Assembly: GCF_000025005.1 (NCBI RefSeq)
Contig: NC_013526.1
Coordinates: forward strand, 310,001-374,000
DNA length: 64,000 nucleotides
Direction: 5' to 3'
From: Thermobaculum terrenum ATCC BAA-798
GTDB taxonomy: Bacteria; Chloroflexota; Chloroflexia; Thermobaculales; Thermobaculaceae
Shown: piece by piece, positions 1 to 64,000 of the stretch
How the letters are laid out: every line of letters begins with the position of its first letter
How positions within the stretch are numbered: the first letter of the stretch is position 1
Translations under genes and position numbers: made by a program
Notes under the pieces: generated by a model
Told to the model about the DNA's origin: nothing
What the model saw: the letters and a program-made list of their open reading frames with translations, nothing else
Database searches by the model: none

Positions 1-873
1 GAGCAGCCACGGCAGGCGGATCATCGCCACCTGGGCGGGGGTGCGCCTCTCCATGGCCTCGGCGTCGGTCCCGGCCATCTTCAGGTAGTCCTCGCTGAAC
101 TCCTGCTCCAGGATGTCCGCCGCATCGTCCACCGTGATGATGCCCAGGAGCCGGTCGTCGTCGTCCACCACTGGGATGGCCAGCAGGTTGTACTCGCCCA
201 GCAGCCTCGCCGCCGTCTCCTGGTCCTCGGAGGCCCTGACCTTTATGGGCTCAAGGATCATGATCTCCCCCACCGACCTGCCCGGGGGCGATACCACCAG
301 GTCGCGCAGATTGAGCACCCCTATCAGGCGGTCGTGGTCGTCCACCACGTAGACGTAGTAGATCGTTTCGGCCTCGGAGGCCACCTTGCGGAGGGCCACC
401 AGCGCCTCGTCGACCGTGAGGTCGGGGGATATGGCGACGAATTCGGGGGTCATCCTTCCGCCCGCGGTGTCCGGGGGGTAAGCGAGCAGGTCGCGGATGT
501 CGTCGGCCTCCGCCGGCTGCATCTCCACGAGGATGGCCTCGGCCTCCTGGGGGTCGAGCTCCCCCGCGATGTCGGTGGCGTTATCTGGGGCCATCTCCTC
601 GAGGACGTCGGCGGCGCGGGCGTAGGAGAGCTTGCGGACGATGTGGGCGGCGGTGGCCGCGTCCATCTTCTCCAGCAGCTGGGCTATCTCCTCGTCGCTG
701 ATGAGCTGCAGCAGCTGCGCCAGCTCCTCCGAGGGCAGCTCCTCCAGCAGCTGCGCCACCTCCTCCGGAGGCAGCTGCGCGAGGACGACGTGGGTGTGCT
801 CGCGATCGCGCGCAGCTATCGCGTCGTGCAGGTGGGCACGCAGTGCCTGTACATCAAAAAGCTGGGCCTCCAT
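1..873 (-). CDS. mgtE: MgtE-family magnesium channel, N-terminal part (runs off window)
   Basis: Only the first 291 codons lie in the window; the transmembrane pore domain would follow past base 1. The translation shows the acidic helical-repeat MgtE_N domain (about residues 15-130, rich in repeated LPxEE and QLL motifs), two CBS domains (about 135-260) and the connecting helix with GTDAEAMERRTP, a typical MgtE linker. In this family the cytosolic domain binds Mg2+ and gates the inner-membrane channel. The ATG at 871-873 follows a good ribosome site (GGAGGTGAGAG). The gene sits behind a structured leader with an intrinsic terminator, suggesting control by premature termination. Family assignment is firm; ion preference is from family knowledge. 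Confidence 0.93.
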   Translation of the reverse strand, partial: MEAQLFDVQALRAHLHDAIAARDREHTHVVLAQLPPEEVAQLLEELPSEELAQLLQLISDEEIAQLLEKMDAATAAHIVRKLSYARAADVLEEMAPDNATDIAGELDPQEAEAILVEMQPAEADDIRDLLAYPPDTAGGRMTPEFVAISPDLTVDEALVALRKVASEAETIYYVYVVDDHDRLIGVLNLRDLVVSPPGRSVGEIMILEPIKVRASEDQETAARLLGEYNLLAIPVVDDDDRLLGIITVDDAADILEQEFSEDYLKMAGTDAEAMERRTPAQVAMIRLPWLL

Positions 874-909
874 CTCTCACCTCCATGGGCGTTATTCTCT
901 TGTGGCACC

Positions 910-938
910 AAAAAGCCCCGCGCCACACGACGCGGGGC
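910..938 (-). terminator. Intrinsic terminator in the mgtE leader
   Basis: On the minus strand GCCCCGCG, an 8-nt loop and CGCGGGGC are followed by five U residues. It lies about 40 bases before the mgtE ATG, so it would act as an attenuator rather than as the end of the upstream gene. Confidence 0.85.
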
Positions 939-1061
939 CGGTCAACGCCTGCAAGGTGAGAGACTCAGCTACAGGTTAGGGCCCGAGCGCGCCGTGTGGT
1001 AGGGCCGCTTAGTACGGGGACTACTGTCCGAATCAGACATGAAGCTTAGCACCTCCACACG
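910..1061 (-). promoter_or_regulatory. Structured mgtE leader, candidate metal-sensing riboswitch
   Basis: Read on the minus strand, a 69-nt module is closed by CGTGTGG (1055-1061) pairing with CCACACG (993-999). Inside are a small hairpin TGTC/GACA (1025-1039) and two similar motifs, GTGCTAAGC and GTACTAAGC. The strand 988-999 (CCACACGGCGCG) can instead pair over 12 positions, with one G-U, with 923-934 (CGCGTCGTGTGG), which is the 5' arm plus loop of the terminator. The two pairings exclude each other, the usual logic of a transcriptional riboswitch. I could not match the sequence to the M-box or another class I know, so ligand and class are open. Confidence 0.6.
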
Positions 1062-1082
1062 TGCGTGAGATTAGTCCAACAA

Positions 1083-1091
1083 ATACTAGCA
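1083..1091 (-). promoter_or_regulatory. Extended -10 promoter candidate for mgtE leader
   Basis: The minus strand reads TGCTAGTAT, an extended -10 element, about 20 bases before the start of the paired leader module. There is no convincing -35 box, as is common with extended -10 promoters. It would give a leader of about 200 nt. Confidence 0.45.
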
Positions 1092-1121
1092 CATTCCATC
1101 CGCCCATGCCAGGGGGGGCCG

Positions 1122-2273
1122 TCAGGGCGTGCCCAGCGCGCTGCCCCTGCCGGTGACCAGGTCATAGCCCACGAGGCAGGGGAACCCGTTGTTGCCGCTC
1201 GTGATGTCGCGGAACTGGCTGGAGGGCTCGGAGTACACGTGGGCGGAGTCCACCACGGTGCCGCCGTCCGCGGAGATCGCTGCCCACATCGGCGTCGATG
1301 CGCTCGTGCCACCCACCGTGAACCACCCCGACTGCCCCTGGTACCGGGTGCTGTCGTACACGGAGACTCCTGAGGCTGGATCGGCATCGAGCGCGACGTC
1401 CGGCGTGGCCCTCTGGCCGCGGCAGTTCACCTGGGGGTACTCCCCGAAGCTGCGCTGCGCCGAGGTCGCGGCCTCGTACTGGCTGCAGCCGCCACCGCTG
1501 CCCGACCAGCCGGTCTCCCCCAGGAAGTTGCCGCTGCTGTCGAAGTGCAGGCTGGTGCCGCCCACGGAGATCACGTTCGGGGAGGATGATGGGTACTCGG
1601 CGGGGGCCCCGTTGTCGCCGGAGGACACGAAGAAGCTGACTCCGGGCTGCGAGAAGTGGTAGTCGTAGGCGCTCTCCCCGCTGAACTCGCTGCCTCCCCA
1701 GGAGTTGGATACGTACTGGGCGTGGGCCTTGGCGTAGTCCTCGGCTGCCAAGAGGTCCGCAAAGCGGTTGGAGTTGGCCTCCACCAGCAGGATCCTGGCG
1801 CCGGGAGCTAGGGCGTGAGCCCACTGGATGTCGAGCGAGATCTCCAAAGCCCAGCCGGCGTTCTTCCTGGGGTAGTGGGTGCCGCCGGTCTGATCCACCT
1901 TCTTGAAGCAGCCGTTGGCGGTGGTGCATGGCGGTAGACCGTACTGCGAGCTGAACACGTTCAGGTCCTGCTCTGCGGTGGGGTCGTCGTAGGCGTCGAC
2001 TATCGCGATAGTCTTGCCTGCGCCCGCGGTTGGGCTGGTGGGAAAGTTGTAGACCGATTTGATGACCGATGGGGACAGTCCTGTAGGGCTGTTGGTGGCG
2101 TACCTGCCAGGTCGCTTGTTGTTCCATGCCCTGTAGGCTCTGCCGTTGGCGTGGTTGACGACCATGACGTAGGGGTGTGCCCATCCTAAGGGCTGTGCTG
2201 CCCCGGCCCTCGAGAAGGCCAAGAGGGATATCGCGGCCGCACACAGGACGCGGAGAAAACCTCGGACACGCAT
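1122..2273 (-). CDS. Secreted S53 (sedolisin-type) serine peptidase
   Basis: 383 aa. A signal peptide covers about residues 1-26 (basic start, hydrophobic core, AGAA cleavage region). The sedolisin catalytic set is visible: Glu144 and Asp148 in EISLD, the oxyanion Asp220 in SSGDNG, and the nucleophile Ser324 in GGTSAST. The C-terminal DIT...GYDLVTGRGS segment resembles the family Ca2+ site. Sedolisins are subtilisin-fold endopeptidases usually active at acid pH. Most carry a prodomain of roughly 180 residues; here only about 40 residues separate the signal from the start of the catalytic fold, so the prodomain appears to be missing. The ATG at 2271-2273 is chosen because AGGAGG lies 8 bases upstream; the ATG at 2278-2280 is too close to it. 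Confidence 0.88.
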   Translation of the reverse strand: MRVRGFLRVLCAAAISLLAFSRAGAAQPLGWAHPYVMVVNHANGRAYRAWNNKRPGRYATNSPTGLSPSVIKSVYNFPTSPTAGAGKTIAIVDAYDDPTAEQDLNVFSSQYGLPPCTTANGCFKKVDQTGGTHYPRKNAGWALEISLDIQWAHALAPGARILLVEANSNRFADLLAAEDYAKAHAQYVSNSWGGSEFSGESAYDYHFSQPGVSFFVSSGDNGAPAEYPSSSPNVISVGGTSLHFDSSGNFLGETGWSGSGGGCSQYEAATSAQRSFGEYPQVNCRGQRATPDVALDADPASGVSVYDSTRYQGQSGWFTVGGTSASTPMWAAISADGGTVVDSAHVYSEPSSQFRDITSGNNGFPCLVGYDLVTGRGSALGTP

Positions 2274-2359
2274 GCTCCATACCTCCTATAAATATCCTGC
2301 TCTCCGTGCTCCCGGAAGCTGCCTAAGGATAGGGCATGCGCGCCCAAAGGTCAACACCT

Positions 2360-2974
2360 CTAAGCCTTTTCGCCCCACCCGAGCCACTGCGTGAGCTCGG
2401 CGGCGGATCGGCGGGGAGGGTCCGGCGGGGTGATCGCTGCGTACCCCAGATAGATGAACCCTATGATGTGGGCGCTCGTGTCCAGGCCTAGGAAGGCCTT
2501 CACCTCGTCGGCGTAGGCGGCGTCTCCCGTGCGCCACATGGCGGCCAGCCCCAACGCGTGCGCGGCCAGCAACATGTTCTGCACGGCCGCCGCCCCGGCC
2601 TCCACTTCCTCTATCTCCAGCGCCCGAGGGTCGTCGCTGGGCTGCACCGCCACGGCTATGATCACGGGGGCCCGCAGCGGCTTGGCGCGCACCCTGTCGA
2701 GCGCGGCCTGCGGGGAGTCGGGATGCGCTCGGCTCTCGGCCGCGGCCATGGCCTCTCCGAGCCTCTCCCGGGCGCTGCCCGCGATGACGAAGAACCGCCA
2801 GGGTTGTGTGAGGTGGTGGTTGGGGGCGGTGACCGCGGCCTCCAGCACCTGCTCGATGAGCTCCCTCGGGGGCGGGTCCTGCGCGACCTTGCCCACGCTG
2901 CGCCTGCTCCTGATGAGCTCCAGCAGCCTCTGCGCCTCGGGCTTTGGCGCCCGCCTCTCCAGCTCCACGGCCAT
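2360..2974 (-). CDS. Nitroreductase-family FMN oxidoreductase
   Basis: About 204 aa. It has the single-domain nitroreductase fold signature: RRSVGKVAQDPPPRELIEQVLEAAVTAPNHHLTQPWRF near the N-terminus (FMN phosphate and dimer contacts) and a C-terminal AAxNMLLAAHALGLAAMWRTG region, as in YdjA-like members. The family reduces nitro groups, quinones or related acceptors with NAD(P)H; the substrate cannot be told. I start at the ATG ending at 2974 because GGAGGT sits 4 bases before it, whereas the ATG at 2986 has no ribosome site and contains that GGAGGT in its own second and third codons. Nested inverted repeats lie just upstream (2999-3047). Confidence 0.85.
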   Translation of the reverse strand: MAVELERRAPKPEAQRLLELIRSRRSVGKVAQDPPPRELIEQVLEAAVTAPNHHLTQPWRFFVIAGSARERLGEAMAAAESRAHPDSPQAALDRVRAKPLRAPVIIAVAVQPSDDPRALEIEEVEAGAAAVQNMLLAAHALGLAAMWRTGDAAYADEVKAFLGLDTSAHIIGFIYLGYAAITPPDPPRRSAAELTQWLGWGEKA

Positions 2975-2998
2975 ACCGACCTCCATTTATTTAGTATT

Positions 2999-3047
2999 GC
3001 CTAAATATTAGACTAAGTAAATTCTAATACTGTTTATAAGTTTAGGC
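2999..3047. promoter_or_regulatory. Nested inverted repeats upstream of the nitroreductase gene
   Basis: Outer arms GCCTAAA (2999-3005) and TTTAGGC (3041-3047) enclose inner arms TATTAGA (3006-3012) and TCTAATA (3023-3029), all exact. The stretch is very A+T rich against GC-rich neighbours and lies 25-73 bases before the nitroreductase start. An operator for a dimeric repressor is likely; the regulator is unknown. Confidence 0.5.
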
Positions 3048-3058
3048 AAGGAAAGGGC

Positions 3059-4078
3059 TCATCGGCGCTCGGGAGATAGCAGGCGCTGGACGCCGTTGGC
3101 GAGGGCCGTCGCTGCCAGCGAGATCGCTATCAAGATGGCTGTGGGCATGAGGATGAATATGGGCGCGGCCACGGTGGAGGGGAACTCCTGGAAGATCATG
3201 TGCCCCAGGGTGATGGATGGGGGCCTGCGCCCTATGCCGACCGCGCCCAGCAGGCCGTCTATGATGAGGATCGTCGGGAGCTGGGCGCTGGCCACCACGA
3301 GCGCGGGCCCCAGCACGAACGGCAGCACGTGACGGAGGATGAGCCTGCGGCTCGGCACGCCCAGCGCCCGAGCCGCCTCCACCCACTCGCTTCCGCTGGT
3401 GGCGATGACCTGTACCCTGACCAGGCGCGCGACGGACGCCCAACCCACGCAGGCCAGGGACAGCGCTACCACCGGTATCGCCTCCATGTATAGCCCAAGG
3501 TCCGCCAGCAGCCTCCCCATCCACTCCGACACCACGGCCGCGAACAACGCGCAGGCCAGGAAGGACGGGATCGACTCGGCGGTGTCGGCCAGCCACAGCA
3601 CGAGGTTCTCCAGCTTCCCCCGCCGCCATCCTGCCAGGACTCCCAGTGCCACACCCATGGCCCAGATCAGGAGCACCGCGAGCAGGCCTATGGCCAGGCT
3701 GTACCTGGTGCCGTAGACCAGCAGGCTCAACATGTCACGCCGCTCGCTGTCGGTGCCCAGCGGGAAGCGGGGATCGTACGGGGTGGGCGGCGGGTTATCG
3801 ATGCTTACCCGCTGGAGGTCCACCTCGTCCGGTGCGGCCCAGAAAGGCGGGGCGTGCACCGGCGCCAGCAGATTGAGGAAGTACACGCGGTCGCTCGTGC
3901 GGGGCGGGTCGTAGGGCGCGATCCTGGGGGCCAGCGCGCCCACCGCTCCCAGGGCCAACAGGATGACCAGGCCGATCAGGAATGACGGGTCTCTGAGGGC
4001 CTGCAGGTACCATCTCCGCCTCGAGGTCGAGGGCAGGGACTGCTGCTCGAGGGCCTCCAGGGTCGAGCTGCCAGCCAA
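3059..4078 (-). CDS. OppC/DppC-type ABC transporter permease
   Basis: 339 aa. The N-terminal tail leads to a first membrane span (about 33-52, SFLIGLVILLALGAVGALAPRIAPYDPP, the usual OppC start), then a long periplasmic loop and a five-span permease core. The EAA coupling loop reads EWVEAARALGVPSRRLILRHVLPFVLGP. The family imports peptides, nickel or sugars together with an OppB partner, two ATPases and a binding protein. The start is a TTG with GGAGG 7 bases upstream. The OppB-type gene lies 3 bases upstream, so they are co-translated. No ATPase or binding protein gene is adjacent, so substrate cannot be inferred. Confidence 0.88.
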   Translation of the reverse strand: MAGSSTLEALEQQSLPSTSRRRWYLQALRDPSFLIGLVILLALGAVGALAPRIAPYDPPRTSDRVYFLNLLAPVHAPPFWAAPDEVDLQRVSIDNPPPTPYDPRFPLGTDSERRDMLSLLVYGTRYSLAIGLLAVLLIWAMGVALGVLAGWRRGKLENLVLWLADTAESIPSFLACALFAAVVSEWMGRLLADLGLYMEAIPVVALSLACVGWASVARLVRVQVIATSGSEWVEAARALGVPSRRLILRHVLPFVLGPALVVASAQLPTILIIDGLLGAVGIGRRPPSITLGHMIFQEFPSTVAAPIFILMPTAILIAISLAATALANGVQRLLSPERR

Positions 4079-4081
4079 CGG

Positions 4082-5035
4082 CTAACCTCCAGCTCTCAGT
4101 CTGGGATCGATCAGGCTGGCCACAACCTCCCACAGCAGGTTGGAGCCCAGCACCAGCACTGTGTACAGCGTCACGCCTCCGAGGATGAGGGGAAAGTCCT
4201 GCTGCGCGAAGCCGTCCAGCAACAGCCTGCCGGTACCGTAGATCTCGTAGGCGTACTCCACCGGGAACGATCCGGCGAGCAGCAGGCCAAGCGTCGGGCC
4301 GAGCGCAGCCAGCACGGGCCCCAGGGCGTTCCTCAGCACGTGCCTGCGATAGATCAGGAGCTTGCGCAGCCCCTTGGCACGGGCGGTGCGCACGTAGTCT
4401 CGGTGGAGCTCGTCGGCCACCGAGGCCCGGGTGATCCGCGCGATGTACCCGCCAGCGCTCAGCCCCAGCACCAGGCACGGCAGGAGGTACCCCCTCCAGT
4501 CCGCCCCGGCCATCCCCACCGGGAAGATGCCTATCGTGTAGACGGACAGGGCCAGCAGCAGCGTCATCAACACCGGCGACGGGAAGCTGTAGACGAAGGC
4601 CGAGGTCCACGAGATCGCGAAGTCCACCACGCCTCCGCGTACCGCGGCGTAGATCCCCAGCGGCACCCCAAGCATCACCGCCAGGGCGAAGGAGATCAGC
4701 CCTATCTTGCCCGTGACCGGGAAGCGCTCCAGCAGGACCTGTCGCACCGGCGCCCCCTGCGAGACCGAATCGCCCCAGTCCAGGCGCCCCGTGCCCCACA
4801 GGAAAGCCGCGTATTGCCTGAGAGGAGACCCCTGCAGCTCGTAGGCGGGACCTCCCTGCGAGGGGCCCACCGAGGACACCTGCCCCCTCAGCACCTCGAG
4901 CAGCGAGCTGCCGCTAGCCAGCCTGAAGGTGATCCCCAGCGTGAAGAACGTGAGGGTCACGGTCAACCACAGCGTCAGCACGCCCCACAGCAGCCTCCTG
5001 ATGATGTACCCCAGGAGGGCTCCACCTCCGGCCAT
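4082..5035 (-). CDS. OppB/DppB-type ABC transporter permease
   Basis: 317 aa with six predicted membrane spans and an N-terminal IIRRLLWGVLTLWLTVTLTFF start that is standard for OppB. The LDWGDS motif after the first loop and the coupling loop DYVRTARAKGLRKLLIYRRHVLRNALGP are also typical. It would form the heterodimeric channel with the following OppC-type subunit. The ATG at 5033-5035 follows GAGGAGGTGG. First gene of a two-gene unit; the 214 bases upstream to the next gene show only an A+T-rich stretch near 5060-5140 that could hold the promoter. Confidence 0.88.
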   Translation of the reverse strand: MAGGGALLGYIIRRLLWGVLTLWLTVTLTFFTLGITFRLASGSSLLEVLRGQVSSVGPSQGGPAYELQGSPLRQYAAFLWGTGRLDWGDSVSQGAPVRQVLLERFPVTGKIGLISFALAVMLGVPLGIYAAVRGGVVDFAISWTSAFVYSFPSPVLMTLLLALSVYTIGIFPVGMAGADWRGYLLPCLVLGLSAGGYIARITRASVADELHRDYVRTARAKGLRKLLIYRRHVLRNALGPVLAALGPTLGLLLAGSFPVEYAYEIYGTGRLLLDGFAQQDFPLILGGVTLYTVLVLGSNLLWEVVASLIDPRLRAGG

Positions 5036-5249
5036 CCACCACCTCCTCGGATCCCAGATTGATGGGTTAATATATCTTTGTCTCTGGCAAAAATTTCGCT
5101 GATACCATACATTGAGAGTCTATATTCTATACACTTTTCCGCGCCTGGAGTCAAGCGCTGTGGGTCGGGCTTGCCGGACGGCTCAGATATCTGGGCGACT
5201 GGGCCGCGCGCGACGTGAGCCTGCAGAGGGTGAATGCTGCCGCTGCGGT

Positions 5250-6008
5250 CTAGCCCACCAGCACCGCGGCCACGCGCAGGCGCCGGTAGTCCGCTACCCA
5301 GGTGCCGTCCCGGAACAGCTCGGGCCGGAGGAGGTCTTTGATCTCCGCCTTGACCTGGGCGACCTCGCCAGGAGGGAGCCCCAGCAGGAAGGGCTGGGCG
5401 AAGGTTTCCAGCCAGTGGTCCAGCCCCAGGTCACCGTCCGGCAGGGGCGTGGGGCGGTCGAAGTGGCTGGCGTAGACCACCTGGAAGCCGGCTGCCTCCA
5501 GCAATGTGGCGTACTCCCCGAGGGAGGGGTAGTACCATGGGTTGCGCTCGTGGGCGTCCACACCCCTGCGGGCCAACACCACCTCGAGAGCTCGCGAGAT
5601 CGAGTGGACGTTGCCCTTGCCGCCGAACTCCGCCACGAACCTACCCCCGGGGCGCAGCGCCGATCTCACGGACTCCAGCACCTGGCGCGGCTTCCTCATC
5701 CAGTGCAGCGCGGCGTTGGAGAACACGGCATCGAAGCTGCCGTCAGAGCGGTAGTCCTGGACGTCGGCGACCTCGAACCGGATGTGTGGGTACTTGCTCC
5801 GAGCCATCGCGACCATCTCCGGGGAGATGTCTATCCCGACCACCTCGGCGCCGCGCTGGGCTATACGGTGGGCGAGGTCTCCCGTGCCACAGCCCAGGTC
5901 GAGCACTCGCTCGCCGGGGGCCGGGGCGAGCAGCTCGATCAGGTCGGCCCCCATCGCCGAGACGAATCCCAGCTTGTCATCGTACCTCTGGGGTTGCCAG
6001 CGCATCAT
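5250..6008 (-). CDS. Class I SAM-dependent methyltransferase (Tam/UbiE-like)
   Basis: 252 aa. Motif I VLDLGCGTGDLA (about 35-46), the acidic GIDISPEM (about 58-65), VADVQDY (motif II) and FDAVFSNAALHWM (motif III-like) define a Rossmann-fold methyltransferase. The NAALHWM signature is like trans-aconitate methyltransferase and relatives, but substrate cannot be read from it. It stands alone. The start codon has no ribosome site and lies only 5 bases after a -10 box, so the mRNA is probably leaderless (see promoter entry). The in-frame ATGATG gives two possible first codons. Confidence 0.85.
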   Translation of the reverse strand: MMRWQPQRYDDKLGFVSAMGADLIELLAPAPGERVLDLGCGTGDLAHRIAQRGAEVVGIDISPEMVAMARSKYPHIRFEVADVQDYRSDGSFDAVFSNAALHWMRKPRQVLESVRSALRPGGRFVAEFGGKGNVHSISRALEVVLARRGVDAHERNPWYYPSLGEYATLLEAAGFQVVYASHFDRPTPLPDGDLGLDHWLETFAQPFLLGLPPGEVAQVKAEIKDLLRPELFRDGTWVADYRRLRVAAVLVG

Positions 6009-6013
6009 AGCAG

Positions 6014-6043
6014 ATTGTAGGGCCGGAGGGCGGTGATCCGCAA
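6014..6043 (-). promoter_or_regulatory. Promoter giving a probably leaderless mRNA
   Basis: The minus strand shows TTGCGG (6038-6043), an 18-base spacer and TACAAT (6014-6019). The first base of the methyltransferase ATG (6008) is where transcription would start. Confidence 0.6.
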
Positions 6044-6074
6044 CCCCCGGCCCCGCGGAGGGATGTGTGTGAGT

Positions 6075-7982
6075 CTACCTGGTGGCTCGGAGCACCTCGT
6101 GCATGTAGGCGCGCCTGGCGGCGAGGTAGTAGGCCGCCTGCACCAGGAGGAACAGGGCTATCACCGTCAGGGCGTACGGCCAGATGTTCGAACTCAGGGC
6201 GTTGGCGAGCGCCTTCATCGCCACCAAGGTATGGGCGGTGGCTACCAGGAACGGCACGAAGAACATCACCAGCAGCTGGCGCCCTATCACGGCTCCCATC
6301 TCGCGGGCCGAGACGCCCAGCTTCCGCAGGGTGGCGTACATCGACCGATCGTCCTGCAGCTCGGTGAACATCCGGAAGTAGATCGCGCTGCCCGCAGCTA
6401 TGAAGAACAGCACGCACACGAACACCCCTATGAACAGCGTCAACGAGAACAGCTGCAGCACCGAGTAGTAGGCGTCGATACGGGAGGACAGCCTGATGTG
6501 CTCGCGGGAGAACAGCTCGAGCTGCAGGTCCTCCGACAGCTGCCTGTGGGCCCGCCAGTTGGCCAGCTCCAGCCCGTAGGTGGTGTACACCGAGTCGCGG
6601 GCGAGGCCGTGCCTCAGCCACTGGTACTCGGCATCATCCATCACCAGCCACCCGAGCGAGTAGCCCGTGAGGGCGCTGGGAGCCCGCGCCACGTTCCCCA
6701 CCACCTTGTACGCCAGCAATCGCTTGCCCTCCTGGGCCTCCAGCTGGATCGTCTCTCCCTCGGGCATCCTCCAGAAGGGCACGTCGGCGTACTCCTCGGG
6801 ATAGACGTTGAGGAGCTCGCGGTGGCCGAGCGAGACCCTCTCCTCGCTGGGCGCCAGGGCGTTGTACGCCGACTCGGGGATCACCAGCATGCCATATCTG
6901 CCGTGCACCTGCATGACCAGGCCCTGCAGCTTCATCCTGTCGGTGATCTTGCCGCCGTGGGCCGTGATGAACCGCTCCACCCGCTGCTCGAACTGGTCGC
7001 CTTCCCCTGGCACGGTCCAGCTGAAGGTCTGGGGGTAGGAGTCGGCTATCCTGTCCTTCATGTCCTGCAGGAAGGTGTACAGCGTGCACGACACGGTCAG
7101 CGCGACCATGCTCAGCATGGTCACCATGAACAGCATGCGCGCGTTGTCCTTGAGCTTGTAGCCCAGCTGCGAGACCACCAACATGTTCGTGCCCCTGAGG
7201 TAGCCGCGGCTGCCGCGCAGCCTCCTGACCAGCGAGACGCTCGCCTGGGTGAACAGGAAGTAGGTGCCCACGATCACGAGCAGCGTGACCGGCAGGAAGC
7301 GGAGCGTCACCTGGGCCTTGCTGGTGGTGTAGGACAGGTAGTAGGCCGCGCCCAGGGTGACGGCCGCCAGCGCGCTCAACCAGATGGAGGCCGCAGGCGG
7401 GGTCTTGGGCTTGCGCTGCTCCCTGATCTGCTCGACGATCGACTTCGAGCTGAAGCTGAGCATGCTGATCGCGGCGGTCACGAGGAACAGCCCCATGAAC
7501 AGCCCGAACGTGAGCTCCACGGCGCGCCAGACGATCATGAACCTGAGGGGGCTGTCGATGTAGAGCATGCGCGAGAGCGCCAGCAGGAACAGCTTGGAGA
7601 ACACGATCCCCAGCGATATGCCCAGCACGTTGGAGATGAGCGCTATGACGAAGGTCTCGATGAGCACCATCCGCCTGATCTGGCCCGCTGTCATGCCGAA
7701 GAGGGCCAGCAGGCCGAACTCCCGGCTGCGGGACCGCAGGAAGGCCGACAGCGAGTAGAGCGTGAAGAAGAAGGTGAACACCAGGATGATGATCTCGCAC
7801 GCCACCACGCCCTGCACGACCGCTCGGGCGTAACGCATGCGGCTGGTGTCCATGTCGGGGTGGTTGGTGAGCGTGGCGTACAGGAAGAAGATCATCACGG
7901 AGAAGGTGCTGCTGAGCAGGAAGGCGGTGTAGCGCCTCCAGTTGCCGCGGATGTTACTTGTAGCTAAGTGGTGAAACCTCAT
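6075..7982 (-). CDS. BceB-type ABC transporter permease (peptide antibiotic resistance)
   Basis: 635 aa. The FtsX-like start (HLATSNIRGNWRRYTAFLLSSTFSVMIFFLYATL) and a large extracytoplasmic domain (about 310-500) between groups of membrane spans are the BceB plan of ten spans with a sensing domain. BceAB transporters protect against bacitracin, lantibiotics and similar cell-wall peptides and also signal to a BceS kinase. The gene start lies inside the end of the ATPase gene (29-base overlap), and the BceRS-like genes are directly upstream. A more exact ligand cannot be read from sequence. Confidence 0.88.
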   Translation of the reverse strand: MRFHHLATSNIRGNWRRYTAFLLSSTFSVMIFFLYATLTNHPDMDTSRMRYARAVVQGVVACEIIILVFTFFFTLYSLSAFLRSRSREFGLLALFGMTAGQIRRMVLIETFVIALISNVLGISLGIVFSKLFLLALSRMLYIDSPLRFMIVWRAVELTFGLFMGLFLVTAAISMLSFSSKSIVEQIREQRKPKTPPAASIWLSALAAVTLGAAYYLSYTTSKAQVTLRFLPVTLLVIVGTYFLFTQASVSLVRRLRGSRGYLRGTNMLVVSQLGYKLKDNARMLFMVTMLSMVALTVSCTLYTFLQDMKDRIADSYPQTFSWTVPGEGDQFEQRVERFITAHGGKITDRMKLQGLVMQVHGRYGMLVIPESAYNALAPSEERVSLGHRELLNVYPEEYADVPFWRMPEGETIQLEAQEGKRLLAYKVVGNVARAPSALTGYSLGWLVMDDAEYQWLRHGLARDSVYTTYGLELANWRAHRQLSEDLQLELFSREHIRLSSRIDAYYSVLQLFSLTLFIGVFVCVLFFIAAGSAIYFRMFTELQDDRSMYATLRKLGVSAREMGAVIGRQLLVMFFVPFLVATAHTLVAMKALANALSSNIWPYALTVIALFLLVQAAYYLAARRAYMHEVLRATR

Positions 7983-8778
7983 CGAAGCTCCCTCCCAGTA
8001 CGCTTAGAGAGTCCAGGATCTGCTGGAAGAAGGTCTGCCGGTTGCCGGGGGTGCGGATCTCGGAGAAGAGGCGCCCGTCCCGGATGAAGATCACCCTGCG
8101 GGCGAAGCTCGCGGCGAAGGGGTCGTGGGTGACCATGAGTATCGTGGCGCCCCGCTGCTCGTTCATCTCCCGGAGCGCCGACATCACGCCGTAGGCGGAC
8201 TTGGAGTCTAGGTTCCCCGTCAGCTCGTCGGCGAGCAGCAGCGACGGGTCGTGGATCAGGGCGCGGGCGATGGCCGTGCGCTGGGCCTGCCCCCCGGATA
8301 CCTCGTAGGGGTACTTGTCCAGGACGTCGTCTATGCCCAGCTGGTGCGCTATCTCCTGGAGCTTGGCGTGCATGATGTGGGGCTTGACCTCGTCCAGCAC
8401 CAGCGGCAGCAGGATGTTCTCCCTGATGCTCAGCGTGTCCAGGAGGTTGAAGTCCTGGAACACGAAGCCCAGCTCCCGCCTGCGAAACAGCGCTAGCTGC
8501 CCTTCCCGCAGCCGGGAGAGGTCCTGGCCGTTGATCGTTATGCTGCCCGATGTGGGGCGATCTATCGTCGCCAGCAGGTTCAGGAGCGTGGTCTTGCCCG
8601 AGCCGGAAGGCCCCATGATCCCGACGAACTCCCCCCGCTCGACGTAGAGGGTGACGTCGTCCAGAGCCTTGTGCAGCCTGCCCCTGCCCGGGGTGCCGTA
8701 CACCTTCGTCAGGTTCCTGGCGTGCAACACGACTCGGGACGTGTCCCTGTGCGTGCTCACGGTATGACTTGCGGTCAT
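7954..8778 (-). CDS. BceA-type ABC transporter ATPase
   Basis: 274 aa. Walker A GPSGSGKT (about 57-64), Q-loop FQDFNLL, signature VSGGQAQRTAIARAL and Walker B LLLADELTGNLD are present; the usual LADEPTGNLD has Leu in place of Pro. There is a C-terminal tail of about 45 residues past the H-loop (VTHD). It would energise the BceB-type permease encoded next, with overlapping reading frames. GAGAGGAG precedes the ATG. The upstream gap carries a perfect palindrome likely bound by the neighbouring response regulator. Confidence 0.9.
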   Translation of the reverse strand: MTASHTVSTHRDTSRVVLHARNLTKVYGTPGRGRLHKALDDVTLYVERGEFVGIMGPSGSGKTTLLNLLATIDRPTSGSITINGQDLSRLREGQLALFRRRELGFVFQDFNLLDTLSIRENILLPLVLDEVKPHIMHAKLQEIAHQLGIDDVLDKYPYEVSGGQAQRTAIARALIHDPSLLLADELTGNLDSKSAYGVMSALREMNEQRGATILMVTHDPFAASFARRVIFIRDGRLFSEIRTPGNRQTFFQQILDSLSVLGGSFDEVSPLSYK

Positions 8779-8843
8779 CTGCGAACTCCTCTCAATGGGT
8801 TTGTCATCCTTAGGATACCTGGGGCCCGCCGAGCTTGCCCGCT

Positions 8844-8887
8844 CCTAAGCTTACGTTCGGGGGGAGCAACCTTACGTTTTTGTAAGG
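8844..8887. promoter_or_regulatory. Palindromic operator upstream of bceAB-like genes
   Basis: CCTTAC-GTTTTT-GTAAGG at 8870-8887 is a perfect 6-6-6 inverted repeat. CTTACGTT recurs at 8850-8857, exactly 21 bases (two helical turns) from the copy at 8871-8878. TTAC-n6-GTAA resembles the BceR-type sites known from Bacillus. The position, in the gap before the ABC genes, fits control by the adjacent regulator. Confidence 0.65.
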
Positions 8888-8892
8888 GGAGG

Positions 8893-9999
8893 CTAGATGC
8901 GCATCTCCCGGAGGGAGATGATGCTATGGGACTCGAAGGCTATCTTGAAGGCCGTGCCCCTGCCCGGCTCCGAGGAGACCTCCAGGGTGTGTCCCAGGTT
9001 GTCCAGCACCTGCCGCACCAGGTACAGGCCCATGCCGGTGGACTCGTTCGTCCTGCGGCCGTTCTCCCCGGTGAAGAACGGCTCGAAGATGCGCGGCAGG
9101 TCCTCGGGGGGGATGCCCACGCCCTCGTCCCTCACCGTCAGCAGCGTGCGCCCGTCCTCGGAGGTGATCTCCAGGTCCACGTGCAGGCCGCTCGCCTGCT
9201 TGAGGCGGGAGTACTTGATGGCGTTGGACAGGAGCTGGCCTAGCACGAAGCGCATCCACTTGGGGTCGGTCTGGACCTCTACCCTGTCGGCGTCGCTCCT
9301 CACCCTGGGGGTGATGCCGCTGCGCACGAAGGCTCCCATGCGCTCGCGGACGCAATCGCGGGCCAGCTGCACCAGGTCGACCGTCCGAGGTCGCAGGTCG
9401 GTCTCGAACTTGTCTATCCGCGCCGCGTGCAGCAGCATCTCCAGGCCCTCCGACAGCCTGTCCTTCTCCTCCGCGAGGCTTCCCAGCCACTCAGGGTCCA
9501 CCCCGGCGGGAGCCTGCTGGATGAGCAGGTCGATTACCGATACCGGAGATTTCATTTGGTGCACCCAAAGTTGAGCGTACTCAAGATGCCTCTCGAGAGC
9601 GTGTTTGTTCTCCTGCAGGCGGTTGGTGTACAGCTCATGAGACCACCAGAGCAGCGTCGTGAGCGCCTCCTCCTCGCCGGTCACGGGGCTGTGCACTCGC
9701 AGGGAGTCTTCGAGCTGTCCTCGGGTGGAGAGCAGCTCGCGGCGGAGCGGGCCGTGGCGCAGGTAGTCGTAGGCCAGGTAGACCACCAGGCACAGGACGC
9801 AGAGCAGGAAGATGTACGCCACGTCGCCTCGGTCGAGCACGCCCAGCTTGATGATGGCTATCGAGAGGGCGCTGCTGAGCAGGAAGAGCGCCCCCAGCGC
9901 CGTGCTGTCCCTTAGATACCGTGTGAGGCTCAGCCGATCGCTCAGGGGGTGCTTGGCCACCTCCGAGGTGATGTGGCGAGGGGTGCTATCGTATCTCAT
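8893..9999 (-). CDS. BceS-type intramembrane-sensing histidine kinase
   Basis: 368 aa. Two hydrophobic spans (about 35-53 and 60-78) have almost no external loop between them, as in intramembrane-sensing kinases that rely on their ABC transporter to perceive the signal. The phospho-acceptor His147 lies in WVHQMKSPVSVI, the BceS-type H-box. The ATPase domain follows with N-box SNAIKYS, G1 DEGVGIPPEDL, F-box and G2 TGMGLYLV. The start overlaps the end of the response-regulator gene by 14 bases. With bceAB downstream this is a full four-gene BceRSAB arrangement. Confidence 0.88.
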   Translation of the reverse strand: MRYDSTPRHITSEVAKHPLSDRLSLTRYLRDSTALGALFLLSSALSIAIIKLGVLDRGDVAYIFLLCVLCLVVYLAYDYLRHGPLRRELLSTRGQLEDSLRVHSPVTGEEEALTTLLWWSHELYTNRLQENKHALERHLEYAQLWVHQMKSPVSVIDLLIQQAPAGVDPEWLGSLAEEKDRLSEGLEMLLHAARIDKFETDLRPRTVDLVQLARDCVRERMGAFVRSGITPRVRSDADRVEVQTDPKWMRFVLGQLLSNAIKYSRLKQASGLHVDLEITSEDGRTLLTVRDEGVGIPPEDLPRIFEPFFTGENGRRTNESTGMGLYLVRQVLDNLGHTLEVSSEPGRGTAFKIAFESHSIISLREMRI

Positions 10000-10693
10000 T
10001 GTCCTGTCTTTCCGTCTGCAGTCGGTAGCCGTAGCCTCTCACAGTCTCTATAGCCTGCTGGAGGCCGATGCCCTCCAGCTTCTGGCGCAGGCGCGCCACG
10101 TTGACCGTGAGGGTGTTGTCGTCCACGTACTGCGAGTCCTCCCAGAGCGCCTCCAGCAGGGCGCTTCGGCTGACCACCTTGCCCGCCTGCTGCAGCAGCA
10201 GCCTCAGCAGCAAGAACTCGTTGCGCGTCAGCTGCACGCTTCGCCCTGCGTGTTCCGCCACGAGACGCGAGGCGTCGAGCAACAGCCCCCCGGCCGCCTG
10301 TACCTCCGTGATGGACAGGGAGGCGTACTCGCCATAGGCCCTGCGCAGCTGGCTGTGCACCTTGGCCAGCGCCACGTCCAGGCTGAAGGGCTTGACCAGA
10401 TAGTCATCGCCCCCGTTCTCTATGGCCCTGACCTGGTCCATGTCGTCCGAGCGCGCGGAGATGTAGATCACCGGCACGCTCGACACCGTGCGGATCTGCC
10501 TACACCAGTAGAAGCCATCGTAGTACGGTAGGTTGATGTCCAAGATCACCAGGTGTGGACGGATCTCGAGGAACTCTGACTTCACCTGCCTGAGGTCCTG
10601 AGCGATGTGCACCTGGTAGCCGTACCTCTCCAGGTGCCGGGCCAGCATATCGGCTATCTTGTGCTCGTCCTCTATGATGTATATCCTGTACAC
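9986..10693 (-). CDS. BceR-type OmpR-family response regulator
   Basis: 235 aa. The receiver domain (1-118) has acidic pocket EDE (8-10), phospho-acceptor Asp52 in LVILDINLP and Lys in LVKPF. A winged-helix DNA-binding domain (about 135-230) ends with the typical TVRGYGYRLQ. The start is a GTG with GGAG upstream. It is the first gene of the signalling pair and has its own sigma70-type promoter. It is the natural candidate to bind the TTAC-n6-GTAA palindrome before the ABC genes. Confidence 0.9.
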   Translation of the reverse strand: MYRIYIIEDEHKIADMLARHLERYGYQVHIAQDLRQVKSEFLEIRPHLVILDINLPYYDGFYWCRQIRTVSSVPVIYISARSDDMDQVRAIENGGDDYLVKPFSLDVALAKVHSQLRRAYGEYASLSITEVQAAGGLLLDASRLVAEHAGRSVQLTRNEFLLLRLLLQQAGKVVSRSALLEALWEDSQYVDDNTLTVNVARLRQKLEGIGLQQAIETVRGYGYRLQTERQDNEIR

Positions 10694-10717
10694 GCACTTG
10701 CTCCGTCGCTAGCATCT

Positions 10718-10746
10718 ATGATAGGTCGGTATCGTCCTGGAGACAA
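10718..10746 (-). promoter_or_regulatory. Sigma70-type promoter for the BceRS-like operon
   Basis: The minus strand shows TTGTCT (10741-10746), a 17-base spacer and TATCAT (10718-10723), about 25 bases before the GTG start. Confidence 0.55.
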
Positions 10747-10752
10747 GTGCTG

Positions 10753-11493
10753 CTAACCCTCGGCGGCGACGATCTCTCCGTGCCTTAGGATGGGGACTAC
10801 CTCTGTGACATCGAGTTGCGCGCAGTACTCCACCTCCTCCTGCCTGCCAGTGCTCTGGAGATGCCTACCACTCCAGGATGTGAGCAGCAACTTTGTCCTG
10901 TCCTGTACGCAGGACTCCCAGGCACCAAGTGCCACCGTGGCCTCCGCGGACAGGTCCGCCGACAGCGCATCGATCACAGCTCCTGCCCCCAGTAGATCCT
11001 CCGCGGCAAACAGTAGACGAGGAGGGGACTCGGGATCGAAGTCCGTGCTGAGCTCTCCGGCGGCCACCACCGTGACTCCCTTGCCTAACGACCCTGCCAG
11101 CGCACTGGCATATCTTGCCGCCGCCGAGGCGTTGAGCAGTGCGCCCAGCACCACGTAGGGGTAGTCCCTGACGCTGGAGAGCAGCCGACCGCCGTTGGAG
11201 GAGGGGTACACCACCCTTGTACCCGCGACCGCATATCTTTGATACCATAGTGGGGAGTCGGTGGGCTTGCCAGCCTCGTAGCCCTCCTTGGAACTGCTTA
11301 CCACGGGCAGTTTCAGTGCCGCCGCCAAGCCCTCGGCCTCCAGGCGCCCCAGTGCCGGGATGATCCTCACTCCCGCCCGGACAGCTGCCACAGCCGTGGA
11401 GCAGAAGCGGAGCACGTCCACCAGTACCACTATGTCCTCACGACGGACGGCCTCGAGCAGTCCCTCGGGTCCCCAATCCAATGTGCACAACAT
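10753..11493 (-). CDS. ComB-family phosphatase (2-phosphosulfolactate phosphatase-like)
   Basis: 246 aa, the usual ComB length. Family landmarks are visible: VVLVDVLRFCSTAVAAVRAG near residue 22, PSSNGGRLL (in place of the common TTNGT), VVAAGE and AAEDLLGAGAVIDAL, and a C-terminal D(V)TEVVPIL. ComB is a Mg2+-dependent phosphatase of archaeal coenzyme M synthesis; many bacterial homologues exist without that pathway, so the true substrate is uncertain. AGGAAGGG lies before the ATG. It is divergent from the CNNM-type gene across 82 bases. Confidence 0.8.
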   Translation of the reverse strand: MLCTLDWGPEGLLEAVRREDIVVLVDVLRFCSTAVAAVRAGVRIIPALGRLEAEGLAAALKLPVVSSSKEGYEAGKPTDSPLWYQRYAVAGTRVVYPSSNGGRLLSSVRDYPYVVLGALLNASAAARYASALAGSLGKGVTVVAAGELSTDFDPESPPRLLFAAEDLLGAGAVIDALSADLSAEATVALGAWESCVQDRTKLLLTSWSGRHLQSTGRQEEVEYCAQLDVTEVVPILRHGEIVAAEG

Positions 11494-11575
11494 AGCCCTT
11501 CCTAGTGTAAAATAGGCCGCAAAGCGATATACTTATTAAAATAAAGCACAAAGGGGTGATGCATACCAACCGCAT

Positions 11576-12871
11576 ATGGACGTTTCATCATCGATAGCCC
11601 TTATAGCGGCTGTTATATTTGTCCTGGCCAACGCCTTCTTCGTAGCCTCCGAGTTCGCGATAGTCGCAGTCCGCAGATCCCGACTGGAACAGCTGGCCTC
11701 CGAGGGTAACACCACCGCCAAGATCGCCCTGTACATGGTTGAGCACCTCGATGCCTACATCGCCGCCTGCCAGCTCGGCATCACCATGGCCTCGCTGGCC
11801 TTGGGATGGATCGGCGAGCCGGCGTTCGCTCACCTGATAGAGCCGCCGCTCGAGGAGCTGGTGGGGCGCTTTGCGCCCCAGTTAGCCCACGGCATCTCCA
11901 TCGGCGTGGCGTTCACCATCATCACTGCCATGCACATCGTCGTGGGGGAGCTCGCCCCGAAGGGGCTGGCCATCCAGAAGACCGAGGGCACCGTGTTGTG
12001 GGTAGCCCGGCCGCTGACCATCTTCTACCGCGTCTTCCGATGGCCGATCACGGCGCTCAACGCCATAGGCAACGGCATCCTGCTGCTGTTTGGGCTGCAG
12101 CCCGCCACGGAGACGGAGAGCGTGCACAGCGTGGAGGAGCTGCGCTTCCTCGTGCGCGGCATGCGCGAGGCCGGGGTGGTGGAGCCCTCCGAGGCCCGCA
12201 TCGCCACGCGAGCCTTCGAGTTCGCCGACGTCACCGCGGGCAGCGTGATGACCCCGCGGACCGAGCTGGAGGCTGTGCCCGTGGACACTCCCCTCGAGCA
12301 GCTGGTGGCCAAGGCCGCGACCGCGCAGCACTCACGCCTGCTGGTGTACGATGGCGACCTGGACAACATCCTCGGAGACGTCCACGTGCACGACATCCTG
12401 CGAGCGGTGTACGCCCGCAGGCCCGTGAAGCTGCGCGACCTCATAAGGCCGGCGCTGCTGGTGCCCGAGAGCAAGCCCGCGGATGACCTGCTGGAGGAGA
12501 TGAGGAAGGCCAGGCGCCCGATAGCCGTGGTGGTGGACGAGTACGGCGGTACCGCCGGTATAGTCACCATCGAGGATCTCGTCGAGGTGCTGGTGGGGCC
12601 CATAGAGGAGGAGCTCCCGCCGGGCGTGAGGGAGGCCATGCAGCCGGAGGAGCCTCAGGTGCTTGATGGGCTGATGAGGCTGCGCGAGCTGGAGGAGATG
12701 TTGGGCGTGGAGATCGAGGAAGAAGATCACGTGGAGACCCTGGGGGGGCTGATCATGGCCCGGCTCGGGCGCATCCCCCAGGAGGGGGACGAGGTCGAGA
12801 TAGGGGGACACAAGCTGCGCGTCGAGAAGATGGACGGCATGAGGGTGGACTCCGTGCGCCTGCTGAACTAG
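11576..12871 (+). CDS. CNNM/HlyC-CorC family membrane protein (DUF21, CBS pair, CorC-HlyC domain)
   Basis: 431 aa. An N-terminal DUF21 domain with three to four membrane spans (about 1-190) is followed by a CBS pair (about 215-330; VMTPRTELEAVP is the usual entry) and a C-terminal CorC_HlyC domain (about 345-428; EEDHVETLGGLIMARLGRIPQEGDEVEIGG). Members are linked to Mg2+ efflux or divalent-cation tolerance. The ATG lacks a well-placed ribosome site: AAGGGG is 18 bases away. No in-frame alternative upstream is better. Confidence 0.88.
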   Translation: MDVSSSIALIAAVIFVLANAFFVASEFAIVAVRRSRLEQLASEGNTTAKIALYMVEHLDAYIAACQLGITMASLALGWIGEPAFAHLIEPPLEELVGRFAPQLAHGISIGVAFTIITAMHIVVGELAPKGLAIQKTEGTVLWVARPLTIFYRVFRWPITALNAIGNGILLLFGLQPATETESVHSVEELRFLVRGMREAGVVEPSEARIATRAFEFADVTAGSVMTPRTELEAVPVDTPLEQLVAKAATAQHSRLLVYDGDLDNILGDVHVHDILRAVYARRPVKLRDLIRPALLVPESKPADDLLEEMRKARRPIAVVVDEYGGTAGIVTIEDLVEVLVGPIEEELPPGVREAMQPEEPQVLDGLMRLRELEEMLGVEIEEEDHVETLGGLIMARLGRIPQEGDEVEIGGHKLRVEKMDGMRVDSVRLLN

Positions 12872-12973
12872 GCTTTGTCATATCCGATATAGCATTTTGC
12901 TGCCATTGCGGTTAGAATAGACGCAAGTCCTCTATGCCCTGAGGAGCATGCTTTAGAAGGAGGGGAAAATCGG

Positions 12974-13639
12974 ATGCAGTTACCTCAAGGTTACGCCGAG
13001 CCCGCTGGGGGGAGGGAGTTTGACCCGGCGGACTTCCTGCAGTCCTTCTGGCGGACCACCCTGGATGTGCTGACCCGGCCTGTCGATTTCTTCCGGGAGC
13101 TTCCCAGGCAGGCTGGATATGGCAGGCCGATCGTGTATTATGCGACGGCGCTAGTAATCTACGCAGTGCTCACCTTCATCCTGGCTTTGCTACTGCCCGC
13201 GGCCAGCGTGGACAGGCTGCTTAGCGGGGGGCAGAGCGCGCAGGAGCCTACCGTGGCCATGGAGATCCTGACGATGATACTGACGGTGGCCTTCGGCCTC
13301 ATGGGGCTGTTCATAGGTGCTGGCTTCATCCACGTAGGGGTGCTGCTCTTTGGGCAGACACAGAACCCCAGCTACGAGACCACCACCCGCCTGACAGCCT
13401 ATGTTTCTGGAGCAACCTACATGATCTCCTGGATCCCGTTCATCGGATGGCTGGCCAGCCTGTACGCTATTTACCTTTATATCGTGGCAGTGCGCGAGCA
13501 GTACGGGATAAGTACAGGTAGGGCGGCTGCAGCGGTGCTGGTGCCGGGTCTGTTCCTCCTGCTGGTCGTGTGCCTCTGTATAGCTGTGGTGGGTGCGGCC
13601 CTGTTCGCTGCGCTAAGTGGCGTGCGGACATCGCCGTAG
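12974..13639 (+). CDS. Yip1-domain integral membrane protein
   Basis: 221 aa. The N-terminal segment EFDPADFLQSFWRTTLDVLTRPVDFFRELPRQAGYGRPIVYY is the usual lead-in of bacterial Yip1/YIP1-like proteins. Five hydrophobic spans follow (about 55-75, 95-120, 130-155, 160-180, 195-215). Function of the bacterial family is unknown. A good site AGAAGGAGGGG precedes the ATG. The gene stands alone between the CNNM-type gene and an aldolase gene. Confidence 0.75.
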   Translation: MQLPQGYAEPAGGREFDPADFLQSFWRTTLDVLTRPVDFFRELPRQAGYGRPIVYYATALVIYAVLTFILALLLPAASVDRLLSGGQSAQEPTVAMEILTMILTVAFGLMGLFIGAGFIHVGVLLFGQTQNPSYETTTRLTAYVSGATYMISWIPFIGWLASLYAIYLYIVAVREQYGISTGRAAAAVLVPGLFLLLVVCLCIAVVGAALFAALSGVRTSP

Positions 13640-13719
13640 ATCCTGGTTGCGAGCACGTGGATTTTTTCGGGTTCTGAGTTACAATAGCCGCCGGCGGAAG
13701 TTGAAAGGAGGCTTTGTAG

Positions 13720-14538
13720 ATGAGGAAAAACCACGTGCTGGAGAAGTTGCGAGCCGGTCAACCCTCGGTGGGGATGTGGCTCTCCCTGCCCAGCCCCGAG
13801 GCGGCCGAGTACGTGAGCCGCCTCGGGGTGGACTGGCTGGTCGTTGATGCCGAACACAGCGCAGTGGACATACGCACGCTGGCGCTGATGTTCATGGCGA
13901 TCAATGGATCGCCGGCGGCTCCCATGGTGCGCATCCCGTGGAACACGGCGGAGACCTTCAAGCGAGTCCTTGACGCCGGTGCCTGGGGCGTGGTCGTGCC
14001 CATGCTCAAGAGCCGGCAAGAGGCCGAGGATGCAGTCAGCTCTCTCCGGTACCCGCCGGTCGGGGTGAGGTCGGTGGGCGGGGGGAGACACGCCATCAGC
14101 TTCGACACCACCGCCGGCGAGTACTATGAGCACGCCAACGCAGAGATCCTCCTGGCCATACAGATCGAGCACATCGACGGCGTCGAGCGCGCCGATGAGA
14201 TCCTCTCCGTGCCTGGCATAGATGTCTGCTTCGTGGGTCCCAACGACCTGGCGGCCTCGATGGGGGTTGGCCTTGGGGCCGGGCTGGAGTGTGATGATCC
14301 CAGGGTAGTGGAGGCCATAGAGCACGTCCTGCAGGCCTGCCGACACTACGGAGTTGCCCCGGGCATCCATTGCTCCAACGCCGAGGCGGTCAACATGCGT
14401 ATAGAGCAGGGCTTCCTGTTCTGCGGCATGGCCAGCGAGCTGCGCTACATGCTCAACGGCATCTCCGCCGACATCCGCAAGATACGTCGCGAGGTGCCTT
14501 CTCAACCCGCCTCTCATGGTCCCCAAGTGCAGTACTAG
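13720..14538 (+). CDS. HpcH/HpaI-family aldolase
   Basis: 272 aa (beta/alpha)8 aldolase. Landmarks: WLVVDAEHSAVD, MVRIPWN (substrate Arg), AGAWGVVVPMLKS, the metal-binding Glu in LLAIQIEH and Asp in GIDVCFVGPNDLAASMG. Members cleave 2-keto-3-deoxy sugar acids or 4-hydroxy-2-ketoheptanedioate to pyruvate (and relatives) with a divalent metal. With several sugar operons in the window, a 2-keto-3-deoxy-sugar-acid role is possible but not shown. AAAGGAGG precedes the ATG, and TACAAT at 13680-13685 may be its -10 box. Confidence 0.85.
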   Translation: MRKNHVLEKLRAGQPSVGMWLSLPSPEAAEYVSRLGVDWLVVDAEHSAVDIRTLALMFMAINGSPAAPMVRIPWNTAETFKRVLDAGAWGVVVPMLKSRQEAEDAVSSLRYPPVGVRSVGGGRHAISFDTTAGEYYEHANAEILLAIQIEHIDGVERADEILSVPGIDVCFVGPNDLAASMGVGLGAGLECDDPRVVEAIEHVLQACRHYGVAPGIHCSNAEAVNMRIEQGFLFCGMASELRYMLNGISADIRKIRREVPSQPASHGPQVQY

Positions 14539-14829
14539 GTGTTGGAGCCTTGTAGGGGTTAGAAGTGTCTACCAAGCAGAATCTATGTCGGCACGGCAAG
14601 CGCCCCTGGACAGGTGGGGCCGCTAGCTGATCCCGTTGCTTAGAGTGGTTGCCGAATGGGGTCTTGGTAGGTAAGCTTTGGGGAATGTTTGGGGCGCGAC
14701 TGCGGTCCCTCGGCTTGATGTTGGGCTGAAGATCGCTATGGATGGTAGGGATGGGAGTGGATGCCTAAATCTGCGAGGTTTGCTTCTAGTAAAATCTCTG
14801 TCAAGGTGCTGCTTAGCACCTCTGCTAGC
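14539..14829. other. Intergenic stretch between aldolase gene and RiPP island
   Basis: No convincing gene on either strand; the open frames here have no family features or ribosome sites. A hairpin AGGTGCT-GCTT-AGCACCT at 14804-14821 lies just past the 3' end of the leftward glycosyltransferase frame and could end that transcript, though it lacks a strong U tract. Confidence 0.5.
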
Positions 14830-16231
14830 CTATACTATGGTATCTAGCTCTTTGCTTGCGTATGGGGCAAAGGAGCTGAGGAATCTAATCGGTCTTGGAG
14901 GTAACGAATCATAACTACTTGCGTCTTTCAATTCCCTAAACAAAGCAATTAGTTTCTCTACTGTGTGGTCGATCAGGAAATAAGCTAGTGCCCTAGCCCG
15001 TGCGGATCTCCCTAGGCGTCTTCTAAGCTTCTCGTCTTCTATGAGCATACCTAGGTAATGTGCTAGTTGATCCGTATCTACTGCGACGTTGTCTGAGAAA
15101 GGAGGTGTAGCCACGCATGACGAACATCTCTTCCATGCTTTCAGCTTGAGGGGCATTCCAATAAGTGTCTACAAGAAAGCCATCTACGCCATCCCTTACG
15201 ATCTCGCGATATCCAGACCAAGAAGTGCAAACTATGGGAACTGCGTGGAGCATAGCTTCCACTATGGAGAGTCCAAAGGATTCAGATATGGTGTTTGATG
15301 GGGATACGAATATATCGCAACCACTAAGCAGGAGGTTTTTCTCCACATCAGATATATTCGGGCGGATCTCAAGTAGGTCTAGGAGACCATAATTGGTAGC
15401 ACTAAGCCACAAAGGCTTCACATCGGTAGAGCTTGCATATCCGGCTAGCAACAGCTTAAACATCTTGCCCTGAGCCTTCAACTTCGCACTGGCCTCGAAT
15501 AGGCTATTGAAATCAGCCTTGTCCCAGCTACATAGTCGTCCCAAGAATACTATGACGGGAGTCTCATCCCACATTAATGATGCGCGTGCAATCCTTTTTG
15601 GTATGGGGTGTACGCAAGGGACACCATAATGGATTACATGTACATTGGGTGGAGGCGTGTCGATACCAATGAGGGATGAAATATTATTCCAATGGCTTAG
15701 GAATACCTTCTTTACAGCGTTGCTTGGAGCTATTATCGTATCCGTTGGCTGACGAAGAGCAGCTAAAGAGGCTATGAATGCTGGCAACTGGTTGGGATAG
15801 CCGATGCCGTGTACCAAGGTTACTATAGGAAACGTCTTACCGAAGGATGCTCTTAGCATGGCTGGCTTCCAAAGGTGAGGTTTTGCTGGTTCGAACCAGA
15901 TCACGTCTTGGGTGTCCAACCAACGGCTTAGGCTAGTGAAAGCTAAAGAGGTTGTCCCTGGTATACCTGACTGCTCAATTCCTACCACTGCGAACTCGTT
16001 GACATTTGGATGGCATGCCATCCTCTCGCATAACTACTTGGTCAGAAGCAACCTACCATGGATGGGCACATGATAATTGCCTACACTCGTAAGTTGCTCA
16101 GGCAGAAGGTCCTCAAATAAGAATGTGCCGATCCTTATACCATGTTTTGGGTCTGGATGACGGGGAGGTACGTCTCCATTATCTATACCATTTGGCCTGC
16201 ATTTTGAACATCTCCGCATAGTATCCACCAA
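14830..16231 (-). pseudogene. Family 4-like glycosyltransferase, broken by a stop codon and a frameshift
   Basis: Three pieces read as one protein. The N-terminal piece (from 16231) gives RIGTFLFEDLLPEQL...HGRLLLTK and meets TAG at 16034-16036. The same frame then continues with LCERMACHPNVNEF through the GT-B body, including VFLGRL, LLLAGY and the donor-binding SPSNTISESFGLSIVEAM...GYREIVRDGVDGFLVDTYW. Near 15092-15108 the frame must shift by one base to SDNVAVDTDQLAHYLGML...RRRLGRSARARALAYF, a normal GT4 C-terminus that ends at 14830. The start overlaps the end of the ABC exporter gene. It would have been a tailoring enzyme of the RiPP cluster; two sequencing errors are the alternative explanation. 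Confidence 0.75.
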
Positions 16232-18044
16232 GAGCTAAGAGTTGTGAGTGATCGCCCTGTTCCACAACCGTACCATTTACAAGCACTACTATGTGATCTG
16301 CCATCCTAACAGTACTTAATCTATGACTTATGATAATTGCAGTATGGCCTTCGAACAGTTTGCGAAAGCGATCGAACAATTCTCTCTCGGCTTGTGCATC
16401 CAGGGCTGCGGTCGGTTCATCGAGGATCACTAGCTGGGCATCACGTACAAAAGCCCTAGCTAGCGCGATCTTCTGCCATTCCCCTCCCGATAGGTCAGTA
16501 TCACCTAACTCGCGCCCCAGGCGTGTGTATATCCATTTGGGGAGTTTTGCTGTTAGTTTATATGCATCAGCTTTCTGTAAGGCCAGCAGCAATCGATCTT
16601 GATCCTCCATCCTACTGATATCTGCGATAGCTACGTTTTCCTTGATGGTAAACTCATAGCGAACAAAGTCTTGGAATATAGCCGCTATCCTGCTTCTTAG
16701 ATCATCTAGATCGTAATCCTTTAGGTCCACCCCATCCAAGAGTATTCGACCCTCCTGTGGGTCGTAAAACCGCAGGAGCAGTTTGACTATCGTGGTCTTG
16801 CCCGCGCCATTTGGTCCCACTAGCGCCAGTACCTGGTCTGGTTCCCAAGTGAATGAGATGCCTTTCAAAACAGGACTGTTGTTGCCTGGATAGGTAAACC
16901 ATACGTCCTGGAACTCGATTCCCCTCTCGATGGTGTGGGGTACGCATCGATGGGTTTGCGCCTGCTGTAGATCCGCTGGCACGTCAAGGAGCTTGAACAA
17001 GCTTGGTAGAAAGATGACGGACTTTGGTATCTGGCCCAAGATCGCGCTCAATTCCAGTAGTCTGGATTGCATCAACATAGCTGCACCACCGTACAACACC
17101 AAGTCTCCTACTGGGGACAGGTTTTGAGCCAAATTCCATATAAGGTACATATATACCCCGGCAATGCCCGCGGCTGAAACGGCTGAGGCTAGGGACAGCC
17201 TTAGAGAGAGCCCCCTGCGTATTTTGTCTAGCTGTCCTAGTGTGTGCTCAAAGCTGCTGGCGTATCTGAACTGAAAGTAAGGCCAAAGCCAATATGAACG
17301 AACGTCCTTTGCCGCCTCTGGAGTTAGTTGAGTTCTCTTCCAGTAACCAAGCTTGCGGGATTCTGATGTCTGTGTATACAGATGTCTAGTGGTGCTAGTG
17401 CCATATCTCCACTGAGCTAGCATTTGGGGCAGTGCAGTTGCTAACACCAGCAAAAGTGCCAGAGGGTGGAGATGCGCCAGTGTTGCAGCCAGCCCTATCA
17501 TGGTACACAGGTTGACGAAGACGCCAGTGCTCACCGTTAGTATCTCCAGGCCGCTCTGAGGAGCGTACCTACGAACACGCTCCCAGTCGTCGGCTATCTG
17601 TGGGTCCTCGAAATGCGAGAGTCCAGGCCATTTGCTGGTAGCCAGTAACAGTTTTCTGTTGACCTGACCGGTAACGCGATCTGCCAGTATGCTCCTCAGG
17701 GTATCATTCAGTGGCACTAGAACCTGACCTAAGGTAATTATCAAGACTGCTATCAGTATGAGGTATCTCAGGCTGGGTGACCAAAAATGACTACTTGAGT
17801 GGTGGCCGGATAAGTTAGTGACTATCCTGTCGATAACCAGCTTGGAGGCTACTAGCTCGGCCGTTGGTAGGATGGCTTGTAGAATGCTCGTCAACAATAT
17901 ACCTACTGTTAGGCTTGGGTTGGTGCGCCAAACCAGCCCAATAGCCCGGCTACACAGCCATAAGAAGTTGCGAGTACTTTTGACTAAAGAGCTCTTTGAG
18001 TGCATAGCTTCCCTCAGCAGATGACTGCGGGTTACTGTTCTCAC
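16179..18044 (-). CDS. ABC exporter, fused membrane and ATPase domains (RiPP cluster)
   Basis: 621 aa. A six-span membrane domain (about 45-345) precedes an ATPase domain (about 375-615) with Walker A GPNGAGKT, Q-loop IFQDFVRYEFTIKENV, signature LSGGEWQKIALARA, Walker B LVILDEPTAALD and H-loop IISHRLSTV. There is no N-terminal C39 peptidase, so it does not cleave a leader. It starts with GTG overlapping the methyltransferase stop (GTGA). Full length and without visible lesions, unlike two of its neighbours. It would export the modified peptide. Confidence 0.87.
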   Translation of the reverse strand: MRTVTRSHLLREAMHSKSSLVKSTRNFLWLCSRAIGLVWRTNPSLTVGILLTSILQAILPTAELVASKLVIDRIVTNLSGHHSSSHFWSPSLRYLILIAVLIITLGQVLVPLNDTLRSILADRVTGQVNRKLLLATSKWPGLSHFEDPQIADDWERVRRYAPQSGLEILTVSTGVFVNLCTMIGLAATLAHLHPLALLLVLATALPQMLAQWRYGTSTTRHLYTQTSESRKLGYWKRTQLTPEAAKDVRSYWLWPYFQFRYASSFEHTLGQLDKIRRGLSLRLSLASAVSAAGIAGVYMYLIWNLAQNLSPVGDLVLYGGAAMLMQSRLLELSAILGQIPKSVIFLPSLFKLLDVPADLQQAQTHRCVPHTIERGIEFQDVWFTYPGNNSPVLKGISFTWEPDQVLALVGPNGAGKTTIVKLLLRFYDPQEGRILLDGVDLKDYDLDDLRSRIAAIFQDFVRYEFTIKENVAIADISRMEDQDRLLLALQKADAYKLTAKLPKWIYTRLGRELGDTDLSGGEWQKIALARAFVRDAQLVILDEPTAALDAQAERELFDRFRKLFEGHTAIIISHRLSTVRMADHIVVLVNGTVVEQGDHSQLLALGGYYAEMFKMQAKWYR

Positions 18045-18928
18045 TTGATAGCGGTGAGGTAAATACCTCCACCACGTATCTTTCCTTGCCCACTCTCGAC
18101 TAAGGGCAAAAAGTGAGCTGTAAGCTGTTGAATCTCAGATTCGGTCAGGGCAACCTGCATAGCCTCTAGTATACTGGGGACCTTCGGATTCTGTGCACGT
18201 CTTATATAGGTATCCCAACTAATCGGTCTAGCCTGTGATATGCTCACATGCAGGTCGGCATAGATCTCTTCAAAGCCGACTGCAAGAGCGTGAGAGATCA
18301 GCTCGCGCTCATCGATCTCTAAGACCTGCACAAGTGGGTTGCTTAGCTGATCGTAAGCAGCCCTTACCTTACTTACCAAGTGACTTACATTTCCTACCTC
18401 ATACTCATCGAAGGGCTGCCTTCCTTCCATGAATCCTAGACGACTTACCGGCTCGAACAAAGATAAACGTGCCCCTGGCTTAAGTACCCTGTGAATTTCC
18501 TCAAATACATTCACTCTATTGGTGACAAAGATCAATACAGCTCGGATCACAACTGCATCTATAGAGTCGCTCTCTATCTCGGTCAGTTTTGTTGCCGAGG
18601 CTTGTATGAAACGGCATCTATCGATTACCTGTTCTTGAGTCGCCTTTTGTCTACAATAGTCTAATAACGCTTTTGAAGTGTCATTAAAGATTACTATCCC
18701 CTGTTTGCCAACTCTTTCAAGAGCTCCGAAGGCTAGAAGGCCGGTGCCAGTACCTATGTCTAAGACGGTATCTCCAGGGGCAATAAAGGCATTGGCAAGC
18801 ACTTGCTCTCGTACTTGATTAGGTGAACTCTCAATCTTGACGAATTCATCAAGGTCGTTACCATATCTTCTGCAAAGTAACCACTCTGCAAAAGGATCAG
18901 AATAAGATTTTGTCGTTGACATTGCCAC
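18041..18928 (-). CDS. SAM-dependent methyltransferase of the RiPP cluster
   Basis: 295 aa. Motif I VLDIGTGTGLLAFG (about 54-67), FNDTSKALLDYC, and IDAVVIRAVLIFVTN define a class I fold; the C-terminal half has family-specific sequence (FEPVSRLGFMEGRQPFDEYEVGN). Peptide-modifying methyltransferases often accompany ATP-grasp peptide ligases; whether this one acts on the peptide's carboxylates, a side chain or a sugar is unknown. The GTG at 18926-18928 has GAGG 5 bases upstream; ATG at 18922 is a close alternative. It is 19 bases past the ATP-grasp stop and overlaps the exporter start, so one operon. Confidence 0.82.
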   Translation of the reverse strand: MAMSTTKSYSDPFAEWLLCRRYGNDLDEFVKIESSPNQVREQVLANAFIAPGDTVLDIGTGTGLLAFGALERVGKQGIVIFNDTSKALLDYCRQKATQEQVIDRCRFIQASATKLTEIESDSIDAVVIRAVLIFVTNRVNVFEEIHRVLKPGARLSLFEPVSRLGFMEGRQPFDEYEVGNVSHLVSKVRAAYDQLSNPLVQVLEIDERELISHALAVGFEEIYADLHVSISQARPISWDTYIRRAQNPKVPSILEAMQVALTESEIQQLTAHFLPLVESGQGKIRGGGIYLTAIK

Positions 18929-18947
18929 AGATACCTCAGGAGCGAAT

Positions 18948-19907
18948 TTAATAACTACGGGGTGTGGCCGTGGCTGCCAAGGCTCTGGCTATGGATCTAG
19001 CGATCGGCAACCCTGTGTGCTCCTGTAGCCATCCCCAAGCTCCCATGGGATTCACCTCCAGGAAGACGTACGTACCATCAGTTCGAACTAGCAGTCTTGG
19101 CTCCATAATTTAGCCCTAATATCAACGTAAATTGCTTTATTGTATTGGCTATGATACTGGCACCTGGTGGACTTGATACTTCGCCAATCTCTTGTTTGTG
19201 TAGAATAACCTAACTTATCCCCAGGAGAGTGTATCTCGATTCCATAAATCTGCATATAGCTGTGGCACATATTCTTGAAACATGGTGCTGCATGGCACGC
19301 AAGAGTCGAGATTTTGCAGATCCTCCTTGCTGACTAGAGTAGTGTAAGGTGCCCTGAGCATCACACCAGGGCGAGGGTTCGAATCAATATGAAAGCTCTT
19401 ACATACTACCTGTCCACCGAAATGCCGATAAAACTCTTTGAGCTCATAAGGGTTGTTCGATATTATAGTCGCCGGTATAGTTAGGCCTACTGAAGAGGCA
19501 ATATGAAGTTGATAAGGCTTATAGCTAGCTCTTAGTCCAGCATCTGGGTGATTCATCCATACGATAGGCTCTATAGACCTGAGTATTCCTCCCACGCATT
19601 CTGCACATTCAGCCTTTGCGTATCGTATGACATCTTTGTGAAGCTTGTCTCCGAAGTTGAAGTCACTTACATGACCATTCCAAATACCTGTGACCGTACC
19701 TAAGTCTATTTGCCTGCCTGCGTATGTTAGCAGGACACTCCATGTCCTGCTAGAAGTAATGTGGCAGTCTATCTTGCTTTCCAGGGGAAAGGCAGATAAG
19801 TCATAAACAAAGTGATCAACACCGAGGGCATCGAGCTCAGATGCCACCCAATGCATAGCTGCGTCTGCAGACTGTGTCAACAGCATTACGAGAGCAGAGA
19901 GGCTCAT
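18948..19907 (-). pseudogene. MvdD/TgmB-like ATP-grasp peptide ligase, three frameshifts
   Basis: The 960-base span would encode about 319 aa, the family length. Frame 1 (19907 to about 19265) gives the N-terminal and central domains (ASELDALGVDHFVYDLSAFP, WMNHPDAGLRASYKPYQL, FQEYVPQLYADL). The next frame gives YGIEIHSPGDKLGYSTQTRDWRS (about 19260-19160). A third gives ANTIKQFTLILGLNYGA (about 19150-19097). The first frame then returns with LLVRTDGTYVFLEVNP and GAWGWLQEHTGLPIARSIARALA, the Mg-ATP site and C-terminus, to TAA at 18948-18950. Each shift skips one base, so all three are in the same sense. Such ligases form ester or amide crosslinks between Ser/Thr/Lys and Asp/Glu. As written it cannot make a full enzyme. 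Confidence 0.82.
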
Positions 19908-19939
19908 TTAAGATAACTTTGCACCTCCTTGTGGTTGGT

Positions 19940-19970
19940 ATCAGGGTTGCTACTACAGAGCAACCCTGAT
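19940..19970 (-). other. Strong hairpin between precursor and ligase genes
   Basis: ATCAGGGTTGCT and AGCAACCCTGAT form a perfect 12-bp stem with a 7-base loop, 19 bases past the precursor stop codon. There is no U tract. In RiPP operons such a hairpin often stabilises the abundant precursor mRNA or lowers read-through to the enzymes. Confidence 0.65.
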
Positions 19971-19989
19971 CATGTCATATATCTGTGCT

Positions 19990-20301
19990 CTAAGAGTCCT
20001 CATAGCTTTCCTTGTCTTTCTTTGTATCGTCGCCCCATCCTCCAGTCCAGGTGCCACTAATGCTGGCATAGGGGTTGGCCGCAACATAGGAGTCTTGATC
20101 CACTGTGGGAAGAGTTAGCGTAAATGGTAGAGCGGACTTATCTACGGCCTCCAAGTCTACCACCTCTATCTCTCCCTGCGTTAGTATCTGCCATGACAGG
20201 TCTCTTGGAAGTCCAGATAAAACCAGACGTACATGCTCCTTATCTTCTGTCATCAAAGCATCTAGTAAAACCTCGAGCTTTTGGTCTTGCTTGCCAAACA
20301 T
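19990..20301 (-). CDS. Candidate graspetide-type RiPP precursor peptide
   Basis: 103 aa. Residues about 1-50 look like a helical leader (MFGKQDQKLEVLLDALMTED...). A motif ALPFTLTLP (about 57-65) recalls the hydrophobic PFF-type recognition segment of ATP-grasp precursors. The last 22 residues, GGWGDDTKKDKESYEDS at the end, are packed with Asp/Glu next to Thr, Ser and Lys, the donor and acceptor set needed for omega-ester or omega-amide crosslinks. AAAGGAGG lies upstream of the ATG. It is first in the operon and followed by a strong hairpin. I know no close family, so 'precursor' is inferred from position, size and core composition. Confidence 0.65.
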   Translation of the reverse strand: MFGKQDQKLEVLLDALMTEDKEHVRLVLSGLPRDLSWQILTQGEIEVVDLEAVDKSALPFTLTLPTVDQDSYVAANPYASISGTWTGGWGDDTKKDKESYEDS

Positions 20302-20352
20302 GGTGTTTACATCCTCCTTTATACTTTTATAGGTGTGTTGTAAACAGTACCT

Positions 20353-20397
20353 ATTAAGTTAAGATAGTATTATTAAGAGTATTAAGATAATATTAAG
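20353..20397 (-). promoter_or_regulatory. Four CTTAAT direct repeats upstream of the RiPP operon
   Basis: CTTAAT (minus strand) occurs at 20353-20358, 20372-20377, 20381-20386 and 20392-20397, spaced 19, 9 and 11 bases, close to one or two helical turns. Such arrays are typical of OmpR/PhoB-type or SARP-type activators binding in tandem. They lie 52-96 bases upstream of the precursor start, where an activator would sit. Confidence 0.45.
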
Positions 20398-20552
20398 TCG
20401 TGGCGTGTAAGGCCCTTATTGATCAAAGACCCTCAAAGAACTTAAATCCCAGATGTAGGCTAAGCTGTAGGATGTGCTCAAAAGCAGATTGATAAATATA
20501 CCCTCTCAGCATGCTGCCCATGACCCCCAGGTGCAGGACTGATTTGCCCGTC

Positions 20553-20561
20553 TGGTAGAAT
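20553..20561 (+). promoter_or_regulatory. Extended -10 promoter candidate for the selenoprotein gene
   Basis: TGGTAGAAT fits TGn-TATAAT, with TAGAAT at 20556-20561. Start of transcription near 20568 would leave a leader of about 31 nt containing the GGAGGG ribosome site. Confidence 0.4.
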
Positions 20562-20598
20562 AATTTGGCCGAACCCAAATATATCGCTGGAGGGAAGC

Positions 20599-20871
20599 AT
20601 GCACGAGAAGTTGCCGTTCAGGATCGAGTACTGCACCTCTTGAGGGTACCTCAAGCGAGCCGCCGGTCTGGCGGAGCAGGTGCTGCACGACTTCCACCCG
20701 GGCATCAAGGAGCTGGTGCTGGTGCCGTCCTCGGGTGGGGTGTTTGAGGTGAGCCTCGGCGACGAGCTGCTGTTCTCAAAGAGGCAGGAGGGGAGGTTCC
20801 CGGAGCCCGAGGAGATACTGCGGGTGCTGGAGACCCGAGGCGTCAAGAAGGTGCCCCCGAAGCAGGAGTGA
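20599..20871 (+). CDS. SelW/Rdx-family selenoprotein with in-frame UGA
   Basis: 90 aa if TGA at 20641-20643 is read as selenocysteine. The frame gives MHEKLPFRIEYCTS-U-GYLKRAAGLAEQVL, then KELVLVPSSGGVFEVSLGDELLFSKRQEGRFPEPEEIL and TGA at 20869-20871. The Rdx (SelT/SelW/SelH) thioredoxin-like fold has a CxxC or CxxU redox motif after the first strand; here it is C12-T-S-U15, with Sec exactly where the catalytic residue belongs, and GGVFEV and FPEPEE are standard family motifs. Translation as stop would leave 14 residues. GGAGGG lies 4 bases before the ATG. A hairpin with GGUCU loop follows the UGA at the right distance. Selenocysteine insertion genes are not in this window. Confidence 0.87.
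20655..20677 (+). promoter_or_regulatory. bSECIS-like hairpin (selenocysteine insertion element)
   Basis: CCGCC (20660-20664) and GGCGG (20670-20674) close a five-base loop GGUCU (20665-20669), with GC/GC pairing below across a small internal loop. The loop starts 22 bases after the UGA, within the known spacing. GGUCU is the apical sequence of the Escherichia coli fdhF SECIS as I remember it, recognised by SelB. Confidence 0.75.
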
Positions 20872-20990
20872 TCGTGGCAGCAGGGCAACGCCCCGCTCCC
20901 ACAGTCCCCCTTGACCTTGGTCTCGGGCCAAGCTTGGCCCGTAGCCCCCAGAGGCGCCACATCTTTGATTGACATAACTATAGAAAGGTG

Positions 20991-21012
20991 TGAGGGCTGG
21001 GAGCAGCCCTCA
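20991..21012 (+). other. Hairpin just upstream of the kinase ribosome site
   Basis: TGAGGGCTG and CAGCCCTCA form a perfect 9-bp stem with loop GGAG, ending 2 bases before the GAGGAGGT ribosome site of the following gene. There is no U tract. It could be a 5' mRNA structure or a site limiting transcription from upstream. Confidence 0.5.
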
Positions 21013-21025
21013 TGAGGAGGTGAGC

Positions 21026-21928
21026 ATGTCCTTGGTGCCGGATAGCCTTGTGAGGGTCATGCAGGACCTGCACGGCGACGCGGGCAGGCAGTGGGTCGAG
21101 AGCTTGCCGGCGATCCTGTGGGAGCTGTCGAGTCGCTGGGGGGTGGAGGTTGGCGCTCCCTTCCCCGAGCTATCGTATAACTTCGTCTGCGAGGCCGTGC
21201 TGCCCGATGGACAGCCCGCGGTGATAAAGCTGGGGCACCCACGCGACGAGGCCTTCTGGCACGAAGCCGAGGCGCTGCGGGCCTTCGACGGCCGGGGGGT
21301 GGTGCGGCTGCTGGCGGAGGCCAGGGATCTGACGGCGATGCTGATCGAGAGGGCGCTTCCCGGAGCAAGCCTGCTCAGCCTGGGGGATGACGAGGCCATG
21401 ACCGAGGTAGCCGCCCGGCTCCTGCGGGACCTGCATGTGCCTCCTCCGGATGCCCACCGCTTCCCCACCCTTGCCGATTGGGGGCAGGGCATGCGCAGGC
21501 TGAGGGAGCGCTACGGAGGGTCCAGCGGGCCCTTCCCTCCCCGGCTCTTGGAGGCAGCGGAGGCTTGTTGGCGGGAGCTGCTCGCGTCACAAGTAAGGCC
21601 GATGCTGCTCCATGGCGATTGCCATCACTACAACATCCTGTCCACGGAGGGGGGCTGGGTGATCATAGATCCCAAGGGGGTGGTGGGCGATCCCGCGTAC
21701 GAGGTGGCGCCCTTCATGCTCAACCCCGCAGACGTGGCGCGCAGCCCCAGGAGGGTGTTCGAGCGCAGGCTGGATATCATCTGCGACCTGACGGATCTGG
21801 ACAGGCAGAGGATCGTCCGCTGGACGGTGGCCCACAGCATCCTCTCGGCGTGGTGGGGGGTGGAGGACCACGGCGAACCCTGGACGGATGCGCTGGCAGT
21901 GGGCGAGATCTTCTGCTCGATGCTCTAG
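21026..21928 (+). CDS. Aminoglycoside/streptomycin 6-kinase-like phosphotransferase
   Basis: 300 aa. The APH(6)-like layout is visible: ATP-binding Lys in QPAVIKLGHP (about 67), catalytic HGDCHHYNIL (about 193-202) and the metal-binding Asp in WVIIDPKGVVGDPAYEVAPFM, close to the streptomycin 6-kinase IDPKGxxGDPAyD signature. Such enzymes inactivate streptomycin-type aminoglycosides, but environmental homologues often act on other small molecules, so resistance is not established. The ATG at 21026 is chosen for its GAGGAGGT site. It converges with the GT2 gene. Confidence 0.82.
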   Translation: MSLVPDSLVRVMQDLHGDAGRQWVESLPAILWELSSRWGVEVGAPFPELSYNFVCEAVLPDGQPAVIKLGHPRDEAFWHEAEALRAFDGRGVVRLLAEARDLTAMLIERALPGASLLSLGDDEAMTEVAARLLRDLHVPPPDAHRFPTLADWGQGMRRLRERYGGSSGPFPPRLLEAAEACWRELLASQVRPMLLHGDCHHYNILSTEGGWVIIDPKGVVGDPAYEVAPFMLNPADVARSPRRVFERRLDIICDLTDLDRQRIVRWTVAHSILSAWWGVEDHGEPWTDALAVGEIFCSML

Positions 21929-21976
21929 GCCTGAGAGGTACCCTGGGGATCGGCGAGGAGATGCCCGCGGGCTGCC

Positions 21977-23389
21977 TCAACGCTTCTGGGCCGTGGAGAA
22001 GCCCCTACGCTCCATCGCGCCCCAGGAGGTGTCCTTGCGCAGGTAGGAGACTATGGCCCAAGCCCTCCACCAGGTGGTGAGCTGCCGGTAGCCGAAGTTC
22101 TCGAGCACCCCGCACAGGATCAGCTTGCCCAGGTCTCGCCAGCCGGCGTAGCGCCTGAACCTGAACTCCTCCAGCAGCACGGCGGCCGTGGACATGAGCA
22201 CCCCCAGCCCCACCGCGGCCCCGAAGAAGGCCAGGGCGAACGGCGCGTTCACCACCCCCAGGACGAGCCCCAGCACGAGGGCCATGTACCCGAGCAGCTC
22301 CACCACGGGCCCCAGCATCTCGAACAGGAAGTAGTAGGGCATGGCCAGCATCCCCACGAGGCCATAGGTGGGGTTGAGCAGCATCTGCCTGTGCCGCAGG
22401 AGGGTGTCGATCAGCCCTCGGTGCCAGCGATCGCGCTGGCGGCGGAGCACCCGCAGGGTGGCAGGCACCTCCGTCCAGGCCACGGGGTCGGGCACGAAGG
22501 CGATGTGGTAGTCCCGGTGGCGCTCGCGCAGCAGCCTGTGCATGCGGGTGACCACCTCCATGTCCTCCCCCACGGTGGAGGTCTCGTAGCCCCCGACGGC
22601 GATGACGTCCTCTCGCCGGAACATGCCGAACGCGCCCGATATGATCAGCAGGCAGTTGAGGCGGCTCCATGCGGTCCGAGCGGCCAGGAAGGCCCGCAGG
22701 TACTCCACCACCTGGAAGCTCGGCAACCACTCCCGGGGAGCCCTCACCTCCGTCACCCTCCCGGCCTCGATCTTGCAGCCGTTGGCTACCCGGACTATGC
22801 CCCCCACTGCCACCACCTTGCTGGACTCGATCATCGGGCGAGCCACCCTCAGCAGGGCGTCCTCCTCCAGGATGATGTCCGCGTCGATGCAGCACACCAG
22901 GGGGTAGCTGGCGGCGCAGATGCCGGCGTTGAGCGAGTCCGCCTTGCCTCCGTTCTCCTTGTCTATCACCAGCAGGTTGGGGAAGCGTGAGGAGGCGTAC
23001 ACCGCCCTGATGGGCGCCGTCCTCAGCCTGAGCCTGATCGGCTGGTCTGACTCCCAGAGGTCGAACTCCCGCTTGAGCACCTCCAGCGTGGCGTCGCGCG
23101 AGCCGTCGTTGACGACCACCACCTGGTGCTGGGGGTAGTGGAGGGCCAGGAAGGACCGCACGCTGTCGGCGATGGTGGCCTCCTCGTTGTACGCGGGCAC
23201 GATGAGCGACACGGGCGGGGCATAGGCCGAGGTGAACAGCTCGGACAGGCCGCTAAATATCTCCCGGCGGGAGTAGTCGACGATCTCCACAAACGAGATC
23301 AGGTAGAGCACCAGGTAGGTGCCGTTGAGCGCCAGGAAGTAGCAGAGCACGAAGGCGTTGACCGCGAAGATGAACTCGGCGATGGTCAT
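21977..23389 (-). CDS. Processive family 2 glycosyltransferase (cellulose/hyaluronan synthase-like)
   Basis: 470 aa. The N-terminal span (about 10-32) precedes the GT2 domain: IVPAYNEEATI and VVVNDGSRD (UDP site), DAD at 169-171 (metal site), GED at 274-276 (base) and QRDRW at 318-322, the Q(Q/R)xRW hallmark of processive synthases. Three C-terminal spans (about 340-415) follow. It would polymerise an extracellular polysaccharide at the inner membrane. Its start overlaps the stop of the HEAT-repeat gene by 4 bases (ATGA) and has GGAGGAGAG upstream, so the two are translationally coupled. Signalling genes with a diguanylate cyclase lie next door. Confidence 0.88.
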   Translation of the reverse strand: MTIAEFIFAVNAFVLCYFLALNGTYLVLYLISFVEIVDYSRREIFSGLSELFTSAYAPPVSLIVPAYNEEATIADSVRSFLALHYPQHQVVVVNDGSRDATLEVLKREFDLWESDQPIRLRLRTAPIRAVYASSRFPNLLVIDKENGGKADSLNAGICAASYPLVCCIDADIILEEDALLRVARPMIESSKVVAVGGIVRVANGCKIEAGRVTEVRAPREWLPSFQVVEYLRAFLAARTAWSRLNCLLIISGAFGMFRREDVIAVGGYETSTVGEDMEVVTRMHRLLRERHRDYHIAFVPDPVAWTEVPATLRVLRRQRDRWHRGLIDTLLRHRQMLLNPTYGLVGMLAMPYYFLFEMLGPVVELLGYMALVLGLVLGVVNAPFALAFFGAAVGLGVLMSTAAVLLEEFRFRRYAGWRDLGKLILCGVLENFGYRQLTTWWRAWAIVSYLRKDTSWGAMERRGFSTAQKR

Positions 23390-24621
23390 CTCTCCTCCTC
23401 CACGCGCAGCCTGCCGCTCGAGCTGCCCGCCAGGCGCTCTCGGAGGCGCGCCATCCCGTCGGCGCCTTCGCCCTCCTCCAGCAGCCGGCGCAGGTACCCT
23501 GTGTTGCCCGTCGCCCTCAGCCCCTCCACGATCCTCTCCAGCAGGCCTCGGGCCTCCGTAGAGGACCTCGCCCTCACCACGAGCCTCCGGAGCACGCCCT
23601 CCGACTCCAGGGTGGCCGCGGCCCTGTCGCGGGCGTAGCGGTCATCGTCCCACAGGGCGTCCGCCAGCGCCCGCTCGCCCATGGGGCCCATAGCCGCCAG
23701 CGCGCGGCTCGCGTTGAGGCGCACCCACCACTCGGGGTCTCGCAGCATCTCCCTCAGGAGGGGGATGGTGGAGGTGTCGCCGATCATCCTCAGGGCGTTG
23801 GCGGCCTGGGCCCGCACGGGCCAGTCGCGATCGCGGGCGCAGCGCACGATCAGCTCCAGGTCGTCTGGGTGGCCGATCTTGCCCAGCGCCAACACCGCCT
23901 GCGCCCTCACGTTCTCGTCCTGCCCGAAGGTGGCCGCGTGCCGCAGGGCGCCCCGTCCCTCCTCGGCCCGGAGCTCCCCCAGTATCCTGGCCGCCAGCAC
24001 CTGCGCCCGCCTGCTGCCGCTGCCCAGCGCGCTCACCAGGTAGGGGACGGCCACATGGCCCAGCCTCTGCAGGTTCTCCGCCACGCGGAGGCTGGTGAGC
24101 TCTGAAGGGTCGGCCAGCGCCCTGGCCAAGTCCTCGGCTGCCTCCTCCCCTCCCAGGCGCGCCAGCGCCCTCGCCGCCACCGCCCTGACCGTCTCGTCTG
24201 GATCTCCCAGGAGCGGCCGCACCCTGGCGACCGTGGAGCTGTCGCCGAAGTACCCCAGGTTCTCCGCGGCCCTCGCCCGCCTCCACCGGCGCCGCGACCT
24301 CAGCTCACGGAGGTAGTGGCCTTGCAACCCCAGGTGCTCCGCTAGCCGCCGCAGGCGCTCCCGGTCGCTGCCGCGCAGCATCATCATATGGTGGATCAGG
24401 ACGCTCGACAACACGTCCCTCTCCCAAGGCCTGTGGGCCCGGAGCGCTGGAGGCACCTCGTCCCCGCGCAGGTAGTCCGCGACCGCCTCCTCGCAGCGGC
24501 TCCGGACTCGCCCCTGCCAGAGCGAGTACAGTTGCCTTGCTGCCCTGAAGCCCAGGGTGAGCAGCAGCACGCACACGTTGAGGACCAGCATGAGCAGGAG
24601 GATAGTGACGATGACCTTCAT
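23386..24621 (-). CDS. Membrane-anchored HEAT-repeat protein
   Basis: 411 aa. One N-terminal membrane span (about 5-27), then from about residue 110 to 340 repeated helical pairs of about 31 residues of the HEAT/PBS-lyase type (for example DETVRAVAARALARLGGEEAAEDLARAL, DENVRAQAVLALGKIG, DWPVRAQAANALRMIGD, EWWVRLNASRALAAMG). The repeats form a protein-binding scaffold. Coupling to the GT2 synthase by an ATGA overlap suggests it supports or regulates polysaccharide synthesis or export at the membrane. AGGAG precedes the ATG. Confidence 0.85.
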   Translation of the reverse strand: MKVIVTILLLMLVLNVCVLLLTLGFRAARQLYSLWQGRVRSRCEEAVADYLRGDEVPPALRAHRPWERDVLSSVLIHHMMMLRGSDRERLRRLAEHLGLQGHYLRELRSRRRWRRARAAENLGYFGDSSTVARVRPLLGDPDETVRAVAARALARLGGEEAAEDLARALADPSELTSLRVAENLQRLGHVAVPYLVSALGSGSRRAQVLAARILGELRAEEGRGALRHAATFGQDENVRAQAVLALGKIGHPDDLELIVRCARDRDWPVRAQAANALRMIGDTSTIPLLREMLRDPEWWVRLNASRALAAMGPMGERALADALWDDDRYARDRAAATLESEGVLRRLVVRARSSTEARGLLERIVEGLRATGNTGYLRRLLEEGEGADGMARLRERLAGSSSGRLRVEEER

Positions 24622-24692
24622 GACGCGCTCCTGTTAGGACACTGGAGTGGTATACAATGTAGGCAAGACAGCGATGCGAGGTGTTGGTAGCC

Positions 24693-25112
24693 ATGGAGAA
24701 CGCCGGCAGAGTGCTCGTAGTGGACGACGACAGGGTCACCCGACGCATAGTCAGCGTCAAGCTGTCCGGGCTGGGGTACACCGTGGATGAGGCCTCCGAT
24801 GGCCAGGAGGCGCTGGAGATGATAGCCAGCGGGGAGCTGCCGACGCTGGTGATAGTGGATCAGTCCATGCCCCGCCTGACAGGCCTGGAGCTCGTGCGCG
24901 CGATTCGCAGCCACCAGGACGAGCGCGTGGCCGCCCTGCCCATCATCATGCTCACCTCCCATCAGTCCGAGGAGGCTATCGTGCGGGGGCTTGAGGCAGG
25001 CGTGGATGACTACGTCATCAAGCCTTTCAGCCCCAACGAGCTGGCCGCGCGGGTGCGGACGGTGCTCTGGAGGTGCCAGCGCGCCGCCGGTAGACGGGAG
25101 CCTCTGGCCTGA
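24693..25112 (+). CDS. Single-domain response regulator (CheY-like)
   Basis: About 139 aa, receiver domain only. Acidic pocket DDD (11-13), phospho-acceptor Asp56 in LVIVDQSMP, Thr in MLTS and Lys in VIKPFSP are present; there is no output domain. It may relay a signal from the hybrid kinase and HPt protein encoded nearby. The start is not certain: a GTG at 24681 and a TTG at 24684 are in frame, but ATG at 24693 directly precedes the first conserved strand. It is convergent with the REC-GGDEF gene, 18 bases apart, and divergent from the HEAT gene. Confidence 0.87.
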   Translation: MENAGRVLVVDDDRVTRRIVSVKLSGLGYTVDEASDGQEALEMIASGELPTLVIVDQSMPRLTGLELVRAIRSHQDERVAALPIIMLTSHQSEEAIVRGLEAGVDDYVIKPFSPNELAARVRTVLWRCQRAAGRREPLA

Positions 25113-25130
25113 GGGCTTGCCGATCATCCC

Positions 25131-26042
25131 TCAACACCCCACCACGGTGTTCCTGCCCGCGTGCTTGGCTCTGTAGAGGGCCTCGTCGGCCAGCTGCAGT
25201 ACCGTCTGGGCGGAGCGGTCCCGAGCACTATCCAGGTCCGCGACGCCGGCGCTCACGGTGACCACCTTGGGGTCGTCCGGCCGGCCCTCGTGAGGTATGC
25301 CCAGCCCCTGGACCGAGGCCCTCACCCTGTCTGCCACCTTCACGGCCGTGGTGCACCTCTGCTCGGGCAGCAGCACCAGGAACTCCTCACCCCCGTACCT
25401 GTACACGCTGTCGGACGCGCGGCAGCAGCTGAGTATAGTGCGGGCCACGGTGCAGAGCATCCTGTCGCCTGCGCCGTGGCCGTAGGTATCGTTGTAGCGC
25501 TTGAAGTGATCGATGTCGAACAGCGCCAGGGCGTAGGTGTGGCCGTAGCGTGCCGCCCTGTTGTCCATGGATGCCAGGTCCTCCTGCAGCCGGAGCCTGT
25601 TGTAGGTGCCGGTCAGCGAGTCTATGCGAGCCTGCTGGAACAGCTGGTCGTTCAGCTCCTTGAGCTGCTGGTGCAGCGAGGTTATCCGGTGAGCCGCTAT
25701 GAGGCGGGCGCGCAGCTCCACCTCGTCGAGCGGCTTGCGCAGGTAGTCATCGGCCCCCGCCTCTATGCCGTGCAGGAGGTGCTCGCGGTCGCTCAGGCTG
25801 GTCAGGAACATGAAGTAGGTGTAGGAGTCCCCCTGCTCCTGCCGGATGCGCCGGCAGAGCTCCAGCCCGCTCATCCCCGGCATCAGCCAGTCGCTGAGCA
25901 CCACGTCGGGCCTGTGCTGCAGGTACAGCGCGAGCGCCTCGGCGCCATCTCGGGCGATCATCGGCTCGTACCCTGCCCGGCGCACGGCCAGCTCTATCAG
26001 CTTCCTGGACAGGTTGTCGTCCTCAGCTATCAGCACCTTCAT
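25131..26042 (-). CDS. REC-GGDEF diguanylate cyclase response regulator
   Basis: 303 aa. The receiver domain (1-120; DD at 8-9, phospho-acceptor in VVLSDWLMPGMSG, KP in LRKPLDE) is joined by a short coiled linker (about 122-140) to a GGDEF domain (about 142-300) with DSLTGTYNR, FDIDHFKRYND and the active GGEEF. An RxxD (RASD) lies 5 residues before GGEEF, the product-inhibition I-site. It makes cyclic-di-GMP when phosphorylated, probably steering the adjacent polysaccharide synthase. Its ATG overlaps the HPt stop (ATGA), placing it third in the signalling operon. Confidence 0.92.
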   Translation of the reverse strand: MKVLIAEDDNLSRKLIELAVRRAGYEPMIARDGAEALALYLQHRPDVVLSDWLMPGMSGLELCRRIRQEQGDSYTYFMFLTSLSDREHLLHGIEAGADDYLRKPLDEVELRARLIAAHRITSLHQQLKELNDQLFQQARIDSLTGTYNRLRLQEDLASMDNRAARYGHTYALALFDIDHFKRYNDTYGHGAGDRMLCTVARTILSCCRASDSVYRYGGEEFLVLLPEQRCTTAVKVADRVRASVQGLGIPHEGRPDDPKVVTVSAGVADLDSARDRSAQTVLQLADEALYRAKHAGRNTVVGC

Positions 26043-26397
26043 GCATCACGACTCCCTAGCTCCCGCGCCAGGGCTGCGTGCAGCCTCTCGAGCTCCAGCC
26101 GCACCTGGGGCAGCAGTGCCCTCGCGCCCTCCAGGTCCCCACCGTAGCCCATCTCCTGCAGCTGGCGGCAGAGCTCCTCCAGGTGCGCGGCGCCGAAGTT
26201 GGCGCAGCTGCCCTTGAGGGCGTGGGCCGCGCTCCCTAAGGCCTCGGCGTCCTGCTCCACGAGGGCGCGCTCGATGGTCGCCAGCCTCTCCTGGGAATCG
26301 GTGATGAACATCTCGATCAGCTCTCCGAAGACCTCCTCGCTGCCGGCCATCTCCCGGATGGCCTCCAGCGCCTGTCGGCTCAGCACGGATTCCTCTC

Positions 26398-26401
<4 letters not shown>
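26039..26401 (-). CDS. HPt phosphotransfer protein
   Basis: 120 aa all-helical HPt domain. The phosphorylated His is in AHALKGSCANFGA, with the standard downstream LEELCRQLQEMG helix. HPt proteins shuttle phosphate from a hybrid kinase receiver to a final response regulator, here plausibly the REC-GGDEF protein. The ATG at 26399-26401 overlaps the kinase stop (ATGA) and has GAGAAGGG upstream; a longer frame starting at 26437 would reach into the kinase gene and lacks a ribosome site. Confidence 0.88.
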
Positions 26402-30489
<4,088 letters not shown>

Positions 30490-30667
30490 CACCTCTCCAC
30501 TCTTTGGGGCACACACCCCCCATCTTGTAATGATAAACAACCCAGTAGTCGTTATCAATAACGCAAATTATCAGGATCTTTATTTAAATATACGCACCCA
30601 AAGCCGTGGTGGCGTGCTATCCCTGGTTTGTGTTACCCTGTAGCTCTAGAGAGGAGGTGGTTGCTCT

Positions 30668-31681
30668 ATGGCATTTGAGATTCACAGAGGCACCAACATC
30701 TCCCATTGGCTGAGCCAGAGCAGCGCCAGGGGGGAGGAGCGTCGCCGGTGGTTCACCCGCGAGGATGTCGAGCGCATCGCCAGCATGGGGCTAGACCACG
30801 TGCGCCTGCCCGTGGACGAGGAGCAGCTGTGGGACGAGCACGGCCGCAGGGACCCCGAGGCGTTCGAGCTGCTGGGCAACGCCCTGGAGTGGTGCGCCGA
30901 GGCGGGGCTGCGCGTGGTCGTGGACCTGCACATCCTGCGCACCCATCACTTCAACGACCGGCAGGCACCCAGGCTGTTCACCGATCCTGATGAGGCTACG
31001 CGCTTTGCGGGGCTGTGGAGGGACCTCTCGGATTTCTTGCGGGCGTGGGACGTGAGCCATGTGGCCTACGAGCTCCTCAACGAGCCGGTGGCGCGAGATC
31101 CCGAGCGCTGGCACGCGGTGGCGTCTGTCGCCTTCAGCGCCATCAGGGAGGTTGAGCCGAGGCGCACGATCGTGTTGGGCTCCAACTGGTTCAACTCCAC
31201 GGAGCAATTCGGAGTCCTCAGGGTGCCCGACGACCCTCACTGCATCCTCACCTTCCATTACTACAAGCCCATGTTCATCACCCACTACAGGGCCAGCTGG
31301 TGGCCAGGTGGCAGGTACGGGGGTAGGGTGCGTTACCCGGGTAGGCCCGTGCCCGAGGAGGAGCTGGAGGGGCTCTCGGATGAGGACAGGCGCCTGGTGG
31401 AGGCCGCCAACGCCCCGTACGACCGCGGCGTGATGGCCTCGGAGATCGCCCTCCCCGTGCGCGTGGCGCGCGAGCATGGGATGCGGCTCTACTGTGGAGA
31501 GTTTGGCGTCTACTACCGCACGCCCCGGGAGTACAGGCTCGCTTGGTATCGCGACCTGCTCTCGGTGCTGCGCGAGCACGACATAGCTTGGGCTAACTGG
31601 GACTACAAAGGTGAGGGGTTCGGGATAGTCACGGCCGAGGGGCAGCCCACAGACATCGCCGAGGTATTGCTTGCTGTGTGA
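30668..31681 (+). CDS. Glycoside hydrolase family 5-like enzyme (cytoplasmic)
   Basis: 337 aa TIM-barrel. The start GTNISHWLSQSS with HVRLPVDEEQLW is typical of GH5 (GxNixxw, DxvRlPv). The acid/base Glu is in AYELLNEPV and the nucleophile Glu in LYCGEFGVYY; FHYYKPM is another conserved strand. There is no signal peptide, so it would hydrolyse short oligosaccharides inside the cell. The activity (glucan, mannan or other) cannot be told. It is 9 bases before an FGGY kinase gene and followed by a Gfo/Idh/MocA gene, suggesting a small sugar-utilisation operon. AGAGGAGGTGG precedes the ATG. Confidence 0.82.
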   Translation: MAFEIHRGTNISHWLSQSSARGEERRRWFTREDVERIASMGLDHVRLPVDEEQLWDEHGRRDPEAFELLGNALEWCAEAGLRVVVDLHILRTHHFNDRQAPRLFTDPDEATRFAGLWRDLSDFLRAWDVSHVAYELLNEPVARDPERWHAVASVAFSAIREVEPRRTIVLGSNWFNSTEQFGVLRVPDDPHCILTFHYYKPMFITHYRASWWPGGRYGGRVRYPGRPVPEEELEGLSDEDRRLVEAANAPYDRGVMASEIALPVRVAREHGMRLYCGEFGVYYRTPREYRLAWYRDLLSVLREHDIAWANWDYKGEGFGIVTAEGQPTDIAEVLLAV

Positions 31682-31690
31682 GGAGGAGAT

Positions 31691-33223
31691 ATGGCCGAGC
31701 TGCTCATGGGGATAGATATAGGGACCTACAGCTCCAAGGGAGTCCTGTGCCTACCAGATGGCACCGTCCTGGCGGTCCGCGAGGTGGAGCACGGCCTCTC
31801 CCTGCCCCGGCCGGGCTGGGCGGAGCACGATCCGGAGGAGGTCTGGTGGTGCGACTGCGCGACGATCTGTCGAGACCTGCTGAGGCAGGCCGGCGCGACC
31901 GGCCGGGAGGTGAGGGCCCTGGCGGTGTCCGGGATAGGTCCCGCGCTGCTGCCGGCGGACGCCGATGGCCGCCCCCTGCGCCCGGCCATCCTCTACGGTA
32001 TAGATACCCGGGCCTCCGAGGAGATAGCCTGGCTCAACTCCACCTACGGGGCCGACGAGCTGTACTCCCTCTCCGGGATGCACCTGACATCGCAGGCCGT
32101 GGGGCCGAAGCTGCTGTGGCTGCGCCGGCACGAGCCGGAGGTGTACGCGCGCACGCGCTACGTATATAGCTGCAGCAGCTACCTGGTGTACAGGCTGACT
32201 GGGGAGTACGTGCTGGACTACCACACCGCCTCGCACTTCAACCCCCTGTTCGACCCCCGCAGGCTGGAGTGGTCGCCGCGGTTCGCCGAGCCCATATGCG
32301 ATCTCGGCCTGCTGCCCCGGCTGGCGTGGCCCACCGAGGTGGTGGGGGTGGTGCACTCTCGGGCCGCAGGGGAGACGGGGCTGGCGGAGGGCACTCCCGT
32401 GACCGCGGGCACCATAGACGCCGTGGCCGAGGCGATCAGCGTGGGGGTCGTGTCGCCGGGGGACCTGATGCTGATGTACGGCACGACGCTCTTCTTCATC
32501 CTGGTGCAGGAGGCGCTCGTGCCGAATCCTAAGATGTGGGTCACGGCCTACGCCCTGCCGGGGACGTACGCCCTGGCAGGGGGCATGTCCACCACGGGTG
32601 CCATCACCCGATGGGCCAGGGACAACCTGGCGCGCGACCTGCTGGAGCGTGAGCTGGCGGGCGGCGAGCGGGCGTACGCGGCGCTGAGCTGGGAGGCAGA
32701 GAGCTCCCCTCCGGGCGCCAAGGGGCTGCTGCTCCTGCCCTACTTCCAGGGAGAGCGGACGCCCATACACGATCCCGAAGCCAGGGGCGTGCTCGCTGGG
32801 CTCACCCTGTCCCACACTCGGGGGGATATCTACAGGGCTATAATGGAGGGGACGGCGTACGGCGTCAGGCACAACGTGGAGACCATGCGGCAGACCGGCG
32901 CCCAACCTGGTCGCCTGGTAGCCGTTGGGGGAGGTACCAAGAGCCCGCTGTGGCTGCAGGTGGTGAGCGACGTCACCGGCCTGCCCCAGGAGGTGCCCGA
33001 GCTCACGATAGGGGCATCCTACGGCGATGCCTTCCTTGCGGGGCTGGCCACCGGGGTGGTGCCCGGCATAGACTCCCTGCGCTCCCAGTGGGTGCGAGGG
33101 ATTAGGGTGGTGGCGCCCAACCCCGAGCTCGCGAGCCTCTACAGCGAGGGCTACGAGCTCTACCTGCAGCTCTACGAGCGGACCAGGGACGTCGTGCACG
33201 CCCTGGGGAAGATCGCGGGCTAG
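31691..33223 (+). CDS. FGGY-family carbohydrate kinase
   Basis: 510 aa, family length. The N-terminal phosphate motif GIDIGTYSSKGVL, the W(A)EHDPEEVW segment and TAGTIDAVAEAISVGVVSPGD in the middle match FGGY kinases. The C-terminal domain has LLLLPYFQGERTPIHDPEARGVLAGL and AVGGGTKSPLWLQVVSDVTGLPQEVPE (ATP-binding). The EHDPEEVW and ERTP motifs are nearest to xylulokinase-type members, but specificity is not safe from motifs. AGGAGGAGAT precedes the ATG. Between the GH5 and oxidoreductase genes. Confidence 0.87.
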   Translation: MAELLMGIDIGTYSSKGVLCLPDGTVLAVREVEHGLSLPRPGWAEHDPEEVWWCDCATICRDLLRQAGATGREVRALAVSGIGPALLPADADGRPLRPAILYGIDTRASEEIAWLNSTYGADELYSLSGMHLTSQAVGPKLLWLRRHEPEVYARTRYVYSCSSYLVYRLTGEYVLDYHTASHFNPLFDPRRLEWSPRFAEPICDLGLLPRLAWPTEVVGVVHSRAAGETGLAEGTPVTAGTIDAVAEAISVGVVSPGDLMLMYGTTLFFILVQEALVPNPKMWVTAYALPGTYALAGGMSTTGAITRWARDNLARDLLERELAGGERAYAALSWEAESSPPGAKGLLLLPYFQGERTPIHDPEARGVLAGLTLSHTRGDIYRAIMEGTAYGVRHNVETMRQTGAQPGRLVAVGGGTKSPLWLQVVSDVTGLPQEVPELTIGASYGDAFLAGLATGVVPGIDSLRSQWVRGIRVVAPNPELASLYSEGYELYLQLYERTRDVVHALGKIAG

Positions 33224-33257
33224 CGGCCCGCCGAGAAATTTGTGGAGGAGCGTTCTC

Positions 33258-34349
33258 ATGGGTGGTGTTCGGTTTGGGGTGATCGGCTGTGGCACGATCT
33301 CTACGCTGGCCTACCTGCCGGCGATCAAGGGGGAGTACGCCGGCTACCCGCTGGAGCTGGTGGCGGTGTGCGATGCCGTGGAGGAGAAGGCCGTGAGCGC
33401 GGCCAAGCGCTTCGGGGCGCGCAGGCACTACGCGCGCTACGAGGACCTGCTGGCCGACCCTGAGGTGGATGCGGTGATCGTGGCGACGAACATCGCCACG
33501 CACGCCGAGCTAGGGCTCGCGGCGGTGCGCGCGGGCAAGCACGTCCTCATACAGAAGCCCATAGCGGAGACGCTGGAGGAGGCCGACAGGATCATAGAGG
33601 AGGCCCGCAGGCGCGGCGTGAAGCTGCAGGTGGAGCCGCCGCACATGCTGAACCCGTTCTGCGTGCGCTCAAGGGAGCTGATCAGCTCGGGGGCGCTGGG
33701 GCAGGTGTGCCTGGTGCAGGCGAGCTCGTCCCACGCCGGGGCGGAGGACAGGCCCTGGCTCTTCCAGCGGGCCGGCGGGGGGAGCGTCATGCTCGACCTG
33801 GCGGTGCACGCCCTGACGTGGCTCACCGGGCTTCTCGGCCCGGTGGCCCAGGTGACGGCGATGGCGACCACCTCAGTGCCTGAGCGCGTCATCAACGGCG
33901 AGCCCGTCAAGGTGGATATAGAGGACAACGTCACTATCCTGCTGCGCTTCCGCGACGGCTGCCTTGGGACCGTGGTGTCCAACTACGTCACGATCGCCAA
34001 CAAGGCGCCGACCATCAACATCTACGGCACCGACGGCACCATACATCTGGAATCCGGCATGTCTCCCTTCCTGCTGTTCTCGCGCAAGGGCAAGTACCTG
34101 GAGCACGATGGCTGGCTGGAGCCCACGGTGTACGCCGGCCACCTGGCGCGGCCGCTCACGGTCCAGCGCGCCACCCCCAGCGGCGAGCTGCCGCCCCACA
34201 ACAGCGTGGCCCACTTCGTGGAGTGCATAGTGGAGGATAAGCAGCCCGTGCCCAGCGGCGAGTTCGCCCGCCACGTGTTGGAGATCATGCTGGCGGCGAT
34301 GGAGTCCGCCAGGAGCGGGAGGACTATAGAGCTCCAGACGAGCTTCTAG
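33258..34349 (+). CDS. Gfo/Idh/MocA-family oxidoreductase
   Basis: 363 aa. The N-terminal Rossmann fold shows GVIGCGTISTLAYLPAI and VDAVIVATNIATHAELGLAAVRAGKHVLIQKPIAETLEEA (the EKP motif appears as QKP). The C-terminal alpha/beta domain has GGGSVMLDLAVHALTWLTGLLG, where Asp and His are the usual catalytic pair. Members oxidise or reduce sugar alcohols and sugars with NAD(P). The ATG at 33258 has GGAGGAG 7 bases upstream. Third gene of the GH5-FGGY unit, 34 bases after the kinase. Confidence 0.87.
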   Translation: MGGVRFGVIGCGTISTLAYLPAIKGEYAGYPLELVAVCDAVEEKAVSAAKRFGARRHYARYEDLLADPEVDAVIVATNIATHAELGLAAVRAGKHVLIQKPIAETLEEADRIIEEARRRGVKLQVEPPHMLNPFCVRSRELISSGALGQVCLVQASSSHAGAEDRPWLFQRAGGGSVMLDLAVHALTWLTGLLGPVAQVTAMATTSVPERVINGEPVKVDIEDNVTILLRFRDGCLGTVVSNYVTIANKAPTINIYGTDGTIHLESGMSPFLLFSRKGKYLEHDGWLEPTVYAGHLARPLTVQRATPSGELPPHNSVAHFVECIVEDKQPVPSGEFARHVLEIMLAAMESARSGRTIELQTSF

Positions 34350-34419
34350 CTTTGCCACACGCGCGAAGTCTTGCTATATTGGCCTGGTAATCTGCAGATG
34401 TCGGGGGCTTTTGGAGGAC

Positions 34420-36126
34420 ATGAGCGACATACACAGACTGCGTGCGCTGCTTGAGAGGTTGGATGGCAAGGGCTACAAAGCCTATCAGGACATCAGGGGC
34501 GTGTACCGGGCAGGCCAGATCGAGCTCGCCATAGACCACGTGCAGGGGGATCCGTTCGCCTCGCCTTCCCGAGTGCGGTTGATGGCGCCCGTCAGCGCGC
34601 TCAACCTGCCGGAGCATGCGTCCGAGGTTAGGCGCATGGCGCTGGAGAACTACCTCGCCAGGCGCGCCAGGGCCATCATCCCGGGCCTGGGGGTGAGGCG
34701 CACGGGCACCGGGAAGTCGAACCAGATCTTCGTGGACGCCGGCGAGCAGGAGGTGATGCCGCGCTCCGCCTGCCGGATCTTCGGTGACAGGGTGGAGCTG
34801 CGCCTGTCGGTGGGCCTGCCGGCCGCGGGACGCACCATCCTGGGGCGGAGCGCGGCGGAGCTGTTGACCGAAGCTCTCCCCCGACTGGCGAGGGCCACCC
34901 TATGGCTCTCGGACCTGTCGGAGGCCGAGCACTTCGTGGACGTCGTCGAGGACGCCCACGCGCTGCGCGAGCAGCTGCGCCCCAACGGCCTCGTGGCGTT
35001 CGTCGGCGACGACTCGATCTTGCCCCGGGAGAGCGGCGTCAGCCAGCGGCCCCTCAAGGGCAGGGTGGTGCCCTTCAGGTCGCCGCGGGAGCTCAGGGTC
35101 GAGCTGGATACCCCCAACTCGGGGAAGGTGGTGGGCATGGGCATCCCCGAGGGGGTGACGCTGATCGTGGGCGGAGGCTTCCACGGCAAGTCCACGCTGC
35201 TGTCGGCGCTGGCCAGGGGCGTGTACGACCACGTGCCGGGCGATGGCAGGGAGCGCGTCGTCACCCGCGCCGACGCCGTCAAGATCAGGGCCGAGGATGG
35301 CCGCAGGATCGTGGGGGTGAACCTCTCGCCCTTCATCCACGACCTGCCTTTGGGCCGGTCGACTCGGTGCTTCACGACCGACGACGCCAGCGGGTCGACC
35401 TCGCAGGCCGCCAACATCCTGGAGGCCGTGGAGGTCGGCGCTGGGCTTCTACTGATGGACGAGGACACCTGTGCCACCAACTTCATGGTGCGCGACCGCG
35501 CCATGAGGGAGCTGGTGCCCCAGGAGGCGGAGCCCATCGTGCCGCTCATCGACAGGATCAGGCAGCTGTACGAGGAGGCGGGCATATCCTCCATCCTGGT
35601 GGTGGGAGGAGCCGGGGATTACTTCGAGGTGGCCGACACCGTCATCTGGATGCACGAGTACCGGCCAGAGGTCGTCACCTCCAGGGCCAAGGAGATCGCC
35701 TCTCGCTACGAGCAGCACGTGGGCTCACCTCCGGACGCCTGGCGTCCGCCGACGCCGCGCGTGCCCGTGCCCGCGAGCATAGACCCCACCAGGGGTGACA
35801 GGACCAAGGTGAAGGCCAGGGGCACCGAGGAGGTGGGCTTCGGGTACGAGTCGATCGATCTGCGGCAGGTGGAGCAGATAGTGGACCCCAGCCAAACGCG
35901 CTTCATCGGCGACGCGCTGGTGTACGCTCTGAGGGCCGGCATCATCGACGGCAAGCGCACGATCAGCGAGGTGCTCGACCAGCTAGAGGCGCACATCCGG
36001 GAGCTCAGCATAGACGTGATCTCCCCCCATAGCGGCCATCCCGGGGACTACGCCCTGGCGCGCAGGTACGAGATAGCCGCGGCGCTCAACAGGCTGCGCA
36101 CGCTGGAGGTGCGGCAGAGGGGGTAG
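34420..36126 (+). CDS. Predicted ABC-class ATPase (COG3044 / DUF2791-like)
   Basis: About 568 aa soluble P-loop protein. Residues about 1-240 have the family N-terminal region (RGVYRAGQIELAIDHVQGDPFASPSRVRL). The nucleotide site follows with Walker A VGGGFHGKSTLLSAL, a long insertion, and Walker B AGLLLMDEDTCATNFMVRD, then LVVGGAGDYFEVAD. Such single-domain ATPases are widespread but uncharacterised; no membrane partner is encoded here. The ATG at 34420 is only 2 bases after GGAGG, an unusually tight spacing, and TTG at 34411 overlaps that site. It ends in a hairpin shared with the convergent methyltransferase gene. Confidence 0.85.
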   Translation: MSDIHRLRALLERLDGKGYKAYQDIRGVYRAGQIELAIDHVQGDPFASPSRVRLMAPVSALNLPEHASEVRRMALENYLARRARAIIPGLGVRRTGTGKSNQIFVDAGEQEVMPRSACRIFGDRVELRLSVGLPAAGRTILGRSAAELLTEALPRLARATLWLSDLSEAEHFVDVVEDAHALREQLRPNGLVAFVGDDSILPRESGVSQRPLKGRVVPFRSPRELRVELDTPNSGKVVGMGIPEGVTLIVGGGFHGKSTLLSALARGVYDHVPGDGRERVVTRADAVKIRAEDGRRIVGVNLSPFIHDLPLGRSTRCFTTDDASGSTSQAANILEAVEVGAGLLLMDEDTCATNFMVRDRAMRELVPQEAEPIVPLIDRIRQLYEEAGISSILVVGGAGDYFEVADTVIWMHEYRPEVVTSRAKEIASRYEQHVGSPPDAWRPPTPRVPVPASIDPTRGDRTKVKARGTEEVGFGYESIDLRQVEQIVDPSQTRFIGDALVYALRAGIIDGKRTISEVLDQLEAHIRELSIDVISPHSGHPGDYALARRYEIAAALNRLRTLEVRQRG

Positions 36127-36140
36127 GACTTACCCCCTCT
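36116..36140. terminator. Hairpin across two convergent gene ends
   Basis: AGAGGGGGTA-GGACT-TACCCCCTCT is a perfect 10-bp stem that spans both stop codons. It has no U tract on either side, so it is only a candidate bidirectional terminator or mRNA end stabiliser. Confidence 0.5.
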
Positions 36141-36939
36141 TGCTGGCCATGAGGGAGAACGTCATCGGTATCTCCACCACGTCTGGAGGCAGGCGCCACC
36201 AGCCGTCCTCCCCCTGCACCATGCAGGGGAAGCGACGCCAGGCGCAGATCGGGAACTCGTGGAGGTAGTCGACCTCCAGCCCAGCCCCCACGAGGGACGT
36301 CACGACCTCCCCCAAGCTGTGGCTCCACTCGTAGGCGCCGACCGAGGTGACTCCCTCCCCATCGGTATAGCTGGGGCCTGGCTCGAAGTACATGGGCTCC
36401 TCCCGTGGGAAGTAGGGGTACTCGATCCGGAGCGTGCCGGACGCCTCATCCCACTCGAAGATGTTGGCCAGCGGGTGGTCCTCCACGATGTAGAACCTGC
36501 CGCCCGGGCGGAGGAAGCCAGATATGACCTCGGCCCACCGCCTGAGATCGGGCAGCCAGCAGAGCACCCCGTAGGAGGTGTACACGACGTCGAACTCGTC
36601 CTCCAGCGCTCCGGGCAGCGAGTAGATGTCGGTGCAGATGAACCTGGCGGGGATACCCAGCTCCTCGCTCAGCGAGCGGGCCAGCGCTATCGCCTCATCG
36701 GAGAGGTCGACGCCCGTGACCTGTGCTCCCAGCCTTGCCCAGGCCAGGGTGTCCATGCCGAAGTGGCACTGCAGGTGCAGCAACTTCTTGCCGGACACGT
36801 CTCCCAGCTCCTCCAGCTCTATGGAGTGCAGGGGGTTCTTCCCTGCCTTGAACCCCTCCAGGTCGTACATCCGCGACGCGACGTGGATCGATACTCTGTC
36901 GTTCCAGTTCTGCCTGTTCGTTTCCAGGTACTTGTCCAT
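36130..36939 (-). CDS. Class I SAM-dependent methyltransferase
   Basis: 269 aa. The N-terminal ETNRQNWNDRVSIH(V)ASRMYDLEGFKAG is a recognisable start of a bacterial methyltransferase group; motif I reads LLHLQCHFGMDTLAWARLGAQVTGVDLSDEAI, with HLQCHFG in place of the common DxGxG. FDVVYTSYGVLCWLPDL and FLRPGGRFYIVED follow. Substrate unknown. The ATG at 36937-36939 has GGAGG 5 bases upstream; the longer frame beginning at 36999 has no such site. TATAAT on the minus strand at 36979-36984 is a likely -10 box. Confidence 0.85.
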   Translation of the reverse strand: MDKYLETNRQNWNDRVSIHVASRMYDLEGFKAGKNPLHSIELEELGDVSGKKLLHLQCHFGMDTLAWARLGAQVTGVDLSDEAIALARSLSEELGIPARFICTDIYSLPGALEDEFDVVYTSYGVLCWLPDLRRWAEVISGFLRPGGRFYIVEDHPLANIFEWDEASGTLRIEYPYFPREEPMYFEPGPSYTDGEGVTSVGAYEWSHSLGEVVTSLVGAGLEVDYLHEFPICAWRRFPCMVQGEDGWWRLPPDVVEIPMTFSLMASKRG

Positions 36940-37011
36940 CGATGCCTCCGATACGCTCGCCCTCTGGGCGCGAGCACCATTATACAGCTTGAGATCCAAG
37001 CGCTGCCCTGG

Positions 37012-37476
37012 TCACCTCGCCTGCAGGTACGCCAGCGCGCGCAACACCAGCACCGCCGCCAGCAGGAAGGTCATCAGGAAGCACAGGATGCCCTCCCGCA
37101 GGCTGCCGGTGGGGATCAACCCCAGCCCAAACCTGGGTCCCCCTGGGAGCAGCAACGGCACCCGGTTGGGCGTGAGGGCGTCGAGCAGCAGGTGGCTGAG
37201 GTAGCCGGCAGCGAAGCCGGCGGCTACGAAGAAGTCGTGTTGCTCGGGGAGGGTGGCCGCGACGGCCGCCACGAGCACCGCGCCTCCTCCGGCGAGCCCC
37301 AGCGAATGCGGCAGGCTTCTGTGGGAGGGGCCACTGTCGAGCAGGCGGTCGAGGTCTGGAGCCTTGCTCCCCACAGCCGCGGCCGCCACGAGCACCGCGG
37401 ACACTAGCGGGTCAGCTCCGAAGGTCAGGGCGGTGCCAGCCAGCACGGCGCCCACCAGGTGCGTCTTCCCGGTCAC
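37012..37476 (-). CDS. YdjM-family membrane-bound metal-dependent hydrolase-like protein
   Basis: 154 aa. Four hydrophobic stretches surround the family motifs MTGKTHLVGAVLAG at the start, GSKAPDLDRLLD, HRSLPHSLG and LSHLLLDALTPNRVPLL. The His/Asp pattern (H6, PDLD, HR, SHLLLD) is the putative metal site of the DUF457/YdjM family, whose reaction is unknown. It lies 55 bases past the arabinanase gene in the same direction and could be at the end of that transcript, without an evident functional link. Confidence 0.8.
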   Translation of the reverse strand: MTGKTHLVGAVLAGTALTFGADPLVSAVLVAAAAVGSKAPDLDRLLDSGPSHRSLPHSLGLAGGGAVLVAAVAATLPEQHDFFVAAGFAAGYLSHLLLDALTPNRVPLLLPGGPRFGLGLIPTGSLREGILCFLMTFLLAAVLVLRALAYLQAR

Positions 37477-37531
37477 GCTCTACCCCCTTGCTTGCTTCTA
37501 CAGCAGTATAAGGAATGACGCGGCCCTGTTG

Positions 37532-38563
37532 TCACGGAGCGACGAGTGGCCCTCCGGCGCGTGGCCAGCCGTGGCCGTCCCACGAGAGCTTGCGTATCTG
37601 GAGCTTCGGTGCTCCGTGCTCGTGGGCGTCGTAGTAGTGGTGGACCAGCAGGTACTCCCCGCCTCCGGCGTACACGTCCTCGCCGCCGGGGCCGACGAAG
37701 CGCCCGTGGCTGTCGAGCAGGAGGCTGCCGCCTCCCTCGAGCAGGTGCTTGCCCTCCTTGTCCACGTAGGGGCCAGTGATCTGCTGGGATCTACCGACCA
37801 TGATCTTGTAGGTGCTGTCGACCCCTCGGCAGCAGAAATCAAAGGATACGAACAGGTAGTAGTAGCCGTCGTGATAGGTGATGGCTGGTGCCTCTATGGG
37901 CCCACCTCCCCGCGAGGCGAGCGAGTGGATGTTCCCCCCTGCCAGGGGCTTGCCCGTGTCGGGGTCCAGCTGGATCATCTTGATGCCGTCCCAGAAGGAG
38001 CCGAACGCGAGCCAGGCGTGGCCATCGGCATCGATCGCCAGTTCGGGATCTATGGCGTTGTAGTTGTCGCTGGGCGTGGAGCGGAAGACCAGGCCCTCGT
38101 CCACCCACTCGTAATCCGGGCTGCTGGGGTCGAGCGTGACGTTCGTTGCCAACCCTATCACCGAGTGGTTGGTGCCGAAGGTGGAGCCTGCGTAGTATAG
38201 GTGGTACTTGCCGCGCCAGAATGAGATGTCCGGCGCCCAGAGGTTGGGGATGTCGCCGACCTCGTCCCTTATCCACTGCGGTATCTGGTCGAACACCGTG
38301 CCTATGAGCTCCCACATCCCGATCTGGCCGGTGGAGCGCCTGATCATGATCGTGCCATCGTTTACCGGCTCGTAGCCCGTCGAGAAGACGTACAGCTTAC
38401 CGTCTGCCTCGATGAACGATGGATCGTGCACGTATATGTCCCTGTTGGCTCGTGGGGATGTGGCCGCGTTGGTGGACAAGGCGCCTCCGCAGCCCGCCAG
38501 CGCCAGGCCGGCAGTCATCCCGAGCCCGTAGCGGAGCAGCGTCCTGCGAGTGATGCCCGTCAT
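37532..38563 (-). CDS. GH43-like arabinanase, Tat/lipoprotein type
   Basis: 343 aa. An RRTLL twin-arginine-like start and lipobox LAGC at about residue 24 place it on the outer face of the membrane. The five-bladed propeller motifs of arabinan endo-1,5-alpha-L-arabinanases are visible: IYVHDPSFIEADGKLYVFSTG (catalytic base Asp), LWAPDISFWRGKYHLYYAGSTFG, YNAIDPELAIDADGHAWLAFGSFWDGIKM (pKa-modulating Asp) and IEAPAITYHDGYYYLFVSFDFCC (acid Glu). It would cut arabinan to oligomers taken up by the importer of the same operon and finished by the GH51 enzyme. Last core gene of that operon, 22 bases after the GHMP kinase. Confidence 0.87.
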   Translation of the reverse strand: MTGITRRTLLRYGLGMTAGLALAGCGGALSTNAATSPRANRDIYVHDPSFIEADGKLYVFSTGYEPVNDGTIMIRRSTGQIGMWELIGTVFDQIPQWIRDEVGDIPNLWAPDISFWRGKYHLYYAGSTFGTNHSVIGLATNVTLDPSSPDYEWVDEGLVFRSTPSDNYNAIDPELAIDADGHAWLAFGSFWDGIKMIQLDPDTGKPLAGGNIHSLASRGGGPIEAPAITYHDGYYYLFVSFDFCCRGVDSTYKIMVGRSQQITGPYVDKEGKHLLEGGGSLLLDSHGRFVGPGGEDVYAGGGEYLLVHHYYDAHEHGAPKLQIRKLSWDGHGWPRAGGPLVAP

Positions 38564-38585
38564 GCTCTTGCCTCCTCTCTTGGTC

Positions 38586-40013
38586 CTAGTCGCGCACTAG
38601 CCTCAAACCTTTGGATGCGTGGGCGCCCGGCGATGACCCGGATATCAAGGTGGCCTCCCTACCCGTCTCCCGTGCGTAGCGCTCGGCGATCTCCCTGACG
38701 GTCGGCTCGGCATCGGCCGTGCCCAGGATGGCCACGGTACCGCCGCTGCCGCCCCCGGTGATCTTCGCGCCGTAGAGCCCTGCCTCCGGCCCCGCCTCCC
38801 TGACCATCTCGACGATCAGGTCGGTGCCGTCGGACCCCAGGCCGCAGGCGCTGTAGCTGGCGTGCGACTGGTACATCAGCTCGCCCAGCAGCTGCAGGGC
38901 CTCCTCGTCGGGATCTGCCTCCAGCAGCGCTCGAAAGAGCCTCACCCTGTGGTGCTCGTATATCGGGTGGGCGGTGGGCTGCCGGACGGCGTAGAGCCGG
39001 CCCGGATCCACGCGCGTCACGCTGTCGGTGATGCCCGCGTACTCCCTCAGGAAGTCCTCGCCCCTCATCTCCGGGGGCACCCGATCGCGGTAGCGCGACT
39101 CCCAGATGGAGGGCGGCACGTTGGCCAGGTACCCTCTCCATATATCGTCCTGCACCTCCACCCGGCCAGCACCTACCTGCCTTGAGGGCAGCCCCTCCAT
39201 CTGGGTGATGATCCTGTACCCCATGAAGGCCCCGACGCGCACCGAGGTGTAGTCCGCGCCCGAGACGGCGTGCCTGATGCCGGAGTCCAGACCCCATACC
39301 CGCACGTTGGCCGGCAGGTGGACGCTGCCCTGGAGCTCGGCAGGCTGGCAGAGCAGCGCCAGCAGCTCGTCTTGCTGGCCACAGGCGGCCGTCATCTGAT
39401 CCATGACCCCGCAGGGAGCCCCCACCACCAGGTTCTCGACCTTCTGGCACCAGATCGCCAGCTGGCGCGGGGGCACATCCAGGCCCAGGGCGTTGCAGAT
39501 CGCCTGCATCGATGCCACCTCTACGGCCGCGGAGGAGCTCACGCCCTTGCCGGGCGGGACCCTGGAGTCCAGCAACAGCCGCATGCCTCCCTCGGGGGAG
39601 ATCCCGGCCTCGTGGTGCAGCACCGTGACCGCTCCCGCCACGTAGGCCGCCCAGTGCGCCTCGGGATCCGCCCCGAGGAGATCTCGGACCTCTGGGTAGC
39701 CCCCCAGCAGCGCCCGCACCTCCAAGCTCACGGACGCCTTGGCGGTCCCGAGCTCGTCGGCGTTGCAGCTGTGCACGGTGAGCGTGGGGTCCTCCACCAG
39801 CTGTACCGCCGCGAAGGCCGCCGCCTCCAAGGGCAGCTCCAGTACCAGGGAGCCTGAGTAGTCGGCGATGCCGCCCATGAGGTCGAGCCTCCCAGGCGCC
39901 CTTCCTATATATATGGGGCTATGGGCGGAGAACATGTCGGATGCGCTGACTACGGCGATGAACTCCGCCAGCCCCGGCAGATGGACTTGAGGTCTGGTTG
40001 CAAGTCGCCACAT
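38586..40013 (-). CDS. GHMP kinase, L-arabinokinase-like
   Basis: 475 aa. Instead of the galactokinase signature (GRVNLIGEHTDY) the N-terminus reads APGRLDLMGGIADYSGSL, and the protein continues with GKGVSSSAAVEVASM, CQKVENLVVGAPCGVMDQM, WGLDSGIRHAVSGADYTSVRVGAFMG, HPIYE and LYGAKITGGGSGGTV. These match, from memory, the kinase half of plant L-arabinokinase (ARA1) far better than galactokinases. It would make L-arabinose 1-phosphate. Lying in an arabinan operon beside galT- and galE-like genes, it suggests salvage to UDP-L-arabinose. The ATG at 40013 has GAGAGGAG upstream. Galactokinase activity remains an alternative. Confidence 0.82.
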   Translation of the reverse strand: MWRLATRPQVHLPGLAEFIAVVSASDMFSAHSPIYIGRAPGRLDLMGGIADYSGSLVLELPLEAAAFAAVQLVEDPTLTVHSCNADELGTAKASVSLEVRALLGGYPEVRDLLGADPEAHWAAYVAGAVTVLHHEAGISPEGGMRLLLDSRVPPGKGVSSSAAVEVASMQAICNALGLDVPPRQLAIWCQKVENLVVGAPCGVMDQMTAACGQQDELLALLCQPAELQGSVHLPANVRVWGLDSGIRHAVSGADYTSVRVGAFMGYRIITQMEGLPSRQVGAGRVEVQDDIWRGYLANVPPSIWESRYRDRVPPEMRGEDFLREYAGITDSVTRVDPGRLYAVRQPTAHPIYEHHRVRLFRALLEADPDEEALQLLGELMYQSHASYSACGLGSDGTDLIVEMVREAGPEAGLYGAKITGGGSGGTVAILGTADAEPTVREIAERYARETGREATLISGSSPGAHASKGLRLVRD

Positions 40014-40034
40014 AGCTACTCCTCTCAACTTGTG

Positions 40035-41027
40035 TCAGTGCTTCAGCAGCTGGTGCTCCCGCAGCAGGGCCAACAGCGCGGGCTCCACCTGCTCGCGGAT
40101 GCGCGGGTTGGCGTACCCTATCCAGGATAGGTTGGAGGTCACGTCCAGCGGGGCCGCTACCTGCCGCCCGCGCTCGTCCGTGACTATCACCCCGGCCTCG
40201 CGAGCTATCAGCTCCGTGCACAGGTCGTAAGGATGGCAGCAGAGCCCGGGGGACACCAGCGAGCGTAGGTCGGCCACCCAGCGGTCGTGCCCCATCAACA
40301 GCTCGTAGAGCTGGCCGCCGGTGGAGACGTACTGGTCCTCGAAGGTCTGTGCCTTCCCGGGGGGTATCGGGCCCAGCAGGCGCTCGATCAGCTCGTCCTC
40401 TATCGCCGCGAGCGTCCCTCTGCCCCCTGGGAAGAAGCGCGCTATCTGCCCGTAGCCCCCCTCTATCGTGGGGGCGCGTGAGGGGGCGGGGCGGAGGGGA
40501 GAGGTCTCCCCGGACAGCCTGTCCAACCTGTAGCCGCCGGCGCCCTCGCCCCTGATGGCCCACAAGCAGTCGCAGAGGTGCTGCTTGATGAGGGGGATCT
40601 CGGTCTGCACCGCGAGCTCCACGTCCGCCAGCGAGGTGGAGCCGCCCCTGTTGGGCGCCACGCCCGTCAGGATCCAGGCCGCCCGCTTCTGGTACATGAT
40701 GCCACGGGTGCCGTCTATGGGGTCGACTATCACGCGGAGCGTGCACTCCTCCTCGCGCTTGCCCTCCGGCAGGACGGTGCGCCCGTCGGCGCCCACCCCC
40801 TCAGCGATGAGCACCAGGGGAAATTCGCGCGCCAGCTGCGAGAACTCCGCCAGCAGCACCGCCTCGGAGACCTTGTCGATCCGGTAGATCGTATCGCCCT
40901 CGGTCTCCTCAGCCACCTGCTGCAGCTGCTCGAGGTCGACCCTCTCGCACTCTGCCACCACCTCGTCCCGTATGTGCGCGTGGATCTCTCGGATGGCTGC
41001 CAGGAGCTCCGCGGCTGCGGGGATCAT
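40035..41027 (-). CDS. Inositol monophosphatase-family phosphatase
   Basis: 330 aa. The metal-binding [21 protein letters not shown] (DPxDxT motif) and a C-terminal [25 protein letters not shown] (variant of the WDxAAxxxLxxEAGG motif) are clear; the usual GEE is less obvious ([11 protein letters not shown]). Members dephosphorylate inositol, fructose or other sugar phosphates with Mg2+ or Li+-sensitive chemistry. Placed between galT- and arabinokinase-like genes, it may remove a sugar phosphate of the pathway, perhaps as a safety valve. The ATG overlaps the GalT stop (ATGA) at 41024-41027. Confidence 0.8.
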
Positions 41028-42067
41028 GCCTGCCCCCTCTGCTTGTAGTGCACCGTCGGCAGGGCCTGCAGCTCCGCAGCCTTCTGCTCGGGGGAAGTGT
41101 CGCTCAGGAAGTTGCCCCCACCGATCTCGGGCCCCGCTAGGAACTTCTGGAGGTTGGGGGTGCGCAGGGGTGGGTGGAAGGCTATGAAGAAGTGGAACAG
41201 GCTGTAGTCCCCACCATCCGTGGGGGCCTGGTGCAGCGGCATGACGTACGGGAAAGGCAGCTGCCACAGGTTGTCATAACGCACGGTCACGTCCTTGAGC
41301 GCCCTAGCCAGGGACTCCACCTCGACGTCGCGGAGCTGATGTACGTGGGGCACGGTGCGCTTGGGGGCCACGTACACCTCGTAGGCGTACCGGGCGAAGT
41401 AGGGCACGAAGGCTATAGCGTACTCGTCCTCGTAGAGGATCCGCCGGCCGTCCTGTTGCTCGGCGCGGATGATGTCCTGGAAGAGCACCCTGCCGGTCTC
41501 GCGGTGGTAGCGCACGGTGGCGTCCAGCTCCACCTCTATGGTCTTGAAGACGAAGCTGGAGCCGTAGACCTGGCCGTGTGGGTGGGGGTTGGAGACGCCC
41601 ACCAGCTCGCCCTTGTTCTCGAAGCACAGCACGTGCTTGATCTCGGGGTAGTTGCCCAGGTCGCACGTCTGCTGCTGCCAGACGCGCACCACCTCCTGGA
41701 TCTGCTCCACCGGCATCTCGGCGAGCGTGAGGTTGTGGTACGGGCTGTAGCATATGACCCTGGCCTTGCCCAGCGCCGGTTGGGCCCTGTAGGGAGGGGG
41801 GGGCTGCTCGATCTCCCTGGGAGCGTCCATGCTGAATCCCGGGTGGTCGTTATCGAACACGTAGGTGCTCTTGTAGTCGGGGTTGCGCTCGCCGCTGGAG
41901 CGCACGTTCCCGGGGCAGAGGTAGCAGTCCGGCAGGTAGGAGGGGGTGGGCACGTCGGCCACCAGGGCCTGCGCGCCCACCCAGGGACGGGTTTGCCTGT
42001 GAGCGGCGATCACCACCCATTCCTGACGTAGCGGATGCCACCTCTCTTCCCACAGACCGCCAGCCAC
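41024..42067 (-). CDS. galT: Galactose-1-phosphate uridylyltransferase family protein
   Basis: 347 aa. The active-site HPHGQ is at 162-166 (His164 is the residue uridylylated in GalT), and CYLC at 48-51 matches the zinc site. [24 protein letters not shown] and a second-half [14 protein letters not shown] complete the family pattern. GalT swaps UMP between UDP-glucose and galactose 1-phosphate. In this operon it might instead accept L-arabinose 1-phosphate from the neighbouring kinase; that is inference. It lies 3 bases after galE and overlaps the phosphatase gene. Confidence 0.9.
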
Positions 42068-42070
42068 GCC

Positions 42071-43054
42071 CTAATCCTCCTTGTATCCAGATGGATGGCT
42101 CTTGTGCCACTCCCAGGCGGAGCGGATGATGCTCTCGAGATCGGCGTACTTGGGCTGCCAGCCCAGCTCGGAGCGTATCTTCTCGGAGGAGGCCACGAGC
42201 ACCGCTGGATCCCCCGGCCTTCTGGGCCCTATCTGGGTGGGGATAGGGTGGCCCGTGACCTTGCGAGCCGCCTCCACCACCTGCAGGTTGCTGAAGCCCT
42301 GCCCGTTGCCCAGGTTGTAGGTCCTGCTGCCCTCCTTCAGGGCGTCGAGCGTCAGCAGGTGCGCCTGGGCCAGGTCGTACACGTGGACGTAATCCCGGAT
42401 GCAGGTGCCGTCCGGGGTGGGGTAGTCGCCTCCGTAGATCGTGAAGCTGTCGCGCTTGCCGAGCGCCACGCTGAGTACGAGGGGGATGATGTGGGTCTCG
42501 GGATCGTGGTGCTCGCCCCGCCGCTCGGTGGCGCCCGCGGCGTTGAAGTACCTCAGCGCGCCGTACCTCAGGTCGTAGATCCTCTCGTACCAGCGCAGGA
42601 TGCGCTCCAGCATCAGCTTGGACTCCCCGTAGGGGGATCCCGGGTCCAGCGGTTGGGACTCGTCTATCGGCACCCTGGTGGGGTTGCCGAAGAGGTTGGC
42701 GGTGGAGGAGAGGATGAACTTGCGCACCCCTCTGGGCACCGCCACCTCCAGCAGGTTGACCCCCATCACGATGTTGTTGCGCAGGTACAGCTCGGGCCGC
42801 TGCATCGACTCTCCCACCAGCGTGTGGGAGGCGAAGTGCATGATCGCCTCTATGCCGGGGTTGGCGTCGAACACCTCCGCCACCGCGTGCGCGTCCAGCA
42901 GGTCCACCTGCGCGAACTTAGCCTCGGGGTTGATAGCCTCCCTATGTCCCTGGTACAGGTTGTCGATCACCACCACTTCGTCGCCGCGGGCGATGAGCTC
43001 GTCGACCACCACGCTGCCGACGTACCCCGCCCCTCCGGTTACCAGAACCTTCAT
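42071..43054 (-). CDS. galE: UDP-glucose 4-epimerase family protein
   Basis: 327 aa short-chain dehydrogenase fold. NAD-binding GGAGYVGS (7-14), the Ser/Tyr/Lys catalytic set around SSTANLFG and [12 protein letters not shown], and C-terminal [18 protein letters not shown] match GalE closely. It interconverts UDP-galactose and UDP-glucose; several GalE enzymes also act on UDP-arabinose and UDP-xylose, which would suit an arabinose salvage route. It lies 12 bases after GH51. Confidence 0.92.
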
Positions 43055-43066
43055 TCCTTCACCTCT

Positions 43067-44632
<1,566 letters not shown>

Positions 44633-44672
44633 CTAGGATACAACGAATTTCCCTCAGATCCCAACACTTGAT

Positions 44673-45572
44673 CTAGGCCTTGATACCGGTCAGCGTGATG
44701 GACCTGATGATCATCTTCTGGGCGATGAGGAACACGATCATCGCCGGTAGCGCGGAGATCGCCGCGCCGGCCATCAGCTGGCCGTAGTTGCTCCAGTAGT
44801 CCCCCCTGAACTGGATGAGCGCTACGGGCATGGGCATCCTATCGGCCGCGTTGATCACGATGTATGGCCAGGTGAACTCGTTCCAGTAGCCGAGGAACGT
44901 GAATATCGCCAGGGTAGCTATCGCCCCCCTAGTCAGCGGCAGGATGATCATCCACAGGATGCGGAACCTCCCGGCGCCGTCGATGCGGGCGGCCTCCTCC
45001 AGCTCCTTGGGTATGCCCAGCATGAACTGCCTCAGCATGAACACCCCGAAGCCTCCAGCCAGCGGTGGGAATATGAGGGCGTTGTAGGTGTTCAGCCAGT
45101 GCAGCCTCCACACGGTCACGTAGTTGGGCACGAGCAGGATCTCGCCCGGCACGATCAGGGACGCTATGATGAGCGCAAACAGCAGGTTTCTCCCCGGGAA
45201 GGTCAGCCTGGCCAGGCTATAGGCCGCCAGCACGTCCACTATCACCACGAGCAGCGTGCCGGTGGTGGATATGAACAGGCTGTTCTTGAAGGCCTCTATC
45301 AGGTCTACGCCGCGGGGCTCGAACAGCACCGACTTGTAGTTGCCCAGTGTGAAGTCGCTGAGCTTGTCGGGCAGCCAGTGGGGCGTGGGGGTGATGATCT
45401 GCGCCTCCGGCTTGAGGGACGTGAGCAGCATCCAGATCACTGGCACCGCCCACAGGAACGCCAGGGCACACAGCACCACGAAGCGGATGGTCTGGGGCAG
45501 CACCCTGTGGCGCAGCCTGTTGCTGCTGAGGGCGGTAGCTACTCCGTATCTTCTGTGTGTGATAGCTGCCAT
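44673..45572 (-). CDS. Sugar ABC importer permease (MalG-type)
   Basis: 299 aa, six spans. The MalG-type features are MLLTSLKPEAQI after the first span, NSLFISTTGTLLVVIVDVLAAYSLARLTFPG and the coupling loop EEAARIDGAGRFRILWMIILPLTRGA. It pairs with the MalF-type subunit encoded 12 bases upstream. The ATPase is not encoded here; CUT1 importers commonly share a single MsmX-like ATPase made elsewhere. Likely substrate from context: arabino-oligosaccharides. Confidence 0.9.
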   Translation of the reverse strand: MAAITHRRYGVATALSSNRLRHRVLPQTIRFVVLCALAFLWAVPVIWMLLTSLKPEAQIITPTPHWLPDKLSDFTLGNYKSVLFEPRGVDLIEAFKNSLFISTTGTLLVVIVDVLAAYSLARLTFPGRNLLFALIIASLIVPGEILLVPNYVTVWRLHWLNTYNALIFPPLAGGFGVFMLRQFMLGIPKELEEAARIDGAGRFRILWMIILPLTRGAIATLAIFTFLGYWNEFTWPYIVINAADRMPMPVALIQFRGDYWSNYGQLMAGAAISALPAMIVFLIAQKMIIRSITLTGIKA

Positions 45573-45584
45573 CGCTCTTCTCCT

Positions 45585-46505
45585 CTACTGTCTCTCGCTC
45601 ATTACCCTGAACTGCAGCAGCGTGAAGACCGCTACCACGCAGAACAGCAGCCACGCCACTGCCGAGGCCTCCCCCATGCGGAAGTACCTGAACCCCGTCT
45701 CGTATATGTGCTGCACCAGCGTCCGCGTAGAGTCGAACGGCCCACCACCGGTCATGACGAACACCTGCCCGAACACTCGGAAGGAGGCGATCACGGTGGT
45801 CACCGTGACGAACAGCAGCGTGGGGCGCAGCCCCGGCAGCGTGATGTACTGGAACAGCGCCCAGCTGCCCGCCCCGTCTATCCTGGCCGCCTCGTACAGC
45901 TCCTCCGGGATGTCCTGCAGCCCCGCCAGGAAGAGCACCAAGTTCCATCCTGTGGTCCACCACACCGTGGTGATCACGATCGCCACCATCGCCCAACCGG
46001 CCTGCGATAGCCAGTTCTGGCCAGGCAGGCCGAGCTTACCCAGATAGTAGTTGATCAGCCCGAAGTTGGGGTTGTAGAACCAGGTCCAGAGGATGCCCAC
46101 CGTCGAGACGGAGATCATGATCGGGGAGATGAAGGCCGACCGGAAGATCGTCCTGCCCAGGATCGGCCCGTTGACCAGCAGCGCCAGCCCCAGGGGTATG
46201 ACGATCGATAGGGGGGCGTTCAGCGCCACGAACAGGACGGTGTTCCGGAAGGACCTCCAGAACAGGTCATCTCGCAGGACGTCGATGTAGTTCTTTAGCC
46301 CCACGAACTGAGGTGGGGTCAGCAGGTCCCACTTCGTCAGGCTGACGTACAGCCCGTAGAAGATGGGCCAGAGCATGAAGACCACGAAGAACACCAGGTA
46401 GGGCACCATGAAGATGAGGGGATAGAACGCCGACTGCTCGCCCCACACGAGGCGCCTGACCCTGGCTCCCTTAGCTACCTTGGAAGTTGCCTGTGTGATG
46501 TCCAT
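45585..46505 (-). CDS. Sugar ABC importer permease (MalF/UgpA-type)
   Basis: 306 aa, six spans. LIFMVPYLVFFVVFMLWPIFYGLYVSLTKWDLLTPPQFVGLKNY is the standard start of the CUT1 MalF/UgpA group, and the coupling loop is YEAARIDGAGSWALFQYITLPGLRP. It lies 21 bases after the binding-protein gene. Partner of the MalG-type subunit encoded next. Confidence 0.9.
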   Translation of the reverse strand: MDITQATSKVAKGARVRRLVWGEQSAFYPLIFMVPYLVFFVVFMLWPIFYGLYVSLTKWDLLTPPQFVGLKNYIDVLRDDLFWRSFRNTVLFVALNAPLSIVIPLGLALLVNGPILGRTIFRSAFISPIMISVSTVGILWTWFYNPNFGLINYYLGKLGLPGQNWLSQAGWAMVAIVITTVWWTTGWNLVLFLAGLQDIPEELYEAARIDGAGSWALFQYITLPGLRPTLLFVTVTTVIASFRVFGQVFVMTGGGPFDSTRTLVQHIYETGFRYFRMGEASAVAWLLFCVVAVFTLLQFRVMSERQ

Positions 46506-46526
46506 GGCTACGCCCCCCTTAGGACT

Positions 46527-47990
46527 TTACTGCCCAGAGCGGGCAAGTATCTGATTGACTTCGTTCTCGGCCTGCTTGAGGCCCTGCTCCACGCTCCAGC
46601 GCCCGAGGATGGCCCCCTCGACGTTGGCGGCTATCCTGGGCATGATCTCCAGGATAGCGGGATGGATCGGCATGAACTTGAGGTAGGGCAGCTGCTTGGC
46701 CCAGGCGCGCAGCTTCATCAGGTAGCGGTCGTTGCTCTGCAGGGCCTCCTGGCGGGCGGAGTTGCGCGCGGGTATCTGCCCGGCCTTCGCCCAGTCGACC
46801 GAGTGGCGCGTGATCCACTCGATGAACCTGAGGGACGCCTCCCTCCTGGCCTGGTCCTGGCTCTGCTGCCTGGGCAGGGCCAGCTGGTGGCTCTGGCCCC
46901 ACACGGCCTTGTGCTTCGGGTCGTGCTGCGGCAGCGGCACCACGTCTATATCCTTGGCCGCCGGCGACTTCTCCGGGTTGAAGTACAGCGTAGAGATCCA
47001 GGGACCATCCGGCCAGGTGGCCACCTTGCCCGTCCGCGCCAGGTCGGTGATCGCCGCGTTCTTGGGGTTGCCCTTCTGCTGGATGTCCTTCATCCACTTG
47101 ACGGCCTCGATGCCCTCCGGCGTGTTGAACGCCGCCTTGGTGCCGTCCTCCGAGAGCATCTCGCCGCCGAACTGCTTGTGGATGCCGTACCAGTACCAGG
47201 TAAGGTACTCCTGAGCCCCAGCGCCCAGGGCGAAGGTCTGGTAGCCGATGATGCCGTCCTTGCTGACCTTCTCGACCACGGCCGTCCACTCGTCCAGCGT
47301 GGTGGGCACGCTCACGTTGTTGTCCTGCAGGATCTTCTTGTTGTAGAGCATTGCGTGGCAGTGCATGTCCAGCGGCACGGTGTACTGCTTGCCCTCGAAC
47401 TGCGTGAACTTCCACACCTCGGGGTAGTAGTCCTCTGCCTTGATGCCCGCCTCCTCCAGCTCCGTGGTCTGCAGCTCGGAGAGCACGTTCTTTAAGGCGA
47501 ACGGACCTATGTACGTGTGACGAACCAATGCCACGTCGGGGGCGGTCCCGCTGATGGCCGCGGCCTGCATCTTCTGGATGAAGTCGGTGAGCCCCTGCAG
47601 GGATTCCACGGCGATGTCGGGATTCTCCTCGGTGAACTTGCGCACTAGGTCGTTCATGACGATCCCGTCCACGCTGCTCAGGATGGTCCAGTAGCGGATC
47701 TTCACCTTGGCGGACTTGGAGCCAAAGGATTGGGGCTTGTACGGCGTGGGCGTGGGAGGCGGCGCGGACGCCGAGCTCTTGGGGCTGCCCGATGGCGAGG
47801 GCGAGGGGCTGCTTGCGGCGCCACCGGACGTCCCAGCCGTGGGGGTGCTGCCGGCGCCACCGCCGCAGGCCGCCAGGATGGAGCCTATGGCGCTCGCCGA
47901 CAGGCCCAGCATGAACGCCTTGCGGATGAATTCCCGACGGGAGATCCTGCCACTTGAGAGCTGCTCGATGAGTTCGCGCAGATCGTCCAT
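46527..47990 (-). CDS. Sugar ABC importer solute-binding lipoprotein
   Basis: 487 aa. A short helical lead (MDDLRELIEQLSSGRIS) precedes a twin-arginine signal SRREFIRKAF and lipobox LAAC, then a Ser/Pro-rich linker (about 50-80) and a family 1 binding-protein domain with KVKIRYWTI and several aromatic residues for sugar stacking. It is tethered outside the membrane and feeds the two permeases. The ATG at 47988-47990 has GGAGGAAGG upstream; the longer frame from 48074 runs through that site. First gene of the operon, divergent from a LacI gene with an operator between. Confidence 0.9.
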   Translation of the reverse strand: MDDLRELIEQLSSGRISRREFIRKAFMLGLSASAIGSILAACGGGAGSTPTAGTSGGAASSPSPSPSGSPKSSASAPPPTPTPYKPQSFGSKSAKVKIRYWTILSSVDGIVMNDLVRKFTEENPDIAVESLQGLTDFIQKMQAAAISGTAPDVALVRHTYIGPFALKNVLSELQTTELEEAGIKAEDYYPEVWKFTQFEGKQYTVPLDMHCHAMLYNKKILQDNNVSVPTTLDEWTAVVEKVSKDGIIGYQTFALGAGAQEYLTWYWYGIHKQFGGEMLSEDGTKAAFNTPEGIEAVKWMKDIQQKGNPKNAAITDLARTGKVATWPDGPWISTLYFNPEKSPAAKDIDVVPLPQHDPKHKAVWGQSHQLALPRQQSQDQARREASLRFIEWITRHSVDWAKAGQIPARNSARQEALQSNDRYLMKLRAWAKQLPYLKFMPIHPAILEIMPRIAANVEGAILGRWSVEQGLKQAENEVNQILARSGQ

Positions 47991-48156
47991 TGATACCTTC
48001 CTCCGATGTGTGTTGTAGTGTGTCTCCTGCACCTGGTTGAGCCTTAGGGGACAAGGGCTGCTTCTATATCTCACCCCCTTAGTTTACTACAAAATATGTG
48101 GTATACAACTATCTTGTGTAATATATTTATACTATACATTCTAGTAATAGTCTAGT

Positions 48157-48169
48157 ATCGGTAACCGAT
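48157..48169. promoter_or_regulatory. LacI-type operator between the arabinan operon and its repressor gene
   Basis: ATCGGT-A-ACCGAT is a perfect 13-base palindrome 44 bases before the lacI-type start codon. TATAAT at 48183-48188 is a probable -10 box for that gene, so the palindrome covers its -35 region, which points to autoregulation. Confidence 0.6.
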
Positions 48170-48212
48170 CTGGGAAAAGTTGTATAATTGCTCACAGCGA
48201 TAGAGGGGATAT

Positions 48213-49241
48213 ATGGGCAGACAGAAGCCGAGCATGAGAGACATCGCCAGGGCGGCCAACGTGTCGGTCTCCGCGGTCTCCCTCGTAGCCCGCAACAAGC
48301 CGGGGGTGTCGGAGGAGACGCGCAACCGCGTGCTGTCCATCATGGCCGAGATGGGCTACTCGCCCTCGGTCAAGGGCAACGGGCACACCGGCACGGTAGG
48401 GCTGCTCATCGAGAAGGGCTCCATGCCTGTCATCGTGGACATATTCTACGGCGATATCATCCGTGGCCTGCAGTCCGAAGCCCAGCGCCTAGGGTATCAG
48501 GTGGCGCTGCACATGTTCGACCGCGCCCAGGAGAACCTCGACAGCCTGCGGGACAGCCTACTTGGATCTGTGCAGGGCCTAATCGTGGCCAACGACGGCG
48601 ACATCTCGCACGACATGGTGGTGCAGCTGCAGTCCTTCGAGCTGCCTATGGTGCTGATCGAGAGCTACGTGCCCGGCAAGGAGCTCCACTGCGTGATAGG
48701 GGACAACTTCGCGGCCGGCTATACCGCGATGCAGCACCTGATCGACCTCGGGCACCGGGACATAGCGGTGCTGCGTGGCCCGACAAAGTACAGCAGCCTC
48801 GTGGACCGCTTCCACGGCGCGATGTCCGCGCTTGCCGAGGCGAGGCTCTCGGTGCCTGCCGAGATGATGCCCGCGCCGGTGTCCGGCCATCCTCAGAAGG
48901 GCTACCTACAGATGAGAGAGATCCTGCAGGCTGGACTGAAACCCACCGCCGTGTTCGCCGTCAGCGACAAGACCGCCTTCGGGGCGATGAACGCCATCCG
49001 TGAGGCTGGCCTGCGGATTCCCCAGGATATATCCGTGGTCGGCATAGACGACGTATCCGAGAGCGCCTACACCCACCCACCTCTGACCACGGTCCACATA
49101 CCCCGTCAGGAGATGGGCATCCTGGCGATGCGGAAGCTGCATCGGCTGATGGAGGGGGAGCGCGAGATCCCCACCAAGACGCTCGTCTACAGCCGGCTCG
49201 TCGAGCGGCAGTCCACATCTAGGTTCTCCGACAAGAGCTAG
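48213..49241 (+). CDS. LacI-family repressor, divergent from the arabinan operon
   Basis: 342 aa. The helix-turn-helix SMRDIARAANVSVSAVSLVARNKPGVSEETRNRV (about 7-40) and hinge are followed by a periplasmic-binding-protein-like sugar domain (TVGLLIEKG, IVANDG, GYTAMQHLIDLGHRDIAVLRGP, VVGIDDVSES). It should repress the GH51/GH43 operon until an arabinose-derived sugar binds. TATAAT lies 24 bases upstream. The pattern of divergent repressor and importer operon recurs at 59 kb. Confidence 0.9.
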   Translation: MGRQKPSMRDIARAANVSVSAVSLVARNKPGVSEETRNRVLSIMAEMGYSPSVKGNGHTGTVGLLIEKGSMPVIVDIFYGDIIRGLQSEAQRLGYQVALHMFDRAQENLDSLRDSLLGSVQGLIVANDGDISHDMVVQLQSFELPMVLIESYVPGKELHCVIGDNFAAGYTAMQHLIDLGHRDIAVLRGPTKYSSLVDRFHGAMSALAEARLSVPAEMMPAPVSGHPQKGYLQMREILQAGLKPTAVFAVSDKTAFGAMNAIREAGLRIPQDISVVGIDDVSESAYTHPPLTTVHIPRQEMGILAMRKLHRLMEGEREIPTKTLVYSRLVERQSTSRFSDKS

Positions 49242-49551
49242 AATCTCTTGGTCCTTCTGGCTAAGTATTTTGTTGCATGATCTGCTTGCCTTGGCTAATC
49301 CGTAACGCGGCTTGTTTGGAGGGGTGTGAGAGGGTTTGCGCACCCTACTATCGAGCCTCAGATAACCGAGCGGCATTTCATTTAAGGTAAGACTGGGAAG
49401 AATATGATTGAGGGCCCACAGCTCTCAGGGCACGGGATCTAAGGGTTGTGCTTCGCATTCAGCTCGGGGAGGTAATTGACACAACCTAGGGGTAGATGTA
49501 ATCTGATGTTTGACGAGACGGGGCGAGAGTCAGGAGTGTGAGGAGGATACC
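49242..49551. other. Intergenic region before a damaged permease gene
   Basis: About 310 bases without a credible gene. It contains a good sigma70-type promoter at its right end (49476-49504). No repeats or terminator were noticed. Confidence 0.5.
49476..49504 (+). promoter_or_regulatory. Sigma70-type promoter for the damaged transporter remnant
   Basis: TTGACA (49476-49481), a 17-base spacer and TAATCT (49499-49504), about 47 bases before the GTG start. The promoter looks intact although the first gene behind it is broken; it may still drive the aminotransferase gene. Confidence 0.55.
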
Positions 49552-50349
49552 GTGAGTGGGGGAAAGCTAAGTCGAAGGCGTTTCCTGGGGTTACTTAGTG
49601 CCATGCCCATGGTAATCACGTCACTGCGACCCATGTCGGAGTTCTATCAGATGCCCATAGCGCTCTTTCCGCGGCATCCTTCACTGGAAAACCACCACAT
49701 TCTGTACTAGCGTTCGCTGTTCGGACGAGGATTATTGAACAGCACGGTTCTAGCTACTATCCCGGTTGTGCTGCAGGTACTCTTCAGTGCGCTTGCGGGT
49801 TACACGTTTGCCAAGCTGAGATTTCGCGCGCGCGAGCCGCTATTTGTTGTGCTATTAGCAACAATGATGATCCCCACAGGCGTGGGGATGGTGTCCAACT
49901 ACATCATTATGTCTAAGCTGCACTGGATAGACACCTACTATCCATTGATTATCCCAGGGATCGCTAATGCCTTTGGCATCTTCTGGATGCGGCAGTATTG
50001 TCTATCCTTATCCAATGAGCTGCTAGATGCTGCGAGGATAGATGGAGCAGGAGAATTCGGCATCTTCTGGCGGATCGTATTGCCCGTCATCCGCCCTGCA
50101 CTAGCCTCGCTTGCGATATTTGTGTTCCTTGATAGCTGGAACTCCTTCCTTGGGCCGTTGGTGTTCCTGCGGAGCCAGGAGAAGTTTACCGTCCAGCTCT
50201 GGCTTTCGGTTATAGCTCGCCAGGGCAATGTTGTGCAACCGGTGATAGTAATGGCTGGCTCCGTATTGGCTAGTGTACCAATAGTTATCCTTTTTGCCAC
50301 CCTGCAGCGGCACTTTGTGTCTGGGCTCGCGGCAGAGAGTTTGAAGTAG
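49552..50349 (+). pseudogene. Tat-signal/permease chimera with an internal stop (MalG-type remnant)
   Basis: GTG at 49552 with GAGGAGG upstream begins SGGKLSRRRFLGLLSA, a twin-arginine signal as in binding proteins. It then runs without a break in frame into MPMVITSLRPMSEFYQMP...LFPRHPSLENHHILY, which is the end of span 1 and the first loop of a MalG-type permease. TAG at 49708-49710 interrupts; the same frame continues as RSLFGRGLLNSTVLATIP through the rest of the permease (coupling loop LDAARIDGAGEFGIFWRIVLPVIRP) to 50349. The simplest reading is an old deletion that joined the start of a binding-protein gene to the body of a permease gene, followed by a nonsense mutation. Confidence 0.8.
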
Positions 50350-50380
50350 CTGTATATCTTGTTAGAAAGGAGAAGGTCCC

Positions 50381-51667
50381 ATGTCAACGCAGTCGAGAGG
50401 TGTAAGCTCTGGCAAGCTTGCTATTGACGGTGGTGCTCCTGCGGTCATACATCCGCTGCCCCCTATGTACCCAGGAGGTATGAGGATTGGGCAGGAGGAG
50501 GAGGCATCGGTGCTTGAGGTTCTGCGGAGCAAGCGGCTCTTTAGGTACTATGGTCCCGAACCTGGCCCATCCAAAGTGGCCGAGCTAGAACAACGGTTCG
50601 CCAAGATGGTTGGTACTCGTTATGCTCTGGCGGTGTCTTCTGGTACCGCGGCGCTTGCCGCTGCGCTAGCAGCGCTTGAGGTGGGTCCAGGTGATGAGGT
50701 GATCGTGCCTGCTTATACCTGGATCTCCACAGCTGCTGCGGTGGTTGCGGTGGGTGCCGTGCCGGTGATCGCGGAGGTGGATGACTCTCTCACGCTTGAT
50801 CCTGCAGACTTTGAGGAGAAGATCACCAAATACACGAAGGCGGTCATACCCGTGCATATGCGTGGCACACCAGCGAATATGGACGCGATCATGTCCATAG
50901 CTAACCGCTATGGGCTCAAGGTATTGGAGGATGTGGCTCAGGCCGATGGGGCGAGTTACCATGGACTTAGACTAGGGAGTATTGGGCATGCTGGCGCCTT
51001 TAGCCTGCAGTTCAACAAGATACTGACGTCTGGCGAGGGGGGAATGGTAACGACCAGTGAGGAAGAAGTATACGAGCGTGCACTCATGTACCACGACGTG
51101 GCCGCCAGCCAGAGAGCTGGCCTCCCTCAGGATAGGACGATCATTGGGGTTAACTGTCGAATGTCAGAGTTACAAGGAGCAGTGGCGCTGGCCCAACTGG
51201 ACAAACTGGAGGGGATTCTTAGGGACAGCCGGAAACACAAACGGGCGCTCAAGGAGGCCATAGCGGACGTCGTCGAATCGCGGACCATGGGATTCCGACG
51301 GCTACACGATGAGGATGGTGAGGCCGGTATCTCGCTTGTGTTCTATATGCGAACACCCGAGGCAGCGCAGTATGTAGTTAGCGCTCTGCATGCAGAGGGA
51401 CTGACATGCAGCAGTGTACTGTTCCAGAGAGGTTCATCTGATTACCATGTCTACTTCCACTGGACACCGATCCTCAACAAGCAGTACTGGGGAGCCCAGG
51501 GTCCTTGGAGATGGAACCAGCGTGACGTTAGCTATGACCGGGAGATGTGTCCTCGGACGCTGGATCTGCTTGGGCGGGCGGTACACCTAGACATCAGTCC
51601 CGACCTAACAGATACTAATGTAGGGGAGATGGTGGTGGCGATCAACAAGGTGCTTGAATCGCTGTAG
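50381..51667 (+). CDS. DegT/DnrJ/EryC1/StrS-family aminotransferase
   Basis: 428 aa PLP-dependent sugar or cyclitol aminotransferase. Landmarks: LAIDGGAPAVIHPLPPMYPGG at the start, ALAVSSGTAALAAALAALEVGPGDEVIVPAYTWISTAAAVV, VLEDVAQADGASYHGLRLGS (PLP ring contact) and FSLQFNKILTSGEGGMV, whose Lys would bind PLP. The family makes amino sugars, aminocyclitols or AHBA. It is followed 11 bases on by a deacetylase-like gene, suggesting a joint pathway on an amino sugar or cyclitol. AAAGGAGAAGG precedes the ATG. Confidence 0.9.
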   Translation: MSTQSRGVSSGKLAIDGGAPAVIHPLPPMYPGGMRIGQEEEASVLEVLRSKRLFRYYGPEPGPSKVAELEQRFAKMVGTRYALAVSSGTAALAAALAALEVGPGDEVIVPAYTWISTAAAVVAVGAVPVIAEVDDSLTLDPADFEEKITKYTKAVIPVHMRGTPANMDAIMSIANRYGLKVLEDVAQADGASYHGLRLGSIGHAGAFSLQFNKILTSGEGGMVTTSEEEVYERALMYHDVAASQRAGLPQDRTIIGVNCRMSELQGAVALAQLDKLEGILRDSRKHKRALKEAIADVVESRTMGFRRLHDEDGEAGISLVFYMRTPEAAQYVVSALHAEGLTCSSVLFQRGSSDYHVYFHWTPILNKQYWGAQGPWRWNQRDVSYDREMCPRTLDLLGRAVHLDISPDLTDTNVGEMVVAINKVLESL

Positions 51668-51678
51668 GAGGATCTACT

Positions 51679-52536
51679 ATGGGGACTATGTTGATAGGTT
51701 ATGATGTGGAGTGGCGAGGGGCTCGAGGGGATGGGGATGTAACTGAGCGTTTCCTGGATAGGGTCCAGGAGCTACATAATCGCCTAGGAATCCCTGCCAC
51801 GTTGTTCATCTTAGGGCAGACACTGGAGCGGTGTCCCCAGGCATTCCAGCCTCTGGTAGATGACCCGCTCTTCGATCTGCAGCAGCACACGTATTCCCAC
51901 CAGTTACTGAAGACGGTCTATATAGAAGACGGGGGCAGGGTGCAGGTAATCAGGGGTGCGGATCTGGATACCATTAGGTGGGAAGTACATCTGACGAATG
52001 ATCTGCTCCGTGACCTCCTTGGTGTGGAGTGTATAGGGCTGACAGGGCCGTGGTGCTACTACCGGGGTCTCCGAGACCGCCCGGATATACTTCAGGTACT
52101 GTGGGAGGAGGGTATACGCTTTACTCGTACAGACGGCCGCAATGAGCATGACTATCATCCTGTCCCACTTGATCTACAACCCTACTGGTACGAGCACGTG
52201 GGTTTCCCCGAGATGCTTGAGCTAACTATTCATGGCTGGCATGATTGCGTGCTGCGTGATAGCCTTGGCTGGCAGGATCTCGATGGGTACGTGGAGTCGG
52301 TTAAGCCATACATCGGTCGTGCTGCAAGCGAAAATAAGCTCTTTTCTTACGTCCAGCATGATTGGTCCAGTATACAGGAAGATCCAGAAATGAAGGCCAC
52401 GGAGGCGCTGCTCCGATATGCCCAGGAGCGACAATTGACCTTCATGAGCTGTAGAGAATACTATGAGTTGGCATGCAGCATGCGTGAGCACCGCGAGGCC
52501 ACCACTTCTGTCTTGCGAAGAGAAGCCTCGCGTTGA
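51679..52536 (+). CDS. Polysaccharide deacetylase-like (NodB fold) protein
   Basis: 285 aa. It opens with IGYDVEWRG (catalytic Asp region of the NodB fold), then GIPATLFILGQTLERCP and LQQHTYSHQLL, the second metal-binding motif (H-x3-H). Motif 3 may be GLTGPWCYYRGL, a variant of RxPxG. Carbohydrate esterase family 4 enzymes remove N-acetyl groups from sugars using a metal. Close spacing to the aminotransferase gene argues for action on the same small-molecule sugar; no signal peptide, so cytoplasmic. Variant motifs make the exact reaction uncertain. Confidence 0.75.
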   Translation: MGTMLIGYDVEWRGARGDGDVTERFLDRVQELHNRLGIPATLFILGQTLERCPQAFQPLVDDPLFDLQQHTYSHQLLKTVYIEDGGRVQVIRGADLDTIRWEVHLTNDLLRDLLGVECIGLTGPWCYYRGLRDRPDILQVLWEEGIRFTRTDGRNEHDYHPVPLDLQPYWYEHVGFPEMLELTIHGWHDCVLRDSLGWQDLDGYVESVKPYIGRAASENKLFSYVQHDWSSIQEDPEMKATEALLRYAQERQLTFMSCREYYELACSMREHREATTSVLRREASR

Positions 52537-52692
52537 TTGGTGTCGTGGCCTCTACAAGCACATTTGAAGAGGGTCACCTTGTTCTGTTGGTAGAGGAATG
52601 GAGCCGATGGCTGATCACTGAAGGGGAGAATCGGCGCGTGACTCTGGTGCGGAGTGAGGTCCGAGGGTAGAGAGTGTGCCGGGAGGTAGGGC

Positions 52693-53829
52693 GTGCTGAT
52701 CAGGGAGGTGAGGGCATTCGGATTGAGGGGTGCGACGCCGCGTGGGGGCTGGGCTACCGAGCTCAGGCCTGAGGACTGTGTGCACACGCTCGTGGCTGTT
52801 GTCACCAACGAAGAACTGGTAGGGTGGGGCAGCGTCTTCACCAGCGAGGACTTGGTGCGCGCCTCGCTGGCTGTGTTGGAACCGTTGTACATCGGCGAAA
52901 GTGCGCTCGAGCCCGAACGGGTATGCCGGAAGATGCACGAGCACACCTTCTGGCTCGGCAGGGGTGGTGCGATCACCCACACTATCAGCGGTATCGATAT
53001 CGCCCTCTGGGATATCTTGGGCAAGGCTACTGGTCAATCTGTAGGCCGCCTGCTTGGGGGGAGATACAGGGACCGGGTGCGGCCGTACGCCTCCCTGCTA
53101 ATGGATGAACCGGATCTCCTTAGGGAACATTTGATGGAGCTACGGGCACAGGGTTTTCGCGCCTTCAAAATCGGTTGGGGGCGTTTCGGCCGCCAGGACC
53201 AACAATGGGACGAGAGCGTGGTGAAAGCTGCAAGGGAGGCCATCGGGCCGGAATCTCTGCTAATGGTGGATGCTGGCGGGAGCGATGCCTTCTGGAGCCA
53301 GGGATACAAGTGGGCAATACGCACGGCCCATATGCTTGCGGAGTACGATGTGTATTGGTTCGAAGAACCGCTATGTCCAGATGCACTTGAGGAATATAGG
53401 CTCCTACGTCAACAGGCACCTATACTCATTGCCGCTGGCGAAGTTTTGACGCGGCACCAGTCTTTCGAGCCATGGCTACGTTCTAGGGCTCTAGACATCG
53501 TCCAACCGGATGTCACGAAGGTGGGAGGAATTAGCGAATCGCGCAGGATCGCCTGGATGGCCCAGAGTTACGGTATCAGGCTCATCCCTCACGGGTGGAA
53601 CACTGCTGTGGGTTTGGCTGCCGACCTACAACTAGCCGCGGCATTGCCGGATACCGATCTGGTTGAATATAAGACAGGTTCTCCGTATATCGATGAGATT
53701 ACAGCCAGTCCATGGACGCTGGATGAAGATGGTATGCTCCCAATACCGAACAGGCCAGGTTTGGGCATCGATTTGGATCTAGATGCCATCGCAAAGTATT
53801 CTGGTCACCGGGATTTGGGTTTGTGCTAG
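52693..53829 (+). CDS. Enolase-superfamily enzyme (mandelate racemase/muconate lactonizing group)
   Basis: 378 aa. The capping domain (1-120) includes DCVHTLVAVVTNEELVGWG and HTISGIDIALWDILGKATGQSVGRLLGG. The barrel has FKIGWG (the Lys acid/base position is K in FRAFKIG), the metal ligands Asp in LMVDAGG, Glu in WFEEPL and Glu in IAAGEVL, and the late His in IPHGWN. That set fits sugar-acid dehydratases of the MR subgroup. The start is GTG with GGGAGG upstream. The last codons and TAG lie inside a 42-bp palindrome. The 156 bases before it hold no recognised signal. Confidence 0.87.
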   Translation: MLIREVRAFGLRGATPRGGWATELRPEDCVHTLVAVVTNEELVGWGSVFTSEDLVRASLAVLEPLYIGESALEPERVCRKMHEHTFWLGRGGAITHTISGIDIALWDILGKATGQSVGRLLGGRYRDRVRPYASLLMDEPDLLREHLMELRAQGFRAFKIGWGRFGRQDQQWDESVVKAAREAIGPESLLMVDAGGSDAFWSQGYKWAIRTAHMLAEYDVYWFEEPLCPDALEEYRLLRQQAPILIAAGEVLTRHQSFEPWLRSRALDIVQPDVTKVGGISESRRIAWMAQSYGIRLIPHGWNTAVGLAADLQLAAALPDTDLVEYKTGSPYIDEITASPWTLDEDGMLPIPNRPGLGIDLDLDAIAKYSGHRDLGLC

Positions 53830-53854
53830 GGCATGCCCTAGCACAAACCCAAAT
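53813..53854. repeat. Perfect 42-bp palindrome with no spacer
   Basis: Bases 53813-53833 are the exact reverse complement of 53834-53854, centred on GCATGC. The left half encodes the last codons and stop of the enolase-superfamily gene. It lies between convergent genes, but there is no U tract, so it is not a standard intrinsic terminator. A true inverted duplication or an assembly fold-back are both possible. Confidence 0.9.
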
Positions 53855-53943
53855 GTCAAGCCACGATACCCCAAGCCATTGCGCCCTACCGGATCTATAC
53901 ATTGGTCTTGGAGCAGTATCGTGCGCGGTGCCGGAGCTCTCTT

Positions 53944-55860
53944 TTAGATGAACTCCCTGATCCACACGCGCATCTGTCCAGGCTCGCGGTTGGCCCAGGC
54001 GTAGTAGGGGATGGCCACGAGCTTGCAGGGCGTGCTCGCGGGGTCGCCCTGCGTGCGCGGCCTGTAGAGCCTGCCCGCCCACGCCTCGTCTGGGGGGGCG
54101 AGCCTCGCGTCCGCTCGGAGCAGCACCACCCCTCCCAGCGTGTCGGGGGCGAGCTCCTCCGAGAAGGCGGCGTCGCGAGGCAGCAGTACGTCCCTGAGGT
54201 CGACGCCGGGGTTGTCGGCCGACTCGATGCAGTAGAGGATGGGCCCGCGCATGATGGCCACCCTGCCGGCGTCCTCCGAGAGGTAGGGATGCGCCTCCAG
54301 CCTCCGCACGGTCATCGGCAGCCGCAGGCGTACCTCGTCCCCGGCGCGCCAGGTCCTCCTGAGCTCCAGGTAGGTGCCAGGGGTGATCGGTGTGGCCGCA
54401 TCCTCGCCGTTGATCGCCACCTCGCCCCGCTCGCACCAGGAAGGGATGCGCAGGTAGATGCCCAGCTCGCCCTCCTCTGGCACCTGCTCCAGCCTGATGG
54501 CCACCTCCCCGCTCCAAGGGTAGGACGTGTGCTGTGAGAGGAGCACCTCCCGGCCGTCCTGCAGCCCCAGCTTGGCGCGTCCCTCCGAGTACAGGTGCAC
54601 CCAGATCCCGTCTCGGGATGTCGAGTAGAAGTAGCCCCCCAGCGAGGCCAGCGTGCGCGCGACGTTCGGTGGGCAGCAGGCGCACCCGAACCACTCCTGC
54701 CGGCGGTGGGTGCCCTCGTCCTCCAGGGGGTTCTGATAGAAGTACAGTGCCCCATCGAGGGATATCCCCGGCAGCACGGCGTTGTACAGGGTGTGCTCGA
54801 TGAGGTCGGCGTACCGCGCGTCCGCCGTCAGCAGCAGCATGCGCCAGTTCCACATGACGCTGCCGATCGCCGCACAGGTCTCGGCGTAGGCGCGCGCATT
54901 CGGCAGCTCGTACTCCTTGCCGAAGGCCTCCCCCTCGTAGCGGGAACCTATGCCTCCTGTCACGTACATCTTCTTGGTGGTCATGTTCTCCCACAGCCGC
55001 TCGAGCGCCCGCATGATGGCCTCGTCGCCCGTCTCGGCGTAGATATCTGCAGCGCCCGCGTTGAGGTACACCGCGCGGACGGCGTGCCCCACTATCTCGC
55101 GCATCTCCCTGAACGGTACGTGGTCCTGGTGGTACTCGGGGCCGAAGTGCCCCCAGGCCCTCCCGAGCAGGCCTTGCCCTCGCACGTCCAGGAAGTACTT
55201 GGCCTGCTCCAGGTAGCGCTCGTTGCCGGTAGCTCGGTAGAGCTCGACCAGCCCCATCTCCACCTCGGGATGCCCATCTACCCCCTCGCGCTTGCCCTGG
55301 CTGGCGGGCCCGAAGGTGTCGCAGATGTGGTCGGCGAATCGGGTGGCGATCTCGAGCAGGCTGGTCTTGCCCGTGGCCCTGTAGTGGGCCACGGCCGCCT
55401 GGAAGAGGTGGCCGGCGCAGTACATCTCGTGCAGGTCGAAGTTCGTCCAGCGCTCCGAGGCCCGCTCGCGGGTGAAGTAGGTGTTGAGGTAGCCGTCGGG
55501 GCGCTGGGCGGGGGCGATCTCCGCTATGACCGCGTCCACCTCCGCCTCCAGCTGGGGATCGGGGTGCCCGGCCAGCGACCAGGAGGCCGCCTCCAGCCAC
55601 TTGTAGGCGTCGGAGTCGGCGAACACCGGGCCCCTGAACTCGACGTCCAGCTTGCCCGCCGCCCTCCTGAAGTTGTCCATCACGCCCGAGGCCTCCAGGT
55701 GCTGCCTCTGGTGAGGTATGGTGCTCTCCCTGTTGATCGCCAGGCGGGGTGCCCAGAAGCCTCCCAGGGAGACGTCCCCCACGGCCACGGCCCGCAGGCG
55801 CGCCATGGGGCTATGGGTGGTGTCCACAACTATCGATCTGGTGCGCTGTTCGACTGTCAA
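53944..55860 (-). CDS. GH127 beta-L-arabinofuranosidase
   Basis: 638 aa. The GH127 (DUF1680) pattern is clear: VSLGGFWAPRLAINRESTIPHQ at the start, PDGYLNTYF, HEMYCAGHLFQAAVAHY, YVTGGIGSRYEGEAFGKEYELPN, AYAETCAAIGSVMWNWRM (Cys329) and EWFGCACCPPNVARTLASLGGYFYS (Cys395, Cys396). In this family a Zn-bound cysteine acts as nucleophile. It removes beta-linked L-arabinofuranose, as found on hydroxyproline-rich plant proteins. No signal peptide, so it acts on imported glycosides. The last gene behind its own ABC importer. Confidence 0.93.
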   Translation of the reverse strand: MTVEQRTRSIVVDTTHSPMARLRAVAVGDVSLGGFWAPRLAINRESTIPHQRQHLEASGVMDNFRRAAGKLDVEFRGPVFADSDAYKWLEAASWSLAGHPDPQLEAEVDAVIAEIAPAQRPDGYLNTYFTRERASERWTNFDLHEMYCAGHLFQAAVAHYRATGKTSLLEIATRFADHICDTFGPASQGKREGVDGHPEVEMGLVELYRATGNERYLEQAKYFLDVRGQGLLGRAWGHFGPEYHQDHVPFREMREIVGHAVRAVYLNAGAADIYAETGDEAIMRALERLWENMTTKKMYVTGGIGSRYEGEAFGKEYELPNARAYAETCAAIGSVMWNWRMLLLTADARYADLIEHTLYNAVLPGISLDGALYFYQNPLEDEGTHRRQEWFGCACCPPNVARTLASLGGYFYSTSRDGIWVHLYSEGRAKLGLQDGREVLLSQHTSYPWSGEVAIRLEQVPEEGELGIYLRIPSWCERGEVAINGEDAATPITPGTYLELRRTWRAGDEVRLRLPMTVRRLEAHPYLSEDAGRVAIMRGPILYCIESADNPGVDLRDVLLPRDAAFSEELAPDTLGGVVLLRADARLAPPDEAWAGRLYRPRTQGDPASTPCKLVAIPYYAWANREPGQMRVWIREFI

Positions 55861-55889
55861 CTTGCTGTCCCTCCTTGCTTGGTGTTATC

Positions 55890-56795
55890 TCAGCCTTTGA
55901 GCCCGGTCAGCACTATGCCCTGGACGAAGTAGCGCTGTGCCAGGAAGAAGAGCGCTATCACGGGCAGGATCATGACGGTGGAGGCCGCCATCAGGTACTG
56001 CCACTGGGTGGAGTATAACCCTTTGAAGGTGGCCAGGCCCAGGGCAACCGTGTACTTCTCCGGAGAAGATAGGTAGATCAATGGTCCTATGAAATCATTC
56101 CAATTGTTGAGGAAGGTGAAGATTGCCACAACTGTCAGCGCTGGCCGCGCCAGCGGCAGGATAATCTGCCAGTAGATGCGGAACTCGGATGCGCCGTCTA
56201 TCCTAGCCGCTTCCGACAGCTCCACCGGTATCGTGCGGAAGAACTGCCTGAGCAGGAAAATGTTGAATATGCCCCCTCCGAACCAGTTAGGCACGATGAG
56301 GGGATAGTAGGTATCGATCCATCCCAGGTACTTAAATATGATGTAGGAGGGGATCATAGTCACGGCGTACGGGAGCATAAGCGTGCTCAGGAGGACCATA
56401 AAGATCAGATCTCTGCCGGGAAACCTCAGCCTCGCGAAGCCATAGGCACACAGCGACGAGGACAGCAGGATGCCTACCATGTTCAGAACGGTGATCACCA
56501 AGGTGTTCTTCACGTACAGCCCGAAGGGCAGAGTGGTGAGCGCCTCGGGATAGTTGCTCCACCGGACCGGGTTGGGTATCCACTGCGGGGGATATCTGAA
56601 GACCTGCCAGGTCTCTTTGAGCGAGGTGCTTATGAGCCAGAGGAAAGGGAGCATCATCACCACGGCGCCAGCACAGAGCACCAACCACACAAAGCACCTG
56701 CCCAGTTGTCTTCTGTACGCTGTCCTGGTCCTCGGGAGTACGAGGCTCCTGGCCAGCTCTCCAGCTCCTGCTGTGGGGTGCGATCTGGTCGACAT
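55890..56795 (-). CDS. Sugar ABC importer permease (MalG-type), GH127 operon
   Basis: 301 aa, six spans. ISTSLKETWQVFRYPPQWIPNPVRWSNYPEAL after span 1, NTLVITVLNMVGILLSSSLCAYGFARLRFPG and the coupling loop SEAARIDGASEFRIYWQIILPLARPA are typical. Partner of the MalF-type subunit encoded 14 bases upstream. No ATPase gene in the operon. Confidence 0.9.
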   Translation of the reverse strand: MSTRSHPTAGAGELARSLVLPRTRTAYRRQLGRCFVWLVLCAGAVVMMLPFLWLISTSLKETWQVFRYPPQWIPNPVRWSNYPEALTTLPFGLYVKNTLVITVLNMVGILLSSSLCAYGFARLRFPGRDLIFMVLLSTLMLPYAVTMIPSYIIFKYLGWIDTYYPLIVPNWFGGGIFNIFLLRQFFRTIPVELSEAARIDGASEFRIYWQIILPLARPALTVVAIFTFLNNWNDFIGPLIYLSSPEKYTVALGLATFKGLYSTQWQYLMAASTVMILPVIALFFLAQRYFVQGIVLTGLKG

Positions 56796-56809
56796 AATCC
56801 AACCTCCTG

Positions 56810-57727
56810 CTATCTCGACTCGTCCTCGTAGTAAACCATCCGGCCGACATATCGGAACACCAGCAGCGTCAGCGCCAGGATGATCACAAACAACACCCAG
56901 GCCATGGCCGAGGCGTAGCCCATGTTGAAGTAGGTGAAAGCCTGCCTGTAGAGGTACAGCACGTAGAACAGGGTTGAGTTGCCTGGACCACCGTTGGTGA
57001 TGATGTATCCCTGCGTGAAGGTCTGCAGGGCTCCTATCAGGCCGAGTACTAGGTTAAAGAAGATCACCGGTGACATCATGGGCACCGTGACGTGCAGGAA
57101 CTGCTGCCACTTATTGGCGCCGTCGATCTCCGCGGCCTCGTACAGCTGCGCCGGCACCCCCTGCAGCCCCGCGAGGTAGATCAGCATGGTGCCCCCGATG
57201 CCCCACAGGCTCATCACTATGAGCGCTGGCATAGCCCAGGTGGGATCCTGCAGCCACAACACCTTGGGCAGCCCCACGGCCTGCAGCAGGCTGTTGAGGA
57301 GCCCGAAGTCCGAGTTGAAGATCCAGGCCCAGAGCATCGAGCTGGCGACCACAGGCACGATGCTGGGCAGATAGTAGATGGTGCGGAACACGGTTATGCC
57401 CCGCACCTTCACGTTCATCAGCAGGGCCACCGCGAAGGCCAGCACCTGGAAGATAGGTACCGAGACGATGGTGAAGTACATCGTGACCTTCAGGGACTGC
57501 CAGAACAAGTTGTCCTCGAGCATCTGGCGGTAGTTCTGCAGCCCCACGATCTTGGGTGGGCTGAGCATGTCCCATTGGGTGAGGCTCACCCAGGCCGAGA
57601 AGATCATGGGGCCCGCTATCCACAGGATGAAGCCGAGCACCGCCGGCGCGATGAACAGATAGCCGTAGATGGCCTCTCTGGCGCGGATGGAGAGGCGTGC
57701 CTGCCTTGTGGGGGCCGTGGTCGTCAT
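56810..57727 (-). CDS. Sugar ABC importer permease (MalF-type), GH127 operon
   Basis: 305 aa, six spans; starts YGYLFIAPAVLGFILWIAGPMIFSAWVSLTQWDMLSPPKIVGLQNYRQML and has coupling loop YEAAEIDGANKWQQFLHVTVPMMSPV. It lies 15 bases after the binding-protein gene. Substrate from context: arabinofuranosides or beta-arabino-oligosaccharides. Confidence 0.9.
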   Translation of the reverse strand: MTTTAPTRQARLSIRAREAIYGYLFIAPAVLGFILWIAGPMIFSAWVSLTQWDMLSPPKIVGLQNYRQMLEDNLFWQSLKVTMYFTIVSVPIFQVLAFAVALLMNVKVRGITVFRTIYYLPSIVPVVASSMLWAWIFNSDFGLLNSLLQAVGLPKVLWLQDPTWAMPALIVMSLWGIGGTMLIYLAGLQGVPAQLYEAAEIDGANKWQQFLHVTVPMMSPVIFFNLVLGLIGALQTFTQGYIITNGGPGNSTLFYVLYLYRQAFTYFNMGYASAMAWVLFVIILALTLLVFRYVGRMVYYEDESR

Positions 57728-57742
57728 ATCTGCGCTCCTCCC

Positions 57743-59182
57743 TTACAGCTGCGCCTCCAGCTTGGCCTTCGCCTGCTGGAGGACCTGGTTGACCTGCCCG
57801 ATGGCGTTGGTCTTCTTGAAAGCCTCCTGAACGGTCATCTTCCCGATCCACACGGGGTCGAGCGCCGATGTCAGGATCTGGTCGGCCTGCTCGAAGCCCG
57901 CCGGATAGAAGTAGTTCTTGGAGTACTTGAGCAGGTACTCGGTGGCTATCTTGTCGTAGCCCTCGGGGTGCACGCCCGGGGTGATCCAACGCTTGAGGCC
58001 GTCCTCCGTCAGCAAGCTGGTGTGGCTTGGCAGCCACAGGCCCGCCTTGCAGAGCCCGAGCTGGTAGTCGTCCGATGACAGGAACCTCAGCAGCTGCCAG
58101 GCAGCATCCGGGTGCTTGGTGCGGCTGCAGATGACGTGGCAGTGGGCCTGCGCCTCGGTCACGACCTTCTTCATCTTGGGCAGCACGCCGCAGCCGAACT
58201 TGAAGTTCATCTTCGAGATGTCCTGCAGCGCCCAGGATCCGTCGACGAGTATGGCCAGCTTGCCGGAGGCCAGCATCTGCCAGCTGCTCATCCCCAGCTG
58301 CTGCATCTGGGCGGCCTGCGGGGCGACCTGGTGCTTGATGGCCAGGTCAGCGAGCGCCTGGATAGCCTCCATCGCCTCGGGCTCGCCCAGGTGGCACTTA
58401 TAGTCCGGGGTGAAGGCCTCGCCACCGTTGGAGAACACCAGCACGTCGCGGGGGAGCGACCAGGTGGGCCAGCTGACCCCCCATTGCTGCACCTTAGAGG
58501 GATCGAATCCCGGCTGCCCGGGGTGCTTGCCCGAGGCATCCACCGTGAGCTTGCGGCAGTTTTCCAGAAACTCCTCCCACGTCCAGGCCTTCTTGGGCTC
58601 GGGGCTGGGGGGTTCCACGCCAGCCTTCTCCAGGATATCGGAGTTGTAGTAAAGGTGGTGTATCACCCAGCAGGAGCCGATACCGAACCACTTGCCGTTG
58701 ATAGTCGCGCGCTCCTTCTCCTGGGGTTCTATGAAGTAGTCCGGCTTCCCGATGACCGGGTCCTGCTCGACGTAGGAGGTGATGTCCATCACCACGCCGC
58801 GCGAGACGTAGTCCGCCAGATTACCTGTCCAGAAGACGTCCGGTGGGGTACCTCCGGCGAGGGCCGTCTTGAGCTTGGTGAAGTAATCCTGTGGGACGTG
58901 GATCCACTTGACCTTGATGTCGGGGTGCTGCTGCTGGAACATGTCGAGCCCCTTCTGGACGTTCTGCTTCTCCAGGGGGCTGCCCCAGCCCATCATGCTG
59001 ATCGTCGTGGTGCCGCCCTGGGAGGTCCCTCCGGAGGGCGAGGTGGGCGAGGCCCCAGGGGTGGAGGCTCCGCCGCCAGCGTTGCTGCCGCAGCCCGCCA
59101 GCAGCGAGGTCGTGGCCACGCCGAGGGCCAACCTGCCCGTGTGGGTGAGAAACTGCCTGCGTGATAGCCTACTGTCAGTCAT
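57743..59182 (-). CDS. Sugar ABC importer solute-binding lipoprotein, GH127 operon
   Basis: 479 aa. Twin-arginine signal LSRRQFLTHTG and lipobox LLAGC (Cys about 30), a Gly/Ser/Pro linker, then a family 1 binding domain (ISMMGWGSPLEKQNVQKGLDMFQQQHPDIKVKWIHVPQDYFTKLKTALAGGTPPDVFWTG, many tryptophans). It delivers the sugar to the two permeases encoded next. First gene of the four-gene GH127 operon and divergent from a LacI gene, with overlapping palindromes in the gap. Confidence 0.92.
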   Translation of the reverse strand: MTDSRLSRRQFLTHTGRLALGVATTSLLAGCGSNAGGGASTPGASPTSPSGGTSQGGTTTISMMGWGSPLEKQNVQKGLDMFQQQHPDIKVKWIHVPQDYFTKLKTALAGGTPPDVFWTGNLADYVSRGVVMDITSYVEQDPVIGKPDYFIEPQEKERATINGKWFGIGSCWVIHHLYYNSDILEKAGVEPPSPEPKKAWTWEEFLENCRKLTVDASGKHPGQPGFDPSKVQQWGVSWPTWSLPRDVLVFSNGGEAFTPDYKCHLGEPEAMEAIQALADLAIKHQVAPQAAQMQQLGMSSWQMLASGKLAILVDGSWALQDISKMNFKFGCGVLPKMKKVVTEAQAHCHVICSRTKHPDAAWQLLRFLSSDDYQLGLCKAGLWLPSHTSLLTEDGLKRWITPGVHPEGYDKIATEYLLKYSKNYFYPAGFEQADQILTSALDPVWIGKMTVQEAFKKTNAIGQVNQVLQQAKAKLEAQL

Positions 59183-59278
59183 GATATCTCCTCCTGCACT
59201 GTCATGCTTATTGGAACGGGTCCAGGACTCGGCCGGTGACCTTGATCGGTAGCACTCACCTCCCTTCCTGTTCTAAAA

Positions 59279-59299
59279 GATTAGATCTAATCGATTAGA
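59279..59299. promoter_or_regulatory. Overlapping LacI-type operators upstream of the GH127 operon
   Basis: GATTAGATCTAATC (59279-59292) and TCTAATCGATTAGA (59286-59299) are both perfect palindromes sharing 7 bases. The second has the central CG typical of LacI-family sites. They lie in the 199-base gap between the divergent binding-protein and lacI-type genes. Confidence 0.65.
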
Positions 59300-59381
59300 T
59301 TAAGGGTAATACAGCTTCCCCGGGCTGTCAAGGGGCTGGTGTGTGGTAATATGGAGAGGCAATCCTTGCTTTGGGAGTCCC

Positions 59382-60413
59382 ATGCAGAGAAAGAAACGCG
59401 TGACATTGCAGGACGTGGCGCGCAGGGCCAACGTCTCGACGGCTGTGGTGTCCTACGTCATCAACAACGGTCCCAGGCCCACCTCGCCCGAGGTGCGCCA
59501 GAGGGTGCTCGAGGCGATCGAGGAGCTGGGGTACCATCCCAACGCCTTCGCCCGGGGCCTGCGCGCTCAGAAGACCCACACGATCGGCTTCATCGCCACC
59601 GACTTCTACCCGTTCGAGGTGTTCACCTCTCACTACTGTGCCTCCATCCTGACGGGCGTGAGCGAGGAGCTCAAGCAGCGGGACTATCACCTGCTGGTCT
59701 ACCCCATGGTCGTGGGGGAGGATACCGAGCAGCTGCGCCGCCTGCTCATGGGTGGCAGGCTGGATGGGGTCATCCTGAGGCTGATAGAGGACTCGCCGGC
59801 CTCGCGCGAGATCGTGGAGCTCATAGCCTCCACCCAGATACCCTGCGTGTGCATCGAGCGGGCGACGGATCCCCGCTTCCACATGCCGGCCATCGTCTAC
59901 GACGACGTCAAGGGCGCCTTGGAGGCCACCTCCTACCTCATCTCCAGGGGGCACGGGCTCATCGCCCACCTGTCGGGGGATCCCAAATATCCCACGGCCA
60001 GAGCCAGGCTGGAGGGTTACCGCAGGGCGCTGGCGGCCGCGGGGCTGCAGGGCTGCGAGCTGGTGGTGGGCGACAGCTGGGAGATGGGCGAGGCCGTGCG
60101 CTCCACGCAGGAGCTGCTGCGCCGAGGGCCGAGGCCGACGGCGATCTTCGCCGCCAGCGATGACCTCGCGATAGGCGCCATGGCGGCCATCGCCCAGGAG
60201 GGCTTGCGGGTCGGGGTGGACGTGGCGGTGGTGGGCTTCGACGACATCCCGATGGCGTCGCAGACCGTGCCCTCGCTGACCACCGTGAGGATCCCGCTGC
60301 TCGCGATGGGCAGGCGCGCCGCCGAGATGCTGCTGCAGCTGATCACCTCGGACGATGAGCCGCCGGCCAGCGAGGTGGTGCCGCTCTCGCTCGTGGCTCG
60401 GGGCACCGCCTGA
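59382..60413 (+). CDS. LacI-family repressor, divergent from the GH127 operon
   Basis: 343 aa. The HTH VTLQDVARRANVSTAVVSYVINNGPRPTSPEVRQRVLEAIEELGYHPNAFARGLR is followed by a sugar-binding domain (TIGFIATDFYPF, LIEDSPAS, GALEATSYLISRGHGLIAHLSGDP, VVGFDDIPMASQTVPSLTTVRIP). The ATG at 59382 has GGGAG upstream; the longer frame from 59343 starts with GTG and lacks a site. Likely repressor of the GH127 importer operon via the palindromes at 59279-59299. It ends 1 base before the convergent panD stop. Confidence 0.9.
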   Translation: MQRKKRVTLQDVARRANVSTAVVSYVINNGPRPTSPEVRQRVLEAIEELGYHPNAFARGLRAQKTHTIGFIATDFYPFEVFTSHYCASILTGVSEELKQRDYHLLVYPMVVGEDTEQLRRLLMGGRLDGVILRLIEDSPASREIVELIASTQIPCVCIERATDPRFHMPAIVYDDVKGALEATSYLISRGHGLIAHLSGDPKYPTARARLEGYRRALAAAGLQGCELVVGDSWEMGEAVRSTQELLRRGPRPTAIFAASDDLAIGAMAAIAQEGLRVGVDVAVVGFDDIPMASQTVPSLTTVRIPLLAMGRRAAEMLLQLITSDDEPPASEVVPLSLVARGTA

Positions 60414-60414
60414 C

Positions 60415-60801
60415 CTAGCCGGCGACCTCCACCTGCCGGTCCTCCTCCAGCCAGGCGGCTATCCTGTTGGCCTCGTCCAGCAGGGCCACGCGGGGCTTCC
60501 AATCCGGTGGAGGGGGTGAGGGTACGTAGGAGTACGCCATGATGATCACCCTGTCTCCGGGACGTACCAGGTGGGCGGAGGCGCCGTTGAGCTGTACCGT
60601 GCCCGAGCCGCGCTCGCCGGGGATGACGTACGTCTCCAGCCGGTTGCCGTTGTCCACATCCACCACCTGCACCCGCTCGTAGGGGTGGATGCCCACCTGC
60701 TCCAGTAGGTCGCTGTCGATCGTGATGCTCCCTATGTACTCCACCTCGGCGCCTGTTACCCTGGCTAGGTGCAGCTTGGCGCGCAGCATCTGCAAGAACA
60801 T
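60415..60801 (-). CDS. panD: Aspartate 1-decarboxylase
   Basis: 128 aa proenzyme. With the ATG at 60799-60801 the numbering matches PanD exactly: Lys9 in RAKLH, and the self-cleavage pair Gly24-Ser25 in EYIGSITID, Ser25 becoming the pyruvoyl group. VQVVDVDNGNRLETYVI and GDRVIIMAYS are family motifs. It makes beta-alanine for pantothenate and CoA. GGAGGGAG precedes this ATG, and frames extending further upstream are not supported. It stands alone among unrelated genes; panC/panB are not in the window. Confidence 0.93.
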   Translation of the reverse strand: MFLQMLRAKLHLARVTGAEVEYIGSITIDSDLLEQVGIHPYERVQVVDVDNGNRLETYVIPGERGSGTVQLNGASAHLVRPGDRVIIMAYSYVPSPPPPDWKPRVALLDEANRIAAWLEEDRQVEVAG

Positions 60802-60873
60802 GGCTCCCTCCGTCCACTTGCTAGGCAGGTCCATCTTACCGCACGGACCCCTGCGGGGGGAAGTATAAGAAAA

Positions 60874-60905
60874 AATTATCAAGAGTTTGTCCATTAGTGA
60901 TAATT
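60874..60905. promoter_or_regulatory. Inverted repeat upstream of the ABC-like/TOBE gene
   Basis: AATTATCA (60874-60881) and TGATAATT (60898-60905) are exact 8-base arms separated by 16 bases, in an A+T-rich patch between panD and the rightward ABC-like gene. A dimer operator is plausible; the nearby Rrf2-family regulator is one candidate. Confidence 0.4.
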
Positions 60906-60979
60906 GCTTGGCTCCGACGGTTGAGCGTGGCGTGCCCATCGTCTATGCTTGCGACAGATCGGATGCGAGGTGGATGTGT

Positions 60980-61696
60980 ATGTTGGCAGTGCTGCAAGAC
61001 GTGACTGTGGAGGCTCTGGACGGGAAGCTGCTGGAAGGCGTGAGCATGGGCCTGCGAGCCGGGCGCGTGGGCGCTGTGGTGAGCTCCCGCGGGGAGGAGA
61101 GGTCCGCCCTGCTGCGGCTGCTGGCCGGCGTGCTCCGTCCATCCTCGGGCTCGGTGCAGGTGCATGGCAGTGCCGTGCTGCTGGAGGGAGTGCGGGGCTC
61201 CGTGGGCGAGCTAGTCGCTAGCTCGCGGCGCGCTCTGGAGGGCGGAGCCAAGCTCGTGCTCGCCGAAGCCCCGCTGCACGCCATGTCGAGGGCGGATCGC
61301 GAGGAGCTGTTTGGCCAGCTGAGGAGCCTGGTCCGGGGCACCGGCTCCTCGGTGCTGCTGACCTCCGCCAGCTACGACAGCGTGTACGGCCTTGCGGACT
61401 GCATCTTCCTGCTCTGGCGGGGCAGGCTGGTGTGGTCCGGGTGCGCTGCCGAGGCCACGCCGGATGATCTGGAGGAGCCCGAGCCGGCCACGGTCATCCA
61501 GATCGACTACAAGCCAATCCCGGATGCCCGCGAGATGATGGTGGAGCAGGTCTCGGCCTCGGAGGCCGTGGTGGGGCTCTCGCTGGTGTCTGGTCAGGGG
61601 GAGACGGTGAGCGTGGTCCTGCCCAGGGAGGACGCGGAGTACCTGGGGCTGCGCCCGGGGCAGATCGTCTACGCTCGCTTCAGCGCCCCCTCCTGA
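60980..61696 (+). CDS. Degenerate ABC ATPase-like protein with C-terminal TOBE domain
   Basis: 238 aa. Overall it aligns with ModC/CysA-type ATPases: VLQDVTVEALDGKLLEGVSMGLRAGRVGAVVSSRGEERSALLRLLAGVLRPSSGSVQVHG. The Walker A position reads SSRGEERS, without the GK(S/T); the signature is unrecognisable and Walker B is LVLAEAP. A TOBE domain follows (about 180-238: VVGLSLVSGQGETVSVVLPREDAEYLGLRPGQIVYARFSA), which in ModC binds oxyanions. Nucleotide hydrolysis is unlikely as written; a regulatory or anion-sensing role is inference. The start is set at ATG 60980, 6 bases after GAGGTGG. Its end overlaps the convergent rrf2 gene. Confidence 0.7.
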   Translation: MLAVLQDVTVEALDGKLLEGVSMGLRAGRVGAVVSSRGEERSALLRLLAGVLRPSSGSVQVHGSAVLLEGVRGSVGELVASSRRALEGGAKLVLAEAPLHAMSRADREELFGQLRSLVRGTGSSVLLTSASYDSVYGLADCIFLLWRGRLVWSGCAAEATPDDLEEPEPATVIQIDYKPIPDAREMMVEQVSASEAVVGLSLVSGQGETVSVVLPREDAEYLGLRPGQIVYARFSAPS

Positions 61697-62141
61697 CCCA
61701 GGCATCCGGGTCCTGTAGGAGGGGGTGTAGCTGCTCGGGCAGCTCGCCCCGCACCATGTGGGCCAGCGTGGTGGTCTCCAGCACCGCTCGCATGTTGGCT
61801 CGCAGCGCCACCCACACGTCCCGCAGCGTGGCGGCCCTCCCCTTGTAGGTTATCTCCTCCGGGCTCATCCCCCTGACGTTGGCCAGCGGCCCCTCCACCG
61901 CCCGGATGATGTCGGCCAGGGAGATCTCGGCCGGCTCCCTGCCCAGCCAGTAACCCCCCGCCTGTCCTCGCTGGGTGCGCACCAGCCCCGCGCGCTTGAG
62001 GTCCAGCAGGATGCTCTCCAGGAACTTGATGGGGATGTCCTGTGCCTCGGAGATCTGCTCTCCCTTCAGGGGCTGCGGCCAGCTGGCGGCCATCTCGATA
62101 GCTGCTCGGAGCGCGTAATCCGCTCTGGCTGTGATGTGCAA
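61680..62141 (-). CDS. Rrf2-family regulator, CymR-like
   Basis: 153 aa. The winged-helix start MHITARADYALRAAIEMAASW, EQISEAQDIPIKFLESILLDLKRAGLVRTQRGQAGGYWLGR and the SLADIIRAVEGPL helix are standard Rrf2. No cysteine occurs in the protein, so it does not carry the Fe-S cluster of IscR or NsrR and is nearer CymR, the cysteine-metabolism repressor. It is divergent from the ssuE-ssuA-ssuD-like sulfonate genes, with a palindrome in between, so it probably represses sulfur-source uptake when cysteine is plentiful. Confidence 0.85.
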   Translation of the reverse strand: MHITARADYALRAAIEMAASWPQPLKGEQISEAQDIPIKFLESILLDLKRAGLVRTQRGQAGGYWLGREPAEISLADIIRAVEGPLANVRGMSPEEITYKGRAATLRDVWVALRANMRAVLETTTLAHMVRGELPEQLHPLLQDPDAWVRRGR

Positions 62142-62249
62142 GTGTCTTCCCCCGCTGATAAGCTTTTTGCAATTTCTGCTTAGGCATTATAAGGGAAATT
62201 TGCGTGCGAGGGGTTGATTCTCGCCTCGGTGACTGCTACCCTCTTAATG

Positions 62250-62275
62250 TCTACTAAGTCTACTAGATTAGTAGA
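62250..62275. promoter_or_regulatory. TCTACTA operator at the sulfonate operon promoter
   Basis: TCTACTA-GAT-TAGTAGA (62259-62275) is a perfect 7-3-7 inverted repeat, with a third TCTACTA at 62250-62256. It overlaps the likely -10 (GATAAT/TAATAT at about 62274-62281) of the ssuE-like gene, a repressor position for the divergent Rrf2 protein. Confidence 0.6.
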
Positions 62276-62298
62276 TAATATACGGGAGGTACGATACG

Positions 62299-62868
62299 AT
62301 GCTTGATGTGGTCACGATAGCTGGCAGTCCCTCTGCACCCTCCCGCTCGGCGCAGGTGCTCGAGCTGGCGAGGGCCAGGCTGGAGGCCGAGGGGCTGCGG
62401 TGTAGCTCCGTGGTGGTGCGCGACCTGGATCCCGCCGACCTGGTGTACGCCAGGCCGGATGGGCCCTCGGTGGCCGAGGCCATCGGGCTGGTGCAGGCCT
62501 CCAGGGCGGTGATCATCGCCACGCCGGTGTACAAGGCCGCCTACTCGGGAGTGCTCAAGGCCTTCCTGGACCTGCTGCCGCCCGGCATCCTGGCGGACAA
62601 GCCTGTGCTCCCCATCACCACCTCGGGCTCCCTGGCTCACTGCCTGGCGCTGGACTACGCGCTCAAGCCCGTGCTCTCGGCGCTGGGGGCCAGGCATGTG
62701 CTGGCCGGGGTGTGCGTGCTCGACTCGCAGCTGGGTTGGCGCGAGGACGGCTCCATCACGCTGCACCCCGAGGTCGACGAGCGGCTGGAGGCCGCGCTCG
62801 CGGCGCTGAGGGCCGCCATCCCCGCGCCATCTGCAATCCGTAGCAAGCAACTCAAAACCATAGCTTAG
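62299..62868 (+). CDS. NADPH-dependent FMN reductase (SsuE/MsuE-like)
   Basis: 189 aa flavodoxin-like fold. The phosphate-binding loop VVTIAGSPSAPSRSAQVLELA and the ATPVYKAAYSGVLKAFLDLLPPGILADKPVLPITTSGSLAH region match SsuE-type reductases. It supplies reduced FMN to the SsuD monooxygenase, whose gene begins at the right edge of the window. CGGGAGG precedes the ATG. First gene of the operon, 10 bases before the binding-protein gene. Confidence 0.9.
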   Translation: MLDVVTIAGSPSAPSRSAQVLELARARLEAEGLRCSSVVVRDLDPADLVYARPDGPSVAEAIGLVQASRAVIIATPVYKAAYSGVLKAFLDLLPPGILADKPVLPITTSGSLAHCLALDYALKPVLSALGARHVLAGVCVLDSQLGWREDGSITLHPEVDERLEAALAALRAAIPAPSAIRSKQLKTIA

Positions 62869-62878
62869 GAGCATCGAT

Positions 62879-63862
62879 ATGAGCAGGATAATCTATAGTT
62901 GGTTGTTGTTCCCCCTGATCCTTGGCCTCGTGCTCGCCGGCTGCGGCGAGAGCGCCCTGAGCTCCGACTCGGGCAGCTCCGGCGGGGGCAAGGTAGTGCG
63001 CATAGGCTACCAGAAGGGATCCTCCTCCCTGCTGGTGCTTAAGTCCCAGGGCACCCTGGAGAAGGACCTCAAGCAGCTGGGCTACACCCTCCAGTGGACG
63101 GAGTTTCAGGCGGGACCGCCCTTGCTGGAGGCGCTGGGAGCCGGCAGCATAGACTTCGGCACGACCGGCGCACCTCCCCCGATCTTCGCCCAGGCAGCTG
63201 GGGCCGACCTGGTGTACGTGGCCGCCACCAAGCCCTCTCCCAAGACGCAGGCGATCCTCGTGCCGAAGACCTCGGACATCAAGTCCGTGGCCGACCTGAA
63301 GGGCAAGAAGGTGGCGGTGCAGAAGGGCTCTAGCGCCCACGCGCTGCTGGTGCAGGCCCTCGAGAAGGCGGGGCTCAAGTACAGCGACATCCAGCCGGTG
63401 TACCTGGCGCCATCGGACGCCAAGGCCGCCTTCGAGGGCGGGAGCGTGGACGCCTGGTCCATCTGGGATCCCTACTACGCCATGGAGGTCGCCGAGACCG
63501 GCGCGCGCGTGATAGCCGATGGTGAGTCCGCGGGCCTGGCCAACAGATCCTTCTACCTGGCGTCCCGCAAGTTCGCCACGGAGCACAAGGACGCCGTGGA
63601 CGCCATCCTGAAGGCCCTGGAGGGTGCTGAGGGCTGGTCGGAGGCGCACCGGGACGAGGTGGCCAAGCTGGTGTCCTCCCAGACCGGGGTGGACGAGGCC
63701 GTGCAGCGCGAGGTGGAGCACCGCCGGGTATACGGCATAATCCCGGTCAGCGACGACATCGTGCGGGAGCAGCAGGAGCTGGCCGACCTGTTCTACAGCT
63801 TGGGACTGATCCCGAAGAAGATCAACGTCAGGGACGCGGTGCTCCCTGAGTACCAGCATTAG
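62879..63862 (+). CDS. ssuA: Aliphatic sulfonate ABC transporter binding lipoprotein (SsuA-like)
   Basis: 327 aa. Signal with lipobox LAGC (Cys about 22), then the SsuA/NMT1 fold: VVRIGYQKGSSSLLVLKSQGTLEKDLKQLGYTLQWTEFQAGPPLLEALGAGSIDFGTTGAPPPIFAQAAGADLVYVA and KGKKVAVQKGSSAHALLVQALEKAG. DAWSIWDPYYA is the usual ligand loop. It captures sulfonates outside the membrane for the transporter. No ssuB or ssuC is seen yet; they may lie beyond the window. Confidence 0.9.
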   Translation: MSRIIYSWLLFPLILGLVLAGCGESALSSDSGSSGGGKVVRIGYQKGSSSLLVLKSQGTLEKDLKQLGYTLQWTEFQAGPPLLEALGAGSIDFGTTGAPPPIFAQAAGADLVYVAATKPSPKTQAILVPKTSDIKSVADLKGKKVAVQKGSSAHALLVQALEKAGLKYSDIQPVYLAPSDAKAAFEGGSVDAWSIWDPYYAMEVAETGARVIADGESAGLANRSFYLASRKFATEHKDAVDAILKALEGAEGWSEAHRDEVAKLVSSQTGVDEAVQREVEHRRVYGIIPVSDDIVREQQELADLFYSLGLIPKKINVRDAVLPEYQH

Positions 63863-63889
63863 GCACTAAGACGGAAAGGAGAGATCGCG

Positions 63890-64000
63890 ATGAACGTGTT
63901 CTGGTTCATACCTACTGGTGGAGACGGGAGATACTTGGGCACCTCCTATCTGGGGAGGGCATCCAACTTCGACTACCTCAAGCAGATCGCGCAGGCGGTG
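63890..64000 (+). CDS. ssuD: Alkanesulfonate monooxygenase, N-terminus (runs off window)
   Basis: Only 37 codons are present: [21 protein letters not shown] and ...[11 protein letters not shown] match the start of SsuD, a flavin-dependent luciferase-like monooxygenase that frees sulfite from alkanesulfonates using FMNH2 from SsuE. GGAAAGGAG lies before the ATG. Gene order ssuE-ssuA-ssuD supports the call. Confidence 0.85.

Follow-up and report, generated by a model that had tools for sequence, protein, structure and literature searches.

Among the closest described relatives of the locus analysed here are the actinobacterial tgmA-tgmB-methyltransferase operons (TIGR04186/04187/04188, group 13 graspimiditides), in which, as in our locus, a small precursor, a ligase and a methyltransferase follow one another in tight order. 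The methyltransferase of such actinobacterial graspetide operons is usually of the isoaspartyl type, according to the main text of two surveys (PMC8939145, PMC13097080). Further likenesses are found to the microviridin clusters (MvdC/MvdD, MdnB/MdnC), which share the ATP-grasp ligase family and have an ABC exporter nearby, to single-ligase loci of the Ktedonobacteria type in other Chloroflexota, whose ligase is 30-32% identical and is directly preceded by a small gene with a PF motif, and to the branch 2 graspetide loci of the CPR, in which, according to the main text of PMC8939145, the ligase has a UbiE-like methyltransferase as its neighbour and the leader a P-hydrophobic motif.

With the tgm operons the locus also shares the ligase profile, TIGR04187 being the best match, whereas its methyltransferase is UbiE-like, its precursor matches no family model, and an ABC exporter and a GT4-type glycosyltransferase (GT) are present in addition. 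It differs from the microviridin clusters in having one ligase instead of two, an exporter without a C39 peptidase domain and no microviridin core motif, and assignment to that class was rejected because the genome holds a single ligase and the precursor core, as read, lacks the motif. Compared with the CPR branch 2 loci, for which the main text of PMC8939145 describes no GT, the host group is unrelated, and the methyltransferases are likened by class alone. The gene set is of a known kind, set apart from the other ligase loci sampled by the addition of the GT4 gene, and the sole known copy of this variant is broken.

The genome of the thermophilic soil bacterium Thermobaculum terrenum YNP1 (ATCC BAA-798) consists of chromosome 1 (2,026,947 bases, 48% G+C) and chromosome 2 (1,074,634 bases, 64% G+C) and carries 41 pseudogenes (PMC3035366). 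The stretch analysed, referred to as the window, comprises 64 kb of chromosome 2 (positions 310001-374000) and contains the following features, numbered from the first base of the window.

14600-20600, no strand: A+T-rich island holding the operon, edges at about 14.4-14.8 and 20.6 kb
20352-20397, minus strand: CTTAATA heptamers clustered ahead of the precursor gene, candidate regulator-binding site
20301-19990, minus strand: putative graspetide precursor of 103 amino acids, an open reading frame with the ribosome-binding site AAAGGAGG before its ATG
19940-19970, minus strand: hairpin with a perfect 12-bp stem in the precursor-ligase interval, no T-run
18948-19907, minus strand: ATP-grasp graspetide synthetase (MvdD/TgmB type), pseudogene, open over 19907-19215 and 19106-18948
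18928-18041, minus strand: class I SAM-dependent (UbiE-like) methyltransferase of 295 amino acids, open (Methyltransf_31 1.9e-18, Ubie_methyltran 3.6e-18)
18044-16179, minus strand: ABC exporter, permease plus ATPase by domain profiles, 621 amino acids, open
about 16178-14830, minus strand: GT4-type glycosyltransferase, pseudogene (PF00534 1.3e-23 on 15023-16021)

An initial annotation made from the sequence had proposed five tightly packed leftward genes in the order precursor, ligase, methyltransferase, ABC exporter and GT, and the list of open reading frames together with direct reading of the sequence confirms this layout on the minus strand from 20301 to 14830. The GTG start of the exporter gene (18044) overlaps the methyltransferase stop (18041), and the exporter stop is in turn overlapped by an ATG with which the GT region begins (TAATG), while 82 nt separate precursor and ligase. 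Since such start/stop overlaps are ordinary operon packing, the GT and the methyltransferase are treated as members of the operon.

The family of the ligase is clear in spite of its broken state. In profile searches both pieces match TIGR04187, the N-terminal one at 4.4e-39 and the C-terminal one at 4.2e-12, and the N-terminal piece is also recognized by TIGR04185 and TIGR04184; with TIGR04187 each piece stays below the curated full-length cut-off because the gene is broken. The MvdD pre-ATP-grasp domain (PF21068) is recognized as well, and among solved structures the ATP-grasp ligases 5ig8, 5ig9, AMdnB (7m4s) and CdnC (7mgv) come closest. The proposed MvdD/TgmB-like identity is thus borne out by TIGR04187 and by the solved microviridin ligases, and a placement outside the peptide ligases was looked for in these searches and not seen. 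Related ligases align from 19907 to about 18963, that is over the whole length, in one frame, and the C-terminal piece (19106-18948) is back in the frame of 19907-19215. Between about 19255 and 19100, on the other hand, the reading frame is disrupted, pieces of the expected sequence being spread over different frames, with several stops. No second ligase was found anywhere in the T. terrenum genome. With its only ligase gene broken in frame the genome has no working ligase, and the locus is therefore a remnant that can no longer give rise to a cross-linked product.

The small gene upstream of the ligase has the features and the position of a graspetide precursor. It carries the leader motif LPFTLTL (residues 58-64) and a C-terminal core, SGTWTGGWGDDTKKDKESYEDS, which offers Thr, Ser and Lys as donors and Asp and Glu as acceptors; the "acidic-tailed" peptide of the initial annotation is accordingly retained as a small gene, but its tail is better described as a segment rich in Thr, Ser, Lys and Asp. 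No significant full-length homologue was found in a plasmid search, with the family models or in pairwise comparison with ten candidate precursors, the best pairwise alignment being equalled by 32 of 1000 shuffles and none being convincing. TIGR04186 gives no match up to E = 10, neither to this precursor nor to the candidate precursors beside intact Chloroflexota ligases. A short motif of the form PF-x-[LF]-x-aromatic does recur in small genes that immediately precede the ligases of other Chloroflexota (PFALRF, PFSLWY, PFSLLF, PFAFFF), its counterpart in the window being PFTLTL, and a leader motif "Phhx(1,2)h" is described for other graspetide precursors in the main text of PMC8939145. Shuffling the precursor sequence produces the pattern PF-x-[LF]-x-[FYWL] in 0.2% of cases, a figure that is optimistic as the pattern was picked after the sequences had been seen and was widened for the final Leu in the window; in short open reading frames of the neighbour loci it occurs 14 times among 1330, precursors counted in. 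Conservation of the small upstream gene, on which the initial annotation had staked its reading, is hence weakly upheld by a common short motif and position but does not extend to full-length homology. Upstream of the gene the heptamer CTTAATA forms two overlapping pairs, as against none in 100 shuffles, and one further copy was read directly. The hairpin downstream of the gene (MFE -24.8 kcal/mol, z -2.0) probably serves to curb readthrough or to stabilize the precursor mRNA.

The methyltransferase and the exporter are both open, and both agree with what had been proposed for them. By its profiles the methyltransferase is UbiE-like; an isoaspartyl-type enzyme (TIGR04188) was rejected, as the best profiles are UbiE/MenG and TIGR04188 is absent among the best 25, and the match to the PCMT Pfam (0.002) is below the gathering score. 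As UbiE-like methyltransferases occur in CPR graspetide loci described in the main text of PMC8939145, this part of the operon has a precedent. Its relatives in other Chloroflexota are 31-45% identical, and none of those examined adjoins a ligase. The exporter shows no peptidase domain in profile searches, and no ligase was found near those of its Chloroflexota homologues that were checked. Its closest paralogue in the same genome (44% identity) belongs to a chromosome 1 cluster for a lasso peptide (about 1,249,080-1,256,950), which encodes a cyclase, a B2 protein, a PqqD-domain protein and two ABC transporters. That cluster resembles the operon in its related exporter and in a GT gene nearby, of GT9 type, and differs from it in that cyclase, B2 protein and PqqD-type element replace the ATP-grasp ligase. 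The GT9-like gene there is split over two overlapping open reading frames in different frames.

Ligase profiles, matches to solved structures and operon layout establish that the T. terrenum locus is a real, decayed cluster of the graspetide type (RiPP), as had been suggested, and we consider it quite probable that it is what remains of an operon which, when intact, yielded a ligase-joined, tailored and exported peptide. The small gene with its strong ribosome-binding site and PF-type motif just before the ligase, the hairpin behind it, the lasso-peptide setting of the exporter's paralogue and the single occurrence of the ligase in the genome also speak for this reading. In such an operon the ATP-grasp ligase would bind the 103-residue precursor through its PF-type leader motif and would link Thr, Ser and Lys side chains of the C-terminal core to Asp and Glu side chains of the same core, as macrolactones or macrolactams. 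Tailoring would fall to the UbiE-like methyltransferase and the GT4 enzyme and export to the peptidase-less ABC protein, with another protease removing the leader. What speaks against a graspetide operon is that the precursor is without a significant full-length homologue, that the motif pattern was chosen post hoc, and that the operon membership of GT and methyltransferase is seen in one genome.

But would the peptide also have carried a sugar? Its glycosylation is suggested solely by the operon membership of the GT, and the substrates of GT4 and UbiE-like enzymes are of many kinds. The GT4 assignment itself is borne out by PF00534, with an additional weak match to PF13524 on 14830-15156. Profile searches found no close match to any characterised subfamily; the protein shares about 30% identity with its best matches in Chloroflexota and lies near exopolysaccharide, BshA and MshA profiles. 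No GT or methyltransferase related to those of the operon was found in 20 Chloroflexota single-ligase loci, nor in a further ligase locus (L115) and four unannotated plasmid loci; no GT is named in the annotated plasmid ligase loci. The survey is a modest one, as several of the 20 loci nearly duplicate one another, four sequences went into the GT model and the sequence of some loci stops near the ligase. The two surveys PMC8939145 and PMC13097080 do not name GTs among the companions of graspetide ligases in their main text, and no glycosylated graspetide appears in the literature on graspetides or microviridins together with glycosyltransferases, as represented mostly by titles and abstract openings. 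The remark of the initial annotation that a GT is unusual in an ATP-grasp peptide cluster therefore holds for the ligase loci sampled. The generic character of the enzyme and its absence from these loci would fit a plain graspetide cluster that a polysaccharide-type GT4 gene has joined by chance, or in which it serves the envelope or immunity, so that the peptide was never glycosylated. Then again, a start codon in the GT region overlaps the exporter stop, which implies translational coupling, and the GT gene has the base composition of the island and is in the same state of decay. We regard a cluster of this plain kind as a serious possibility that falls a little short of probable. That the locus instead represents a graspetide subclass, in which a GT4 enzyme dedicated to the pathway would act with the ligase and a methyltransferase of the UbiE-like class to give a macrocyclic, methylated and glycosylated peptide, appears rather doubtful to us; such a subclass would be known from this decayed copy alone.

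The initial annotation had further expected intact relatives that make glycosylated, crosslinked peptides, and none came to light in genomes, viral contigs or plasmids. Searches by way of the ligase with a single-protein scan of genome contigs and a scan of viral contigs yielded no intact relative, an alignment-based ligase scan returned three loci, two of them already known and none with this gene set, and plasmids searched by protein and by DNA contained no intact relative of the operon. Nor was a ligase found near the Chloroflexota GT homologues that were checked. Intact relatives, should they exist, would open a way to macrocyclic peptides of thermophiles that carry sugars.

The asserted state of decay, a broken ligase and GT beside an open exporter and methyltransferase, was verified by reading the lesions in their frames. 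The GT gene contains an in-frame TAG at about 16036-16034; its frame changes near 15.1 kb and probably a second time near the start of the gene. Homopolymers are a common source of indels in 454 reads. Reads of this type were used along with Sanger reads to finish the T. terrenum genome (PMC3035366), and were the breaks in ligase and GT mere sequencing errors, the cluster would be intact in the living strain. The consensus was, however, polished with Illumina reads to a stated error rate of less than 1 in 100,000 (PMC3035366), a rate far exceeded by several frame changes in one short stretch of the ligase together with the premature stop and the frame changes of the GT gene; a sequencing artefact is thus highly improbable and was rejected. 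What we see, then, is a dying RiPP cluster, in which precursor, methyltransferase and exporter stay open while the ligase and the GT each carry several lesions (at least two in either gene, none in the other three). By a rough estimate the chance that four independent lesions, spread evenly over the operon, all fall into these two genes, which make up about 43% of the operon length, is about 0.03. The distribution of lesions is hence mildly non-random, and lesions within one dead gene are no independent evidence of selection elsewhere.

The operon lies in an island that is richer in A+T than its surroundings, with a G+C content of 0.477 as compared to 0.646 for the remaining window, just as the initial annotation had stated. 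The transfer that it took this to suggest, in the sense of an import from another organism, is not established, for the composition of the island matches that of chromosome 1 of the same genome and A+T-richness alone is therefore no proof of import. Ten samples from chromosome 1 range from 0.45 to 0.54 G+C and ten from chromosome 2 from 0.60 to 0.66, and the raw tetranucleotide distance of the island is 0.136 to chromosome 1, where pieces of that chromosome average 0.155, and 0.60 to chromosome 2. In both measures the island is typical of chromosome 1, and a segment that moved from there to chromosome 2, instead of a recent import from another organism, is quite conceivable, though we stop short of calling it the probable origin. 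The Markov-corrected tetranucleotide correlation with chromosome 1 is 0.28 and lies at the low edge of the values for pieces of that chromosome (mean 0.50), a result with which foreign DNA of comparable G+C would also be compatible; moreover, chromosome 1 holds no second copy, and the ligase is missing from all six same-family genomes searched. Base composition does not discriminate between relocation from chromosome 1 and import of DNA with a similar G+C content. The island edges show no transposon, no tRNA and no clear repeat on the flanks, the best flanking direct repeat being 17 nt at 88%. A direct repeat (D1) connecting two coding segments looks like chance. Lower G+C (0.54-0.57) is also seen at 49000-54000 and 56000-57000 of the window, and these stretches are perhaps of chromosome 1-like origin.

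Two genes next to the island deserve mention. An open reading frame of the SelW/Rdx family at 20602-20871 on the plus strand contains an in-frame TGA at the CxxU position (EYCTS-U-GYLKRA) and matches TIGR02174 and PF10262 when the TGA is read through. As the T. terrenum genome has SelB and tRNA-Sec matches above cut-off, the product is probably a selenoprotein, one that ordinary gene callers truncate. Finally, a gene for an APH(6)-like kinase (20990-21928, plus strand) adjoins the island and matches PF04655 at 2.6e-42; with the resistance models of NCBIfam it falls short of the curated cut-offs.

Follow-up and report, generated by a model that had tools for sequence, protein, structure and literature searches.

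An in-frame UGA that is almost certainly a selenocysteine codon in a SelW/Rdx gene of Thermobaculum terrenum

The selW locus and its neighbours

The window analysed is a stretch of 64,000 nucleotides from Thermobaculum terrenum ATCC BAA-798 (NC_013526.1, positions 310,001 to 374,000 of the forward strand), and all window coordinates below count from its first base. The window, and with it the gene described here, is located on chromosome 2. The assembly is composed of 3,101,581 bases in two contigs, and the replicons of T. terrenum YNP1 are given as 2,026,947 bases for chromosome 1 and 1,074,634 bases for chromosome 2 (PMC3035366). Within the window, a frame of the Rdx/SelW family runs from an ATG at 20599 to a terminal TGA at 20869-20871 (90 residues plus stop) and is interrupted solely by a TGA at 20641-20643, where the CxxC/CxxU motif has its second redox residue. 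The features of the locus are as follows.

20589..20593, + strand: Shine-Dalgarno-like GGAGG, five bases 5' of the ATG (from the sequence)
20599..20871, + strand: selW/Rdx gene, with predicted Sec as residue 15 (PF10262, E 6.4e-23; TIGR02174 above cut-off)
20632..20643, + strand: CxxU active-site motif Cys-Thr-Ser-Sec, TGC ACC TCT TGA (from the sequence and the Sec/Cys column in homologues)
20641..20643, + strand: UGA codon with predicted Sec decoding (from the same TGA in relatives, the Sec/Cys column and co-occurrence with SelA)
20660..20674, + strand: bacterial SECIS apical hairpin CCGCC-GGUCU-GGCGG, loop 20665-20669, conserved G 20666 (from folding and comparative tests)

With TGA written as U, the translation reads MHEKLPFRIEYCTSUGYLKRAAGLAEQVLHDFHPGIKELVLVPSSGGVFEVSLGDELLFSKRQEGRFPEPEEILRVLETRGVKKVPPKQE; the motif CTSU forms residues 12-15, near the N-terminus, and the residues around the internal TGA are MHEKLPFRIEYCTS-U-GYLKRA. 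A sequence-only reading of this DNA had described a frame broken by this TGA alone, in YCTS-U-GYLKRA, with a good ribosome site, and had foreseen that annotation would truncate the gene. The coordinates and the motif proved exact, the GGAGG is found before the ATG, and without recoding the open reading frame listing offers as its longest downstream frame only 63 residues from a GTG at 20680, in which the active site is missing.

Regarding family membership, the PF10262 (Rdx) profile matches residues 8-77, that is, across the TGA, with 81.2 bits against a cut-off of 22.6, and the TIGR02174 profile (CXXU_selWTH) scores 68.4 bits against 34.2. The stricter Campylobacterota equivalog NF041051 is narrowly missed (81.2 against a cut-off of 88). 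Among known structures, 3dex matches residues 8-80 (E 9e-16) and mouse SelW, 2npb, also matches (E 2e-4). Cys-type Rdx proteins have solved structures (3dex, 2fa8), and 3dex has Cys where T. terrenum SelW would have Sec. The nearest relatives found are approximately 58-62% identical. Substitution counts on the two sides of the UGA, compared with near relatives, carried no information, owing to the high divergence of the sequences and the shortness of the segment 5' of the codon. By family, SelW is a predicted thioredoxin-like redox protein, and from known biology its role would be in thiol/selenol redox reactions.

Upstream of selW, on the reverse strand, the window contains an ATP-grasp peptide maturase of the MvdC/MvdD-like type (18929-19907), whose first two thirds match TIGR04187 and which appears broken, as several in-frame stops precede the C-terminal motif DGTYVFLEVNPMGAWGW. 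This remnant is adjoined by a 103-residue frame with an acidic tail at its end (19990-20301, reverse strand), which may be the precursor of a graspetide, a peptide modified by an ATP-grasp enzyme. Beside it are a methyltransferase (18041-18928), an ABC exporter (16179-18044) and a glycosyltransferase (15023-16021). Downstream of selW, on the forward strand, 21026-21928 encodes a homologue of APH(6)-type aminoglycoside/hydroxyurea kinases (PF04655, E 2e-42) that scores far under the threshold set by NCBIfam for resistance enzymes of the APH(6)-I type and is probably an ordinary kinase relative.

Sec machinery and conservation of the codon

The genome contains selA, selB and selC, the genes whose absence the sequence-only reading had named as grounds for rejecting its claim, and also selD. 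The tRNA-Sec scores 71 bits against a cut-off of 47 and is called tRNA-SeC with anticodon UCA by ARAGORN; SelA (E 2e-132) and SelD (E 2e-109) are clear matches, and SelB scores 346 bits across a frame of 643 residues. The selD gene itself has an in-frame TGA, in SCAG-U-AAK (SCAGUAAK). Counting selD, T. terrenum has at least four further genes in which a TGA interrupts the frame at a catalytic Cys/Sec position; the others are a pair of formate dehydrogenase genes and one for a protein disulfide oxidoreductase:

L070:94-3450, - strand: formate dehydrogenase alpha, TGA in NQARI-U-HSS (NQARIUHSS), GGUCU-loop hairpin after the UGA
L071:1036 onward, + strand: formate dehydrogenase alpha, TGA in NQARI-U-HSS (NQARIUHSS), GGUCU-loop hairpin after the UGA
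Chromosome 2 (C2):915495-915542; L088:1051-1734: protein disulfide oxidoreductase, TGA in TTPT-U-PYC (blind SECIS-model match, TIGR02187)

The first of the two formate dehydrogenase genes passes the NCBIfam formate dehydrogenase cut-off, and the GGUCU loop is common to selW and both of these genes. The oxidoreductase was picked up when 31 SelW SECIS regions were made into a covariance model, with which the T. terrenum genome was then searched. The top match was selW, as expected since the model included it, and the second (E 0.2) was a TIGR02187 protein (265 bits) with an in-frame UGA in its TUPYC site. The third match (E 0.7) was rejected as a chance match, its frame having no UGA there. Searches of the genome for AhpD-like and for AhpC/peroxiredoxin proteins gave no additional gene with an in-frame TGA. 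UGA is also the ordinary terminator of selW and of other genes in the genome.

An Rdx gene is present in 186 of 400 Chloroflexota genomes. Among the matches listed, from which the weakest were left out, 94 of the 400 genomes have an Rdx copy whose frame holds a single internal TGA, and in 44 every copy is of the sense-codon kind. A strong SelA match accompanies the TGA copy in 93 of these 94 genomes; of the 44 with sense codons only, 31 have one and 13 do not (Fisher p 9e-7). The lone TGA genome without a strong SelA is 77% complete. The column of residue 15 has Sec or Cys in 43 of 43 homologous loci examined, a result that is partly by construction, as the loci were chosen by the pattern C..[CU]; the survey of TGA in 400 genomes is independent of this choice. 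The same codon is TGA in loci outside the Chloroflexota as well. The closest relative, from the same family, has CTS-U-GY and a stem-loop, GCCGCCGGUCUGGCGGA, identical to that of T. terrenum. Near relatives thus have TGA or Cys at this site, and the pattern that was to count against Sec decoding, another sense codon accompanied by lesions elsewhere, is not what they show.

The hairpin downstream of the UGA

The stem is formed by pairing of 20660-20664 with 20670-20674 (CCGCC/GGCGG), so that the hairpin occupies bases 17-31 past the UGA. It lies just 3' of the codon and its small apical loop contains a G. The sequence-only reading had placed the start of the stem-loop 22 bases after the UGA; this holds for the apical GGUCU loop, whereas the stem starts at 17. 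The hairpin search followed rules that imitated those of bSECISearch, and an Rfam scan of the window from 19 to 22 kb returned nothing above threshold. Folded as a single sequence, the hairpin is not unusual (z from +0.6 to -1.0), and all five pairs are kept in approximately 21% of synonymous recodings of the T. terrenum SelW peptide.

The comparison with relatives is more informative. Across 31 distinct Sec homologues, the five stem pairs are 93.5% standard, and double-sided changes are found in four of the five (C-G to G-C; G-C to A-U and U-A; C-G to U-A). Stem covariation is 0.375 versus 0.148 in column shuffles (none of 500 reaches 0.375) and at most 0.084 with slid partners, values to be read with the kinship of the sequences in mind, the shuffle counts not being probabilities. 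The loop G, at position 23 after the UGA, is present without exception in the 36 Sec genes. The conserved position of the TGA, the compensatory stem changes and the invariant loop G together indicate that the hairpin is more than chance. Sec genes keep 4.67 of the five pairs, whereas synonymous recoding leaves 3.64 on average and 4.03 at most, and the pairing has therefore been selected beyond the needs of the protein. In eight Cys homologues only 2.0 of the five pairs are kept and the hairpin is largely missing.

The element resembles a bacterial SECIS of the fdhF type, which likewise lies within the gene, close behind the UGA, and has a short GC stem and a five-base GGUCU loop; it differs in spacing and stem sequence, which follow the SelW coding sequence. 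GGUCU is the loop of the E. coli fdhF element. The local residues that follow Sec (A-A-G-L-A, A-V-S-L-T, A-T-R-A-V) may be dictated by the coding SECIS in SelW-type genes, as a stem at a fixed position and an invariant loop G limit the choice and the Cys lineages are without the stem; we give this proposal an even chance of being right. The hairpin that follows the terminal UGA at 20869 has only the three bases AAC in its loop, without a G, in keeping with that codon acting as a normal stop.

Decoding of the UGA and significance

The recurrent TGA in relatives, the Sec machinery and the covarying SECIS hairpin argue that TGA 20641-20643 is almost certainly a selenocysteine codon, as the sequence-only reading had proposed, and not the mark of a pseudogene. 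If a nonsense change had disabled a Cys-type Rdx gene, this would explain a TGA that is one base away from TGC or TGT, as well as the shortened frame from GTG 20680 that gene callers would give. However, the same codon is TGA in 93 other Chloroflexota genomes among the matches listed and in loci beyond the phylum, no second lesion accompanies it, the Rdx match runs to the end of the gene, and neither the SECIS covariation nor the complete Sec machinery would be expected of such a remnant, which makes the pseudogene highly improbable.

Insertion of another amino acid at residue 15, Trp or Cys through suppression or a changed code, is less probable still. UGA read-through exists elsewhere but nothing specific favours it here, where UGA also terminates genes, the in-frame UGA genes found belong to known Sec families with the codon at the catalytic position, and both Sec machinery and SECIS are in place. 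The least probable arrangement is one in which a leader peptide of 14 residues is made and translation restarts at GTG 20680 to give a separate product: the open reading frame listing does offer that 63-residue frame, but its product would have neither the CxxU site nor the N-terminal portion of the fold, and conservation is unbroken across the UGA.

We therefore return to selW as a SelW/Rdx redox protein with a CxxU site, in which Sec is put in at the UGA via SECIS, SelB and Sec-tRNA(Sec), with a probability of about 0.97. Insertion at residue 15 would follow the established bacterial pathway. SelA would make Sec-tRNA(Sec) from Ser-tRNA(Sec) and selenophosphate supplied by SelD, the SECIS hairpin would recruit SelB carrying Sec-tRNA(Sec), and Sec would enter in place of termination; the terminal UGA, lacking a loop-G hairpin, would act as an ordinary stop.

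The description of SelW-like CxxU selenoproteins and their bacterial SECIS elements dates from 2005 (PMC1088965), and a count across bacteria followed in 2006 (PMC1794560). In 2008 they were found to be one of the most widespread kinds of selenoprotein in the sea (PMC2398784), and PF10262 CxxU is listed in a 2022 review (PMC9312934). T. terrenum selW is an ordinary member of this bacterial selenoprotein family known since about 2005. The domain (PF10262; TIGR02174), the CxxU, the Sec position and the coding-region SECIS are all alike, with no difference of kind, and what differs is the host, a thermophilic aerobic Chloroflexota. General knowledge of selenocysteine is left unchanged. The literature search found no paper on selW of T. 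terrenum, and the genome paper, which describes an obligate aerobe, does not mention selenocysteine (PMC3035366). The result is relevant for annotation, as gene callers tend to shorten or skip such genes, and in Epsilonproteobacteria genome annotation is reported to have overlooked SelW genes wholly (PMC4607533). For T. terrenum itself, the gain is a Sec-type SelW, which would bring to at least five the selenoprotein genes of a thermophile listed as an obligate aerobe.
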